From positions 18,957,513-19,021,512 of the forward strand of contig CAIIXF020000004.1 in the NCBI GenBank assembly GCA_903813345.2: DNA of 64,000 bases, written 5' to 3'. The position numbers and the translations under genes were made by a program. The DNA is from Owenia fusiformis (lineage: Eukaryota > Annelida > Polychaeta > Sabellida > Oweniidae). The first letter of the stretch is position 1; every line of letters starts with the position of its first letter. This document shows, piece by piece, positions 1-64,000 of the stretch. The notes beneath the pieces are model-generated. The model saw only the letters and a list, made by a program, of their open reading frames with translations. It did not search any database and was not told where the DNA came from.

Positions 1-232
1 TGTATATTACTGTACTGTATATTACTGTACTGTATATTACTGTATACTACTTTATTGTATGTTACTGTACTGTATATTCCTCTACTGTATATTACTGTAC
101 TGTATCTTACTATACTGTATATTACTGTACTGTACCTTACTATACTGTACATTACTGGACTGTTTATTCCTGCTCTGTATGTTGCTGTACTGTCTATTCC
201 TGCATGGTACATTGGGTGTGAGGTTATCAAGA
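1..232. repeat. Pentanucleotide (TGTAY/TTACT) microsatellite
   Basis: The stretch is built from imperfect 5-bp words such as TGTAC, TGTAT and ATTAC, repeated to about position 230 and decaying rightwards. It lies in the intron upstream of the first visible exon of gene 1. Open frames across it are composition artefacts (runs of Tyr/Leu/Ile/Cys). Its complement recurs at 440-690 in inverted orientation. Confidence 0.9.
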
Positions 233-439
233 GTAATATGTAGTAGTAGTATACAGAATGGTAGAATCTCATTTAGGATGGTGATAAAATTTCATGGAGA
301 TGTGTTGATAATTGAATAATGTCCAGGTTTTACTTGCCTTAGCAGAAATTGAAGGTTTACTGCTTTGAATATGAGACTAACACCAATAATAGTTTTGTCC
401 TGCTGTGCACCAGTGATATGGCATGTCTTACAAATTTGT

Positions 440-690
440 AATTAAGGGTACAATACAATGCATTACAGTACAGTACAGCACAATACAATAGAATAATACA
501 ATACAATGCAATACAGTATAATACAGTACAATTTGATACGATAAAATGCAATGCAATGCAATACAATACAATACAATACAATACAATACAGTACAGTATA
601 GTACAGTACAGTACAGTACAGTACAGTACAGTACAGTACAGTTCAGTACAGTACGGTACAATCCAATACAATATGATACAAAACAAAACA
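440..690. repeat. Pentanucleotide (RTACA) microsatellite, inverted to 1-232
   Basis: The block is made of ACAGT/ACAAT words, the reverse complement of the block at 1-232, so the two could pair across about 200 bp of unique sequence. The core at about 595-650 is a nearly pure run of the word CAGTA. The rest is degenerate. There is no coding evidence. Confidence 0.9.
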
Positions 691-819
691 ATATAGAAGT
701 GTGCTAGTAAAATTTTCCTACCACTTCTTCCAACATTCTTATAGATATCTTTTAAATATCTTGCTATGAATGAATAATCTTAGCAAGTATACTTTAAATC
801 ATGATATATTTTCTTTCAG

Positions 820-945
820 AGATCAATGAGTGTGAGGATACTGAACAATATGTATGTGATTTGGAATCAACATGTATTAATACACCAGGCTCATATATCT
901 GTAAATGTAAAGATGGATATGTGGAGGTAGATGGCAAATGTGAAT
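820..945 (+). CDS. Gene 1 exon a: calcium-binding EGF module
   Basis: A phase 1-1 exon of 126 nt after a TTCTTTCAG acceptor. It encodes INEC...C...C...C.C...C with all six cysteines, and the INEC start plus the NTPGSY segment are the calcium-binding EGF consensus. Symmetric phase is typical of shuffled EGF exons. It ends at AAT|GTAAGT. The last 16 nt (930-945) and the donor are the seed of the tandem array that follows. More EGF modules may lie upstream, outside the window. Confidence 0.92.
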
Positions 946-3900
946 GTAAGTACAAGCTTTATTATAGCAAACCATACAAACAATGTACTCCAATATTTAC
1001 ATTTACTTACTTCTGTATTTCTTACTGATGGCAAATGTAAATGTAAGTACAAGCTTTATTACAGCAGCCATACAAACAATGTACTCCAATATTTACATCT
1101 ACTTACTTCTGTATTTCTTACTGATGGCAAATGTGAATGTAAGTACAAGCTTTATTACAGCAAACCAAACAAACAATCTACTCCAATATTTACATCTACT
1201 TACTTCTGTATTTCTTACTGATGGCAAATGTGAATGTAAGTACAAGCTTTATTATAGCAAACCATACAAACAATGTACTCCAATATTTACATTTACTTAC
1301 TTCTGTATTTCTTACTGATGGCAAATGTAAATGTAAGTACAAGCTTTATTACAGCAGCCATACAAACAATGTACTCCAATATTTACATTTACTTACTTCT
1401 GTATTTCTTACTGATGGCAAATGTGAATGTGAGTACAAGCTTTATTACAGCAGCCATACAAACAATCTACTCCAATATTTACATCTACTTACTTCTGTAT
1501 TTCTTACTGATGGCAAATGTGAATGTAAGTACAAGCTTTATTACAGCAAACCAAACAAACAATGTACTCCAATATTTACATCTACTTACTTCTGTATTTC
1601 TTACTGATGGCAAATGTGAATGTAAGTACAAGCTTTATTACAGCAAACCAAACAAACAATCTACTCCAATATTTACATCTACTTACTTCTGTATTTCTAA
1701 TTGATGGCAAATGTGAATGTAAGTACAAGCTTTATTACAGCAAACCATACAAACAATCTACTCCAATATTTACATCTACTTACTTCTGTATTTCTTACTG
1801 ATGGCAAATGTGAATGTAAGTACAAGCTTTATTACAGCAAACCAAACAAACAATCTACTCCAATATTTACATCTACTTACTTCTGTATTTCTTACTGATG
1901 GCAAATGTGAATGTAAGTACAAGCTTTATTATAGCAAACCATACAAACAATCTACTCCAATATTTACATTTACTTACTTCTGTATTTCTTACTGATGGCA
2001 AATGTGAATGTAAGTACAAGCTTTATTACAGCAGCCATACAAACAATGTACTCCAATATTTACATCTACTTACTTCTGTATTTCTTACTGATGGCAAATG
2101 TGAATGTAAGTACAAGCTTTATTATAGCAGCCATAGAAACAATGTACTCCAATATTTACATTTACTTACTTCTGTATTTCTAATGGATGGCAAATGTGAA
2201 TGTAAGTACAAGCTTTATTATAGCAAACCAAACAAATAATGTACTCCAATATTTACATTTACTTACTTCTGTATTTCTAATTGATGGCAAATGTGAATGT
2301 GAGTACAAGCTTTATTATAGCAAACCATAGAAACAATGTACTCCAATATTTACATTTACTTACTTCTGTATTTCTAATGGATGGCAAATGTGAATGTAAG
2401 TACAAGCTTTATTACAGCAGCCATACAAACAATGTACTCCAATATTTACATCTACTTACTTCTGTATTTCTAATTGATGGCAAATGTGAATGTAAGTACA
2501 AGCTTTATTACAGCAGCCATACAAACAATGTACTCCAATATTTACATTTACTTACTTCTGTATTTCTAATTGATGGCAAATGTGAATGTAAGTACAAACT
2601 TTATTATAGCAAACCAAACAAACAATGTACTCCAATATTTACATTTACTTACTTCTGTATTTCTAATTGATGGCAAATGTGAATGTAAGTACAAGCTTTA
2701 TTATAGCAGCCATACAAATAATGTACTCCAATATTTACATTTACTTACTTCTGTATTTCTTACTGATGGCAAATGTGAATGTAAGTACAAGCTTTATTAC
2801 AGCAGCCATACAAATAATGTACTCCAATATTTACATTTACTTACTTCTGTATTTCTTACTGATGGCAAATGTGAATGTAAGTACAAGCTTTATTATAGCA
2901 AACCATAGAAACAATGTACTCCAATATTTACATTTACTTACTTCTGTATATCTTACTGATGGCAAATGTAAATGTAAGTACAAGCTTTATTATAGCAAAC
3001 CATAGAAACAATGTACTCCAATATTTACATTTACTTACTTCTGTATTTCTTACTGATGGCAAATGTGAATGTAAGTACAAGCTTTATTATAGCAAACCAT
3101 AGAAACAATGTACTCCAATATTTACATTTACTTACTTCTGTATTTCTAATGGATGGCAAATGTGAATGTAAGTACAAACTTTATTATAGCAAACCAAACA
3201 AACAATGTACTCCAATATTTACATTTACTTACTTCTGTATTTCTAATTGATGGCAAATGTGAATGTAAGTACAAGCTTTATTATAGCAGCCATACAAATA
3301 ATGTACTCCAATATTTACATTTACTTACTTCTGTATTTCTTACTGATGGCAAATGTGAATGTAAGTACAAGCTTTATTACAGCAGCCATACAAATAATGT
3401 ACTCCAATATTTACTTACTTCTGTATTTCTTACTGATGGCAAATGTGAATGTAAGTACAAGCTTTATTACAGCAGCCATACAAATAATGTACTCCAATAT
3501 TTACATTTACTTACTTCTGTATTTCTAATTGATGGCAAATGTGAATGTGAGTACAAGCTTTATTATAACAAACCATACAAACAATGTACTCCAATATTTA
3601 CATTTACTTACTTCTGTATTTCTTACTGATGGCAAATGTAAATGTAAGTACAAGCTTTATTACAGCAGCCATACAAACAATGTACTCCAATATTTACATT
3701 TACTTACTTCTGTATTTCTAATTGATGGCAAATGTGAATGTAAGTACAAGCTTTATTACAGCAGCCATACAAACAATGTACTCCAATATTTACATTTTCT
3801 TACTTCTGTATTTCTAATTGATGGCAAATGTGAATGTAAGTACAAGCTTTATTACAGCAAACCATACAAACAATCTACTCCAATATTTACATTTACTTAC

Positions 3901-6900
3901 TTCTGTATTTCTAATTGATGGCAAATGTGAATGTAAGTACAAGCTTTATTACAGCAGCCATACAAACAATGTACTCCAATATTTACATTTTCTTACTTCT
4001 GTATTTCTAATTGATGGCAAATGTGAATGTAAGTACAAGCTTTATTACAGCAAACCATACAAACAATCTACTCCAATATTTACATTTACTTACTTCTGTA
4101 TTTCTAATTGATGGCAAATGTGAATGTAAGTACAAGCTTTATTACAGCAGCCATACAAACAATGTACTCCAATATTTACATTTACTTACTTCTGTATTTC
4201 TAATTGATGGCAAATGTGAATGTAAGTACAAGCTTTATTACAGCAGCCATACAAACAATGTACTCCAATATTTACATTTACTTACTTCTGTATTTCTAAT
4301 TGATGGCAAATGTGAATGTTAGTACAAGCTTTATTACAGCAAACCATACAAACAATCTACTCCAATATTTACATTTACTTACTTCTGTATTTCTTACTGA
4401 TGGCAAATGTAAATGTAAGTACAAGCTTTATTACAGCAGCCATACGAACAATGTACTCCAATATTTACATTTACTTACTTCTGTATTTCTAATTGATGGC
4501 AAATGTGAATGTAAGTACAAGCTTTATTACAGCAGCCATACAAACAATGTACTCCAATATTTACATTTTCTTACTTCTGTATTTCTAATTGATGGCAAAT
4601 GTGAATGTAAGTACAAGCTTTATTACAGCAGCCATACAAACAATGTACTCCAATATTTACATTTACTTACTTCTGTATTTCTAATTGATGGCAAATGTGA
4701 ATGTAAGTACAGTACAAGCTTTATTACAGCAGCCATACAAACAATGTACTCCAATATTTACATTTACTTACTTCTGTATTTCTAATGGATGGCAAATGTG
4801 AATGTAAGTACAAACTTTATTATAGCAAACCATAGAAACAATGTACTCCAATATTTACATTTACTTACTTCTGTATTTCTAATTGATGGCAAATGTGAAT
4901 GTAAGTACAAGCTTTATTATAGCAGCCATACAAATAATGTACTCCAATATTTAGAGGTTATGTCACTATGACGTGAAATATGCCTGAGTTCTCCCAATAT
5001 AGGCCGACCTTGGGAGGCTTTATATTTGGGCAAGAACGAAGGCATATTTCACGTCATAGTGACATAACTGATGTATTACATGCCTTTGTTCCCATGGTTA
5101 CTTTGTATCAATGACGTGACGTCATGATATTATCATGGTTATTAAAGAAATCTAATATCAAAACGAGGTAAGCGGGCTATATCGGGGTAATCGGGCAATA
5201 TCGGTGGATATAGCTCGCTAACTTTCCCATTGACTTCCATACAAATGCTTCGCTAGGTATGTAATACTTACATTTACTTACTTCTGTATTTCTAACTGAT
5301 GGCAAATGTGAATGTAAGTACAAGCTTTATTACAGCAGCCATACAAATAATGTACTCCAATATTTACATTTACTTACTTCTGTATTTCTTACTGATGGCA
5401 AATGTGAATGTAAGTACAAGCTTTATTACAGCAGCCATACAAATAATGTACTCCAATATTTACATTTACTTACTTCTGTATTTCTTACTGATGGCAAATG
5501 TGAATGTAAGTACAAGCTTTATTATAGCAAACCATACAAACAATCTACTCCAATATTTACATTTACTTACTTCTGTATTTCTTACTGATGGTAAATGTGA
5601 ATGTGAGTATAATAGCCAATACGATTTATTAGGTGGCCCTCATTATAGCACATCATGAGAACAAATCCTGGTTATTCAATAAGACATGTTTTGTTTGGTG
5701 AATTTGCGATTCCTGTAGTAGCTATTTTCTAGTTTTTCTTTTTCTTTATTGAACTCTTATAGGAACTCTTATTTGTCTCATTTCATAGATAATAAATACT
5801 GTGCATATAATATGTTTGCAGTGAGATGTGACATCCCATGTAGGAATGGAACCTTTGCTCCAAAATCATGTGTTCGCAGAATGGGAAAACCTTGTAAAGG
5901 TATATTGGAATAATAGAATTACTCCCATCTATGAGATGTACTTTTGAAATGAGTTGTACAAAACATCAAAGGAAAGGGATTTTATTGTAATTATTATTGT
6001 CTTACACCGGAATTGCCTGACAACGATTAAGTCAGATACCGTTGTCACAAATGGCGGACATAACCGTCACTTCAATTAGATTTTCATGAACTGTATGTTT
6101 AATAGAGCACCTAGATTAAATTCCTTTGGAACAACAATCAATCAAAGTGTCTTAATACTCATTGTACAGTAAATAATGTTCTACAATCGAAATAAAGTCT
6201 TTAATTTAACCGATCAAAATGAGATACGGGACAACGGACACTGTAATTATTACCATATGCTGTCTTTCTTTCTTGTCTTTCTAAATTACTCAAATGCAGA
6301 TTTCGTTGTCATTGATGATATCGAAGATTTCATATGAAACATCTAATAAGAGCTTAATACATGCACAGAATTAGCAAAGATAAAATCCCATGAAATGAGG
6401 ACCAAGTGATTAAACAGTTGAAGCGACGGTTATGTCCGCCATTTGTGACAACGGTATCTGACTTTACCGTTGTCAGGCTATTCCGGTGTGTGTATAGTTT
6501 TTTACTAATAGTGTACACACATTGCATTCGAATTCTAAATGTGTACATGTATTGTATTTACCACATGTACACGCGGTAGTATCTCTTCGGGACGTATCGA
6601 AACCACTCCGTCCCGAAAAACCGTTAATTTGAATTTAAAACCTACCCCAGTGTTTGAAAATCAAGGATTGTGAGCCTCACACTTCACCGTTTTTCTTCAA
6701 ACTTGTTCCGTACAAAGCTTCACAGAAATACCTTTCAGTCGATACATTGTTTTCCTGTACAAAGTACCTCGTTTTAGCGGCGTTTTGGTCCCCAGCTGCG
6801 AGATAAAGCAAATTTTCATAACTTTCAACTGTAAGTCAAGTTATCTCGCCAGTCTTTTACCCATTCTCGCTCATAATTTCAGAATGGACTCCCATTACAA

Positions 6901-9900
6901 CCTTCCATCGCTACATTTTGATTTTTGGGCATCAAACGCAGCAGTTTCTAAATCATCCACACATCTCTTAAAATTTGACTAATACGTCCCGTTAGAATGC
7001 AACTCTACGTGTATAGTGATAGACTCGGCGGGGCGTAGTGGAAGATGACGGGACGTATTGGTCAAATTTGAAGAGATGTGTGGATGATTTAGAAACTGCT
7101 GCGTTTGATGCCCAAAAATCAAGACGTAGCGATGGAAGGTTGTAATGGGAGTCCATTCTGAAATTATGGGCGAGAATGGGTAAAAGACTGGCGATATAAC
7201 TTAACTTACAGTTGAAAGTTATGAAAATTTGCTTTATCTCACAGCTGGGGACCAAAACGCCGCTAAAACGAGGTACTTTGTACACGAAAACAATGTATGG
7301 ACTGAAAGGTATTTCTGTGAAGCTTTGTACGGAACAAGTTTGAAGAAAAACGGTGAAGTGTGAGACTCACAATCCTTGATTTTCAAACACTGGGGTAGGT
7401 TTTAAATTCAAATTAACGGTTTTTTCGGGACGGAGTGGTTTCGATACGTCCCGAAGAGATACTACCGCGTGATGTAGTGGATTTCTACTAAAGTATTGTA
7501 TGCATTACGCATACATTGGTGAAAAATGAGCGATTATGATGCATCAATAATTTGCATGAAAGATTTGGAATACTCAAATTGTATATATCAGAAAATATTC
7601 AAAATTAGGATGAGAAAATTGTTGAGAATTTTGTTGGGTAAAGTTGTAAAACTGGGACAGTTTTAGAAAGATAAGTGTTTTTCAACAAATAATTATAATG
7701 TTTTTACTATATGTATAATAGAGAAATAATCAAGAAGTTATATTTGCTGTGTATTTTATCTTAAACTATATATTACTGTAAGAACTTGACTTGCTTTAAA
7801 GGGTAGCTCATTATCATATGTTATTATGGTCTTACAGCAATTATTTGATTTGTCATTCTTTGGACTTTCCTTATTAAATCAATCATGTCTATTTTTCAGG
7901 AGCTATGTGCTGAAGTATAAACTCTCATAGTAATGTTTTACTTCCAGTGTGCCAGCCAAAGTGTCAAGAATCACAGTTTGAACTTTCACCATGTTGGGAG
8001 CAAGGAGATAGAGCATGTAAAGGTAAGCTCTCTGGGAAAGACCTCTACTGGAACAAAAAAATATCCAATGTGGTTGTGCTAATTCAAAATGGCTGAATTA
8101 TCAAATACAAATACAGGTTATCGGAGATTTGGTTCAAATTTTATATGCTGATTGCTTATGGCATGAAAACCCCTGCTCAAGAAGAAATTTCCAAGATGGT
8201 TGCTGAATTCAAAATGTCATTAGAAAGAATGTAAAGTTTCATAATGCAAGTACTGGATATCAGATTTTGTCTAAATTTTTAAATATACTGATATCTAAGA
8301 AAAGATATATTGCCAATATTGCCATTTGAAATTCAAAATGTCTCTCAGTTATGTAAATACATGTATATAATTCTTGATAACTCAAATAATGGTTACCTAA
8401 ATTTTAATAGGCTTGAGACTTAGAGACATAGGAGCTGTTTTGTATGTGAAAGCAGTCTACCTAAAAGCTTTTTTAGTATTGTAGAATAGGTAAATATTCT
8501 GGGAGGTTTATTTTCTGAATTTGATTGAAAGTGTTAATGCGGAATAAAATATTGAGGGCCTAACAACAAACTATACCCCTAAACTTTCAGCTGTTCATTG
8601 GTATTATATTGTATCTTCATTCTGATTTGATCAGAGAACAATAATTGTTCATGTACTACTTCCTTTCAGACTTAAAGACACTTGGAGGAGCTGAGTTTTC
8701 TTCCAATGCCATTGTTGAAGATAGGACAAAAGTTATAGATGTTCACACTGGTCTGAAATATGCATCTGAGGATGGGAAACTGCATGGTCAAACATTAAGT
8801 TTGGCAAGAGGTAAATATACTGCATACATGTATTTCACACCTACAGAGGTTCTAGGTACATAGAGAGTGGAAATTTATAGTGTATCTAGGGAGCAATCGC
8901 CGAGGTCTGTGACTGGGATGGATACAGGCTTTATTCATCCTGGTCCTTAGGTATGGAATACATCTGTTTTGTACAGTCAGTCTATTTACAATCTAATTTT
9001 AACAATCACTAAGTACTAAAGTAGCATAAAATGATTTCAACTCTTTTGTAATATTATGAACCCTTGTAAAATATTCACCAATTGTTTCATTAATTGTATC
9101 ATCGTGCGCTAACAAGGGGTATAAAAATAGACTTCTTGTATTGAGATGAGAAAAACTATTGTTTATACTTTTTATTTTACTGAGATATAGGGATCGAGCT
9201 AGTTTTAGTTCAGATTGAGAACAACAAAAAAGAATGTGTTCTTCATCACCTATTGTAATTTTCGAATAACAGAAGTAACAAAATCGTTTCGATTTTTCTA
9301 CTTTAAAGTATCGACCCCGTTCAATTGTGCATCGATAACCGTACCTTAGCAATAGATTGTCTATAGATGGAGTTCTGTTAATTTAGATAACTTTCTCTTT
9401 ATGTGCATATTTTATTTATAACTTGTGAATTTGCCTGGAGCATCATTTGGTCTATTTGATGTCTTGCATAAATGTGCTTTGTATTCTTTTTCTGAATTTG
9501 TCATTGTAGATTTAACTACATTATCAATTTTGACTTTATCACATGTATCGATTTTTTGGATATCAATATTTTTATTTGATATTGAGCAAATCCGATTGAT
9601 AAATGAAAAGAAGCTCCAATGCCCTGATTCATGGGAGTCTTCCTCATGTTTACCAAAAATGAATCAATTGGTGACTTTAAACCAAAATTTTAAAGTTCTA
9701 ACTAATATATTAATGAGCAGCGGGTGTCTGCCCAATTCAGCCTTGGCTGACACGTTACTGCAGTTATTATTGACATAATAATACCTGTTTGCAATATCTG
9801 TTGTGTAACTTCTCAAATGGAAATGAATTATCTAAAAGTATACTTTAAGAATTTGTCTTTTAACTTTTGATTATAATATCTGTAGCCAAATCATCAGAAG

Positions 9901-12900
9901 CATAGAGTGCAATTGGTTTGACTGAAGTGTCAAATAACTTTATCTGTGATTTCACGTTACTATTATGAAATACATTTTTTAACTGCATATTGGGCCTTTA
10001 ATGCTTTTGAGTACAAAACATTATATGCAGATTTAAAATTGCCATTTTGATGAAATGTTACACCCAAATACCAATAATAATTAACAACACCCAAATAACA
10101 GTAATATCCATATATGAATAGAGATAGGCATGTGTAGACAGTGTAAGACTATAAACACCACCTTTTGTCCAGTTGTGTTTACAATAACCTTTATTTTGCA
10201 TCATAGTAGACTAAAATTCAACTATCTTGAAGCCAATAATTCAGCCATCTAATAGATTGTCTAATGATGATACTGTTACAACCTTTAAACCTTATATCAC
10301 ATATTACCCAGGAAGTCCATATGTCTGACCATGCACATTTGATATGAAGCAGTTATCAGGGAGATATGATATTCCCCCTATCTTCCTAGCAGGTGAATAA
10401 CAACTTTATACCATGCACATTAGTCTTATGTATATCATTCAAATATCATCCTGCTTATCCTAGTATAATCCCATGTCCTGATCCCATATGCATGATTTAT
10501 CACTGTGTCTTGCTATTATATACCATATATTGCTCTTACCATAGTATAATATTATTTTTCAGAGGGTTCCAAACTGACAATTGAGATAAAGATAAAGCAG
10601 GCCAACCTTGCACCCATCTTCCAAGCAGCCAATCACTCTGCAGGCAATGACAATGAGGTGTTTCAGGGAGACGTGCTAATCACTCAGCAGTATTGTCCTT
10701 ATCCAGTGCCATTTAAGTACCAGTTATCTAGGATATTGTTTAAGGTAAATGTAGCATATACTTTTTATTGGTTCTGACAAAATTTGTAAATTCATTAATA
10801 TGACCGCTGGCACAAAAAATGCATGTTGGTCTTGTATCAGACTGGTCTAGCTTTAAGGCAAGTTTCAAATAGCTCCTGATGAATATTATGTAAGACTCTC
10901 TCCTGTTGACTGGCATGAGACTAATGGCCCTCATTTTTTCTCTTCTCTAATATAATTTTTTTTCTTTCTGATAGGATGTTTTGATGAAGGCGGATTACTA
11001 TGATTGCCAAAATGGACTGAATAAGAATGAACGTTGTGGCTGGTTTGCAAACCCATCTGAGCCATGCATGACACATAAATTATTTGGCAATTACCCACAA
11101 TTCAACAGTCAGAAATTAAGTGTTGTGTGCACTGAACCAAGTCAACTTACAGATGTGTTTGGTGTGAGTGACCACATGGTCCACAAGAAGACGGTCTTTG
11201 CAGAAAAATCTGAGGGGTGGGTTAAACATTAGGTTATTTCCTATAGTCAGTGCTTATTTATGAATATATACAAATTTGAACAATATATATTGAGAGGATA
11301 TTCTATGATTTTATATATGATTTTTATCCATGAGTGGATTTGATATATATGGGTGAAAATTGAGAGAGATTGCAGTTATCAATATAGCCATGAGTAGATA
11401 AAAATAATGAGTAGATCATGGAATATGTATCTTTATTCCAATTCCATTCCAGTTAAAAGGTTCTTGTCACATTCATTAGTTATTCTGTTAGTTCCTCTCA
11501 ATTTCAAAATATTTTCCTTATGTTGTCATGACTTTCCTAATTTGTATTGCTTGACAGTCTCAAACTTCTGAAACAACTGTATTCTTCATGCCATCAAATG
11601 TTTACCTTTTACAGTTGTCCCTTCATTTGTGCAATTCTCAAGAGAATCCATCATAGCACTATCATTATAGAGCACAATCAATAACTGTATGTGATGTTCT
11701 CTATGTAGATGCACAAGGAGTAAAGAGAATTGTGACAAGTGTATACAAGACTGTGGTAGAGTGCTATCCAACAATAGAGAGAGTCCTCCATGTGAAGTGA
11801 CAACAGAGATGATTGACAATGGATATTCCCCACGTCTACAATATTGCCACAACTGTTGCATTAAACAAAACTGTACTGCAAAGTGTAACATATTTACTGT
11901 GGCCAGCTGCCAGCCAATGAGGTAAGAAAACATGTCCATAAAAGCATAACACATTTAAAAACCACATTTGATCAGGAAACTAAAAACTATGGTGTTAAAA
12001 CTGTATCAAAATTGGACATCTTATATTTATGTGATATCTCTAACTCATAGAATAGCGTTTAGCAGAATACATACTCAATCCGTGTGATTTCATACACGGT
12101 TTGTTCGAGTTTGCACACTTTATGTTTGTAAAATCACACTTGTACATGTGTATTTGTGTATGCATTGTTTAAAAATGACATCGAACAGGGTACACAAGTC
12201 GAACAAATGTTTATGCGGCTCGCACAAACGTTTTTCCCTTCCCAAACCATGATCTGCCGAATCACACACCTTGATGTACCGATCACACACCTTGATGTAA
12301 CATAAATTACTTTCTAGAGATGTTCGAGATTTTGTTCTAAATCTCGCGTTACTTTTGCACTGAACGAAATAACACATTAGCGCGCCAAAAAGATCAAAAG
12401 ATCTAGTTTGTAGTTTCTCAAAAAATGGCCACTGTACGTCTCCCTAGCCTAGGGCCTAGGGTATCCTATTACATATTTTTAATTTAAAATTTAAATTTTA
12501 TAACATTTCAACGGAGGGCGCCATATTGTAGAAACCAGGATGAAAATATCACGTGACTTCAAATCTCGCACCCTATGTGAAGTGCAACTTGTTTGTGACA
12601 GCCTATGCGAGCGGGAACCATCCTATGCGAGTTTGAACTCAATGCGTGTGTAAAATTGACACGTTCGTTCGAAATTTACTTTGATCCATGTGTAATTCTT
12701 TCAGTATTCTATGTAACTTATAACACAATCCATGTGACATTTCAACATTGCTTTTGGATTTTTGGAAAGTGATTGGAGTTAGTGCTAACTCTTTGTGTGA
12801 CACTTGATGCAACCAATGCGTGTGTGAATGAAAATAAGTTATGTAAGAAAATTAACTGTTGGTATAACATGGATTGAAAATGTCATACGATGATGCGAGT

Positions 12901-15900
12901 TTCGCATATAATGATGCGTATTTCGCATAGTTTGATGCAAGTTCCGAATCAAATAGTTCGAGTATCGCATCATATAGTTCGATTTTTCCCACACATCATG
13001 TAATGTCCAATTTTGATACAAAATAAATTCCATAAAAAACAGCCAACTCTTCTATCATTTTTTGAGATTTCCAGCGATGCCAGTATAACTGGCTTTTGAG
13101 TAGACAAATTACTCTAGTAGCTCATGCTGGTTGAGTATGCACTTCTATGTCCAGAGATTTTCTCTTCAGAAATCATATATGTGAAGGTCATTGATCAATT
13201 TTGGCTTGGTAACATATTTGCCACTGAAGGCGAAATAGGTCAAATGGCCACGCCCTTTTTTACGCGAATACTCCCCCCATTTTTGCATCTCCAGAACCGT
13301 TGGACATAGAAGGTTGTGTGACCACTCAAAATGTCCGGAATGGCCACATTATAGGGGGTCAATAATACATATGTATTTAAAAAAGTCAATGGTTCTCAAG
13401 ATATTTGCCAAAAACTGATTTTAGCATGTTACGCACAACAGTTTTCATATATCCTGCATCATTTAAGACTGAATCCGCAGCCTCTATCTAGTCAGATCAG
13501 CGAAGGAAACAAACTTTTTTGGTTGTTGAGTTGGCCAAGAGGTCTTAGGTGAATGGGTACCCTGAACCACGAGGTTGCGAGTTTGAGACACGTGTGCTCC
13601 ATATGTTCATTCTTCTCCTGTAGAGTTGATGAGCAGCACACAAGTTGGTTAAAATCAATGTCTTTCTTTGAGTTGTGGTACTGTTCCCACCGATATTCAT
13701 CAAATGTGGAACAGTCTGTCTTCTTCAAACCGGATACAAGGAACTTCTCTGCATTCTTAATCATTTCTGGTGTAAGTTCCTCGACACCAAACCCTTCCAA
13801 AAGCGAGAGATCCATGGCTGATTTCATACCAGATAGTTTTGGACCAACTTTGCTGGTACTGTCAAGTGCATGAATGGCTGGGAGACACGATACCAAATTG
13901 TTGTCCAGTTGATCAACTAACAGGTGGACTGGAACAGTTTTCTTGTTTTTACAGTTACCAAGCTTTTCAAACAGCGTTTGTAGTTGCCAGGTCTTTTTGA
14001 TGTGGAAGATGTAGTATCAGTCACCAATCTCGCGTAATAAACTTAATCAATCCAGGATTCATATATTAGTACTCGACGCACTAACTATAATGGTAATACA
14101 GCGTAGTTTTACATTTAGAGTCGATTCTCGCAACCAATCAAATCAAGGCTTTCTGTATCACGTTTTCACTTGCGGTATATGTCATATTCACCTGCGGTAT
14201 ATGGCATATTCCGCAAGTCAGTATGACATATTCCGCAGGTGAGTATCGGGTATTCACTGACATCAATGTATCGCATATTCACTGCAGAATATCGCATACT
14301 CAACTGCGGAATATGCCATATACATACCTGCCAACCTACCGTATTTTTACGGGAATCTACCGTAAATTTTTCGTTTTTCCGTAAAAAAATGACAAATTAC
14401 CGTAAGAAAATGCCATTTTTTTCCCGTAAAAACGCCCGTAAAAATATCTACCGTATTTTTTCCGAAATCTACCGTAAATTTTTTTTAAAAACTCGTTTTT
14501 TTCCATGAGAAGAGCCGTAAAATGTACCGTATTTCTGCTAAAATCAACAGTATTTTTGTTCAAACTACCGTAAAATCTCCCGTTTTTGTTTGGAAATGCT
14601 TAAAATTGAAGTCTTTCTGTACTGTCCCTGTAATATTCATTTACCAAACCGAATATAAGGTATCGGCAGGATATTGAATCGATTCAAAATTCTAAATCAC
14701 ATTTCCCGTCCGGGAAAGTCCATAAAGTTCGTAAACAGACCGTAGAACGTTGTAGCTACGTTCATTCAGTTCGCACACAGTTTAAAACCGATTCGGCAAC
14801 GTTTTGCAGAACGCAGAGACAACTGGTTCTGGTGTGATCGCTATTTTTGTTAATTCGTTCATAAGCAGTTTTTAATACGTTCATCTCGTCTTTATTCCGT
14901 TTGCAGTACGTTGGTATCAAGTTTAGATGGGGTTGAATTGTGCGTTCGTCTGGTCTACACAACGTAACCAAGCAGTTCAATTACGTCCTTAATCAGTTTA
15001 AACCAGTTGACAATTAGTTGTACCTCGTTCTCAATACGTCCTAATATGTTACTGAATTATCCACCAAATTTCCATACGGTTGAACTCGTTCTAAAATAGT
15101 AAACATCGTGTCCCTAATCCGTGCAGAACGCATTTATTTTTATTCGGTCGAGTTGGGTCTGTCTACGAACAGAATGAACGAGCTACAAACGGACTAGATT
15201 GGGGTACTCACGGCTGCAATTTACGCCTGACTACACAATGTCGTAATACGTCCCTAGTAGGATTGAAGTACGACACTTCCGTTCGTAGTGTGTCCCCAGT
15301 GCGTCCAGGTCGTCTTAAGTACGTTATCACTCATGCTGATTGCAGAACATGACGATCACCAGAAAATTTTGAGCATGCTCTAAGTTCTTGAGGACCTACT
15401 CGTTCGAGTAGTTTCATGAAGTTTGTAACAGATCCCAAACGGTTCTTAGTGGGTTCATGGTACGTCAAATCCGTTCGTGCACAGTTGAGCCCGTTTTCAA
15501 GAACGTAGTGAGAACTAGTTCGGTGTGATAACAGGGTTACCATACTGTTTTATTCATTAGTTTTTTAGAAATCTACAGCAAAAACTACCGCATTTTTTCA
15601 AAATCTACCGCAAAACTATTGCATTTTTTCAAATTTTTCCGCAAAACTAGTTTTTTAAAAATCTACCGCAAAAACTACCGCATTTTTTCAAAATCTACCG
15701 TAAAAGTAACGCATCTTTTGCAAATCTTCCGCAAAAGTACCGGTTTTTCAAAAAATTACCGTAAAAACTACCGCATTTTTCGAAATCTACCGTAAAACTA
15801 CAGCATTTTTTCAAAATCTTCCACAAAACTACCGGTTTTTCAAATAACTACCGTAAAAACTACCGCATTTTTTCAAAATCTACCGTAAAACTACCGCATT

Positions 15901-18900
15901 TTTTCAGAATCTTCCACAAAACTAACGATTTTTCAAAAAACTACCGTAAAAATTACCGTATTTTTAAAAATCTACCGTAAAACTACCGCATTTTTCTAAA
16001 TCTTCTGTAAAACTACCGCTTTTTTAAAATTTCTACCGCAAAATTTCACTTTTTTCAAAAATCTACCCCAAACCTCTAAAACTACAGTATTTTTTAAAAA
16101 TCTACCGCAAAAATTACCGTTTTTTAAAAATTTACCGCAAAAACTACCGTTTTTTTTAATCTACCGCAAAAACTACCGCATTTTTGTTGAAAAATACCGT
16201 AAAATCTACCGCATTTTGAAAAAATCTACCGTAAAAATACAGCAATTTTAAAAAAATCTACCGCAAAATTTTGGTCTTAGGTTGGCAAGTATGCATATAC
16301 CACAGGTGAGTATGGCATATTCACCCGTATCACAAATACCGCGCAACCATGAATGTATGCCATATACCCCATAACGCTGATGACCTACCTCCTCCATGCA
16401 AATGCCCAACATTCTGCATTAGTTCCAAGACATGCACCTGCAGAGCAATGGACATAAAATGTGTTGTGTTTTGTGGATGTAGTAAAGGCACAAAGTGTAG
16501 AAATCCGCATAAATAAACTCAATTGATAGCCACACATAACATGAAAACGAGTGATAACTAGTTGTAGATACTAGTACTCATTAAAGAATGAACACAAGGA
16601 GCACATGTGTCTCAAACTCACAACCTCGTGGTTTATAATTAAACTCAATCGATATTCAATACTCATAATACATCAGCATTCCTTGTAGATACTAGATATG
16701 GTACTCATAAAAGAATGAACATACAGAGCACACGTGTCTCAAACTCGCAACCTCATGGTTTAGGGTACCCATTCACCTAAGCCAAAATTGATCAATGACC
16801 TTCACATAGATGATTTCTGAAGAGACAATCTCTGGACATAGAAGTGCATACTCAACCAGCATGAGCAACTAGAGTAAATAACCCCCAAAAATATTTAGTT
16901 TAGCTTTTTTCTTGAGATTGCAAGTCTCAAATGACATGTACTGAAACTAAAAAAGAGAGAACACTATTAAGTCCATGTTTATACTTTCACGCATACTAGA
17001 AGTAGTTAGGCAAGGTGTGTCTGATTCTAGCCAATTCGAATACAGTATTTCAAACAACTGCAGTGCATTATATAACCATTCATCCATCCAAGGTTATTCC
17101 TTATGTGGTTGTCAAGGTGACAACTAGACTACAGATTGAAATCGATGCTGCCAACTTGACCCTTGCAAAAAGTTTCATCGAAAATAAGTTCTGCCAACTT
17201 GACCCTCGCAAAAGGTCTCATTGAAAATATGTTATTTTTGTGATTTTGTATCTTTTAGGTGTTTTTGCAGAAAATATTTTGCAATGTGTGAAAAGAATTT
17301 AAGCCCAAGACTCCGTGCATTGTGGAATGACCATTTCCTTTCAGGCATTGTTTCCTAAAATTAACACTCGATGCTGTGCATCTCATGCAAATTTTGGAAA
17401 GCAACACCTTCAAGGAATGGTCATTTCACATTGCACTGAGTCCAGGGCTTAAATCCTTAACTATATGTATTAAAATGTTGTTCAATATTGTTCAGTTTAC
17501 CAATAAAATACTCAACTGGAAGTGGTAATCAGTGTCTATAGTCTGCCTTGAGTAAATATGAGCAAGCACCATTCTAACATCAGTTACCTTCAACATTATA
17601 AATTGCCATGGGTACTGCAATGATATGCTACATGAAAGCGTATTATTGGCAAAATTTTATATAATTGGTATGAATTAATGATAAATAACAGCACCAATCC
17701 TGTTACTTTCGGGGTACCCTGTCTAGTTGATGCAGCATATTCTATGATAGAAATCTGTCAGAGATCCTTCTGTCACATATATTCTGTCATAGATGTGCCT
17801 AAGGCAAATGTATGTGAGATCCACTTATATATTATGTTGCAGATGTATCAAGTCCAATGTCACTGAGATAATACTGTCACCCATATTTAACAACCAGAGA
17901 ACCCAATTCACATGCCACATAGAGAAACAACAATCTACGATGTTTGAAATTGTATACTCTGTACTCTACAATGGCCGACCAATCAATGGCAAGAGAGTAA
18001 AAGTTATCAAGAAACATCGTGAGGACAGGGGCCACTTCAAGTATGACATATCTTGCATAATATATCTATCAACAGAAACAATATCTGATTTCTCTGTAAG
18101 GATCGTTTTCATGGACATTTTTCTCTACAATTATTGCAGCCTCTTGGCTCACATATCATGTATGTGCTTTTCACAAAATTAACACATTTTTTTCAGGTAC
18201 AACTTCCTGCAGGGTTATTATGAATCTAATGTCTTTGCTCCTGTGGATTTAGTACGAGGGGACACTGTAGCTCAGATGATGTCAGCAGGTCATTATGATG
18301 TCACAGGGAAGCAATTGAATAGTTCTAGTATGAGTGGGAAAACCCTAGATGTTAGACCTGTTACCCCCTTTGCTATGACTCTTGGGACATGGAGTAAGTA
18401 ATATACCATGTTTGTTTTATGTCACCACCAATAGTGTGGACATATTGGTATTGTCTCCAATTTTTTGTTGATGGTGTTCAGCAGTTGGTGTCTGGCGTTT
18501 GGCAGCTTGTTGCAATATTGAAAAGCCAGTTAGTCATCCATCCATTTATTCCATCTATAACTGGAGTACCAAAGAATCAAATCACATGGCATGACAAAAG
18601 TTATTTTTAACAGTCCAAGATTTGACCATGGGTGTTTTTTATTAGGGATGTCACGGACAAAATATTTCGGGGCAGGATGTGAATTATCCATTTCAGGACA
18701 GGACGGGACATAACCAATAAAATAATTTAAAACACTAGTTCAACAACTTACATTTTCTGTCTTCTTCCGGTGATGCTTATGCAGCGCAGGCTGCGTAAGT
18801 TGCGCAAAAACTGAGATTAATTTTAAGTTGTTACCTTTCTTGCCGATGAAGTTCTTTGTTATTATTTAAATTAAAGCATATTTCAAAGGGAAACACTGTT

Positions 18901-21900
18901 ATTGATAAAACTGCATGTTCTGTCCTGAATTTTTGTTTATTATTATCACTTATAGTAATTGCCACTAGATGGCATTTGCGCATGAACGTAATCCGGCAGA
19001 TAAGTTGTAAAAACGGAAGAAAATTCTAGTTAAGGTACAGCTGGAAAGTAACATTTTGGTATAAAATTGCTATACCAGCACATGTTATTTTCTGGTACAA
19101 AATAAAGTATGAAGACATGTGTCAATTGCCTTGCTTTTTTCAGGAAAGTATCATTACATTGTCTTCTTTAAGAATATCTAGTAGGAGTTCAATGGGAACT
19201 CCAGGAAATTCTGATATTTCACACTTTCTATTTTTCCAAATTTTCTTTCAAAGTTTCCAGACAACACAGGTGCTACCATTGACCTGTTTCCAGGTTTCCT
19301 AAAAGTAGACAGTGTAATGATACTTTGCTGAAAAAAGCAAGGAAATACACACATGCCTTCATACTTAATTTTGTACCAGAAAATAACATGTGCAGGTATA
19401 GCAATTTTTTACCAAAATGTTACTTTCCAGCTGAACCTTAAGATCATATTTATCGTGAATTAGGGAAGCTTTAGGGTCATATACAGGAGGAATATTATAT
19501 CCTGAACATGGACCGAAATCTTCGGTACACAAGGGTTATCCCGTCGCGTGCCGAGACCAAAGTCCGAAAACATGACATCCCTATTTCTTATAATATATGG
19601 TAATAATAACAAATAATACTTAATTGTTTTGATTTCAGAGCAACAGGGCTGCAACTCTAATGTACTTGAAAGAATGATTATACCAGATGATGGCACTTAC
19701 ATGAAACAATCTCCAGAGCTTGACATGTCTTGGCACACAACCCATCAATATAGAGTCCTTAACAAAACAGCCACTCCATTTATATATTTCAATGTTAACA
19801 AGAACGAATCAATTTTGGAGCCATTTTTCGAAAAATCAACCATCAAAGATGATAGCACTTTATTGGGTTCATTGACAAGAAATGATTCTCATTGGTCAAT
19901 TGAAGTGTCTGGGGAGCTGAAAACCTGCCCTGGGTACATATCTGTCAAACTGTTTGACCCTAATTACCCAGACATTGCTTTGTATAACTATGATGTTGGA
20001 GTAATGTGCCCAAAGAAATTTACAATTAAATTTGGGGTACCCCTCGGGAAGTCCATGGGATATGATAAAAGATTTTTGGTTGTACTGAATGACTCCCACC
20101 GTAAACTTAAACTGACAATTTATAGGAAGGCTCCTCCACAAGCACACAATAAAGGTGAGACTACAATCAATAGCATATATACAGGGTGTTCAGGAAATAA
20201 CATATATGCAGGGTGTTCAGGAAAAAGCATATATACAGGGTGTTCAGGAAATAGCATATGTACAGGGTGTTCAGGAAATAGCATATATGTAGGGTGTTCA
20301 GGAAATAGCATATATACAGGGTGTTCAGGAAATAGCATATATGTAGGGTGTTCAGGAAATAGCATATATACAAGGTGTTCAGGAAAAAGCATATATACAG
20401 GGTGTTCAGGAAATAGCATATATACAGGGTGTTCAGGAAATAGCATATATACAGGGTGTTCAGGAAATAGCATATATACAGGGTGTTCAGGAAATAGCAT
20501 ATATGTAGGGTGTTCAGGAAATAGCATATATACAGGGTGTTCAGGAAATAGCATATATGTAGGGTGTTCACGAAATAGCATATATACAAGGTGTCCAGGA
20601 AAAAGCATATATACAGGGTGTTCAGGAAATAGCATATATGCAGGGTGTTCAGGAAATAGCATATATACAGGGTGTTCAGGAAATAGCATACATGTAGGGT
20701 GTTCAGGAAATAGCATATATACAGGGTGTTCAGGAAATAGCATATATGTAGGGTGTTCAGGAAATAGCATATATACAGGGTGTTCAGGTAATAACATATA
20801 TACAGGGTGTTCAGGAAATAGCATATATACAGGGTGTTCATGAAATAACATATATACAGGGTGTTCAGGAAATAACATATATACAGGGTGTTCAGGAAAT
20901 AGCATATATACAGGGTGTTCATGAAATAGCATATATACAGGGTGTTCAGGAAATAGCATATATACAGGGTGTTCAGGAAATAACATATATACAGGGTGTT
21001 CAGGAAAAAGCATATATACAGGGTGTTCAGGAAATTGCATATATGTAGGGTGTTCAGGAAATAGCATATATACAGGGTGTTCAGGAAATAGCATATATAC
21101 AGGGTCTTCAGGAAAAAGCATATATACAGGGTGTTAGGAAATAGCATACATATGTAGAGCAACAAGTAAAATTCAAGAATGCTTTGACTTTGAATACAAC
21201 CAAAAGACAAGGTTAAATCCTTTTCAAAAATTGCCCATTTTTATTCAGATGCTTCAGAGAGGATAAGATCTAGCAGATCTAGCAGCTCTGTGCTGAGACA
21301 AGATGTGTCTGTAAATGTGGCCCACCCTGTACTTCTGGTGATAGGTGCTATTATTATTGGTCTCTCTTGTGTTCTCCTGATTGGATATGTTAAGCATGCA
21401 GGTATAAATATAGATATTAATGGTGATTCATATTTATAAGTATTACATACCCAGCGAAGCATTTGTATTGATGTCAATGGAGCTGAAGGTCGGCTATATA
21501 TTCCTGTATAGCCGCCAAACCTTTTACCATGACAATCTTATGACGTCATCGGGACGACATGTTTCATTTCTTCCTAATTTCACTCTTACACAGACACTGG
21601 GCGTCATTGATATAACGTAGCCATGATATAAAAGTATGTAATACAACAGTTATGTCCGTATCATTGAATATATGCCTTCGGTCTGTCGTAATATAACCCT
21701 CGCAAGCTCGGGCTATATTGGTGACAGACCTCAGGCATATATTCAATGATAGGGACATAACTGCTAAGTATTTAATTTGATTAATGTGCATGAAAATTGT
21801 AAAATAACTGTTTCTCATGTGTAAAAATAATGTCATTTTATTCATTTCTCGTCAGTATGTGCATTTCACTTGAATTGATTACTGGTTTTCAGAGAATCCC

Positions 21901-24900
21901 AAGGTTGAAGGTCAACATCGTTTTGAAAGACGCCATCTTGTAGTTGTTGCAGGCTATGTGACCTACAGAGCTTTCTACAGTCTCTGTATGACAATGACTG
22001 TCTTGCTGTTGATTCTATGTGCAGTCAACAGGTAACATAGCAGATTAACACCTTCCAAGCCTTCGTTTATTTTGTATTATACATGTCTCTGTTTTTCTTT
22101 TTTTATTAATTCTGTGTCTTGTTTAGGTTTGAATAACCCAGATGTGAGTAGAAATAATCTTGATTTAGGTCATTAAAAATTAAAAATTCAGTCAAAGTAA
22201 TATCATATTTGAAATCTACATGTAAAATTACATCTAGAAATGTGGTTTTAAAAAGTGTTTATCAACTTTGTAAAATTACTTTTCTTTGAAAATGGGACTT
22301 CTGGCTCGGGGAGATTCCCCATAGACCCCATGCTATAAAATCACAAAAAATGAAATATCTTTTCTTTTAGTGGACAGATAATATTTTGCTTTACTGGACA
22401 TATTTTCATTAGTATAAGTATTAGACACATAAGGGTTATATGGAAATTGAGCCACTTAAATTGATAATATTCAAGTTTAAGGGAACTTTCTTATATACCT
22501 GCCATGTTAATTGACCCGAATCAGCCACCTGGTGGTGAAACTGGTAACTACCTACTCGCATTTGGGTAATTCTGTGTCTTATTTTTCTATCTTTTCTCAG
22601 TTAACTATTGTGACACATATTTTTGAACTCTTCAGAAATCAAGTTTACAAACTTAGCCAATACTATCGCTACACAGACTCTGTAAAAGCTCTTCAGGATC
22701 TTGAGATTGAAAAATTGCAAGATCATCTGGACCAGGAAATTAATCGTCAAAACCTAGAAGCTAATCAGACAAGATATGCGTGCCAGTTCCATCTGCAAAG
22801 ACTTGATGACAGATTAACAAAGGTAAATTTGGGGTTGCTTTGAAGTTATATGACTTGCCCTTAACAAATATATATGAACTGATTCCACATCTAAATGAAT
22901 AGACTAGATGCGAGTAGAATTAATCTTGATTGACATCATTATATATTCAAAATTCAGCCAAAGTGATGTCATATTTGTCATATTTTTATTAACATTTGTG
23001 CCAACCAAATTAGCGCCATGCTTAAAGAATTCACGTCGTAAGCAAATATCCTCATTTCACCATATATTGTATTTAATGTACATAATATTGTAATTTAATA
23101 ACTTGTATTTGTATTAATTTGCTCTCCAAATTGGAGGAAATAAAGGATCATATCATATCATATACACCCCAAATTATAAAAAAATCACAAAAAGTGAAAT
23201 ATCTTTTCTTGTATTTGACCACGGCCTTTCAACCATGTGATTGGACAGATAATATTTTCTTTTACTGGATATATTTTAATTTGCATAAATATTAGAAACA
23301 TAAGGGTGATATGAAAATTAAACTTGGTGAAACTGGTAACTACATACTGGCATCAGAGTTATTCATATAGATGCACTCTTTGTAAAGTTGGCTCATGATT
23401 GTAATAAAATGAACATTGTTGTCCTGAATGTAGTTAGTGAAAGAGATGGCTCTAGAAGACAACATTGATGATGGAGAGAAGATAACAGAGGCTGCCACTC
23501 AATATACAAAGCATATGGTTGAGAAACTAACTAAAGACATGACACATTTTAGGTAGGGAGTTGTTTCACATAGCTTGGATATATTCATTGTACAGAGTGA
23601 CACAAAAATGCCATGCTTCAGAACAAATCAGTGAAATCTTCTTGAATTTTCTTATATACGAGGGGTGATTCAAAAGTAATGGACAAAATTTTATAGGCAC
23701 GCTTACCTTTACCAGATTTGAATGAAACTTTGTACAAATAAAGATTAATCAATTATCTATTAGATGTTAAAATTTTATTAACTAAATGCAAATACATTTT
23801 GAGATAGAGCACTTCTCTTGGATCATGGTGCATACACCCGGAATCCATTTTTAGGCTATTTTCATCATAATAACAAATGGATTTTCAATGAAAAGTTTGC
23901 TGGTGCAATATATTTTGCAATGCAAGATGTATACGAAAAGCATATTGCAGTAAGTTTTAGGTCGCATTTTACAATCCTTTGTACTGTAGAGTAGGACACA
24001 TCTGTAATGGAACTTATTTCTCTCAGTGTCAATCTCCTGTCTGCATTTAAGATGGACTCTACATGGTGAATAGTGTTATCAGTGCGGCCATTCTTGGGCC
24101 TTCCAGATCGCTTTAGATCTAAGACTCTCGTATCCCCTTCACTAAAGTGTTTGTACCATCGCTCAATGGCTTGCCTTGACAAGGCCTTGTCTCCATGTGT
24201 CTCTTTCATTTTCTTGACAACTGCCTGCCTTGTCTCTCCAGTAGCTACCAAATATTCAATAACAATCCTTTGCTTAACTTTGATTTGTTGTAAAGTAGAC
24301 ATTTATTGGATGTGTGTGAGTCTAAGAGTCTGATCTACTTTCTGACTCACTGTGACTCATCATTCTAAGAAATATCATTGTGATGTCATAGCACAATTGG
24401 TTGCTGAATTTAGAACTCAACAGCAAACACATGGGCATGTGAGTCTTGCTTGACAATCGCATTACCATGCTTGTTAGACATATCATGTGTGGTAATTGAG
24501 TCATTAAAACGAAATCAAGCAAAAATGACAAAAACATTCAATTATCATTAAAAAACCAATTCCACCCATGCTTACCCTTGTTACCATGGTTACGCATAGC
24601 TGAAACAATTTCAAATGCATTTAAATGAGAATTCGACACAAAGTAGAGAATTGATTGATCTATTCACTGTGAAAACATTAGACTGATTGGGTGAAATTTA
24701 GTATGCCTATAAAATTTTGTCCATTACTTTTGAATCACCCCTCGTAAAGAGTGTTTTATAAGGAAAATGGTTGTTTAAATGTATTCACATAGTATTAACA
24801 AGTTTCTTTATTAAAATGATGTTTTCAATTAAGCCATGCTCTTGCACAGAATTGCTCAAGTATAATATAAAACCAATCAAGAAATGGCTCAAATAATATA

Positions 24901-27900
24901 GACCAAAGACAAAAATCTTGAGTTCAGAATACTTTACACCAAACCATATCTAAAAATATACATTATTATTAAATGGCTATGTTGTCGATACTTCATGATC
25001 TATGAATATTATTGTTTCAAAATATAAAATATAAAGCTTTATTATATTTAGAGAAGGTAATTCCAAAATTGGAGAGTTGCTATTTTGTTTCATAATAAGA
25101 TATTTGAACAATAGATATCATTTCCCAAGATATCTCTCATCTCATTCACAGGGACAGGTTCAACACATATGCCCAGAATTCAGCTATACGACTTCTAGAA
25201 GACATTAAACAGTCTTATAGGACCATTGAGGGCAACCACTGGCTAAAAGCTGCTCATAGCATGCATGAAGCCATCCGTGATCTACGCTCAGGCTCTGGTG
25301 AAGAAACTAAGCCTTTTATGGAGTGGATTGGTCTGGAGGAGAACCTAGAGAGTATGACAGCAGGTTTGTCTTTTATAACATATTATTGACAGTTCATGTT
25401 TTAGAATATAAATTGTTAAAATAAAATTCATCCCTCAACTGTTGTCTATGATTTTTATGTTGTAATCCTTGATTATATTTTAACCCATTCGTTAATATTT
25501 TAATTAAGGAATTCACATTTCTGCAATCAAGTATAAGTTATTGGTATTTTTATTCATAAAATATATAGTTTGAAAATCATTATGCATTTAATTGTATGTA
25601 TATATATATTTTTATAGTTAAGAACAGTAAATAAGAGTTTGATCAATTCAAAAGCATGAATTAGTATAGCAGTTAATGCTGGCTGGTGCTAGATTTCATT
25701 GCTAAATAAAAAATAAACAAGCTTTATTACTTTCATCTTATATCTTTATACATGTAGTGACTTAAAGTGACATTCCTTACTAGCCTGCTGTTTTCTTATG
25801 ATGATATGACAATATAGATAAACTATCAATACATGTGTAAATATACATGAACGTTTTTGGTGAGTTGAGATTTGATCATTTCAATTTGATTGTTCATTTC
25901 AACTGGGCTGCCTGTGTTTTAAGATACCTAACAAGAAGTGATGCCACCATCATTATTTGTATGTAACAGGATGGGAAAAAGGATCTATAGTTTCTATAGA
26001 GTTGAACTTTTGCTACTCTCCATAACATAACTTTCTGTTAGAAATCTTCAAAGATGGCAGCATCACTGGTGATCCACTAGATTACGCTGGTTACCGAAAA
26101 GGTTCGTTTCTGTAACAAAATGTTGGAATGTCGAAGGTACGATTTTTCTTTTTTCCTTATTTCACACGTTGTAGGCAGAATTCCCACGACATTTTTATCA
26201 CAAACATATATCAGTATCTTATGTTTAAGAAAATGTACATATTTGCGAACAAATAGTTCAGAAGACAACAGAATCATCGGTTTAATTCGTCACTTAAGTT
26301 ACAGAAACGGTATTTTGAAAAACAGTTAGGATCTGCACTTTTAACCCATACCATTTCTGGAACTTAAGTGAGGAATAAAATAAACGATTCTGTTGTCTTC
26401 TGAGCTATTTTTTCGCAAACATGTACATTTTCTAAAACATATGATGCTGATACACGTTTGTGTGAAGAAATATCGTGGGGATTCTGCTTACAACGTGAAG
26501 TAAGGAAAAAATTTAAATCGTACCTTCGACGTTCCGGCATTTTGTTACCGAAATGAACCAGTTCGGTAACCAGTGTAATCGAGTGGATCACCTGTGAGCA
26601 TACTGGAAATGACCAGTGAATTTAGATAATCAACTCAGATCATACCAAAATATTTTTGTGATGGCATTTGGTTTGAAAGGAATATACCTTTAAGTGAGAA
26701 AATATATTTGGATATAATGCAGATAGAACAGAGAGAGCAAATGTTTATTTTAACTCTGCATGTATAGACTTTATTACATTATTTACTTTGCATTCTCACA
26801 TAGCTAAGTACGATATATCACACTCAAGCCAACCTGAACACAGTATAGTAGAGCAATTCTATTTATTATATAAATGATATGACATCATATGTTATGCTTG
26901 ATGGCATAGAAGTACACTGCATGGCAATATTACACTGATAAATTCACTGTATGTCAAGATGTACAAACATACACCATGGGGTTTTAAAAGACAACAAAGC
27001 CCATGAATACATATACGATAGGAAATACATCCTCTTAGAAGTGATATGACCTAACCATTCGGTCACTCTTGAATATATCATATACTCAGTTGAGTATAAA
27101 CATGATCTACAGAATCAGCCATTTTATAGTATACATGTACAATATGCTTTTGTTTCTTCATATATGGGAAATAACACGGTCTTTGATTATTTTTATCCAA
27201 ATCAGCAGTCAAAATATTCTTCTTTTCTTCTTCTTCTTCAAAATAGAATGTGCAATGAGAAATGGCTATGTGTATGAGTTCACTCATGTTCACGTCTCAT
27301 CCAAACACGCTGGTATTAGCACAACCATTGCTTTTCCTCTTAATGAATCATTGTACTGCTTCAACTAGAATTGAGGCTGCAATAGGAAATAGTTTGGTTT
27401 ATTAACAGGTTGATTTATTAACAATTAGAAAATGCAATGTCAATGAATTTTATGCAGAAAAAGTACCATTTCTTGGAAACAATCAAAAAGAAAACATGCA
27501 GAATTTTTGATTTCACTTCGTATCCATTTCACTTTTGAGTATGGATCTTTCTAACATTACAAATCCAATCATGGGTATGTCTTACATCAGTGCACCAAAT
27601 ATCTGTCGGTGTTTCTCATCACTTATCGTATCCATATTGTGTAGGTCAGATTTCTTTGTACAGGGTGATATAGTACGCTTACACTACACTATCCATTATT
27701 CAAACACATGCACCTTCATTTCCTTGACCTTTTTGTTTCAGGAGATACATGTATATTAACTATATTACTATCCGAATGTGGAAAATTCAAAATATCTTAA
27801 TTGAAGTCATCTCCCTTTTATAACTCACAATGAACTGTTGTCTTGTTCACTATGAACTAGAAGGTCCAAATAAGGCACAGTTCTGTTGGATTTATTTGTC

Positions 27901-30900
27901 TTTTGCAACTCTAACTCTTTTATCATATAACTTACACTGAACTGTTGTCTTGTTCACTATGAATTAGAAGGTCCAAGTAAGGCACAGTTCTGTTGGATTT
28001 ATTTGTCTTTTGCAACTCTAACTCTTTTATCATATAAATTACAATGTTCTATTGTCTTGTTCACTATGAATTAGAAGGTCCAAATAAGGCAAAGTTCTGT
28101 TGGATTCATTTGTCTTTTGCAACTCTAACTCTTTTATCATATAACTTACACTGAACTGTTGTCTTGTTCACTATGAATTAGAAGGTCCAAGTAAGGCACA
28201 GTTCTGTTGGATTTATTTGTCTTTTGCAACTCTAACTCTTTTATCATATAAATTACAATGTTCTATTGTCTTGTTCACTATGAATTAGAAGGTCCAAATA
28301 AGGCACAGTTCTGTTGGATTTATTTGTCTTTTGCAACTCTAACTCTTTTATCATATAACTTACACTGAACTGTTGTCTTGTTCACTATGAATTAGAAGGT
28401 CCAAGTAAGGCACAGTTCTGTTGGATTTATTTGTCTTTTGCAACTCTAACTCTTTTATCATATAAATTACAATGTTCTATTGTCTTGTTCACTATGAATT
28501 AGAAGGTCCAAGTAAGGCACAGTTCTGTTGGATTTATTTGTCTTTTGCAACTCTAACTCTTTTATCATATAAATTACAATGTTCTATTGTCTTGTTCACT
28601 ATGAATTAGAAGGTCCAAATAAGGCAAAGTTCTGTTGGATCCATTTGTCTTTTGCAACTTTAACTCATCAGGGTATATCTCACTTCCAAAATCTTTAAAT
28701 TTAGTATATAACTGTCTGTCTTATTAAATAAACATTATATCTTTTTTAAAGATAAACAATATCTCATCCAACACTTCCTCCCACAAAGCCATTCTCCAAA
28801 CATTCTGAAATATAAATGGACCATGGTTTTGAAAAATTTCCTTTAAACTTGATGCAGACTATAAATTGTTGAGTTCAATTGAGATATACACGATGTCCTT
28901 CAATGCTATGGGAATTATTAGAAATGTCACCTAGCCAGTGCTTTTGCCTTGATTTATATTTATTATTACACTAGGCCAGTGATTTGTTCTTATATACAAT
29001 AAACATTTTAGTTTTTATCAATTTTAATTTGGAATGATGCTATTTACACAGACTGATCATTGTATGCACATGTGGTGACATCTGTAAGATAGAATAGTGA
29101 ACTAATTATTATTCTGAAAAAGAATAATTCTTGGCAATTTTTAATATTTTGGTTACATTGATTAGCATACACATGGAATACCAAACTATTCATGCAATGG
29201 ATCGGGACTGATAATACATTGGAAAACTTCATTTCAGGTAGTAATGAATCTGATTTCACTTTACTTTTGCTGTGATGACAAATCACAGTCCTTATTGTAT
29301 TAGAAAATAGATTTACAGTATTTCATCTTGAACTAACACAGACTGTAAAACGTGCCCTTAATAGTAGCAGAATTTAGTGTGAAATAATAGTTCATTGATG
29401 GAACGAAGCTCATTATGTATCACAATTATCCCCCCCCCCCATTCAAAGCATATAAGGAATCATCTTCATGTCTATAATTTTAGGGCTATTGCGCTCAAAT
29501 CACAACAAATGGTGTTCTGATGATACGTGAAAAGTTTGATGCTTCGTTCTTTGAATAAACTCTTGGCCTGTTTTTCACAATTGATTCTGTAACTGTACTT
29601 CAGTATGTTTGCTTATACGTATTTCAAAATAGCTAAATAGCCACTTTTATCGTAAATAGCACAAACGTATTAGATCTGTTTGCTTTACAGGTAGTTTTAT
29701 AGAGGTTAGTAGAGACTAAGCTTTCTTGAAAAATCAATAAGAGAGTATGTTATGTGTTGCGCAATGCGCATACATAGAAATTATCCTATATGAGGTTCAG
29801 GATATTGGGATGATCACAAGGCTTATATAATATATCTGCCTCAAGGGCTGTAGGTCCCAAGGGCAGATACATTATATTGGACAAGGGATAATCCCAATAT
29901 CCTAAAGTGACGATCTATACTCTCAAAGGCCTGAGTTCATTCGACAAATTATTCCAGAATATTCATGTCCAGGTTTGTTTTCTTGGCCATGGTCAGTTAT
30001 TCCTGTTCTCTCAAAAATCCATCCACATTTATATTCTAGAATCTTTGATTATTAACAGGGATAAGATTAAGTATACCCCTTTCCCTTCTTTAAATCATCA
30101 AATGGAGTGATTGTAGCCATTGCCATTCCCAGTACTTAGTTTGGTGCAAATGAATTCATTTGAAATTACTATAAAATTAGTTTTGTTTTGAGTGTTTTTA
30201 AATATCAAACAAATTGAATTTGCCAGCCACAATCTACAAGTTGTAACTTACCACTGTCATGGGAGTTGATAACATGATACCATTTGTATTAGCCTAAATA
30301 TTGAAGGTTTCATGTAGCATATTACTCTGTTAAAAGTAAATCATATCTTTTAAATAATGATTTTATGAAAGTGCTTTCTCTTTTATAGAATGTAAATTGT
30401 TTGCTTAAGGTACTAATAATGAGCAATAATTGTCTTATACTTTTTTGCTATTCATTTTAGAAGTACATATATAATATTAGTTTTAGTAATACTGAATAAA
30501 TGTATATAATAAATAATACTGATATACATTTTAACTGCTATCCCACCATGCAGTTTGAGTAGAGTCATACTCATAGACAAGCTGTCCCTATATTTGTTCA
30601 TCCAACCATCTAAATGTCTGTCCAGGCATTAACTCAAATATTAATTGATGGATTTGGTTCAAATTTTATGTCCTGATGACTTTGAAATATAATACCTCAG
30701 CTGCAGAAGAAATTTTCAAGATGGCCACTAAATTTTAAATGACCACAATTTTACATGAAAAGGAAATTTTCAATAACTTAAATATCAGATTTGGCTTATC
30801 AATGGGCCATATAACTAAAACCTTTGGAATATAATGGAGTTTTAACTCGACACATATTTACATAACTTCTTTATTATTAAAAGAAGTTCTAATATCATCC

Positions 30901-33900
30901 ATGGACTATAATACAAATTGTCTATGGTTGAATTTCTAGTAAAGAATCTAATTGTTGTTCTTCATGCCACAAATACAACAGCGATATACTGTATTGTCTG
31001 AGAGTGAGGCTCTAAATATGTACTATATCTTGTATTATTATACAAAAATTATACTTTACATTGTAGATCTGACCTTCAAATCCTTCCCAATGCTGACAGT
31101 TGATGATATTCTCTCACCATCTACCCAGGATACGCCTGCAAAACCACCAAATAATCCATCAAGGGACAGCACATCTCTCCCAACAAACAAATGGTTCATT
31201 TATAAAAACATCACACGAGTACCACCTCAAACCAGGGGGATTCGCTCCAAGGGGTACATGGATAAATTCCCTGTGGCACTCATGACACTGGTTGTGTTTG
31301 TGGTGTGTGTTGATATCATTTGGTTAGCTCACCGTGCCATCAGGACTTGGTTAACTGTCAAGTCTGTCTTGAATGGATGCCCTACTGTAGTCAATTGTAT
31401 CAAGAGTAGGTTAACATTTTCATTGTTTTTACATGCATGTATTAAATCTTACCAGAAATATATTGATGTTTAAATTCTCTAAATGTTTTGATAGCTAGAT
31501 TGAAAAAAAGATTTTCAAAAATGATAGATTTTACAACTTTGTACAATGAAATCTCAACAAATGTTCATCAAAATTTGTTTCTCAGGACATTTGAGTACAT
31601 TTTCCTGTTCCAAATTCATAATTTATTACTTCACATCTTTCATTTCAAATATTGATCAAGCAACATCATACCATTTGTCTGCAAATTCCACTGTCATCAC
31701 CTTTAGTTCTTTACTTTGATATGCTATCTCAGCCAATTAACATCATTAGACAAACTCACTGCATATATACAAAATCCTTGAGATTTACCATAAGTTTTTG
31801 TAAACATATTTTGTAACTGACAAGTTGGTCAAAAGCTACTGTTTTTCATGATTTTAGTTTTTTGAAATTTGCTGATCTTGCAAACACCTCTTGCAGTCAC
31901 TTCCATTTATGTGAATTGTGTATATGTTTTTTAGATTTGGATGATAGCAGCAGCACCCAATCAGGGGGCTGGCAGAGTATATGCCTCTCTATCAGACACC
32001 TCCATATGAAGGTAAAGGTTTGCCAAATATACTGGGAACTACAATAGGGAATTACAAATAATTAGATTGGTTCAAGTGAAAAAGGTTTGAGGTGTCCATG
32101 GTGAAATTATTGTGAATAGTTTAATTGATTCCAAGTATGTTCTGTTATTACAGCTGACTGATACAGATGTCATACCTAAGCTAGTCACTGCTGTAGGTGT
32201 AGGTGCAATAATGGTCTATCTTGTGCAGATTGGTGCAACCTTACTAAGTGTTAACACTCTGGAGTCCATTGGCTACTTCAACTCACTGGTAAACGCCTGC
32301 TTATTTTTGGTTTTAATTAATTAATTTTAATCTTGTCAACAGTTTTCAAGAGATGTTTTATGGAATGGAAGCTTCGAATTGATTAGTTGGTGGACATGCC
32401 AGGTAGTTTCTACAGCTGTCACATGTCTTTCAAAACCCTGTCTGCTTTGCTGTTTGTCTCTGTATTTATCATTGATGATATTAGTAAATTATTTGTTTGT
32501 AATTTTCAATTTTCAGATACTGGTCAGGTGATTATCATGATTATATCAGTTTAATCCTTTCCATATATAGAGCATTATTGTCGCACCCTTGAGTGCTATA
32601 TTGTGATCTGTTTGTTTATATTATTTCCAGATTCAGCCAGTGGTGACGAGCCACAAAATGGTAAATCAAAGAATTTTAACAGGAGCACAGAGGATCAATG
32701 ATCTTGAGTTTCCATTCTTTGAGAAAGTTATCAATGCACGACTAAAACGCCACCAACTGGTTCTACAGGCATTCCAAGATGCTAAAGAGCACTCCAGATC
32801 TATAGTTAGGAAAGAGTATTGTGCTTGGTTGAAAGAGATTACAGGACAAGATGAGTCATGTGATCAGCAGAAAGGTCAAAACTTTAGAATGGAAGTCACT
32901 AGCTGTGAACTTCCTAATGTTGGTGCTTACTTCTTTCAAAGGTGAGATTAAATGTATGAATCATTCTTGCATAATAATAGGATTTTATTAGTACTGATGC
33001 CCTTTTAGGGCCAAACGTACATCCAATATACAATTTTCAATAACAGTAAATATAGGCAATAAAGTAAAGAAAATAGGATTACATTCTTCAAGTGACATAT
33101 AAAATGTTACTTTGATATAAGAATCCTGTCTCTACCAATCATTAGATACTTTATCATGTCAGCAGATTCTTTTAATATGATCCCCTCACTCGTCAATAGA
33201 AAAATTGTCTTTTGGTGGTCATTCATGTTTTTAAAATTACGACACAGGTTTTCAAGTTTTTCAATATGGGATTTTCTGATAAACTCCAATTTTTTACATT
33301 TGAATAAAAAGTGTGTTTCATCTTCTATAACCGAGTCCTTGCATATTTTACAAAATCGACTATTAAGATCAGTAATTGGTTTTGTATATCGGCCTCTCTC
33401 TATCTCTAGATTGTGGGCGCTTATACGTAATCTAGTTAAATGTTTAGCATTTGAAAGTGTCGTTTCTGAAAGGTAGTGTTCAAATCCAAAGTGCGATTTT
33501 AGTTGTTTAAATAATCTAAGTTTCCCCCCATTCCCACTTATCAGATTCTTCCAATATACTTGATATCTCTCTATTAGTTTCCTTTTGACTTTAATAGCAA
33601 GCCTATTCGTGCTCAACTCTATGTTTACCCTATCTTCAAGATTCAATTCATCAGACATTTTTATTTCAATATGGCACAGTATATTTTTGAGTTGTTTGTG
33701 CCATGTAAATGTGTTATTTGTTAAATCAAATGTTTTACTCATAATTAATGAATCGTTTAGTAAACTCCCATTTGAACTCAACTCTAAATGACCGAGGTAT
33801 TTGATTTGTCTTTTTATAATATCAACTACCAAAGGTATTCTTCCCAATTCTCCTCTTACTGCCATGTTTGTGGCTTTTCTATGAACCCCGAGAACATATT

Positions 33901-35281
33901 TTTGGAACCGAATATGATTGTTTTCAATTAAAGCACTTTCGTATTTCTGTTCAATATCTCGATTAGTTTGGCAGTCACGCTTGGTATATATATCATTACA
34001 CCATAATATCCCGCTGAACAATGCTTGTTGGGATAAATCGTTAATTTGCGCTGATGATAACTCAAATACTGATTGATGGATTTGGTTTTTGATTGTATAT
34101 GGGAATAGGACTTTGTCTTGAGAAGGAATCAAAATGGCCACCAAGTCACAATTTTTCAAAAGAAACTTTGATAATTCAAATACTAGTGGACAGAATTAGT
34201 TCAAATTTCAAATGCTGAAGCCCTGTTTAGGAAGAAATTTTCAAGATATGCTGATGCCCTAGGAACATAGGACTCTATTCACAGCTGACAAGGGTAGAGT
34301 TCACGACCTCAGTCAGTTTGTTCCATGATGTTGATATGGCCACATCATGTTCAAGTTCTCTTGGTATTTTACATGGAAAGTGTCAATAATGTGATATATA
34401 TTTAGTTAGATCGACGAAAGCAAAGTAAGGGAATATTTTTACAATTATAAGTTTAGGACCCTAATAATTCTTTAAATCAGGGAATCCAAAGACAATCGAA
34501 GTCATTATTTTGGGATTATCAAATCCAATAGACTCACGCTGATGGAATTTTTTAATGATGTGTTTACCACTTTACCAGAAGTTTATTTAAGAAGGAATTT
34601 TAAGGTGGTTGCTAAATGCTAAATGGCCACCATTTTTGGTAAAAAATATAATATAATATTTTATAACTCACATACAAGTTGGGTTATCAGTTTGAAAAGA
34701 ACATTTATCATCATTCATATGTTCAGTTGTTCCATTGTTGAGGAATATTGTACGTACATGGATGCTGCAGTATAATGGGATGTTTTTCTCATGAGTCATA
34801 AATGCTAAATAAATGTCATGTTGTAATATTTCACTTCATCTACTTCACATTTCTGTTTTTCTAGTTTGAATAGAGATTCCTACAAAATGGAGGTAAAATC
34901 TCGCATTTTACCATTTGTAAATGCAGGACGTGAAATCATCCAGAGTACTTGCCACACAATCTGCATCTTCATTGCCCTTCTAGTCTTGCTGGATCTCATG
35001 CATAACACAATCTGGATATGGATGCAAAGGTATTACAATTGTACACATTGCATGATTTCAGCACTTATTGCCACAATTTAAACCTTTTTAAAACAGCATT
35101 CATCAAAAGCTTTAATTATCACCCTGAGATTTGAAAAACAAACATACCTGGGTGTCAATCCATGGATTGTCATAATGTCCTTTAAAATGAGAATCCTCTG
35201 TTATCTCTTATTAACATGTTTTGATGTATTTGCAGGCTAGGCATTTTGAGGCAGAAGTTCATATATGCTACAGATCACTGA
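820..35281 (+). CDS. Gene 1: EGF/TNFR-like ectodomain, five-TM membrane protein (3' part, 21 exons)
   Basis: Joined exons: 820-945, 5822-5899, 7948-8022, 8670-8810, 10563-10744, 10975-11216, 11709-11921, 17843-18095, 18213-18393, 19639-20154, 21249-21401, 21893-22031, 22636-22822, 23434-23552, 25152-25363, 31067-31405, 31935-32011, 32154-32288, 32631-32941, 34865-35029, 35236-35281. All 20 junctions use AG/GT and phases agree throughout, giving about 1,296 residues plus a stop. The N-terminus is outside the window. Layout: cbEGF (residues 1-42), two TNFR-like cysteine repeats (43-93), a cysteine-rich N-glycosylated ectodomain (94-690), TM1 (~694-715), TM2 (~745-765), a charged helical loop (766-1007), TM3 (~1008-1030), TM4 (~1087-1110), a second loop (to 1256), TM5 (~1257-1279) and a short basic tail. 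The layout implies a cell-surface glycoprotein with both large loops outside, as in prominins, but I recognise no family signature beyond EGF/TNFR-like. The exon set was read by eye; a skipped small exon, especially between 25364 and 31066, cannot be excluded. Confidence 0.82.
930..4953. repeat. 96/97-bp tandem array copying an exon end and its 5' splice site
   Basis: About 42 head-to-tail units to 4953, continuing after an insertion at 5271-5606 for about 45 in all. Each unit starts with the last 16 nt of the EGF exon, then the GTAAGTAC donor, then intron sequence. Two subtypes intermix: a 97-bp form with AGCAAACCATAC and a 96-bp form with AGCAGCCATAC. Most copies keep GTAAGT. A few have GTGAGT (near 1429, 2299 and 3547) and one has GTTAGT (4318). 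Every reading frame from the EGF exon stops within one unit, so the array is intronic. Short open frames starting at GATGGC are artefacts. Confidence 0.95.
4954..5267. mobile_element. PIF/Harbinger-like MITE (copy 1) inserted in the 97-bp array
   Basis: A 314-bp insertion splits the tandem array and is flanked on both sides by TTA (4951-4953 and 5268-5270). It has an internal inverted repeat: TTATGTCACTATGACGTGAA at the left pairs with sequence around 5043-5070. Its right end, containing the reverse complement of AGCGAAGCATTTGTAT, matches the left end of the element at 21440-21764 in opposite orientation, which shares the same 3-bp target duplication. A TWA duplication is the hallmark of PIF/Harbinger elements. 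No coding capacity. Confidence 0.75.
5271..5606. repeat. Remainder of the 96/97-bp array right of the MITE
   Basis: About 3.5 further units of the same array. The last one decays after GATGGTAAATGTGAATGTGAG into unique intron sequence. The insertion therefore post-dates the expansion of the array. Confidence 0.93.
5822..5899 (+). CDS. Gene 1 exon b: TNFR-like cysteine repeat 1
   Basis: A phase 1-1 exon of 78 nt after TTTGCAG. It encodes RCDIPCRNGTFAPKSC followed by RRMGKPCK, a C-x3-C-x9-C-x7-C pattern like a TNF-receptor cysteine-rich repeat (C..C..G.F....C......C). Donor AAAG|GTATAT. It pairs with the next exon, which repeats the pattern. TNFR-like is a judgement from spacing, not a full domain match. 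Confidence 0.75.
6004..6489. mobile_element. Foldback DNA element with ~75-bp inverted ends
   Basis: The left end (6004-6080, ACACCGGAATTGCCTGACAA and onward) is the reverse complement, with a few differences, of the right end (6415-6489). The ends meet the termini ACACCGG/CCGGTGT. About 330 bp of non-coding AT-rich sequence lies between. It sits in the intron between exons b and c of gene 1, 81 bp from a second foldback element. Confidence 0.75.
6571..7470. mobile_element. 900-bp near-perfect palindromic foldback element
   Basis: The left arm (6571-6992) and right arm (7048-7470) are reverse complements over about 420 bp, separated by a 55-bp centre. The outer ends are ACGCGGTAGT and ACTACCGCGT. 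The matching short open frames at 6785-6982 (+) and 6992-7285 (-) are the two arms of the same sequence, so they are not genes. Transcribed as part of the gene 1 intron, it would fold into a long hairpin. Confidence 0.9.
7948..8022 (+). CDS. Gene 1 exon c: TNFR-like cysteine repeat 2
   Basis: A phase 1-1 exon of 75 nt after TACTTCCAG. It encodes VCQPKCQESQFELSPC and then WEQGDRACK. The ELSPC...DR.CK arrangement is like the second half of a TNFR cysteine-rich repeat. Donor AAAG|GTAAGC. The symmetric phase would let exons b and c be skipped or duplicated without frame loss. Confidence 0.78.
8070..8345. repeat. Dispersed repeat with 'ttccaagatggttgctgaattcaaaatg'-type motif (copy)
   Basis: The region holds imperfect repeats of a phrase in which a sentence-like motif 'gaagaaatttccaagatgg' is followed by 'ttcaaaatg'. 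The same phrase recurs at 30600-30900, 34080-34640, 61720-61880 and 62860-62990. It is non-coding and sits in the intron after exon c. I cannot assign it to a named family. Confidence 0.55.
8670..8810 (+). CDS. Gene 1 exon d: ectodomain
   Basis: A phase 1-1 exon of 141 nt after CCTTTCAG with donor AAGAG|GTAAAT. It encodes DLKTLGGAEFSSNAIVEDRT and continues to a conserved-looking LHGQTLSLAR. It has no cysteine, in contrast to the flanking exons. It joins the TNFR-like repeats to the beta-rich ectodomain. Function unrecognised. Confidence 0.85.
8890..10260 (-). pseudogene. CR1/L2-type LINE fragment (decayed RT C-terminal region)
   Basis: Read on the minus strand from about 10260 down, frames broken by stops give in order a YLGV..HQNGNFKSAY segment, LFDTSVKPIALYAS, AKAELGRHPLL and, at 9352-8999, IERGRYFKVEKSKRFCYFC followed by DEEHILFCC. 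These match in order the end of the reverse transcriptase ('VKPI.LYG', 'ELGR.PL', 'IERGRY...C..C....DEEHxLF.C') of CR1/L2-like non-LTR elements. At least two frameshifts and several stops make it dead. It is intronic and opposite to gene 1. Confidence 0.8.
10563..10744 (+). CDS. Gene 1 exon e: ectodomain
   Basis: 182 nt, entering in phase 1 after TATTTTTCAG and leaving in phase 0 at AAG|GTAAAT. It encodes EGSKLTIEIKIKQANLAPIF, then an NHS N-glycosylation sequon and QQYCPYPVPFKY. The alternating hydrophobic pattern suggests beta strands. Confidence 0.87.
10975..11216 (+). CDS. Gene 1 exon f: cysteine-containing ectodomain
   Basis: 242 nt, phase 0 to 2, after TCTGATAG. It encodes DVLMKADYYDCQNGLNKNER and then CGWF, CMTH and VVCTEP with four cysteines. 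The donor was chosen as GG|GTGGGT because only a phase-2 exit joins the next exon in frame. A GTGAGT at 11163 would be stronger but leaves the wrong phase. The end is therefore less certain than the start. Confidence 0.78.
11709..11921 (+). CDS. Gene 1 exon g: cysteine-rich ectodomain segment
   Basis: 213 nt, phase 2 to 2, after CTATGTAG; donor AG|GTAAGA. It encodes CTRSKENCDKCIQDCGR, SPPCEV and then YCHNCCIKQNCTAKCNIF and SCQPM, 13 cysteines in about 70 residues including CxxC and CC pairs. This is the most cysteine-dense part of the protein. The spacing matches no domain I know. The minus-strand open frame here is a shadow. Confidence 0.85.
12002..13020. mobile_element. 1.0-kb DNA element with perfect 18-bp terminal inverted repeats
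   Basis: TGTATCAAAATTGGACAT at 12002-12019 is exactly reverse-complemented at 13003-13020. The interior is non-coding, with repeated words such as 'gttcgagt', 'gatgcgagttt' and 'cacacgg' scattered in both orientations, CpG-richer than the surrounding intron. I see no clear target duplication and no transposase, so the superfamily is unknown. Confidence 0.75.
13492..14010 (-). pseudogene. Fragment of a transposon-associated protein
   Basis: On the minus strand an open frame reads VHLLVDQLDNNLVSCLPAIH, then ALDSTSKVGPKLSG, LSLLEGFGVEELTP and KTDCSTFDEYRWEQY before it runs into sequence of the element's inverted end. The 'LPAIHAL..DSTSK.G' phrase resembles a protein common in transposon-rich cnidarian and mollusc genomes. 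The fragment lacks both ends, so it is a captured remnant, not a working gene. The plus-strand frame at 13553-13873 is its shadow. Confidence 0.55.
13537..13606 (+). other. tRNA-like segment (possible SINE head)
   Basis: TGGCCAAGAGGTC resembles the A box of a class-II tRNA (TGGC..AG.GGTC) and GGTTGCGAGTTTGAGAC resembles a degraded B box (GGTTCGA..C), about 45 bp apart. The same stretch is present inverted at 16723-16782 and partly at 16599-16640. It cannot form a clean cloverleaf, so it is at best a tRNA-derived SINE head inside the element ends, not a tRNA gene. Confidence 0.3.
14337..14600. repeat. Degenerate ACCGTAAAA tandem repeat, left block
   Basis: Repeated units of 'taccgtaaaaatttttc' with lengths varying between about 25 and 40 bp. 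The open frames on both strands through it (rich in Y, R, F, K) are compositional. Confidence 0.8.
14690..15545. other. CpG-rich anomalous block between the two ACCGTAAAA arrays
   Basis: About 850 bp dense in ACGT, TTCGT and CGTAC words in otherwise CpG-poor AT-rich intron. Its two ends share a diverged direct repeat ('cacagtt...agaacg.ag.gagaactagttc.g.gtgtgat' near 14774-14840 and 15479-15532). I see no coding region, RNA gene or transposase in it. Confidence 0.5.
15560..16270. repeat. Degenerate ACCGTAAAA tandem repeat, right block
   Basis: About 20-25 imperfect units of 'aactaccgcattttttcaaaatct' type with ACCGCA/ACCGTA variants. It is the same family as 14337-14600 and lies immediately inside the right inverted end of the nested element. 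Confidence 0.85.
16373..16516 (+). pseudogene. CXC-type cysteine-rich tail fragment
   Basis: The plus strand reads CKCPTFCISSKTCTCRAMD, then KCVVFCGCSKGTKCRNPHK and a stop. This is the C.C...C..K.C.CR....C...C.C....C.NP pattern of CXC/tesmin-like tails found at the end of some transposon-associated proteins. Frame and upstream context are lost. It probably derives from the same protein family as the fragment at 13492-14010, but it lies on the opposite strand. Confidence 0.55.
17292..17462. mobile_element. ~170-bp MITE, family A copy 1
   Basis: The ends AAGAATTTAAGCCC and GGGCTTAAATCCTT are inverted. The interior is an imperfect hairpin containing 'caggcattgtttcctaaa'. A second copy with the same ends and the same core is at 37175-37342 in the intergenic region. 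Confidence 0.75.
17843..18095 (+). CDS. Gene 1 exon h: beta-rich ectodomain
   Basis: 253 nt, phase 2 to 0, after TATGTTGCAG; donor TCT|GTAAGG. It encodes CIKSNVTEIILSPIFNNQRT, FTCHIEKQ, VYSVLYNGRPI and KYDISCIIYLST. Paired cysteines in alternating strands and one NVT sequon look like an Ig- or fibronectin-like beta sandwich, but I cannot assign a family. Confidence 0.87.
18213..18393 (+). CDS. Gene 1 exon i: ectodomain
   Basis: 181 nt, phase 0 to 1; donor ATGGA|GTAAGT. It encodes GYYESNVFAPVDLVRGDTVA and then GHYDVTGKQL and VTPFAMTLGTW. Two acceptors lie 16 nt apart: TTTTTTTCAG at 18196 and TTCCTGCAG at 18212. The upstream one has the better pyrimidine tract, but only 18212 keeps the frame from exon h, so I start at 18213. 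Confidence 0.83.
18643..19583. mobile_element. hAT-like element with nested insertion
   Basis: The ends TAGGGATGTCA and TGACATCCCTA are inverted, and the flanking 8-mers TTTTTTAT (18635-18642) and TTTCTTAT (19584-19591) match at 7 of 8 positions. An 8-bp duplication and a TAGGG start are typical of hAT elements. Non-coding. It carries the TTAA-flanked element at 19034-19437. Confidence 0.78.
19034..19437. mobile_element. piggyBac-like MITE nested in the hAT element
   Basis: A 404-bp element flanked by TTAA on both sides (19030-19033 and 19438-19441). The ends GGTACAGCTGGAAAGTAACA and its near-complement GTTACTTTCCAGCTGAACC are inverted, and pairing continues for about 120 bp as a foldback. 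The TTAA target is the piggyBac signature. The open frame at 19117-19302 is not a gene. Confidence 0.8.
19639..20154 (+). CDS. Gene 1 exon j: large juxtamembrane ectodomain exon
   Basis: The largest exon, 516 nt, phase 1 to 1, after GATTTCAG; donor AAAG|GTGAGA. It encodes QQGCNSNVLERMIIPDDGTY, ELKTCPGYISVKLFD, VMCPKKFTIKFG and LKLTIYRKAPPQ. Sequons include NKT, NES, two NDS sites; there are three cysteines. The beta-strand pattern resembles a membrane-proximal sandwich domain. A 27-bp array starts 10 bp after the donor, and the frame stays open through it. Confidence 0.9.
20165..21140. repeat. 27-bp tandem array abutting the exon j splice donor
   Basis: About 36 units of AATAGCATATATACAGGGTG + TTCAGGA with few variants (ATGTAGGG, ATGCAGGG, GGAAAAAGC). 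Because 27 is a multiple of three and the unit has no stop in several frames, open frames of over 300 codons run on both strands. Intron retention from exon j would add about 24 copies of a nine-residue NSIYTGCSG unit before a stop near 20841. I treat it as intronic. Confidence 0.95.
21249..21401 (+). CDS. Gene 1 exon k: stalk and TM1
   Basis: 153 nt, phase 1 to 1, after TTATTCAG; donor GCAG|GTATAA. A serine/arginine-rich stalk (ERIRSSRSSSSVLRQ) leads into the hydrophobic LLVIGAIIIGLSCVLLIGYV, the first membrane segment, then KHA. This ends the main ectodomain. Confidence 0.9.
21440..21764. mobile_element. PIF/Harbinger-like MITE (copy 2)
   Basis: A 325-bp element flanked by TAA (21437-21439 and 21765-21767). 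It begins GTATTACATACCCAGCGAAG, the reverse complement of the right end of the element at 4954-5267, and ends with GACATAACTGC, matching that element's other end. The interior has a hairpin around 'atatatgcctt...ctcaggcatatat'. Non-coding. Confidence 0.77.
21893..22031 (+). CDS. Gene 1 exon l: TM2
   Basis: 139 nt, phase 1 to 2, after GGTTTTCAG; donor ACAG|GTAACA. A basic cytoplasmic stretch (GQHRFERRHL) is followed by YSLCMTMTVLLLILCAVN, the second membrane segment. The TM1-TM2 loop is therefore only about 30 residues and positively charged, consistent with a cytosolic location. Confidence 0.88.
22140..22560. repeat. Intronic direct repeat, copy 1 (flanks exon m)
   Basis: Blocks 'gatgtgagtagaa.taatcttgatt', 'aaatcacaaaaa.tgaaatatcttttctt' and 'ggtgaaactggtaactac.tact' appear here and in the same order and orientation at 22905-23365. 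The copies have diverged, and the second has gained an insert at 22980-23165. Confidence 0.8.
22636..22822 (+). CDS. Gene 1 exon m: helical extracellular loop 1, part 1
   Basis: 187 nt, phase 2 to 0, after AACTCTTCAG; donor AAAG|GTAAAT. It encodes QVYKLSQYYRYTDSVKALQD, then the charged heptad-like LEIEKLQDHLDQEINRQNLE and YACQFHLQRLDDRLTK. It is strongly alpha-helical, a likely coiled coil following TM2. Confidence 0.88.
22905..23365. repeat. Intronic direct repeat, copy 2, with a LINE-like 3' tail insert
   Basis: The second copy of the 22140-22560 repeat. Between its two halves (about 22980-23165) is an insert ending '...ggaggaaataaaggatcatatcatatcatat', an AATAAA-like end plus a short simple tail as left by non-LTR elements. 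No protein remnant is recognisable in it. Confidence 0.7.
23434..23552 (+). CDS. Gene 1 exon n: extracellular loop 1, part 2
   Basis: 119 nt, phase 0 to 2; acceptor CTGAATGTAG, weak in pyrimidines; donor TTTAG|GTAGGG. It encodes LVKEMALEDNIDDGEKITEA and then ATQYTKHMVEKLTKDMTHF. Helical and charged, it continues the preceding coiled-coil-like segment. Confidence 0.83.
23659..24744 (-). mobile_element. Internally deleted mariner-family transposon
   Basis: A 1,086-bp element with ~40-bp near-identical inverted ends (CGAGGGGTGATTCAAAAGTA and onward) flanked by TA at 23657-23658 and 24745-24746, the Tc1/mariner target. On the minus strand 24302-23865 encodes 145 residues: QRIVIEYLVATGETRQAVVK, SRQAIERWYKHFSEGD, LKRSGRPKN and LTLREISSITDVSYSTVQRI, which form the paired helix-turn-helix DNA-binding part of a mariner transposase. 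The catalytic DDD half is missing, so it cannot move itself. It lies in the gene 1 intron, opposite strand. Confidence 0.92.
25152..25363 (+). CDS. Gene 1 exon o: extracellular loop 1, part 3
   Basis: 212 nt, phase 2 to 1, after CTCATTCACAG; donor GCAG|GTTTGT (weak). It encodes DRFNTYAQNSAIRLLEDIKQ, then EGNHWLKAAHSMHEAIRDLR and FMEWIGLEENLESMTA. Mostly helical. The next certain exon is 5.7 kb away, so a small exon may be missing between. Confidence 0.87.
26068..26592. mobile_element. 525-bp foldback element
   Basis: The left arm GTGATCCACTAGATTACGCT and onward (26068-26300) is the reverse complement of the right arm ending at 26592, with arms of about 230 bp and scattered mismatches. Paired open frames on both strands (26077-26277, 26120-26329, 26364-26591) are just the arms. 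Non-coding. Confidence 0.8.
27247..27312 (+). CDS. Candidate cassette exon of gene 1
   Basis: A long pyrimidine tract (TTCTTTTCTTCTTCTTCTTC) followed by AAAATAG precedes a 66-nt stretch ending CTG|GTATTA, phase 1-1, so it would fit in frame between exons o and p. It would add CAMRNGYVYEFTHVHVSSKH. If the donor is ignored the frame runs to a stop at 27366-27368. This rests only on splice-like signals and phase; it may be nothing. Confidence 0.25.
27815..28670. repeat. 107-bp tandem array, about 8 units, with alternating subtypes
   Basis: Units of 107 bp recur with tatcat starts at 27921, 28028, 28135, 28242, 28349, 28456 and 28563. Two subtypes alternate: A has CTTACACTGAACTG, B has AATTACAATGTTCTAT. 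The order is A B A B A B B, so most of the array is a 214-bp higher-order repeat. No coding potential. Confidence 0.92.
29784..29912. repeat. Hairpin-forming foldback
   Basis: AGGATATTGGGATGATCAC near 29808 pairs with the reverse complement at about 29886-29905, and 'atataatatatctgcc' pairs with 'gggcagatacattatat'. The loop is near 29850. It resembles a short foldback MITE but its outer ends are not clear. Confidence 0.6.
30600..30900. repeat. Dispersed 'aagatggcc' repeat (copy)
   Basis: It carries 'taactcaaatattaattgatgg', 'cctgatgactttgaa', 'agaagaaattttcaagatgg' and 'aaatggccac'-like phrases in the order seen at 34080-34640 and 62860-62990. Non-coding, within the long intron of gene 1. 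Confidence 0.6.
31067..31405 (+). CDS. Gene 1 exon p: end of loop 1, TM3
   Basis: 339 nt, phase 1 to 1, after TACATTGTAG; donor AAGA|GTAGGT. A proline/serine-rich stretch (STQDTPAKPPNNPSRDSTS) and an NIT sequon precede VALMTLVVFVVCVDIIWLAH, the third membrane segment, then RAIRTWLTVKSVLNGC. The +1 base A before GTAGGT makes the donor modest, but phase into the next exon fits. Confidence 0.88.
31935..32011 (+). CDS. Gene 1 exon q: short cytosolic loop
   Basis: 77 nt, phase 1 to 0, after GTTTTTTAG; donor GAAG|GTAAAG. It encodes LDDSSSTQSGGWQSICLSIR and HLHMK. Serine-rich and hydrophilic, it fits the loop between TM3 and TM4. The other two frames have stops. It is the least conserved-looking exon and may be alternatively used. 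Confidence 0.7.
32154..32288 (+). CDS. Gene 1 exon r: TM4
   Basis: 135 nt, phase 0 to 0, after CTGTTATTACAG; donor CTG|GTAAAC. It encodes LTDTDVIPK, the hydrophobic VTAVGVGAIMVYLVQIGATL, then SVNTLESIGYFNSL. It is the fourth membrane segment. Confidence 0.88.
32631..32941 (+). CDS. Gene 1 exon s: extracellular loop 2
   Basis: 311 nt, phase 0 to 2, after TTATTTCCAG; donor AAAG|GTGAGA. It encodes IQPVVTSHKMVNQRILTGAQ, FPFFEKVINARLKRHQLV, FQDAKEHSRSIVRKEYCAWL, DESC and VTSCELPNVGAYFFQ. Helical with three cysteines that could form a loop disulfide, as in other paired-loop five-TM proteins. Confidence 0.9.
32985..34060 (-). pseudogene. 5'-truncated CR1/L2-type LINE (RT C-terminal region)
   Basis: On the minus strand an open frame of about 350 codons (34159-33107) holds RFQKYVLGVHRKATNMAVRG, ELGRIPL, LTRLRISAHNLEIERGRY and CKIC..ETHFLFKCKK, the end of a CR1/L2-like ORF2. 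Its upstream 30 or so codons read through the flanking dispersed repeat, so the true element starts near 34060. This open copy is much less decayed than the one at 8890-10260 and belongs to a related but distinct subfamily. It is intronic, opposite to gene 1. Confidence 0.85.
34061..34640. repeat. Dispersed 'aagatggcc' repeat (copy) cut by the LINE
   Basis: Phrases 'aactcaaatactgattgatgg', 'caaaatggccaccaagt', 'gaagaaattttcaagata' and 'gttgctaaatgctaaatggccacc' match the repeat at 30600-30900. The LINE begins inside the first phrase, so the insertion is likely younger. Confidence 0.55.
34865..35029 (+). CDS. Gene 1 exon t: TM5
   Basis: 165 nt, phase 2 to 2, after GTTTTTCTAG; donor AAAG|GTATTA. 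It encodes LNRDSYKMEVKSRILPFVNA, then IQSTCHT and ICIFIALLVLLDLMHNTIWI, the fifth membrane segment. Confidence 0.88.
35236..35281 (+). CDS. Gene 1 terminal exon: C-terminal tail and stop
   Basis: 46 nt, entering in phase 2 after ATTTGCAG. It encodes LGILRQKFIYATDH followed by TGA at 35279-35281. The short, mostly basic tail after TM5 would be cytosolic. Confidence 0.85.
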
Positions 35282-35398
35282 ACATTTACTTAGGAGCAGT
35301 AGCTAGCCTTTCAAGTACACAGGCAAAGAAGCATTCACAGAAATGATATCTTCGACTTCAAAGGTGTGATAACACAGTGGAGCAACTGAAACAAGATG

Positions 35399-35404
35399 AA
35401 TAAA
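35399..35404 (+). terminator. Candidate polyadenylation signal of gene 1
   Basis: AATAAA lies 118 nt after the stop codon, the first canonical hexamer downstream. Other A-rich stretches follow, and the cleavage site was not determined. Confidence 0.5.
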
Positions 35405-35517
35405 TGCAAGGATCATATGTAGAAATGAAATGACTTTTATGAGTTTGAGAAAGCCAATGCTGGGGATTAATTTGTGATGTGACACTACAGCTGATAAGGA
35501 TCGTAGTCTGTTAATGC

Positions 35518-35640
35518 TAACAGCTGAGGGACAGTTACTAATAATGGGCAACAGCTGAGGGACAGTTACTAATAATGGGCAACAGCTGAGGGACAGTTAC
35601 TAATAATGGGCAACAGCTGAGGCACAGTCGCTAATAAGGA
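35518..35640. repeat. 31-bp tandem repeat, about 4 units
   Basis: Four units of CAGCTGAGGGACAGTTACTA + ATAATGGGCAA, the last with CAGTCG. It lies just downstream of gene 1. Confidence 0.9.
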
Positions 35641-35794
35641 GTTATATCTCAAAGAAAAATCGCTTATGGCCTGCCTTAAATTCAGATATTTTTGTCCATA
35701 ATAATACCTTACATAGAAGTACTGAATGTTACAGTGCAACTTTCATCAGAAATTCAAAAAACCACACAGTGACCTGTTGTATAATATTATACAA

Positions 35795-36490
35795 ATAGTG
35801 ACTGCCATTGAGGGCAATAGTGTAAATTATTTCCCCGAGGGAATATCCTCTACAATGTACTATTCCCGAAGCCGCAGGCTGAGGGAATAGTACATTGTAG
35901 AGGATATTACCAAGGGGAAATCATTTACACTATTGCTCGAAATTAGGCAGTCACTATTTGTTTTATTATAAACCCTATACTGACTCTTGTCCCGTTTCCT
36001 CTGCGAAGGCCAAAAAGGCTTAGAAAGCCCCCTCCCCGGGTCCATTGTTAGCATTATAAGCTGTGACGTCATCAGATGCTCAACAGAAATTTTTGCCTCT
36101 GAGACTCTCACTTGACAAATTCAATCGCGTTTAACACGCGGAATAGATTATCATAACACTTGAAATTACACAGACGTATTTAGCTTAGGGAACTTTATAC
36201 ACGTTGCTTATACTGTAGCGTTCACGCACGTCTGTCATGGTGAACGAAGTTGATTTGTGTTTGTGCTCATCCTCCATTTTTCTGTTTTTCGTCTGCGCAG
36301 TGATGATGCGCAGACGTTTCCAAGGGTAATAGAAGTTGCAATCGTGACGTCAGCGGGCAATAGTTCAAATGTATATTCCCGCTGACGTCACATTTGAGGG
36401 AATATAACTTTCCGAGGGAAATAGTAAATCTATTTCGGAACAGGTGACTAGGTATTGACCAATCAGGATTAGTGTTACATATTGGGTATG
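35795..36490. mobile_element. Foldback/MITE region with nested hairpin
   Basis: A 150-bp hairpin (35798-35956) pairs AGTGACTGCC with GGCAGTCACT and 'gtaaatgatttcccc'-type segments. Similar words ('gcaatag', 'gagggaatat', 'ccgagggaa') recur at 36350-36430, suggesting that the hairpin is one end of an about 700-bp element. Outer limits are approximate. Confidence 0.5.
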
Positions 36491-37174
36491 GGGTAAACCA
36501 CTAGGACTCCTTTACATAACACCTCAAAAAAACTTTCAGAGTTTTGAATGGACATCTAATATAATATATGAATCCACATGCATGTATAGTGTATGACATG
36601 TTTGCATAATTTTCATATCCAACCAAAGTAATGGTCAGAGTTATAACTTTATGAAATAATCAAGGGGTTGAGTCTCCCTTTAAGATTGGATGTTTTAACA
36701 CATTTATTAAATGTGTTGCGTATGACTCAATATATAAATATACGTTGTCAAATTAATGTCATGATTTATGGACAAATAATAATGGCATTTTAGAAGTAAT
36801 GGTTTCTGTTTAACTATTTCAATCCATTGTTCTCTTTTAGTTACCACCCACCATTTATCAGTCAACATCAGAAGCCATATTTTTATTGTTTCAAGATGAT
36901 TTTGGTTTCATGTCCGTTACCGTATCATATATTTCCAGTTACCTTCCCTAAGCGGTGGAAGACATACTAGATTAGTTTTAGAACCGTGGTGCCCACGCAC
37001 GATATATGAACAAATATGATCGTACTCCAAAGTTTCTATGTCATATTAGTTCAAATATCAAAGCATTACGCCAACTATAAAGTACGAGTTTAATTCGATG
37101 AAAAGTAAAACAAATATCTTAAATGCCAAGGTAACAGCTATTCCCTTTGCTTCATACCGACCGGTGAATGTGTG
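36491..37174. other. Intergenic DNA, no feature seen
   Basis: AT-rich sequence between the foldback region and the family A MITE. I see no long frame, repeat or RNA signature. Confidence 0.5.
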
Positions 37175-37342
37175 AAAAGAATTTAAGCCCAAGACTTGAT
37201 GCATTGGGGCTGATTTATTCAACTCAGGCATTGTTTCCTAAATTTTGCATTCCCTCTGTGCGGTCATGCAGATTTGAAATCAGCACCTTCAGAGGAATGA
37301 TTCAGCACGCAATGCTCCGAGCACAGGGCTTAAATCCTTAAA
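37175..37342. mobile_element. ~170-bp MITE, family A copy 2
   Basis: The same inverted ends (AAGAATTTAAGCCC / GGGCTTAAATCCTT) and core phrase CAGGCATTGTTTCCTAAA as the copy at 17292-17462. The intervening hairpin has diverged. Confidence 0.75.
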
Positions 37343-37984
37343 CAACAGGTGTTGATGCAGTAAGTTAGACAATATCACAGATAAAGATTTCTTGAAAGCC
37401 ACACCCGTTTGAGGAATGTATTCTCCACAATTAACAATTATATCGTATGTGTTTGCCCGTATATTTGTGACAGCTCTTATTTTGAATTTTAGGTCAACTA
37501 AATAAATTTTAACTGGATGTTGTATCAGAGGAGTTTTTTAAAGTGAGAAGATCGCCCGATGATATTCTTTTGGGAATGTGCTTTTTAACTTCAAACCTAA
37601 GGGTTGTTGACATATTAATTGTTACTGTCATAATTAACAATAAGAGACGGCGTCTGTAGCACCTATATACTCTATATTTCTGTGAAACGCACGCCTCTCA
37701 TGGGCGTAACTGGAATTTTGTAAAATTTGTTGAAAGAGCATTAACTTATAGTTTGAATGCTTAGATCTAGAATGCACCATATACAATGTACATTTTGAAG
37801 TGAGCTTCCTTACCCTCTAATTTTGGAATAACTTTCTCAAATATGATGGAATTTTTGAGTGTTCACTTTCAATATGTATTCTTTTTGTACCTATGATTTT
37901 GAGTTTTAGAACGGAGAACATTAGTTTGAAACGTACTGAAATGTGATTTAAAAGCACAACGATGCCAATAAACTGGAATCTATC

Positions 37985-38140
37985 ACATAGGCGTAGTCAG
38001 TGGGGTGAGCCAAAATCGCACCCCCCCCCCCGAGTGAAAACCGTTTTTTGGCGATCGCACCCCCCCCCCCCCCTCGACCGAAAGCTTGTACATCACTCTC
38101 CGATATATTTTGACAATTAACCCCCCCCCCCTGTCACACC
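37985..38140. repeat. Poly-C-rich element fragment
   Basis: 'ggcgtagtcagtggggtgagcc' is followed by three runs of 9-13 C near 38021, 38048 and 38120. This resembles one end of the 'gtagccag..ggggg' type element seen complete at 45506-45711, but I see no matching other end. Confidence 0.45.
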
Positions 38141-39192
38141 AAACTAATTCTCAACCGTTCTTTCCAGTCTCACAAAAAGTTGTAAAAGGGGCTTCATATC
38201 GCTGTGGTCGGGGAATATGTTAAACATAATAAGCTACTTCATTCATACACTTCTCCAATTTCCATCTCATTCGCAGTTTGTTCAGATCGCACCATGCATG
38301 TCGGTGTCCCAGTGTCAGAGTAAATACTAAATATAGTCTCCCTGAATATATGGTCCGTGAGACCATACACACTCTTAACTGGACCATAATGTCTGTATTG
38401 GTAAACAATATAACCCAGGACTATATATAATGACGGACTATAAAGACGTTGACAAGTCTAAGGGACCATATTTAGTACGGTCTATATAAACGTTGACACC
38501 GGGGTCGGTGCAAACGCAAGTAATATCCGATTGCACGACGTCACGCATTTCTAGAACTAGGCTCGAAGTACGTATAACGTTCGTAGTCTATAGTGAGTAC
38601 ATCTCGTTTGAAGTACGATCGTCCCACGATCTGACCTTTTCCCATATAAATGAAAAATAGATGGCATAATGGGTATTGGTAGGGCTAGGTTAGGGCTTGA
38701 ATACATGTAAATGTATTGCCAGAGTCACTTAATTTCTTGATTTAAGAAATAATTCCATTTGGATCAACTTAAAACTCCATTGGAATGTAACTATATGATC
38801 TTATTGACATGTGGATATTGTGATCCTTGTAAAAGTAAATGAACTTTTAAAGGTTTTTCAGCATTGTGTCAATGGAGATTTCGCCCGACCTTTTTTAGAC
38901 AACTAGAAAATGATTAGAATTTGAATAAAGGTATATAACAACTCATATGTTGCAAAACAAAGATGTTTTGATAGAAAATTGCACACAGAATTCAAATATG
39001 GCATCAAAAAGAAGAAAATGTTAGTCTTAATGTTTTAAAATGTAGATCTCCTAAAATCTCATTAAAACGAGACTTTAACAAGATTTCAAAGCTTTATGGA
39101 AAAAGGACCAAATCACAGAACGGTATGGTTGCCATCGAACTTTGAAATGGTTCAAAATTCTAAATCAGCTTCCCGTCTACTCTGCGCACAAG
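38141..39192. other. Intergenic DNA, no gene seen
   Basis: Includes an area at 38380-38600 with repeated 'tatataaacgttgac'-like phrases. I see no coding region, RNA gene or clear transposon. Confidence 0.4.
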
Positions 39193-39328
39193 TGATGCCG
39201 TGGTCACATTTTTCAATACGGCGCTAGACCGATTGAGTATTTTGTTCAAAATTGTATTCAATTTTGAACAAAATACTCATCAGCCGGGCGCCGGTGCTGA
39301 AAATCGGAGCAAATGTGACCACGGCATA
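39193..39328. mobile_element. Small palindromic element with perfect inner hairpin
   Basis: TGCCGTGGTCACATTT at the left is the exact reverse complement of the right end (39313-39328). In the middle, GAGTATTTTGTTCAAAATTG is separated by four bases from its reverse complement, giving a perfect 20-bp stem. About 136 bp in all. Confidence 0.7.
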
Positions 39329-39425
39329 AGCGTACCAACTCAAAATATAGCCCCACCGGGAGCCCCACGCCCATGGATTCGGATCTGCAGGCCTTACTTG
39401 TTTTTTCTGTTTTGAAAAACTCGAT

Positions 39426-39641
39426 ATGAGATATGTATTTCTTACTTTTTCAAAGAAATCTAAAAATATTTCGTGGTGGTTTTGTGTTTACATCGCAATT
39501 TCAATCACTGCCATCATTTTTCAAACGAGTTACCTTGGAATATCAAGACGTCATGCAATTCTAAAATGTGACTTTCATTCACCATTTATTATAAAATTAA
39601 TTTGCTTCATGGGTGACAAAATATTTCTAGTCTCCTGTTGA
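39426..39641 (+). CDS. Weak candidate exon: signal-anchor-like N-terminus
   Basis: An ATG-initiated frame reads MRYVFLTFSKKSKN and then the hydrophobic WWFCVYIAISITAIIFQTSY, the look of a type II membrane anchor. It ends at a stop at 39639-39641 with no recognised domain. It could be a first exon of an unseen gene or chance. No homology recognised. Confidence 0.15.
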   Translation: MRYVFLTFSKKSKNISWWFCVYIAISITAIIFQTSYLGISRRHAILKCDFHSPFIIKLICFMGDKIFLVSC

Positions 39642-40006
39642 ATGTCGAGTCTCGCATCATACGAATGTAATTTTAGGCGATCTGTCTGCATCACTGTTTG
39701 TGTGCATGATGTGGGATTTAAAATTGCCGCTTTATATACTATAATATATACCCAATTTTTGGTTATTATATATGACTGCCATCTTTAAATGGAATTTGTT
39801 TCTGAAAGGAGTGGTATAATTAGGTTCTATCAATTCATGAATGTGCGTGTGTAGTTAAAGGTAAATACTAAATAGCGCAAAGTGTTCAATAAAAGATCTT
39901 ATGTCAAAAGTTGGCTAGTGATCACAAATGAACTTTCATTGACTGGTATTACAAATAATTCTTAATCACGTTGCGCTTGCTTTAACAAATTTTGACATGA
40001 ACACAT

Positions 40007-40270
40007 TTGAGGAGTTTAAAAAGCATTGATCACGACCTAAAAACGGGAAACAACACAGAATTAGTTTCAACATTTCAATATTTGTTTGTTATGCGCGCTC
40101 TGAATCAAGGCCTTGCTCTGGATATTGGAATCAGAACCGAAGTGAGTACACAATTTAGACTATATGTCTCTGAGTTAACCTACAGGGCTCAAATAAATCC
40201 TGTCAGTAAGAGAAAAATTATCTCGATGCCTAGTCAGCGATTACAGAATATCATTAATAAGGTGTGTCTA
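40007..40270 (+). CDS. Weak candidate exon in the intergenic region
   Basis: An open frame reading NNTELVSTFQYLFVMRALNQ, IRTEVSTQFRLYVSELTYRA and ISMPSQRLQNIINK ends exactly at AAG|GTGTGT, a usable donor. Composition is more protein-like than neighbouring frames. There is no clear start codon or acceptor, and I do not recognise the sequence. Confidence 0.2.
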
Positions 40271-41005
40271 ATGGTTTAGAAACACTATGATTTTTCTGGT
40301 ATTTGACATGTGTATGGGATGTCATAGATTGATTAGGTCAATGTTAGGAGCAGGACATTTTCGATAAACTCAGCCCAAAGGTGCATTTATGCACCTGAAA
40401 ACTGGTTATTCACATAGGAACTTACCAGCACATGCAATGTCAATCACGCTTCTGCATCAAATTAGTCTGAAGCTTACTGACTGTCGACTGAGTCATCATT
40501 TCTCTTCAAAGAGGGCAATCTCATAATTTCAGTCTGCTGATGTGTTTCATTCGTTTATATATATTATTAATATTAACCGATGGAATATTGCAATGTGACA
40601 TTATTTCAATTCAGGTTGTCATCAATTAATTTCGTTGTTTTACTCCTGTATTGGTAAATAATCCATATCAGCATGAATTCTACACCTACAGATAAAGGAA
40701 TATGATGTTTAATGACAACATAGAAATGAGTTTTATTAAACTTAGATCAAACACATTAATAAAATATTCCTCATATGCTAGTTTCAGGGTGATATCCTCT
40801 GTTTTAATTCAGAAAATGGAGATACAATGTATCTTGAATTTTACATAAAATTTAATATTTTCTTTTTTTATATATACCTATTTAAAATATCTGTGCTGAA
40901 CTAATAATTTAGAAAAACCTTATTATGTACTTTTTGTGTAAAACTGAAAACTGTATATGGAGTGAGTTTTTCAAAATGTGTATTTGAAAATGATTTGGCA
41001 CTTTA

Positions 41006-41291
41006 ATTATAAACCATTAACATCTTTGAACATACATGTATGTACAGAAAAGCCATTAACATTTTTGAACATACAAGTATGTACAGAACTACCTTAACTC
41101 TAATTATAAGCCATTAACATTTTTGAACATACAAGTATGTACAGAACTACCTTAACTCTAATTATAAGCCATTAACATTTTTGAACATACATGTATGTAC
41201 AGAACTACCTTAACTCTAATTATAAGCCATTAACATTTTTGAACATACATGTATGTACAGAACTACCTTAACTCTAATTATAAGAAGTACC
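41006..41291. repeat. 58-bp tandem array with an embedded palindrome
   Basis: About 4-5 units containing 'cattaacatttttgaacata' then ACATACATGTATGT, a self-complementary core, and 'agaactaccttaactctaat'. One more unit (41648-41708) lies beyond an insertion. Confidence 0.9.
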
Positions 41292-41295
41292 TTAA

Positions 41296-41647
41296 AAGGG
41301 CAACAAGGACTGTAGAGAGAAAATTCAAATTTTTTTATTTTTTCTGAGCTATCAGGTCAATTTGGCTTAACATCTTCTTTGACATACCTATTTTGTGAAC
41401 GTATGGATAAACTCTAAACTTCAGGATTAAGAAGTGTAAATTCAGTTCAAAGCTTCTATAAAGGGAGTCCCACTTAAAATTTTTTAAGATTCACTACGTT
41501 TCAAGAGGTATATCAGCCGAAATAATGTTCATCCAGAGTGTTTCTTTGTAGATAATAAAAATATATGTTAATCTTGATGAAATATCCAAACTTAAATATA
41601 TTTTGACACTGGTCAATAATCGTTGAATTGCACTAATTGTTGCACCT
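41296..41647. mobile_element. TTAA-flanked piggyBac-like MITE inside the 58-bp array
   Basis: A 352-bp insertion interrupts the array and is flanked by TTAA (41292-41295 and 41648-41651). Its ends AAGGGCAACAA and TTGTTGCACCTT are inverted apart from a one-base shift. Non-coding. Confidence 0.6.
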
Positions 41648-42136
41648 TTAACTCTAATTATAAGCCATTAACATTTTTGCACATACATGTACATGTACAG
41701 AACTACCTTAAGTCTTATTGGTCACTGGTACAAACATAAAATTGAGATTTTACCAGGAAAGGTTTTAGAATACTTTCCAAATAGTCAGGTTTCAGGTTTT
41801 GAATTTAAATTGAAACTCAATCTTGTTTTGAATATTTCAGGTGCTTACACTGGATTTAGATTATTGGTTAATGTTTCTACTCTTAACAATTGATTTACAT
41901 AAGAAGAATGAAAAGAACAGTTCAACAATAACCTCAACATTCCACTAATGTGATCAGTTGGAAAAGTGAAAGTTGAAAATAAAACAGCAACTTAAGAAAA
42001 GAAGTCTGTAAGGATATCTGATAGTATACACCATAGAAAATACATACAGATGAGGAATGTAAAATTGATGATTTTGGGGAACATGATTCGAACTTGAATA
42101 TTTAGAGGATATTTCAACACAGATAGAGTCTAGTAT

Positions 42137-42242
42137 ATGGAAACCATTATGGAAGAGAAAAGAGCAATCAGGTCCAGCCAGAAACTATGGGTGATCTTAC
42201 TCCTGATGCTATATGGGTTCAAGATTCAGGTGAAATGTGAAG
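42137..42242 (+). CDS. Gene 2 exon 1: start codon and signal peptide
   Basis: METIMEEKRAIRSSQ is followed by the hydrophobic LWVILLLMLYGF and a likely cleavage region before KCE. Donor GAAG|GTAAGT in phase 1. A second in-frame ATG is at 42149; I start at the first. The 5' UTR and promoter are not distinguishable. Confidence 0.8.
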
Positions 42243-45200
42243 GTAAGTGAAATATTTATGTATTGTGCCCTGCATGAAATATCTATTTAGCTGGATATCC
42301 TTATGCATACTGCTTCAAAGTCTGGAAAGTATTTGAAAATTAAAGACATAGACAAGATTTAATCTTTATTGAAATACAAGAAAATAAGACTTAGAAAGAA
42401 ACTGATTAGTGAATAGAAATGAACATGATCATTCTAACATTTTAGTTCTATGAGCTAACAAGTTGTTGACACTATTTTATTTCTCTAAGGTTAAGCAAAT
42501 AATAAAGTCAACAATCCCATGATCAAGTAAGAAAATGGTCTATATCAAATCTACTAAACACTCAAATCACACTATAGAGATGTCCTGGGAGAGATGTTTT
42601 AAGACCTCATTCAACAAATTAGCAGAAATATGTGTTGCCTACTTATATGAAATGATACATTTAATTGCTTATTGTCAATCACAGGTCACCAATGTTTTAA
42701 TAATGAATTATAATCACAGTTATAAAAAATTGTGGCTGTTTGTACAGATGTATACAGTTGTACATGTTTACTATTGTTTCTTAATTAACCCCTCCATGTC
42801 TGCTTCTTGTAGATTTTAACCCTGACAATGCTTTCTGGCAGGAGTTTTTAGGACTGAATTCCTCATTTTTAACATCAGGTGAAGATTGCATGGAATTGAA
42901 TGATCACTGTTATATATATTGTTTATTATGTCATGGTGGATGAATCCTTTTACCCTTTAGCCTAGTATTCTTTGGAAATGAAGACAAGGAGGAAGATGAA
43001 TATAAATGGGACTGATTTTTTTAAACATATAACATTGTAATCTGAGTCATTTCCCCCTGGCACTACAAGAATTCAAAGGGTTAATATGATGGTTTTATCA
43101 GGTACATTGATTGTCACAGTTGTGGTTGCATGTTATTGTCACATGAGTCATGCTATGGATGTACAATATATAATTGCATGATGAGATTGTATATTAAACA
43201 CCATCACTGGAGTGTGCAAACTCTGGTGTCACACTCACATATTTTTAGATTCCCAATTATTAAAATATGTATTTGCTTGGTTTGTCACACAGCTATTAGG
43301 CTAATTGTTTGCCACACAATATTTGAAATCAGGATGTGCACTGGCGGATTAGGGGGGGGGGCCTGGGTGGGCCCAGAAAAAAAAATTGGGCCCAAAATTT
43401 GGGCCAAATAAGGCCTTTAGGCCCAAAAAAGTGGGCCTTTTTGGTCATTACTGGGCCTTTTAAGGCCTTATTTTTTAATTTCAGGCCAAATTTTGAAGAA
43501 AATGGGCCTAAAAATTTCAAAATTTGGGCCCACTTTTGGATTTTAGGGGCCCCAAATTTTTTTTCGCACAAGCGCGGACGTTTTTTTCTCTGATCTGAAA
43601 TTTGGGCCCCCCCCCTTGTTGCTTCCTGGATCCGCCCCTGATATGTACATGTGAAAAGTTTTCACACCAAGTTTTAATATAGTTGTGAGAATGTTGAGAT
43701 ATTTATTATTTGGGAAATAAGGTTGAGTTGAAGAGTGGAATTCACATAGAACATGTAGGGGTTTCGTGGAAATTCTATGTGTATTCACCTCTGAAGTCAA
43801 TGTTATAAAATCATGAAAGTGAAATATCTTTTATTGTATCACTGTCATATTCATCATTCTGGTACTACACAAGACGTGAAAAATAAGAAGCCATATTCAA
43901 TGTCTGTACATGTGAATGGTGCATATCAAATGATATTCATCAGTCATGACTACTATGAGTGTATCTTTTTAATTTTTACTTTTACAGCAGTAGTATTTTT
44001 ATTTATTTATGTCTCACATACTAAAACAGATACTGTATACATAATTTACATTATAAAACAATACATAAAAATTAAACAGTGCTTGGCTGATGCTGACCTA
44101 TGAGAGACATTAATGTTGCATCATGCTCTGCCGTTTGGCTTGCATTTTTATAATTGTTTTACCAAGTGTTCGTGAACAGTCTTATTCATTATCAAACAGT
44201 ATTTCACTAAACTTGTTTGCATATTAAAGTCATTATAATTTAACATTTTGGAAAACAAACATACACCCCCATGATTACCTTGTTATTATAGATTAGACAT
44301 GGTCTAGAGTTTGTTATTCAATTGATGTGACTGAAGATGATTCTATATTCTGTGAATATCGTGGCACTTTCACAAGATGATATTTCACTAGCCCTTCGGA
44401 CTGGTATATCAATTGTGAAAGATGGAGTTGACTATTAGTATTGAACAAGTAGCGTTTTGCCAAATATGTTATAGAAGCTGCAACTCTGTTTCACTTCTTC
44501 ACATGACTGAGAGGAAATAATGCCACAGCTGATGCTGGGGCATGATGAAGATAGTATAGAACTATATTCTAATTGGTCATAATTATGTGATATCTTATGG
44601 AGTGTGTTTTCATGCTACATTACATCGATCAATGAAGGCTTTTGCTATAGCTTTGAAATCTTATTGAAGTCTTGCATTCAATGAGAGATACATATTAACC
44701 AGTATATGCTACAATGTATTTTGTTCCAACAAGGTTCGGAAAGATATTTTATTTCATTCACATGAATTAATAGAAAGGAACAAAAAACAATTGCACTTAA
44801 AGACAAAAATATGTTAACAAAAACAGTTATATGAAATATATATAAAGGGCTATAAATAATTTTCACATTAAATTGTTGTCAAGCAGTCAATATTACATAA
44901 AGGACCATGTTTTTACAGAATGTTTTCAATAATTGGTTGAAAAGAAAAACATTGTTGAATTCAGTTCACCATATCGATACCAATCCTTTGGGTCAAATTT
45001 TTGGTTTTAGCGCGCTTGTTAGCCTCTGGATCAGCCAGTGATATCTAATATTAATATACCAACTAGACTTTAGACCAATTACATATTTAACCTTACAGTA
45101 TTTATTTATTTCAAATACGTGAACAAAAAGAGATCTGCTGTGTCTGTGGTCATCTAAAAGCCATTTTCATATCTAGTATATCTATAATATGCATACATAA

Positions 45201-48200
45201 AATGATGTTAAATATCCTTGATCTGATATGGCTTGTAACTTCAAAAAGAGCATCATGTTATGATTTAATTTATGTCTGAATACTGAGAAAATATTTAAAA
45301 ATAAGTTCAGTAAGTAAAGCTAATTTTGCTCTCAATCTAATTCTTGTCAATCATCATTCAAATTAGCTTTACTTAATGAATGTAAATATTATTAGATAAA
45401 TTTTATAATTTTGTCATAATTATAAATAACAAAATGTAACATTATTTAGATAAATGATTGCTTCATCCTTAATTTATTGGAAAAAAGTAAATTGGCTTCA
45501 TATGTCAGGCCCGTAGCCAGGGGGGGTTCGCGAACCCCCCCCCCCCCCCCCCTGGCCAAAAATTCTTTCAAAATCATGCAGTTTTTGACCATTTTGAGCA
45601 CTTCTCAAGTGATTTTAGCCTAATTTGGGCCAAAATTGTCAAATGTGAACCCCCCCTGGAAATTTTTGAAAATTGAACCCCCCCCCTTGGCAAATCCTGG
45701 CTACGGGCCTGTATGTTTACATGGTTTAAAATTTTCATTCAGATCCAGAGTGGAAAGTGTGCTCCCTCAAAACCAATCAAATTTAGCCATCACCAGATAA
45801 AAATGATGCAAAATTATTTTGAAAAGAGATAATTGATACCTGTTTGTATATATGGCTCTTGGTATTTGCATCTTTAACTTCCAAGACTTTTATACAGTTG
45901 AGCTAACTGATGCCTTGTGAATCAAGACTGACTGTAATTGATGGTGAATCAGTAAACATATAAACTACATCAATATACATCTCAGCAAAAACATATTTAT
46001 TAAGGTTTGATTCATATTGGCTTGATTTCTACATGATTTAGCTATGACTGGGCTATAACTGGGCTCCTGTGGTGTAAAACCATTTTTTGCCATTTTTCTG
46101 CAATTATTTCATTTTGGTAAAATAAATATATGATATATGGAATGCTGCTTGCGTGTGAACATGGTCAACTATGTAGCACAACAGGGTGTCTTCCAACAAT
46201 GTTCCTGTCTAAACTTCTAATGGATTACTCAAATGATATATTAATGACATTTACTGATTTATTTTAGTTTTTTGCATTTTTAAAACATGATTAACGCAGC
46301 CTAAATTGAACAGAGATAATGGGTATCAGTTGGTCAATTTGTATCACAAAATATTGTAAATTGTTCTTTTAATATTTCTTAACAGGAATGTATAGCAAAG
46401 TATGTCACAGTGATTTTGAGTTTAATTATTATCATAGTATACATGTATCTCAACGTTATTAGTAGGTCATTTGTTTTATTGTCCCTATGTATATGTTTTT
46501 TACGTTACTACGGTAAACTTTAGGTCTTTTTGTTACAAAAAATCTTCCATTGTTCTATGGCGTCATAGATGTATGCTGTTATATTTTTTTAATCTTGAAA
46601 AAGACTTGAGGATACAAGTCGAAAGCCTTAATCTAATAAGAAAAATCTTTGAAGAAATGAATGAGATTTTTATCTCTTGGACTTTTCTGAATTGAAATAT
46701 TTTTTTCTTTTCACTTTGGACCATCTTCTATATGTCACTGTTCCGCTTCAATAAAATGTTTCATAAGTGTGTAAAGTGAATCAAAACATAAATAATTAAA
46801 TTCTAGTCTTGATACTTCTTTGTAGTTCTTTTCTACAAATGTTTCTTAGTGGCTTTTAGGGTCAAATAAAAGATTGGTGGTGGGATAAGAGCTTCATTTT
46901 TGTGTCAATCTCATTCCGTCTGTTTTTAGGGATATATGTAGTAAAAGTTGTAAGTAAAATGCTCAGATATAAGGCCAAGAATTATATGCTAGTAGATAAA
47001 GAGGCCAGGTGGAATTAAGAAGATATCTGGCATGCACTTTGCTTGCATTTCTGTGTTTGATCACAGTTCCAGTATGCCATTACCATCGCCATTGTATAGT
47101 ATGATCAGATAGTGACATTTGACTCTGGTTAACTGACATTTAAATAGCAATCTTTTAACACAAGAATTGTTGATGAAACACTCAAACACATTTATCTACT
47201 TATATTCATGATTTATATAATTAGGGATTAAGGGGTATTTTATTATATTGGGGATTAATCCCCCTTTATTTATGTTAAGCTTATAACCAAATCTTAATAG
47301 AAGGTCAAGTAGAGCTATTACCTTTCTTTTGACTCTCTATACATTGGTACATATTTGTGCCTTAATATATTTAATCCCAAATATTGTCATTTAGTATTAG
47401 TGAATGTCTAGTGGGTAGAATTATCCAATTTTTGTAACATAATCTTATTTGATTTCTGATATAACTTCTGATACTTCAATATTTGATAACATAAAGTACT
47501 CCTTAAAACATTGGTTTTTGAAACAATGGGTCGGTAAGTCAAGTTGTTAATGTTTCTGTGACAGAAGTTTAACAACAACTACTGTATGACAAGTTAATAG
47601 GTTCAGTACATACTTGTTCAAGGCTCATTGAGTCATCAAATTGGCAAAGGTCAGATTGGTTATGACTGCTATCACACACTCTCTCTAAAATGTCAATGAA
47701 CTGCACAATTTGCATTTCTAGACTTTTTTGGCAGGAATCAAACTCAAGTGGTTGGTTTATACAACATAGTACTACTTACCCATAGGTCACAAAAACAATT
47801 TTCATTTTTGTGTTATTGTATCATGAGCATACTAACACAATGTGATAATGCACTTTGTTTGTTTTCTGAAAATTTGACTCAGTATATTTTACTTTGATGA
47901 CATGTCATTAAAATTATGACTTTTTGGATTTCAGGTAAATGTATGTATTGTAGGGGCAGACAATTAGACCTTAAGGACACCTGCTAATATAACACATATT
48001 AGTGATGATAGAAACTGAAAATTATACATAGAAAAAGTCATTTGCAATAAATCCAATACATTGTATAATGAATTTATAGGCATATTATTATTATACAAGT
48101 AAAGCTTCTTATAGGGACAGAATTTTCACATTTTTCTATGTGTTAAACCATGGGCCACACTCATGATTAAACCATGCTTATGTACATAGGGGGTCAACAA

Positions 48201-51200
48201 TCTTCATCAATATATATGTATTGTAATATCCTACTGCTATGTTGTAGGTCTGTGTAAAGCATCTGATGGGGAAGGGAACATAGCACTAGGGTCAACAATC
48301 TTCATCAATGATATACCTGAAGATTATAAAAATGGTAAGTACAGTACAGTTGACTATACTTATACATATATGTAGAAAAATTGATAGCTCTACCTAGGTT
48401 TTTATTTGTGAATACCATTATCTGTTCTAAATGCCTGTGTTTTATGTTACAGGTACAGTCTTGTCTGTACTCAACATAACTAAATGACTGTATTTCATGT
48501 TACAGGTACAGTCTTGTCTGTACTAAACATAACTAAATGGCTGTATTTCATGTTACAGGTAGTCTTGTCTCTAGTAAACAGAACTGTCTGTACTCAACAT
48601 AACTAAATGACTGTATTTCATGTTACAGGTACAGTCTTGTCTGTACTTTAACATAACTAAATGGCTGTATTTCATGTTACAGGTACGGTCTTGTCTCTAG
48701 TAAACAGAACTAAATGACTGTATTTCATGTTACAGGCACAGTCTTGTCTGTGCTTAACAGAACTAAATGACTGTATTTCATATTACAGGTACAGTCTTGT
48801 CTGTACTAAACATAACTAAATGACTGTATTTCATGTTACAGGTACAGTTACTATTACGAGGCTTCTGGACTTGTCTGGTTTAAACATCATTCTTGCCCAG
48901 TTTGCCATTCTCTCAAGACCCTCAAGAAGCCACTTCATGCCTAACTAACATAACTAAATGACTGTATTTCATGTTACAGGTACAGTTACTATTACGAGGC
49001 TTCTGGACTTGTCTGGTTTAAACATCATTCTTGCCCAGTTTGCCATTCTCTCAAGTCCCTCAAGAAGCCACTTCATGCCTAACTAACATAACTAAATGAC
49101 TGTATTTCATGTTACATGTACAGTCTTGTCTGTACTAAACATAACTAAATGACTGTATTTCATGTTACAGGTACAGTCTTGTCTGTACTAAACATAACTA
49201 AATGACTGTATTTCATGTTACAGGTACAGTCTTGTCTCTAGTAAACAGAACTAAATGACTGTATTTCATGTTGCAGGCACAGTCTTGTCTGTACTAAACA
49301 TAACTAAATGACTGTATTTCATGTTACAGGTACAGTCTTGTCTCTAGTAAACAGAACTAAATGACTGTATTTCATGTTACAGGCACAGTCTTGTCTGTAC
49401 TAAACATAGCAAAATGACTGTATTTCATGTTACAGGCACAGTCTTGTCTGTACTAAACATAACTAAATGACTGTATTTCATGTTACAGGTACAATCTTGT
49501 CTGTACTAAACATAACTAAATGACTGTATTTCATGTTACAGGTACAGTCTTGTCTGTACTAAACATAACAAAATGACTGTATTTCATGTTACAGGTACAG
49601 TCTTGTCTGTACTAAACATAACTAAATGGCTGTATTTCATGTTACAGGTACAGTCTTATCTGTACTAAACATAACTAAATGACTGTATTTCATGTTACAG
49701 GTACAGTCTTGTCTGTACTAAACATAACAAAATGACTGTATTTCATGTTACAGGTACAGTCTTGTCTGTACTAAACATAACTAAATGGCTGTATTTCATG
49801 TTACAGGTACAGTCTTATCTGTACTAAACATAACTAAATGACTGTATTTCATGTTACAGGTACAATCTTGTCTGTACTAAACATAACTTAATGACTGTAT
49901 TTCATGTTACAGGTACAGTCTTGTCTCTAGTAAGCAGAACTAAATGACTGTATTTCATGTTACAGGACAGTCTTGTCTGAACTAAACATAACTAATTGAC
50001 TGTATTTCATGTTACAGCAATCTTGTCTGTACTAAACATAACTAAATGACTGTATTTCATGTTACAGGTACAGTCTTGTCTCTAGTAAACAGAACTAAAT
50101 GACTGTATTTCATGTTACAGACACAGTCTTGTCTGTACTAAACATAACTAAATGACTGTATTTCATGTTACAGGTACAGTCTTGTCTGTACTTAACATAA
50201 CAAAATGACTGTATTTCATGTTACAGGTACAGTCTTGTCTGTACTAAACATAACTAAATGGCTGTATTTCATGTTACAGGTACAGTCTTGTCTGTACTAA
50301 ACATAACTAAATGACTGTATTTCATGTTACAGGTACAGTCTTGTCTGTACTAAACAGAACTAAATGACTGTATTTCATGTTACAGGTACAGTCTTGTCTG
50401 TACTCAACATAACTAAATGACTGTATTTCATGTTACAGGTACAGTCTTGTCTGTACTAAACATAACTGGAGACAATAGTGAAATAGAACTACAAATTACT
50501 GATATTAGTGATCCTCACATAGGCTTCCATCCTGCTACACGGGAACTGGTCCTTTTGAGACCACTGGAAAGAGATGGAGAATCAGGACAGAGCTCTATCA
50601 GCATCAAACTGTCCTGTAGGGACCTCAGTGCAGAGCAAAGCATGGTGGGTAGTTTCCGTATAGGAAATTAGGTATTGTAACTTTAATAACATGATGAATA
50701 TCAACGGCCCAGGTAGCCCTGGTTCCTTGCATAATTTACAGGAGTTGCATTAAAATCACAGATGTTGGCCAGATCGTTTTGTAGTAGGATCTCATAGGCT
50801 CAAAGAATAATACACAAGATATGACACCAAATTGGAAAATTTAAAAAAAAGTGACCACCTTTCAAAACGTTCCTTATACAAAATGGTACCTGCTTCCCTG
50901 TGGCACTGATTTTGCACTTATTTTATAGCTGAGATCTTCATCTTTCTATTTCTACTTGTTTGGTTTGAGTAAATAACCTATGGTTGCAGTTATCTGACTT
51001 TTAATACGGCGAATATTTTTCACGAAATCCGGACTCTTGTGTATCCAAATATCATTGTACTGATGACGTCACATTTCTGGAACCACAGGAGCACCATTCA
51101 GATTTGGACAGACAAGAGTCTGTAAAATAGTATAAAATATCACTGTTTTGGCCTCTTATCAACGCAGTATTGCTTGAATAACGATCATTGGTGATAAAAA

Positions 51201-54200
51201 AGTTAAAGAATAACAAGACGCTTCAATTGAGGTATGATTTGTCTCATATTTTTCAGAAATGGCTCCACAATCGTCATTTTAAAATTTGAAATTTTCTGAG
51301 GTGTCTCATCTTGAGGAATATTTATTGAGCTACTGATTCTACTACAAAAGAATCTGGCCGGGATCTATGATTAAAATTGTTAACTGACATCAAACAAAAT
51401 GATAATATTATATTATTGTTATTATAAACTAGAGAGAAAGTGCTCTTTAGCTAGTTATCTGTCTTGCCCACAACAGTTGAAGATATACCATATTATCTCA
51501 GCCTTTCTTTCATTACAGATTTTAATCTCTGTCATCATCACTATAAAAGATGTCAATGATTCACCACCAAAATTTAGTGAAGCGGAGTACTCAGTCAATA
51601 TCAGTGAGGTATGTGTAATATTCTAAATTTTCTTTGTTTTATCATGTAATTGACAAGTTTACATAATTAAAAAATGGGAATTTTGCTAATAGACACACAT
51701 ATTCCAATAAATGTTCATGCTACCTTTTTCTTGTAGCCAGAATAATGAAAAATGGTGAATTATTAATTCACTGTCATTGAGGACATGATGGTTTTAAGTC
51801 ATGAATTAAAGGCTACAATGAACATTATCCTGATGCTATTGGATTTGCAATGTATCATTATGTCCAAGAGTTCAAAACAGTTTTTGTTCAGTTGGTTTTC
51901 ACTTTTTGGCATGGGGAGATGGCTATCTATCGATCAGAGCTTGCATAATTGTATACAAAAGAAATGATTACATAATCATGAGATAATGTTACACAATGAA
52001 AGTACAAAATCATGATTATGCAACCTTATACAATCATTAATGTTTTGGATAAGAGCCGAGAGCCATTGATCACTAATTCAGATATTTCTGTCAAGACCAG
52101 TCAGTGACAACATTGCAGCAGCTACTGTTGCATCATAACAATTAACCTACTAAAATAAATATAGAATAATGTAATTGAGGCAAGGAAAGAAAGATCAATA
52201 CCCGGTGATTTCAGCGGGAAGTGGTGTTTCGTTCAGTGGATGAGCTGCGCGCGAACGCATAAATGTGATTATCCAATATAATTAGGGGAGGGCTATTTGA
52301 AGTAGTTTTTGGTCTCAGGCGCGACCCAGGGCTGTTGTCTTAAGGACATTTCGTTGAAAATGAGCCATTCGGCTGATAATTGGTAAGAGTTTGCGATCTT
52401 ATAATGTATAACTGTTACTCAGACACATATTTTGACACAATTCTGTTGGAAATAAGCTTTGAACCGAGAGATATTCACGATTGATATGCACATTTTTGAT
52501 TGTGCCATTGCTTTTCTATTGCACAATCCATGTATTGATAGAAGAAACATTAATAATGCAGATTGGTTTACCTTCAATACATGGCAGACACTACATATCG
52601 GTCTATTAATACCAGTTTGTGCCTTAAATAGTTTTATATTTCCATCCACGGCCTGGAGCCTGGGTGTGTTTGTCTCTTATGTGTATGCTTGTGCATGGAC
52701 TTCTAATCACTAGCAGAATTTAACATGATGCAAACTCGACATTATAACTCATGCTGTAACATTTTGACTTCGCTGGAAAACAATAGGAATTATTTTTCTT
52801 GCCAATCAATCATGAATCACAATCAAAATTTCAGAATGATGTAGAAATACAGAATATTTAAACATCAAAGCTGAAAGTTAAAAGCTAATCTGTCAATTTT
52901 CTGTCTGCAAAAGAGCGTTTACATTTGACACAATAACAGACTGAGGCTTTGAAATCTAGGATTCCCCAGGAAAATATGACGTCATATTAATTAGCATAAG
53001 GATTTCCCTATTGGTCTGGGTTGAGCCTTGTTCGAAAACACAATCCATTAATACATGCTAATTTCTAAGGAGATAGGAAGTGTATAACGTGTTTATTGAT
53101 TTTGTTTAAAGATTTAATCAATTATCAAATTGTTAAAGTGGATAAAGTGGTCACACTTGCTTCAATTCATAGCGAAATCGACGGATAGAAACTGACCGAA
53201 TTCCCGATATCCTACCCCGTATTACTGTAGGCTATAAGCACAGTGACCTACAGAGGGCGCTATCACAAACAAGTACTGCACGAACCGATAAATTCCCAGG
53301 TATTGTAACGCCCTTGATTGAGGTATCATCTATAGGAGAATTCGGGAGACGCATTATGTGAGAGATCGCTTTATGTTATTCGGGATTTGATTGATCAAAA
53401 CAGTATTTTCTTGATTGATTCTCATTTTTGATCCACAGGTCATATTTATGATCAATCAAAATAATACATATAAAGAAATCTTATCTGATAATTTTCACAT
53501 TAGTTAGAAATCTGATAACAAAATGATGATATCAAATTTAACAGTTATCTTTGCCCCTCTGGTCATTTCTGAGTGAATGACACTTCAATCAATAAAGCAC
53601 AAGTGGCAAAATCAGAAAATACAAAACATGGCAGTAAATAACTAATATGTGCTTATGATAGAAATTTGTCTGACATTCAAAGCCAAATCCAAAACCTGCA
53701 AATTAATGCTATAATGGTTGTGAGCATACATTGCCATGGATTTACATTATTAATTGTATTCAGCAATTTACTCTCTGAATCAAGTTTTATTGTACAATAC
53801 ATAAAGAGTTTTCCATGATAATGCCTTTATGGGATATTTTTTGCTGCCAGTTAAGTATTAACATATAATATATAGTACAGACAGATGCCAACTGCCCCAC
53901 ATTTGAATTAATTACAAAAATGGAAATATCATTGGTATCAAACAAAGACCTAAAGCATGTTTCCGGGGAACTAATTTATTTTGTCTCACCTACCTCATAC
54001 AATGGAAACTCAGATGAAGGATGATTAAAATTAGACACCTCACTGGACTGATCATCAAAAGAACACACTTTCCAAATTAGCAAAATCATTTAAAGTAGCT
54101 GGGTGTGTATTACAAACCATTGCATTAATCATGAACAAATTGAAACATTAGACAGAAACACCCAAAGTTAAATTAATATTCTGCTTCTACATATTTCACA

Positions 54201-57200
54201 ATAATTCTACAATGTTTGATTGTAGTGGTCGATTTTTTGGTAGTTCTGTTCAATCCAAAGTGAGGACTTCATGTTTGCTTATTTTGTTCCCCGACTCTTC
54301 CACTCTCTCAATATTTTAAATTCAATGGCTTGGGTTTTTAAGTCCAGGTTTGTAATGATTTAATTGAAACAATATCCAATGCAACGTATCAGCATATCAA
54401 ATTATTTCCTCCACCCATCACAGTGTTGGAAATTTACACCTTTCGAAATTGAAGTCACCATTTTGAATGAAAGAAGATTCAAAGGTTCATAGATCCCTAG
54501 TGGTTTGGGAGTGGGAATTTGACAAAAGACTAGGTTGTCTAATTCCCTACCCTGCAGCAACCTTTTTAGTCATCATTAATATCCCACCCCCTGGGACAAT
54601 GTCCAACATGAGGGGTCTCAGGAACCTCAAACTTTTGGGCTTTCTTGGTTGTTTTAATAAATTTGATATCATCTTTGTAAGAAAAACTCATGGTGGGCTC
54701 ATAGTAAATAGTTATGATATAGGGTCAAACCTGTATTAAGAACCATTCATAGAAATTAATAGAATATTTCTACCTGTCATTTACCTTGGAGTAATTATAG
54801 GTGTATCATACAGTAGATATTTAGACAGGTACCCCATTTATAAAACACAGAGGTCAATTTTTATCTTAAATGCAAACCAGAGTGGAATAAGAAATAAGAC
54901 CTTAATTCCGGAGGAATAAGGCACAATAATTTAGGACAGACATTCAAAGCAGAGTTAAACAAGTGCAGTAAAACATGTCTTAGTAAACAATGTCTCAAGT
55001 GAACATACTTCCTCCGCACATACTCTACTGCCTTCTGTATAAATTACCCTCTCTGTAATGAACACCTCCCAACAGTGAACATTTTTTCTCTGCAAGAAAA
55101 TTTAGATTAGAAAATAGATAGAATTAAATTAAAAAATAGATAAAATAAAATACCTTTGATTACAATTATAGTAAAGACTTACAGTTGACTCACAGCAATT
55201 ATGGTAAATGTTTAAATGTCAAGAAAAATATGAAGAAAAAGAATATGAAAATAACAATTTATAAAATAATATTTTTTTCACAATAGTATTGGATATTATT
55301 CGCTGTTGAATCATGTTTAATTAACTTTCCTCTGGGAAGCAAAATTAATGTATTTTAAGTTTTTACTTAGGAAAAGATCACTTCCAATCAGCTGACATGA
55401 TTTCAAAGGTATGTTTACATGTTCATTTAATCCACCACTTTACTACATGAAGTTATTATTACTGGGTCATGGTATAGACGTAAACGTTTCCGATCAATTG
55501 GACTTGGATTCATTGTTTGTCCTTATTCATTGTTCAGCTTTAAAACATCTACTTAGTACATTTCTATACTGATCATTTTACAATTTTTGGAACTTTTACT
55601 AGACATTCTTCATGGGAGTTTCAAACAATTAACTGGGATACCTTTGCTGTCTCAAATGCCTTTAAATTTTTGAACAAAAATATATTAAATACCTTTTAAT
55701 GTGGGTTTGAATAATTATGAATGTACTGTGATGTGCACCTAGTCTATACATGTAAAAAATTAAGTTTCTAATAAAACCAGCTTTGAATTGAATTTAAATG
55801 CCACTTAATGTTATCAAACACACAACTTCTTTAGTAAAAGTAAACTTAAAGCTATCAGAGTAACTTTGAATTGATCTTTAAAAGAAAAATTGGTAAATAC
55901 GACAAGTAAAATTATTCAAATGTCATTTTATAAAATATAATATTGGCTAAAATATGGTGATATTCAAAGAGAATAAAACTAGGAGACAGAATCCAGATTG
56001 TAAATTCTACAGAAATCCCAAGAAATGTATAACACATTTACTCTTTTGAGATATTTATTGAAGAATATAGCTGACCTGAGTGATATGTTTAACATAGGTA
56101 TGATACACAACTGTGCTGTGTGAATGTTTAATAACCTTTGATACAAGGCCATAACTCTTCTAGTCAAGTTGAATAAAACCTCAAGTATTCTAAACCTTTA
56201 AACATAAAGAAAAAACAAGGTATAAATTGTACATAAAGCCTCTGTTTTTTCAAAATAAACAACATTTTGATTTGTTGTAAAACATATAACTTCATTGGTC
56301 TTCTAAGGAGTGAACAATTTAAAGGGATTTTCTTTGTCATTGTTGAAATAATAACCAAATTCATTAGTCAAACTCTTTGATACTTTTTGATACTTTGAAA
56401 ACTTTTTGATACAGTTAATAAAACTAGTTAAATGAAGTGTCTGTCCTTATCATATGGTGTCTCTTTTCTTTCCTGTTTTGTGTTCACGGCAGTTTATAGA
56501 AATGTTCAAAAAATCTGATTTTCTCATGGGCTTAGTACAAATACTGGTTTGATTGAAGTATTTGTACAATGCATTTAATGTATATTTGTAGTAATGTTTG
56601 CAGAATTCCATCTCAGACATTCCTGAAGTATTTATATATTGCTTTAATCTAAGGTCAAGTTCTCTATGAAAATCAAGACATGTTACTATTGTTGCCCCTG
56701 TGTTTAAAAACATTGTTAACAATAGAAAGTCTTTCTTGTACATTGATGAGAATAAAACATATTGTATAACATTATATTGGTGAAATATTAGAAGTACTAG
56801 AATGTTGTGGATCTACCCACACACTGAACTCAAAATGATATCAAAGTTGTCTAAATTTTGTAGGCAATGTCTAATGGGAAGTTGTCAGCTTTGTTTCATA
56901 TTTTATATTGTGATGCCATATGGGTGGGCGTAGGACTAGAGTCAAAAAGGAATTATGAAGATAGCTGCTGGAGTCAAAATTGCAGCCACTTATCATGAAA
57001 TGTTCAAGATATTGTATTTTGAAGTCATGTTTGATGGTCCACTTTGAAAATTTCAATGATATTGATTGGAGACGCAAAACGGTTCATTTAAGCATACATG
57101 TACAGTGGCACTGTGTGATTCTCTCTGTAAATTGTTTGCTTCTGCTCAATTCATTCCTGTTCTCCATGAGCTATAATAAAATTTTATTTGGCAATTTTAG

Positions 57201-60200
57201 ATAATTTAGATCACTGACTTCATGTATGCATGTCTCATTCAATATAAACTTCTCACTTCTCCTTTAATTCACATTTTATAAACTAATAACCGTCATATTC
57301 TATTTACCTAGGTCAACATAAAAAGTTCTTTATGTTTGTTTATTTTAAAACCTGAAACACATTCTTCATTATGTACATACCCATTAATGAAATATTTCCC
57401 TGTTCATGCTTTAAATGGTGAAAAACAGTAAAAAAGAGAGGATTGATAGGTAAATACAGGTAGATAAGCAAACACGAAGTGAAGATTTAAATGTTAAATA
57501 CACAAAATACAAAAAAATATAAGAGACAAAATGTCAAAGGAACATCAAATTGGTTAATAAGGTTGTATTTTTACGTTTAATGAAGTGTAATTGCATTTTT
57601 GAATGTTATCAAAATTGATGAAGTGCTGCTAAGTTATTACCATAAATTCATGTAGTTCTCTTGAATTTATCTCACACTTCAGAAAATTCACATGAGATAT
57701 CAATTTCAATTTAAGAATACTGTTTTGTTGCCTTTGAGTATTTTTTATACATTGGAATTTTAAATTGAAGTGTCATAAGATATTCATCAGTTTGATATCA
57801 TTGAAGCTTATAGACCTAAAGATATTATTTACATTTCATTTTTGAGTCATTTATTTTTACTAGGTAATCGTTCATATTGTGTACTATATTAAGCTAATTA
57901 TATTTTTGTATATATCTACTATTGTGGATATTCTTTTTATATAAAGTGTTACCCAATAGCCATTGATTCCCTCTAAAATGTAATAGTATTGTCTAGTTAT
58001 GTATACTCGTATGTAGCATATAAAATACATATACCATTAGAAAGTCAACTTAACTTCTGTTGTAATTATATTAAATGCAGCTATTCCTCAATCGTTTTGT
58101 CTTTTATATTTCAAATTCTAGTTAGCACCTGTAGGCATGACGTTGATTGGATCAATTGAAGCTAAAGACGCAGACCCGGATAATTCGTACATCACCTATT
58201 CCATTCTACCAGACACTTTCTCAGTAAGTTCCCTTTGCAACATGCATGTACTTCAGTAATATGAATTGAACATCTTATATTTAACAGAAACGCTGATGAT
58301 AACTTACATATTACAATGGTAACTTTAATAACTTAAGAAAGAAATGACTCATCAGTAAGTTGAGGAGTTTGGCATATAAGGGTTTAATGTCCAGTTAGAA
58401 GAAAACATTCAATCCAATTAAAGCCTTGTACATCTTAACTCCTAGGCATTCTAATTACCCTTCTAGTAAACAGGAAATTCACTGATCCTCACCTAGTTAC
58501 CCTGACGATACGTCAGTGTGGCGGGACAACTTCTGGGATTTGAATTCGGTAAGATATTTTTATTTCTCGATTTACACCTTCTTATAAGTCAAGTTGTGGA
58601 TAATAAATTGGCTCAAGGGTTTTTTTGGCTGGTGGTTTTAGGTTTGGTTTGTTAATGAATATGCAATTCACATATTTAGTTCCTCGCTTTTGTTACACTG
58701 ATGATCGGCATGAATATTGCCAATATTACACTGACGTAGAGCTTTGATTACACTGATGAATGAATAATGTTATAGAGAAAGTTGATCTAAGTTGATACTA
58801 GGCCTGGTAATATGTATGAAAATCAAGTCGAATACATCAAGTAAAGAGATTAGCTCTTCAGGTTGTTACCTAATATAATGTACAATGTTAAAAATGGTTC
58901 GTCAGTGTGACAACAGCTCCAAATCAAACATTTGTTGATGTAACATTGGTCGTTCATCAGTGTAACAAAAGTGAGGGACTAAACATATGAATTGCGTCTT
59001 CGTTAACATACCAAACCTAAAATCATCAATGCATTCTCAAACTAGACTATCTTCCTTAATTTCGGGCCAATTTATTATCCACAATGTGACTTATAAGTAT
59101 ATGTGTAAATCGAGAAATAAAAATTTCTCACCGAAACCGAGTCCCGGAAGTTGTTCCGCCATGATACACTGAAGTATCATCTTGGTAACTAGGTGAGGAC
59201 CAGTGAAATTGGCCTTGTCAAACATTTAGTCTCTTAAAAGAGTAAAAATATATGACTAAGAAATTCACAAGTATACTACCAATAGTGTAAAAATAAATCA
59301 TTTGATGCCTATATTTATTTTATTATTTGGTTTCAGAAAGAACTGGTAGTAAGTAGGAAATTGTGTAACTTCTAGTAACACAGTTTCATTGGTGGCTTTA
59401 TTTATTTGTCACCTGGGAAGCCAAATCTTATACATATTTTCTTGTAACAGAGTAAAACATTACCATGGAAACTGGGTTATTTTAGTCGCCATGGAAATAA
59501 TACCATAACGCAATTGTGACACGTAATTTTACATATATTACCATGACATGCGTAACCATGGTAACCAAGTCATTTGTCAGGTACCTTTTTAATTGTTGCT
59601 TTATCCTTGCATTTATTAGTTTCCATGGTATTCTTGCTCATTGGATTTCCCAAGTGTTCCAGTCTTAACCATTCCTACTAGGGGTACCACGATACGAGAA
59701 ATTGAATCTCGATACGTATCTACGATACTTACCTCACGATACGATACGAACGATACGATACAATGATACATCGTAAATTGAAGTAAAACTGAACTTTATT
59801 TAATTTTTCAAACTTGTAAAGCCGGAAGTACTTCAGCCGGATTACGTTTATTTCACATCACGACAAAAAAAGGTGTAAAATATGCTAACATCGATTAAAA
59901 CATCTTAACGACGTGTGGTATTCGGGAACTAGAGGGGCAAACGAAGGTGGCAAGCAAGATATGTAATACTATGACTGTCTGTCATCGCTAAGCGCCAAGT
60001 TTTTCCCTTCAAGGAGGGACTTCCGGTCAAAAAACGATACGACCGATATTCATTTTATGTATCGATACAGCTCGTATCGGAGGTGAATTGCTCGAGCGCT
60101 CGAGCACTCGAGCGCTCGTGGTACCCCTAATTCCTACATGATAATTGTCTCACCAACTGAAAATCATGTTAATGTACTAGATAACATCACACACAGGTAC

Positions 60201-62113
60201 CATGGGGAATGTTTTTAAAAGTGCTTAGTAATAAATAGAAACATTAATCCTTAAATTATCTATTCATCATTCTTCATTGTTTCAACTTTCAAGGTCATTA
60301 TGTGATCAGACTTGTTATATAATTTGTATCATTCATTAAATTAGAACAATAGGCTGCTGAATATTCAAAGGCATTAACAGGGATCTCCCAGTGCAACTTG
60401 AGCAACTTGATAGCTGTTGGGAATTGTTGAATTTCAATCCAATTTGCCTTTCTCTCATATCCAGATCTACTCATGAAGGCTTTTAGAATTTTTGACAGGG
60501 ACACACAGAATATAAAGGTTACTTATTAAAGATGTAAGGGATTAGGTTATGGGGTTGCTGTTAATTTACATGGTGGCCATTTTGCAGTTTGTCTGGTTTT
60601 TCGATTTAAAAAAATAAACATAAAGGCACTGCTAAATCGAGTCTGGTTTATGATTTATGCATTTCCAGGGAACCATTTGATGGATTGATCTCAAAATATT
60701 TAGGGATTAAATCATGGTCATCCTTGATAAATTTTAAGGTGGACTTTCTGTCTCAAAAACTTTCTATTTAAAGGTGCAATGCTGTTCACTCTGCATTCTT
60801 TTACTACCTAGAATCCATTAGTAGACTTTCTTCTCAAGATTTTACCCCATATTGATTGCTTATTTCTTCTATATTCCTCATTCACTCTGTTTTATGTTTT
60901 GAAACATGACCATTAATCCCTTTCAACTTTTTCTACTCAATGATGTGACTTTGGTTTGATGCCAAATATGGCCCAGTAACCTGAGAAACACTTTAGCAAG
61001 GTTATTTTGCAAATTAATGAAAATATTATAAAGCTTTGGATAGAGATCAAAAAACATTTCAGCTGCAAATAATAAGCCAAAAAGTAGTTTTCAAAGCTAA
61101 ACAAAGCCTTTTAAGGTTAAACAAACCAAACATTAAAGTTGCTAGAATTGTATTTTGGCAACAAGTCAGAATGAGTTCACAATTCAGCTTTAATATACAT
61201 GTAGCTGTAACCAGGGGGTTGCTATGGGTTTCATTGCAGCCCCTTGAGTTTTGTCTCATTACTTTTCAGAAAATTGCCTCAAAAATGTGAACAAGCTCTT
61301 TTTAAGACTTTCCCCTAAGCCTTCATTTTAATTTGCTTATTCGAACAGCTCAAAGGTTTGTAATTTGCAGTGCCATAATTTCAGGGATAAACAATATATA
61401 AAATCAGTATATTCCCAATTTATACATGTACATTGACAGTATTTTGTACTAAAATTTATGTATTTCAAATTTTGGTCTTAATGAATGCCCATGAATAATT
61501 GTTGTAGATGTGTTTGTTGTGTTTTTAGGAGTACTTTGACATCCCTCTACCAGGAAAGGGAATTGTGACAATAGCCAAGGCTTTGAGCTATGAGAAATAT
61601 CAGACCATGCTCATCACTATCATGGCTAAGGTCAGTAGATCAACCCATGCTGATTTACAATCATATAATACCAAAAGTCAATAAAACATCAATCCATGCT
61701 ACTCAATTAGTAAAACATCCTTTGCAGTTCATTCACAAGATTTGGTCAAAATTGTAAAGACTTATGCCTTATGGGTATAGGACCTCTGTTGGAAAACAAG
61801 TTTTCAAAATGGCTGCTCAATTCAAAATGGCCACATGCATTTTTTAATAAGTTTACGACCTCGATTTGAGAACAAATATGTATATGATTTACCAGAAAGA
61901 AGACAAGGATATTACAATACTACAGATGTACTGCCTGGTTATTTCCTGTCTTATTTTATATGAACCATTTCATCTGTATGACATCCAATATATAGTATAT
62001 AGACTAAATGTAATAGCAGCAGCATCTCATTGTCCAATGGAATAACACATTTCAATTTCTAGGAAAAAGAACCATCCATAATGAGCAATCCGAGGGGAGC
62101 AGGTCATATAGAT
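42137..62113 (+). CDS. Gene 2: protocadherin-15/Cad99C-like cadherin, 5' part
   Basis: Joined exons 42137-42242, 48248-48334, 50439-50644, 51519-51608, 58122-58223, 61529-61630, 62063-62113 give 248 codons in one frame; the gene continues past the window. A signal peptide is followed by cadherin repeat EC1, an inter-repeat DVNDSPPKF calcium linker (~residue 144), then EC2 with the A.DAD motif (EAKDADPDNS) and a YEKYQ strand. EC1 has a cysteine near its start (GLCKAS) and another at its end (IKLSCRD); a matching EC1 cysteine pair and an 'NGT' after the first strand are features of protocadherin-15. Family: calcium-dependent cell-surface adhesion; protocadherin-15/Cad99C act in stereocilia tip links and microvilli. 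Cadherin assignment is firm, the subfamily is an inference. Intron 1 is 6 kb. Confidence 0.85.
43337..43640. mobile_element. 'GGCGGAT'-ended element, GGCCCA-rich
   Basis: Left end ACTGGCGGATTAGGGGG and right end GGATCCGCCCCTG are inverted, each next to a G or C homopolymer (about 9-10 nt). The interior is dense in 'tttgggcc'. Long complementary frames on both strands (rich in G, P, K, F) are compositional. Intron 1 of gene 2. The target duplication is unclear. Confidence 0.65.
45506..45711. mobile_element. 206-bp MITE with CAGGCCCGTAGCCAG ends
   Basis: The inverted ends CAGGCCCGTAGCCAG and CTGGCTACGGGCCTG are perfect over 15 bp and flanked by TATGT on both sides (45501-45505 and 45712-45716), a 5-bp target duplication. 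Inside are C runs of up to ~20 nt and a second GAACCCCCCCC block. Intron 1 of gene 2. Confidence 0.85.
45712..48247. other. Intron 1 of gene 2, right part: no further feature
   Basis: AT-rich sequence without recognised coding or mobile DNA. The open frame at 46471-46695 has no homology I recognise and no splice support. Confidence 0.5.
48248..48334 (+). CDS. Gene 2 exon 2: start of EC1
   Basis: 87 nt, phase 1 to 1, after TATGTTGTAG; donor AATG|GTAAGT. It encodes GLCKASDGEGNIALGS and TIFINDIPEDYKN. The 'IFINDIPE' phrase fits the first cadherin strand and calcium-site glutamate. Confidence 0.83.
48428..50438. repeat. 53-bp tandem array copying a 3' splice site and exon start
   Basis: About 36 units of TTTCATGTTACAG followed by GTACAGTCTTGTCTGTACTA + AACATAACTAAATGACTGTA. 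Each unit holds the real acceptor and the first 28 nt of exon 3 (50439 onward). Two subtypes occur (TGTACTAAACATAAC and TCTAGTAAACAGAAC). Two consecutive units (48840-49100) carry the same ~80-bp insert containing 'attacgaggcttctgg'. Using any upstream acceptor gives TVLSVLNITK then TGA, so only the last acceptor keeps the frame. Confidence 0.96.
50439..50644 (+). CDS. Gene 2 exon 3: bulk of EC1
   Basis: 206 nt, phase 1 to 0; donor CATG|GTGGGT. It encodes GTVLSVLNITGDNSEIELQI, then HPATRELVLLRPLERDGE and SISIKLSCRDLSAEQSM. The 'RELVLLRPLERD' segment is the cadherin 'G.I.l.+.LDRE' strand. Acceptor choice is fixed by frame among dozens of near-identical upstream copies. Confidence 0.88.
50645..51518. 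other. Intron 3 of gene 2
   Basis: Nothing recognised apart from a weak inverted phrase 'ggactcttgtgt' / 'agacaagagtctgt' near 51031 and 51110, possibly a worn foldback element. Confidence 0.35.
51519..51608 (+). CDS. Gene 2 exon 4: EC1-EC2 calcium linker
   Basis: 90 nt, phase 0 to 0, after CATTACAG; donor GAG|GTATGT. It encodes ILISVIITIKDVNDSPPKFS and EAEYSVNISE. DVNDSPPKF is the diagnostic cadherin inter-domain calcium motif (DxNDxPP.F), and the YSVNISE stretch supplies the first EC2 strand and calcium-site glutamate. Confidence 0.95.
51609..58121. other. Intron 4 of gene 2 (6.5 kb)
   Basis: Mostly AT-rich and unremarkable. Two stretches of higher GC with several CpGs (about 52185-52350 and 53160-53400) stand out, including GCGCGCGAACGC near 52249. 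I see no splice-supported exon or mobile element in them. A worn LINE-like 3' end may be at about 55690-55795. Confidence 0.4.
58122..58223 (+). CDS. Gene 2 exon 5: EC2, first half
   Basis: 102 nt, phase 0 to 0, after AATTCTAG; donor TCA|GTAAGT. It encodes LAPVGMTLIGSIEAKDADPD and then YITYSILPDTFS. 'P.G......A.DAD' and 'I.YSI' are cadherin repeat hallmarks. Confidence 0.93.
58484..59209. mobile_element. ~725-bp foldback element
   Basis: Left CACTGATCCTCACCTAGTTA is the reverse complement of right TAACTAGGTGAGGACCAGTG, and the pairing resumes for about 130 bp and again in the inner part ('cctcgcttttgttacactga' near 58682 with its complement near 58955). Intron 5 of gene 2. Non-coding. Confidence 0.8.
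59679..60129. mobile_element. hAT-like MITE with perfect 8-bp target duplication
   Basis: A 451-bp element flanked by ATTCCTAC on both sides (59671-59678 and 60130-60137). The inverted ends TAGGGGTACCACGA and TCGTGGTACCCCTA are perfect over 14 bp. The interior carries 'cgatacgatacga' words at the left and 'ctcgagcgctcgagc' at the right, with no transposase. A recent-looking insertion in an intron of gene 2. Confidence 0.92.
61529..61630 (+). CDS. Gene 2 exon 6: EC2, second half
   Basis: 102 nt, phase 0 to 0, after GTTTTTAG; donor AAG|GTCAGT. It encodes EYFDIPLPGKGIVTIAKALS and then YEKYQTMLITIMAK. 'F.I...G.I...K.L.YE' is the cadherin core, matching the 'LDYE' strand. Confidence 0.92.
61720..61880. 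repeat. Dispersed 'aaaatggcc' repeat (copy)
   Basis: Phrases 'ggtataggacctctgttgg', 'ttcaaaatggctgctcaatt' and 'caaaatggccac' match the copies at 30600, 34080 and 62860. Just after exon 6 of gene 2, non-coding. Confidence 0.55.
62063..62113 (+). CDS. Gene 2 exon 7 (candidate): end of EC2
   Basis: 51 nt after ATTTCTAG, phase 0. It encodes EKEPSIMSNPRGAGHID, which continues MAK with the expected loop before the last EC2 strand. The donor GAT|GTAACA is weak, and without it the frame stops at 62168-62170. The next linker exon lies beyond the window. Confidence 0.6.
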
Positions 62114-62772
62114 GTAACATTCATTTCTTATTGGAATATGAGAAACCAAAAGACAGCATTTATGTCATGATTTGAAATGCAAAAAGCACTTTTTTAATGA
62201 TTGCCTAATGATGCTTATCATTTGTCACTGTTATAACCTTACTATCAATGGACAAATGAATGTAATCCAAAAATAATAATACATGATAAATAACTTTTAA
62301 ACATGACCTGACCAATTCAAGTAACATTTTGAAAATCATTTGCATACAAAGAATGATCCTTTTTTTGTGAAAGTGGTTAAAGGATTTCCTTTGTTTTGAA
62401 TACATTGTCTGATATTTTATACAATTTCCCCTTTATATGAAGTGATAGACCTAAACCATATGGATTCAGTAGAGGACAATGAACAAAAGAACATAGCTGA
62501 GATCATATACATATGTATATGTATATCGTACATGTAATACATGACCATTTCTCATCACAAATTACATCACCATTTCTCTTTATCGAAATTGTGATTAGTA
62601 AACCTATGAAATTGTCAAAGACCATGTAGCTTAACATATATGAAGACATGTTACAGTTTCTCGTCCTTTACCATATGGTTTAGGTCTGATCACTTTGTAT
62701 ATGGCGAATTATAGTGAATAGCTGCCTGTTTATTATCCCATCGAACGAAGTTCGGAGGGATATAGGGAACGC

Positions 62773-62846
62773 CTCCGTCCGTCCGTCCGTCCGTCCGTTC
62801 GTACGTACGTCCGTCCGTACGTCCGTCCGTACGTCCGTCTGTCCGG
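62773..62846. repeat. (GTCC)/(GTAC) tetranucleotide tract
   Basis: A run of GTCC with interspersed GTAC and GTTC words, directly after 'ggaacgcctcc'. Followed by a 'cgataactcaaataccg' phrase that starts a copy of the dispersed 'aaaatggcc' repeat (62855-62995). The frames on both strands (PSVRTSVR...) are compositional. Confidence 0.85.
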
Positions 62847-63086
62847 GCGATAACTCAAATACCGTTTGCCCGATTTTGTTCATATTTTATACACACATGC
62901 CCTATGAGGGTAGAAGTTCTGCTCGAAAGCCAATTTTCAAAATGGCCACTCAATTCAAAATGGTGGCCATTTTAGTGCCGATTTTACAGTAATTTAGGTG
63001 CAATATGTAAAACTGTAATAGCAATATGTTTTAAATGTAAAAAAATTATGAAGGACATCAATAAAGCTACAAATGTAGACATTAAA

Positions 63087-63840
63087 GAAGCACATGGCAG
63101 CCATCTTGAAAAATGGCGGCCTTTACTCGTTATTTCACGATTTTTGCTATAACTCGAAAAGTAGTGGAGCGATTTTGTTCATATTTGGTATGTGAATACT
63201 ATAAGCATCGCACACTGTCTAAAGGCACTTTTGGTAGAAGGCGGCCATTTTTCAAAATGGCCGCCATTTTAACGTATTTTACTATAACTCGAAAAGTAGT
63301 GGAGCGATTTTGTTCATATTTGGTATGTGAATACTATAAGCATGGCACACCGTCCTATGACACTTTTGGTAGAATGCGGCCATTTTGAAAAAAAATTTGA
63401 AAAATGGCCGCCATTTTAACGTATTTTACTATTACTCGAAAAGTAGTGAAGTGATTTTGTTCATATTTGGTATGTTTCATATTTCATATGTGAATACTAT
63501 GGCACACTGTCTAATGACACTTTGGGTAGTAGGTGGCCATTTTGAAAAATGGCCACCATTTTTACGTTTTTTACTATAACTTGAAAAGTAGTGAAGCGAT
63601 TTTGTTCATATTTGATATGTGAATACTCATGAGCCTTGCACACTGTCTCATGACACTTCAGATAGTAGGCGGCCATTTTATAAAAATGGCTGTCATTTTT
63701 ACATTTTTTACTATAACTCAAAAAGTAGTGGAGCGATTTTGTTCATATTTGATATGTGAACAATTTAAGCATGGCACATTGTCTAATAAAACTTTGGGGA
63801 GTAGTCAGCCATTTTGAAAAATGGCCACCATTATTATTTT
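63087..63840. repeat. ~140-bp tandem array with 'aaaatggccgcca' and 'gtagtg.agcgattttgttcat'
   Basis: Five to six units, with AGTAGTG(G/A)AGCGATTTTG at about 63160, 63294, 63443, 63588 and 63725, spaced 134-149 bp apart. Each unit has a complementary pair ('gcggccatttt' / 'aaaatggccgcc') that forms a hairpin. Homogeneity is lower than in the other arrays. Sequence to 64000 shows a decayed further copy. Confidence 0.88.
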
Positions 63841-64000
63841 ACAAGTACATGTATGTGATTTTTCAAAGATTTTATAGGTGGCTACTTAAAAGCATATTAT
63901 TTCTTCTGATGACAACTTGGCTAGTGAGCAACCATTTTGAAAATGGTGGCCTTTCTGGTGTGTTGTTTTATGATGTTTGCTATATATTTCGTTTGTAAAA

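What the first reader, a model, noticed from the sequence alone, without database searches (positions are those of the whole stretch)
48428..50438. Tandem array nucleated on a 3' splice site: ~36 copies of an acceptor plus exon start
The mirror case in the second gene. Each 53-bp unit carries a TTTCATGTTACAG acceptor and the first 28 nt of cadherin exon 3, ending in TGA if used. Only the last acceptor keeps the frame. An unusual splice-site choice problem, perhaps affecting expression through decay of mis-spliced transcripts.
Basis: partly seen in the sequence, partly recalled or inferred. Interest (0 to 1): 0.82.

Follow-up and report, generated by a model that had tools for sequence, protein, structure and literature searches.

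The report
Splice acceptor repeated thirty-five times
In a cadherin gene of an animal-like genome, the end of an intron and the start of the next exon were copied about 35 times in a row, so the cell faces dozens of near-identical splice points of which only the last leads on into the protein, and other genes of the same genome carry similar arrays.

Summary
The array is real: 35 acceptor-like copies between 48436 and 50438 (34 ending in AG), mostly 53 bp apart, each with 25 nt of intron end and 28 nt of exon start. Only the last copy opens into the exon (50439-50644); the other 34 copies run into stops. Joined to 48248-48334, the peptide aligns with protocadherin-15 across the junction. Arrays are neither clearly enriched nor depleted at acceptors. 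Best reading: minisatellites seeded at random, tolerated because the exon-adjacent acceptor is used. That choice is inferred; no RNA was available, and the 118-nt distance to the first acceptor argues the other way. Closest known: donor-side VNTRs of ABCA7 and F7. New variant of a known kind.

The parts
   Evidence: tag|GTCTG start and gtaagt donor, open frame LCKASDGEGNIALGSTIFINDIPEDYKN; aligned with PCDH15 from residue 19 of the joined peptide
48335..48452 (+). donor of the upstream exon to the first acceptor of the array: a 118-nt intron if that acceptor is used
48427..50467 (+). tandem array of the 3' splice site: 35 copies, 34 with AG, modal period 53 bp; first copy has a diverged polypyrimidine stretch (TGTGTTTTATGTTACAG)
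   Evidence: TRF; counts
48825..49100 (+). two consecutive units (138 bp each) that carry an extra 85 bp; the insert belongs to a dispersed repeat
   Evidence: 13 further genome matches, best 98% over 90 bp at C8:24861298
49101..49117 (+). the one copy with a broken acceptor (ACAT)
50422..50438 (+). last acceptor, adjacent to the exon body; identical to the array consensus
   Evidence: only open continuation; first cadherin repeat of PCDH15 type
51519..51608 (+). next exon of the cadherin gene
   Evidence: contains DVNDSPP, a calcium-binding cadherin motif (name recalled)
58122..58223 (+). further exon of the cadherin gene

Best explanation
A segment of 53 bp spanning the last 25 nt of an intron and the first 28 nt of the next exon of a protocadherin-15-like gene was duplicated in tandem and then expanded to 35 copies, as minisatellites do. 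It was probably not singled out because it is a splice site: minisatellites are common in this genome, seem to fall without regard to splice sites, and those that straddle a splice site persist. The working mRNA is made with the last acceptor, the one next to the 206-nt exon body. The 33 intact acceptors upstream are then intron. Steps shown: anatomy, frame, gene family, recurrence in other genes. Steps inferred: that splicing picks the last copy (exon definition is the likely reason) and that upstream use is rare and leads to decay.
For: Only the last copy opens, and the join of 48334 to 50439 aligns with PCDH15 through the junction (KNGTVL against RNGTIL). Other genes carry arrays of the same build, with a coding exon after the last copy; this position was part of how I called them, so it is not independent evidence. 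Some of these genes are ones that animals rarely lose (recalled): Sec3, COP-beta', septin, V-ATPase d, with 31, 4, 32 and 13 copies, so correct splicing must work often enough. The last acceptor is no richer in pyrimidines than the upstream copies (0.688 against 0.676, p = 0.57, 19 loci), so position rather than strength would have to decide. Arrays per site are not lower at real acceptors (1.8-2.3 per 1000) than at the reversed octamer (1.2 per 1000; p 0.59 and 0.21), so there is no sign of strong selection against them.
Against: No RNA was seen, so use of the last acceptor is not shown. The distance from the donor to the first acceptor is only 118 nt, against 2104 nt to the last; in human data upstream acceptors are preferred overall, strongly so with short introns, and exon definition only reduces that (PMC9225289, section 9 read). 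In four other loci whose upstream exon I recognised by eye, the first acceptor is likewise 117-270 nt from the donor. 33 of the 47 scanned arrays had no Pfam match at 0.001 after the last copy, so many arrays with acceptor-like units are not on a recognisable exon. The number of arrays compared is small; a twofold effect of selection would be missed.
Confidence: 0.6

Rival explanations
1. Resplicing through a chain of mini-introns. Each consensus unit is itself a 53-nt GT...AG segment (GTACAG...TTACAG), so if an upstream acceptor is joined first, the GT that starts the exon copy can act as a donor and the rest of the array is removed later. Any acceptor choice is then corrected.
For: 28 of 35 copies read AG|GT. 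A single duplication across a 3' intron-exon boundary did create a new spliced intron in a potato gene (PMC4974935, passages read).
Against: GTACAG lacks the usual +4 A and +5 G of a donor (consensus recalled). In the other exon-linked arrays that start with GT the first six exon bases are mostly poor donors too, and arrays whose exon starts with GA or AA also occur on recognised exons (L046, L049, L052, L053, L056, L059), so resplicing cannot be the general reason why arrays are tolerated.
Confidence: 0.15
2. Upstream acceptors are used substantially; the array lowers the output of the gene through transcripts with early stops, and its length tunes expression.
For: 118-nt distance to the first acceptor; the frame from every upstream copy meets a stop. 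In ABCA7 a donor-side VNTR goes with lower expression as it lengthens, and about 2% of transcripts retain one unit (PMC5954066, passages read).
Against: A heavy cost would be expected in conserved genes with 30 or more copies, yet arrays at acceptors are not detectably depleted. In ABCA7 unit retention was low and did not change with VNTR length.
Confidence: 0.18
3. The upstream acceptors are kept by selection as a regulatory device, for example as binding sites or decoys.
For: In this array the 17-nt acceptor core varies less than the rest: 3 variant cells of 459 against 43 of 972 in 27 full units, first and last excluded.
Against: Across 17 arrays taken as exon-linked the AG is not clearly less variable than the other six bases of the searched octamer (5 variant types in 34 positions against 25 in 102), so the low variation may come from how the loci were found. 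RNA folding shows no shared structure (15 loci, window z = -1.4).
Confidence: 0.05
4. Assembly artefact.
For: Tandem arrays are error-prone in assembly and only one assembly was available.
Against: Units of this array differ from their consensus at about 4% of bases, two units share an insert, and unrelated genes show the same pattern. Copy number could still be wrong.
Confidence: 0.02

Closest known systems
ABCA7 intron 18 VNTR (human; 25-bp unit, about 12-427 copies; PMC5954066, passages read)
   Same: minisatellite whose unit contains the native splice site of a coding gene, so dozens of similar sites compete; misuse gives frameshift and stop
   Different: donor side, not acceptor side; copy number there is known to vary and to correlate with expression and exon 19 skipping; here no RNA and no population data
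F7 intron 7 37-bp repeats (human; PMC6627357, passage read)
   Same: the native site lies in one end copy of an array of near-identical sites and the exon-adjacent one is used
   Different: donor side, variable number of 37-bp copies; only the most upstream site is used there, which for a donor is the exon-adjacent one
Intron gain by tandem duplication across a 3' intron-exon boundary (potato RdRp; PMC4974935, passages read) and the AGGT model (Rogers, Hellsten; as cited in that paper)
   Same: tandem duplication that carries branch site, pyrimidine tract, AG and exon start
   Different: one duplication and a new intron detected there; 35 copies and no evidence of a new intron here
Recursive splice sites or ratchet points (search listing only)
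   Same: AG immediately followed by GT
   Different: 2.1-kb intron, weak donor GTACAG, tandem copies instead of single sites in long introns

Membership tests
VNTR that includes a native splice site (ABCA7/F7 type) | repeat unit contains the native splice site and neighbouring gene sequence | tested here: met
   25 nt intron + 28 nt exon per unit; last copy continues into the exon
VNTR that includes a native splice site (ABCA7/F7 type) | copy number varies between individuals | not testable with these tools
   one assembly only
VNTR that includes a native splice site (ABCA7/F7 type) | the exon-adjacent copy is the main site used | not testable with these tools
   frame and homology agree with it; RNA needed
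Intron gain by tandem duplication | duplicated segment carries splicing signals, including AGGT | tested here: met
   28 of 35 copies AG|GT
Intron gain by tandem duplication | a new intron is spliced between copies | not testable with these tools
   no RNA
Recursive splice site | acceptor followed at once by a good donor (GTRAGT; consensus recalled) | tested here: not met
   GTACAG in the consensus unit
Protocadherin-15-like cadherin gene | N-terminal cadherin repeat alignable to the first repeat of PCDH15 | tested here: met
   residues 19-140 against residues 21-149 of 11iy_C, domain E 2e-6; other cadherins also match, and Pfam Cadherin at 25.4 bits is under its cut-off of 28.8
Protocadherin-15-like cadherin gene | full domain order and membrane-proximal region | not tested
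   only four exons were joined

The most novel reading that the evidence does not exclude
This genome carries hundreds of arrays in which the splice site itself is part of the minisatellite unit, on both acceptor and donor sides, in conserved genes, with up to 30 or so near-identical acceptors that can begin 120-270 nt after the donor; its splicing nevertheless reads from the exon outward and takes the adjacent copy. It would be a large natural experiment that separates exon definition from first-AG and short-intron rules. Rough extrapolation: 7-9 exon-linked TTTCAGGT arrays in 122.9 of 498 Mb, divided by the share of all acceptors that this octamer represents (assumed about 8%), gives roughly 350-450 acceptor arrays.
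Probability: 0.43. Interest if true: 0.78.

Novelty: new variant of a known kind. Interest (0 to 1): 0.62.

Why it matters
How a spliceosome chooses among identical acceptors is usually tested with a few engineered copies. Here nature supplies up to 35, with the first 118 nt from the donor and the last next to the exon, so intron-centred and exon-centred rules predict opposite ends of the array. The recurrence in other genes makes the question statistical rather than anecdotal, and it suggests that splice-site repeats like the one linked to disease in ABCA7 may be a common and mostly tolerated class of minisatellite. Automatic gene models of such loci may well be wrong.

Tried and rejected
Special nucleation at splice sites: not supported; rates per site do not differ significantly from the reversed octamer (18 against 7 loci in C1, C2 and C3 up to 24.93 Mb, loci counted by eye from the listings).

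AG|GT as the reason for tolerance: rejected as a general reason, since TTTCAGGA arrays are at 12 loci in the same 122.9 Mb (by eye) and several are exon-linked.

Constraint on upstream AGs: a first count suggested it (11 of 514 mismatching cells against 707 of 12,804), but against equally conditioned bases of the octamer the difference is small.

RNA hairpin GTACAG...CTGTAC at the exon start: perfect in 18 of 35 copies plus one with both sides changed, but no trend over 15 loci.

Calls that went wrong: one search took a false last copy in L016, L041 and L046 and undercounted the window; I use for the 19 other loci and for the window. One search failed to read the locus files as separate records and was replaced.

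Names by eye or recall only: alanyl-tRNA synthetase (L025; Pfam tRNA_SAD E 0.034; no PDB match), VAC14 (L033; no Pfam match; no PDB match of use), THEM6 (L017; 17 residues, too short to search), L065 (no match of use). These four are in the 19 loci but not in the 15 counted as supported. The V-ATPase match came from a PDB search that the control peptides did not get.

COX1 was not found in the assembly, so the species was not settled. Owenia fusiformis is my guess: published 505.8 Mb in 12 chromosome-scale scaffolds (PMC9977687, passages read), here 498.3 Mb with contig sizes C1-C6 (with C4 and C5) in an order that would fit names 1, 10, 11, 12, 2, 3. Not verified.

Literature: no acceptor-side array turned up in searches (open-licence papers only, listings); 46 led to an earthworm metallothionein paper with intronic minisatellites, not splice-site arrays (passages read). 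Reed and Maniatis is known to me here only through PMC9225289 (passages). CBS and its 31-bp VNTR were searched but no paper on it was opened, so it is left out.

Full report
What is there. Between 48427 and 50467 of the window lies a tandem array with a modal unit of 53 bp. A 17-nt acceptor core, TGTATTTCATGTTACAG, occurs 35 times with up to four substitutions; 34 copies end in AG, 31 carry the exact last 13 bases, and 28 of 35 are followed by GT. Two neighbouring units carry an 85-bp insert that belongs to a dispersed repeat. A regular unit consists of 25 nt of intron end and 28 nt of exon start. The last copy runs on into a 206-nt exon.

Gene. The exons at 48248-48334, 50439-50644, 51519-51608 and 58122-58223 join in one frame. 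The peptide matches cadherins among solved structures; residues 19-140 align with the first repeat of protocadherin-15 (domain E 2e-6), with KNGT against RNGT spanning the splice junction. The best total score is to a CELSR1 chain with many repeats, and Pfam's Cadherin model is below its cut-off, so the family is cadherin and the closer label protocadherin-15-like is probable, not proven.

Which acceptor. From each of the 34 upstream copies the frame meets a stop; from the last it stays open over the 210 nt examined. The first acceptor lies 118 nt after the donor and would give an exon of 2192 nt; the last gives an intron of 2104 nt and an exon of 206 nt. In human data upstream acceptors are preferred, strongly with short introns, and less so under exon definition (PMC9225289, section 9). 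The intron-centred and exon-centred rules therefore point to opposite ends of this array. Frame and homology say the last must be used in working transcripts; how often the others are used cannot be told without RNA.

Not alone. Patterns of three acceptor octamers spaced 28-58 nt apart gave 214 + 225 matches for TTTCAGGT (reversed control 65 + 11), 217 + 110 for TTACAGGT (control 95 + 160) and 91 + 172 for TTTCAGGA (control 63 + 31). Matches overlap within arrays, and only the first 100 places of each search are listed. I fetched every other listed locus for the first two (18 and 20) and 20 of 22 for the third, leaving out two places of one cluster on C3. From the last copy of each I took the longest of three frames; 48 of 58 had 20 residues or more, one was a duplicate, 47 were scanned. 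Pfam matched 14 of 47 at E 0.001 or better: 7tm_3, UPRTase, Sec3_C-term, SSF, HMA, zinc finger, CRAL_TRIO, guanylate cyclase, EF-hand, Neur_chan_LBD, P450, TPR_COPA_B, SBF_like, septin; 33 of 47 did not. Of these 33, one is V-ATPase subunit d by PDB sequence (E 7e-10). Opposite-strand control peptides gave 0 of 31 at 0.001 in Pfam (best 0.042); they are shorter (median ORF 20 against 36 residues), which weakens the control. By octamer the 15 are 7 of 18, 2 of 20 and 6 of 20 loci fetched.

Donor side. AGGTAAGT in the same arrangement gave 426 + 146 matches (control 188 + 140). Seven loci appear in the listed part, which ends early on C3; 5 of 7 end an exon with a Pfam match at 0.001 (Muted, NIF, Neur_chan_LBD, UDP-glucose dehydrogenase, mL52), one more is a tetraspanin at 0.016, one has no match. 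No control peptides were run for these.

Chance or preference. TTTCAGGT occurs 40,366 times and its reversal 24,220 times in the genome, which suggests that about 40% are real acceptors, if the reversal is a fair baseline. In C1, C2 and C3 to 24.93 Mb there are 18 arrays against 7: rate ratio 1.5, p = 0.41. Of the 18, 7 (Pfam) to 9 (with two by eye) sit on exons, as expected from 40%. Minisatellites thus seem to fall on splice sites about as often as elsewhere, and to be kept. Numbers are small; a twofold difference would be missed.

Outcome of misuse elsewhere. In 19 arrays taken as exon-linked (the 15 plus L017, L025, L033 and L065, named by eye) 227 of 248 intact upstream acceptors would lead to a stop and 21 would leave the frame open, 17 of these in the guanylate cyclase gene, whose 36-bp unit has no stop. 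The last acceptor has no richer pyrimidine stretch than the others, and upstream AGs are not clearly more conserved than other searched bases.

Explanation. I favour random tandem duplication across the boundary, expansion, and correct splicing at the exon-adjacent copy. Resplicing through 53-nt mini-introns has a precedent with one duplication in potato (PMC4974935) and is not excluded, but GTACAG is a poor donor and arrays with GA or AA exon starts also occur on recognised exons. Donor-side relatives are known in ABCA7 (PMC5954066) and F7 (PMC6627357). An acceptor-side array of this size, and its recurrence through one genome, I did not find in the searches listed under Tried and rejected.

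Counts were mended (43 of 972 variant cells, five TGG units, 33 of 47 without Pfam match), and I now say that the position of the exon after the last copy was part of how loci were called. For that reason I lowered the main confidence from 0.62 to 0.60 and the novel case from 0.45 to 0.43, and raised two rivals by 0.01 each.

Noticed in passing
930-5609: Mirror array at a donor: 46 copies (up to 5 substitutions) of a 96-97-bp unit, 45 with GTAAGT or GTGAGT, at the end of an EGF-type exon (INECEDTEQYVCDLESTCINTPGSYICKCKDGYVEVDGKCEC); an element with inverted ends near 4950-5265 interrupts it.
   Followed up: partly
48191 and 48289: A 21-nt piece of the upstream exon (GGGTCAACAATCTTCATCAAT, up to one substitution) is also present 98 bp upstream in the intron: another small local duplication.
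   Followed up: no
48842-49100: The 85-bp insert of units 8 and 9 matches one distant place on C8 at 98% and 12 more at 78-95% over shorter stretches: a dispersed repeat, apparently captured before a unit was duplicated.
   Followed up: partly
L034 (C4:6143100-6145400): Guanylate cyclase acceptor array with a 36-bp unit without stops in frame: misuse would insert multiples of 12 residues instead of truncating.
   Followed up: no
L056 (C3:2522400-2524700): Septin acceptor array of 32 copies in which 10 of 31 upstream copies have lost the AG; among the other 18 arrays only L034 lost one.
   Followed up: no
about 6590-7470: Long near-palindromic stretch (inverted copies around CGGGACGTATCGAAACCACTCCGTCCCG), seen by eye; looks like a foldback element.
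   Followed up: no
20169-21152; 27819-28666; 15561-16268: Further minisatellites (27 bp x 36.5, 107 bp x 7.9, 31 bp x 22.7): the window is rich in them.
   Followed up: no
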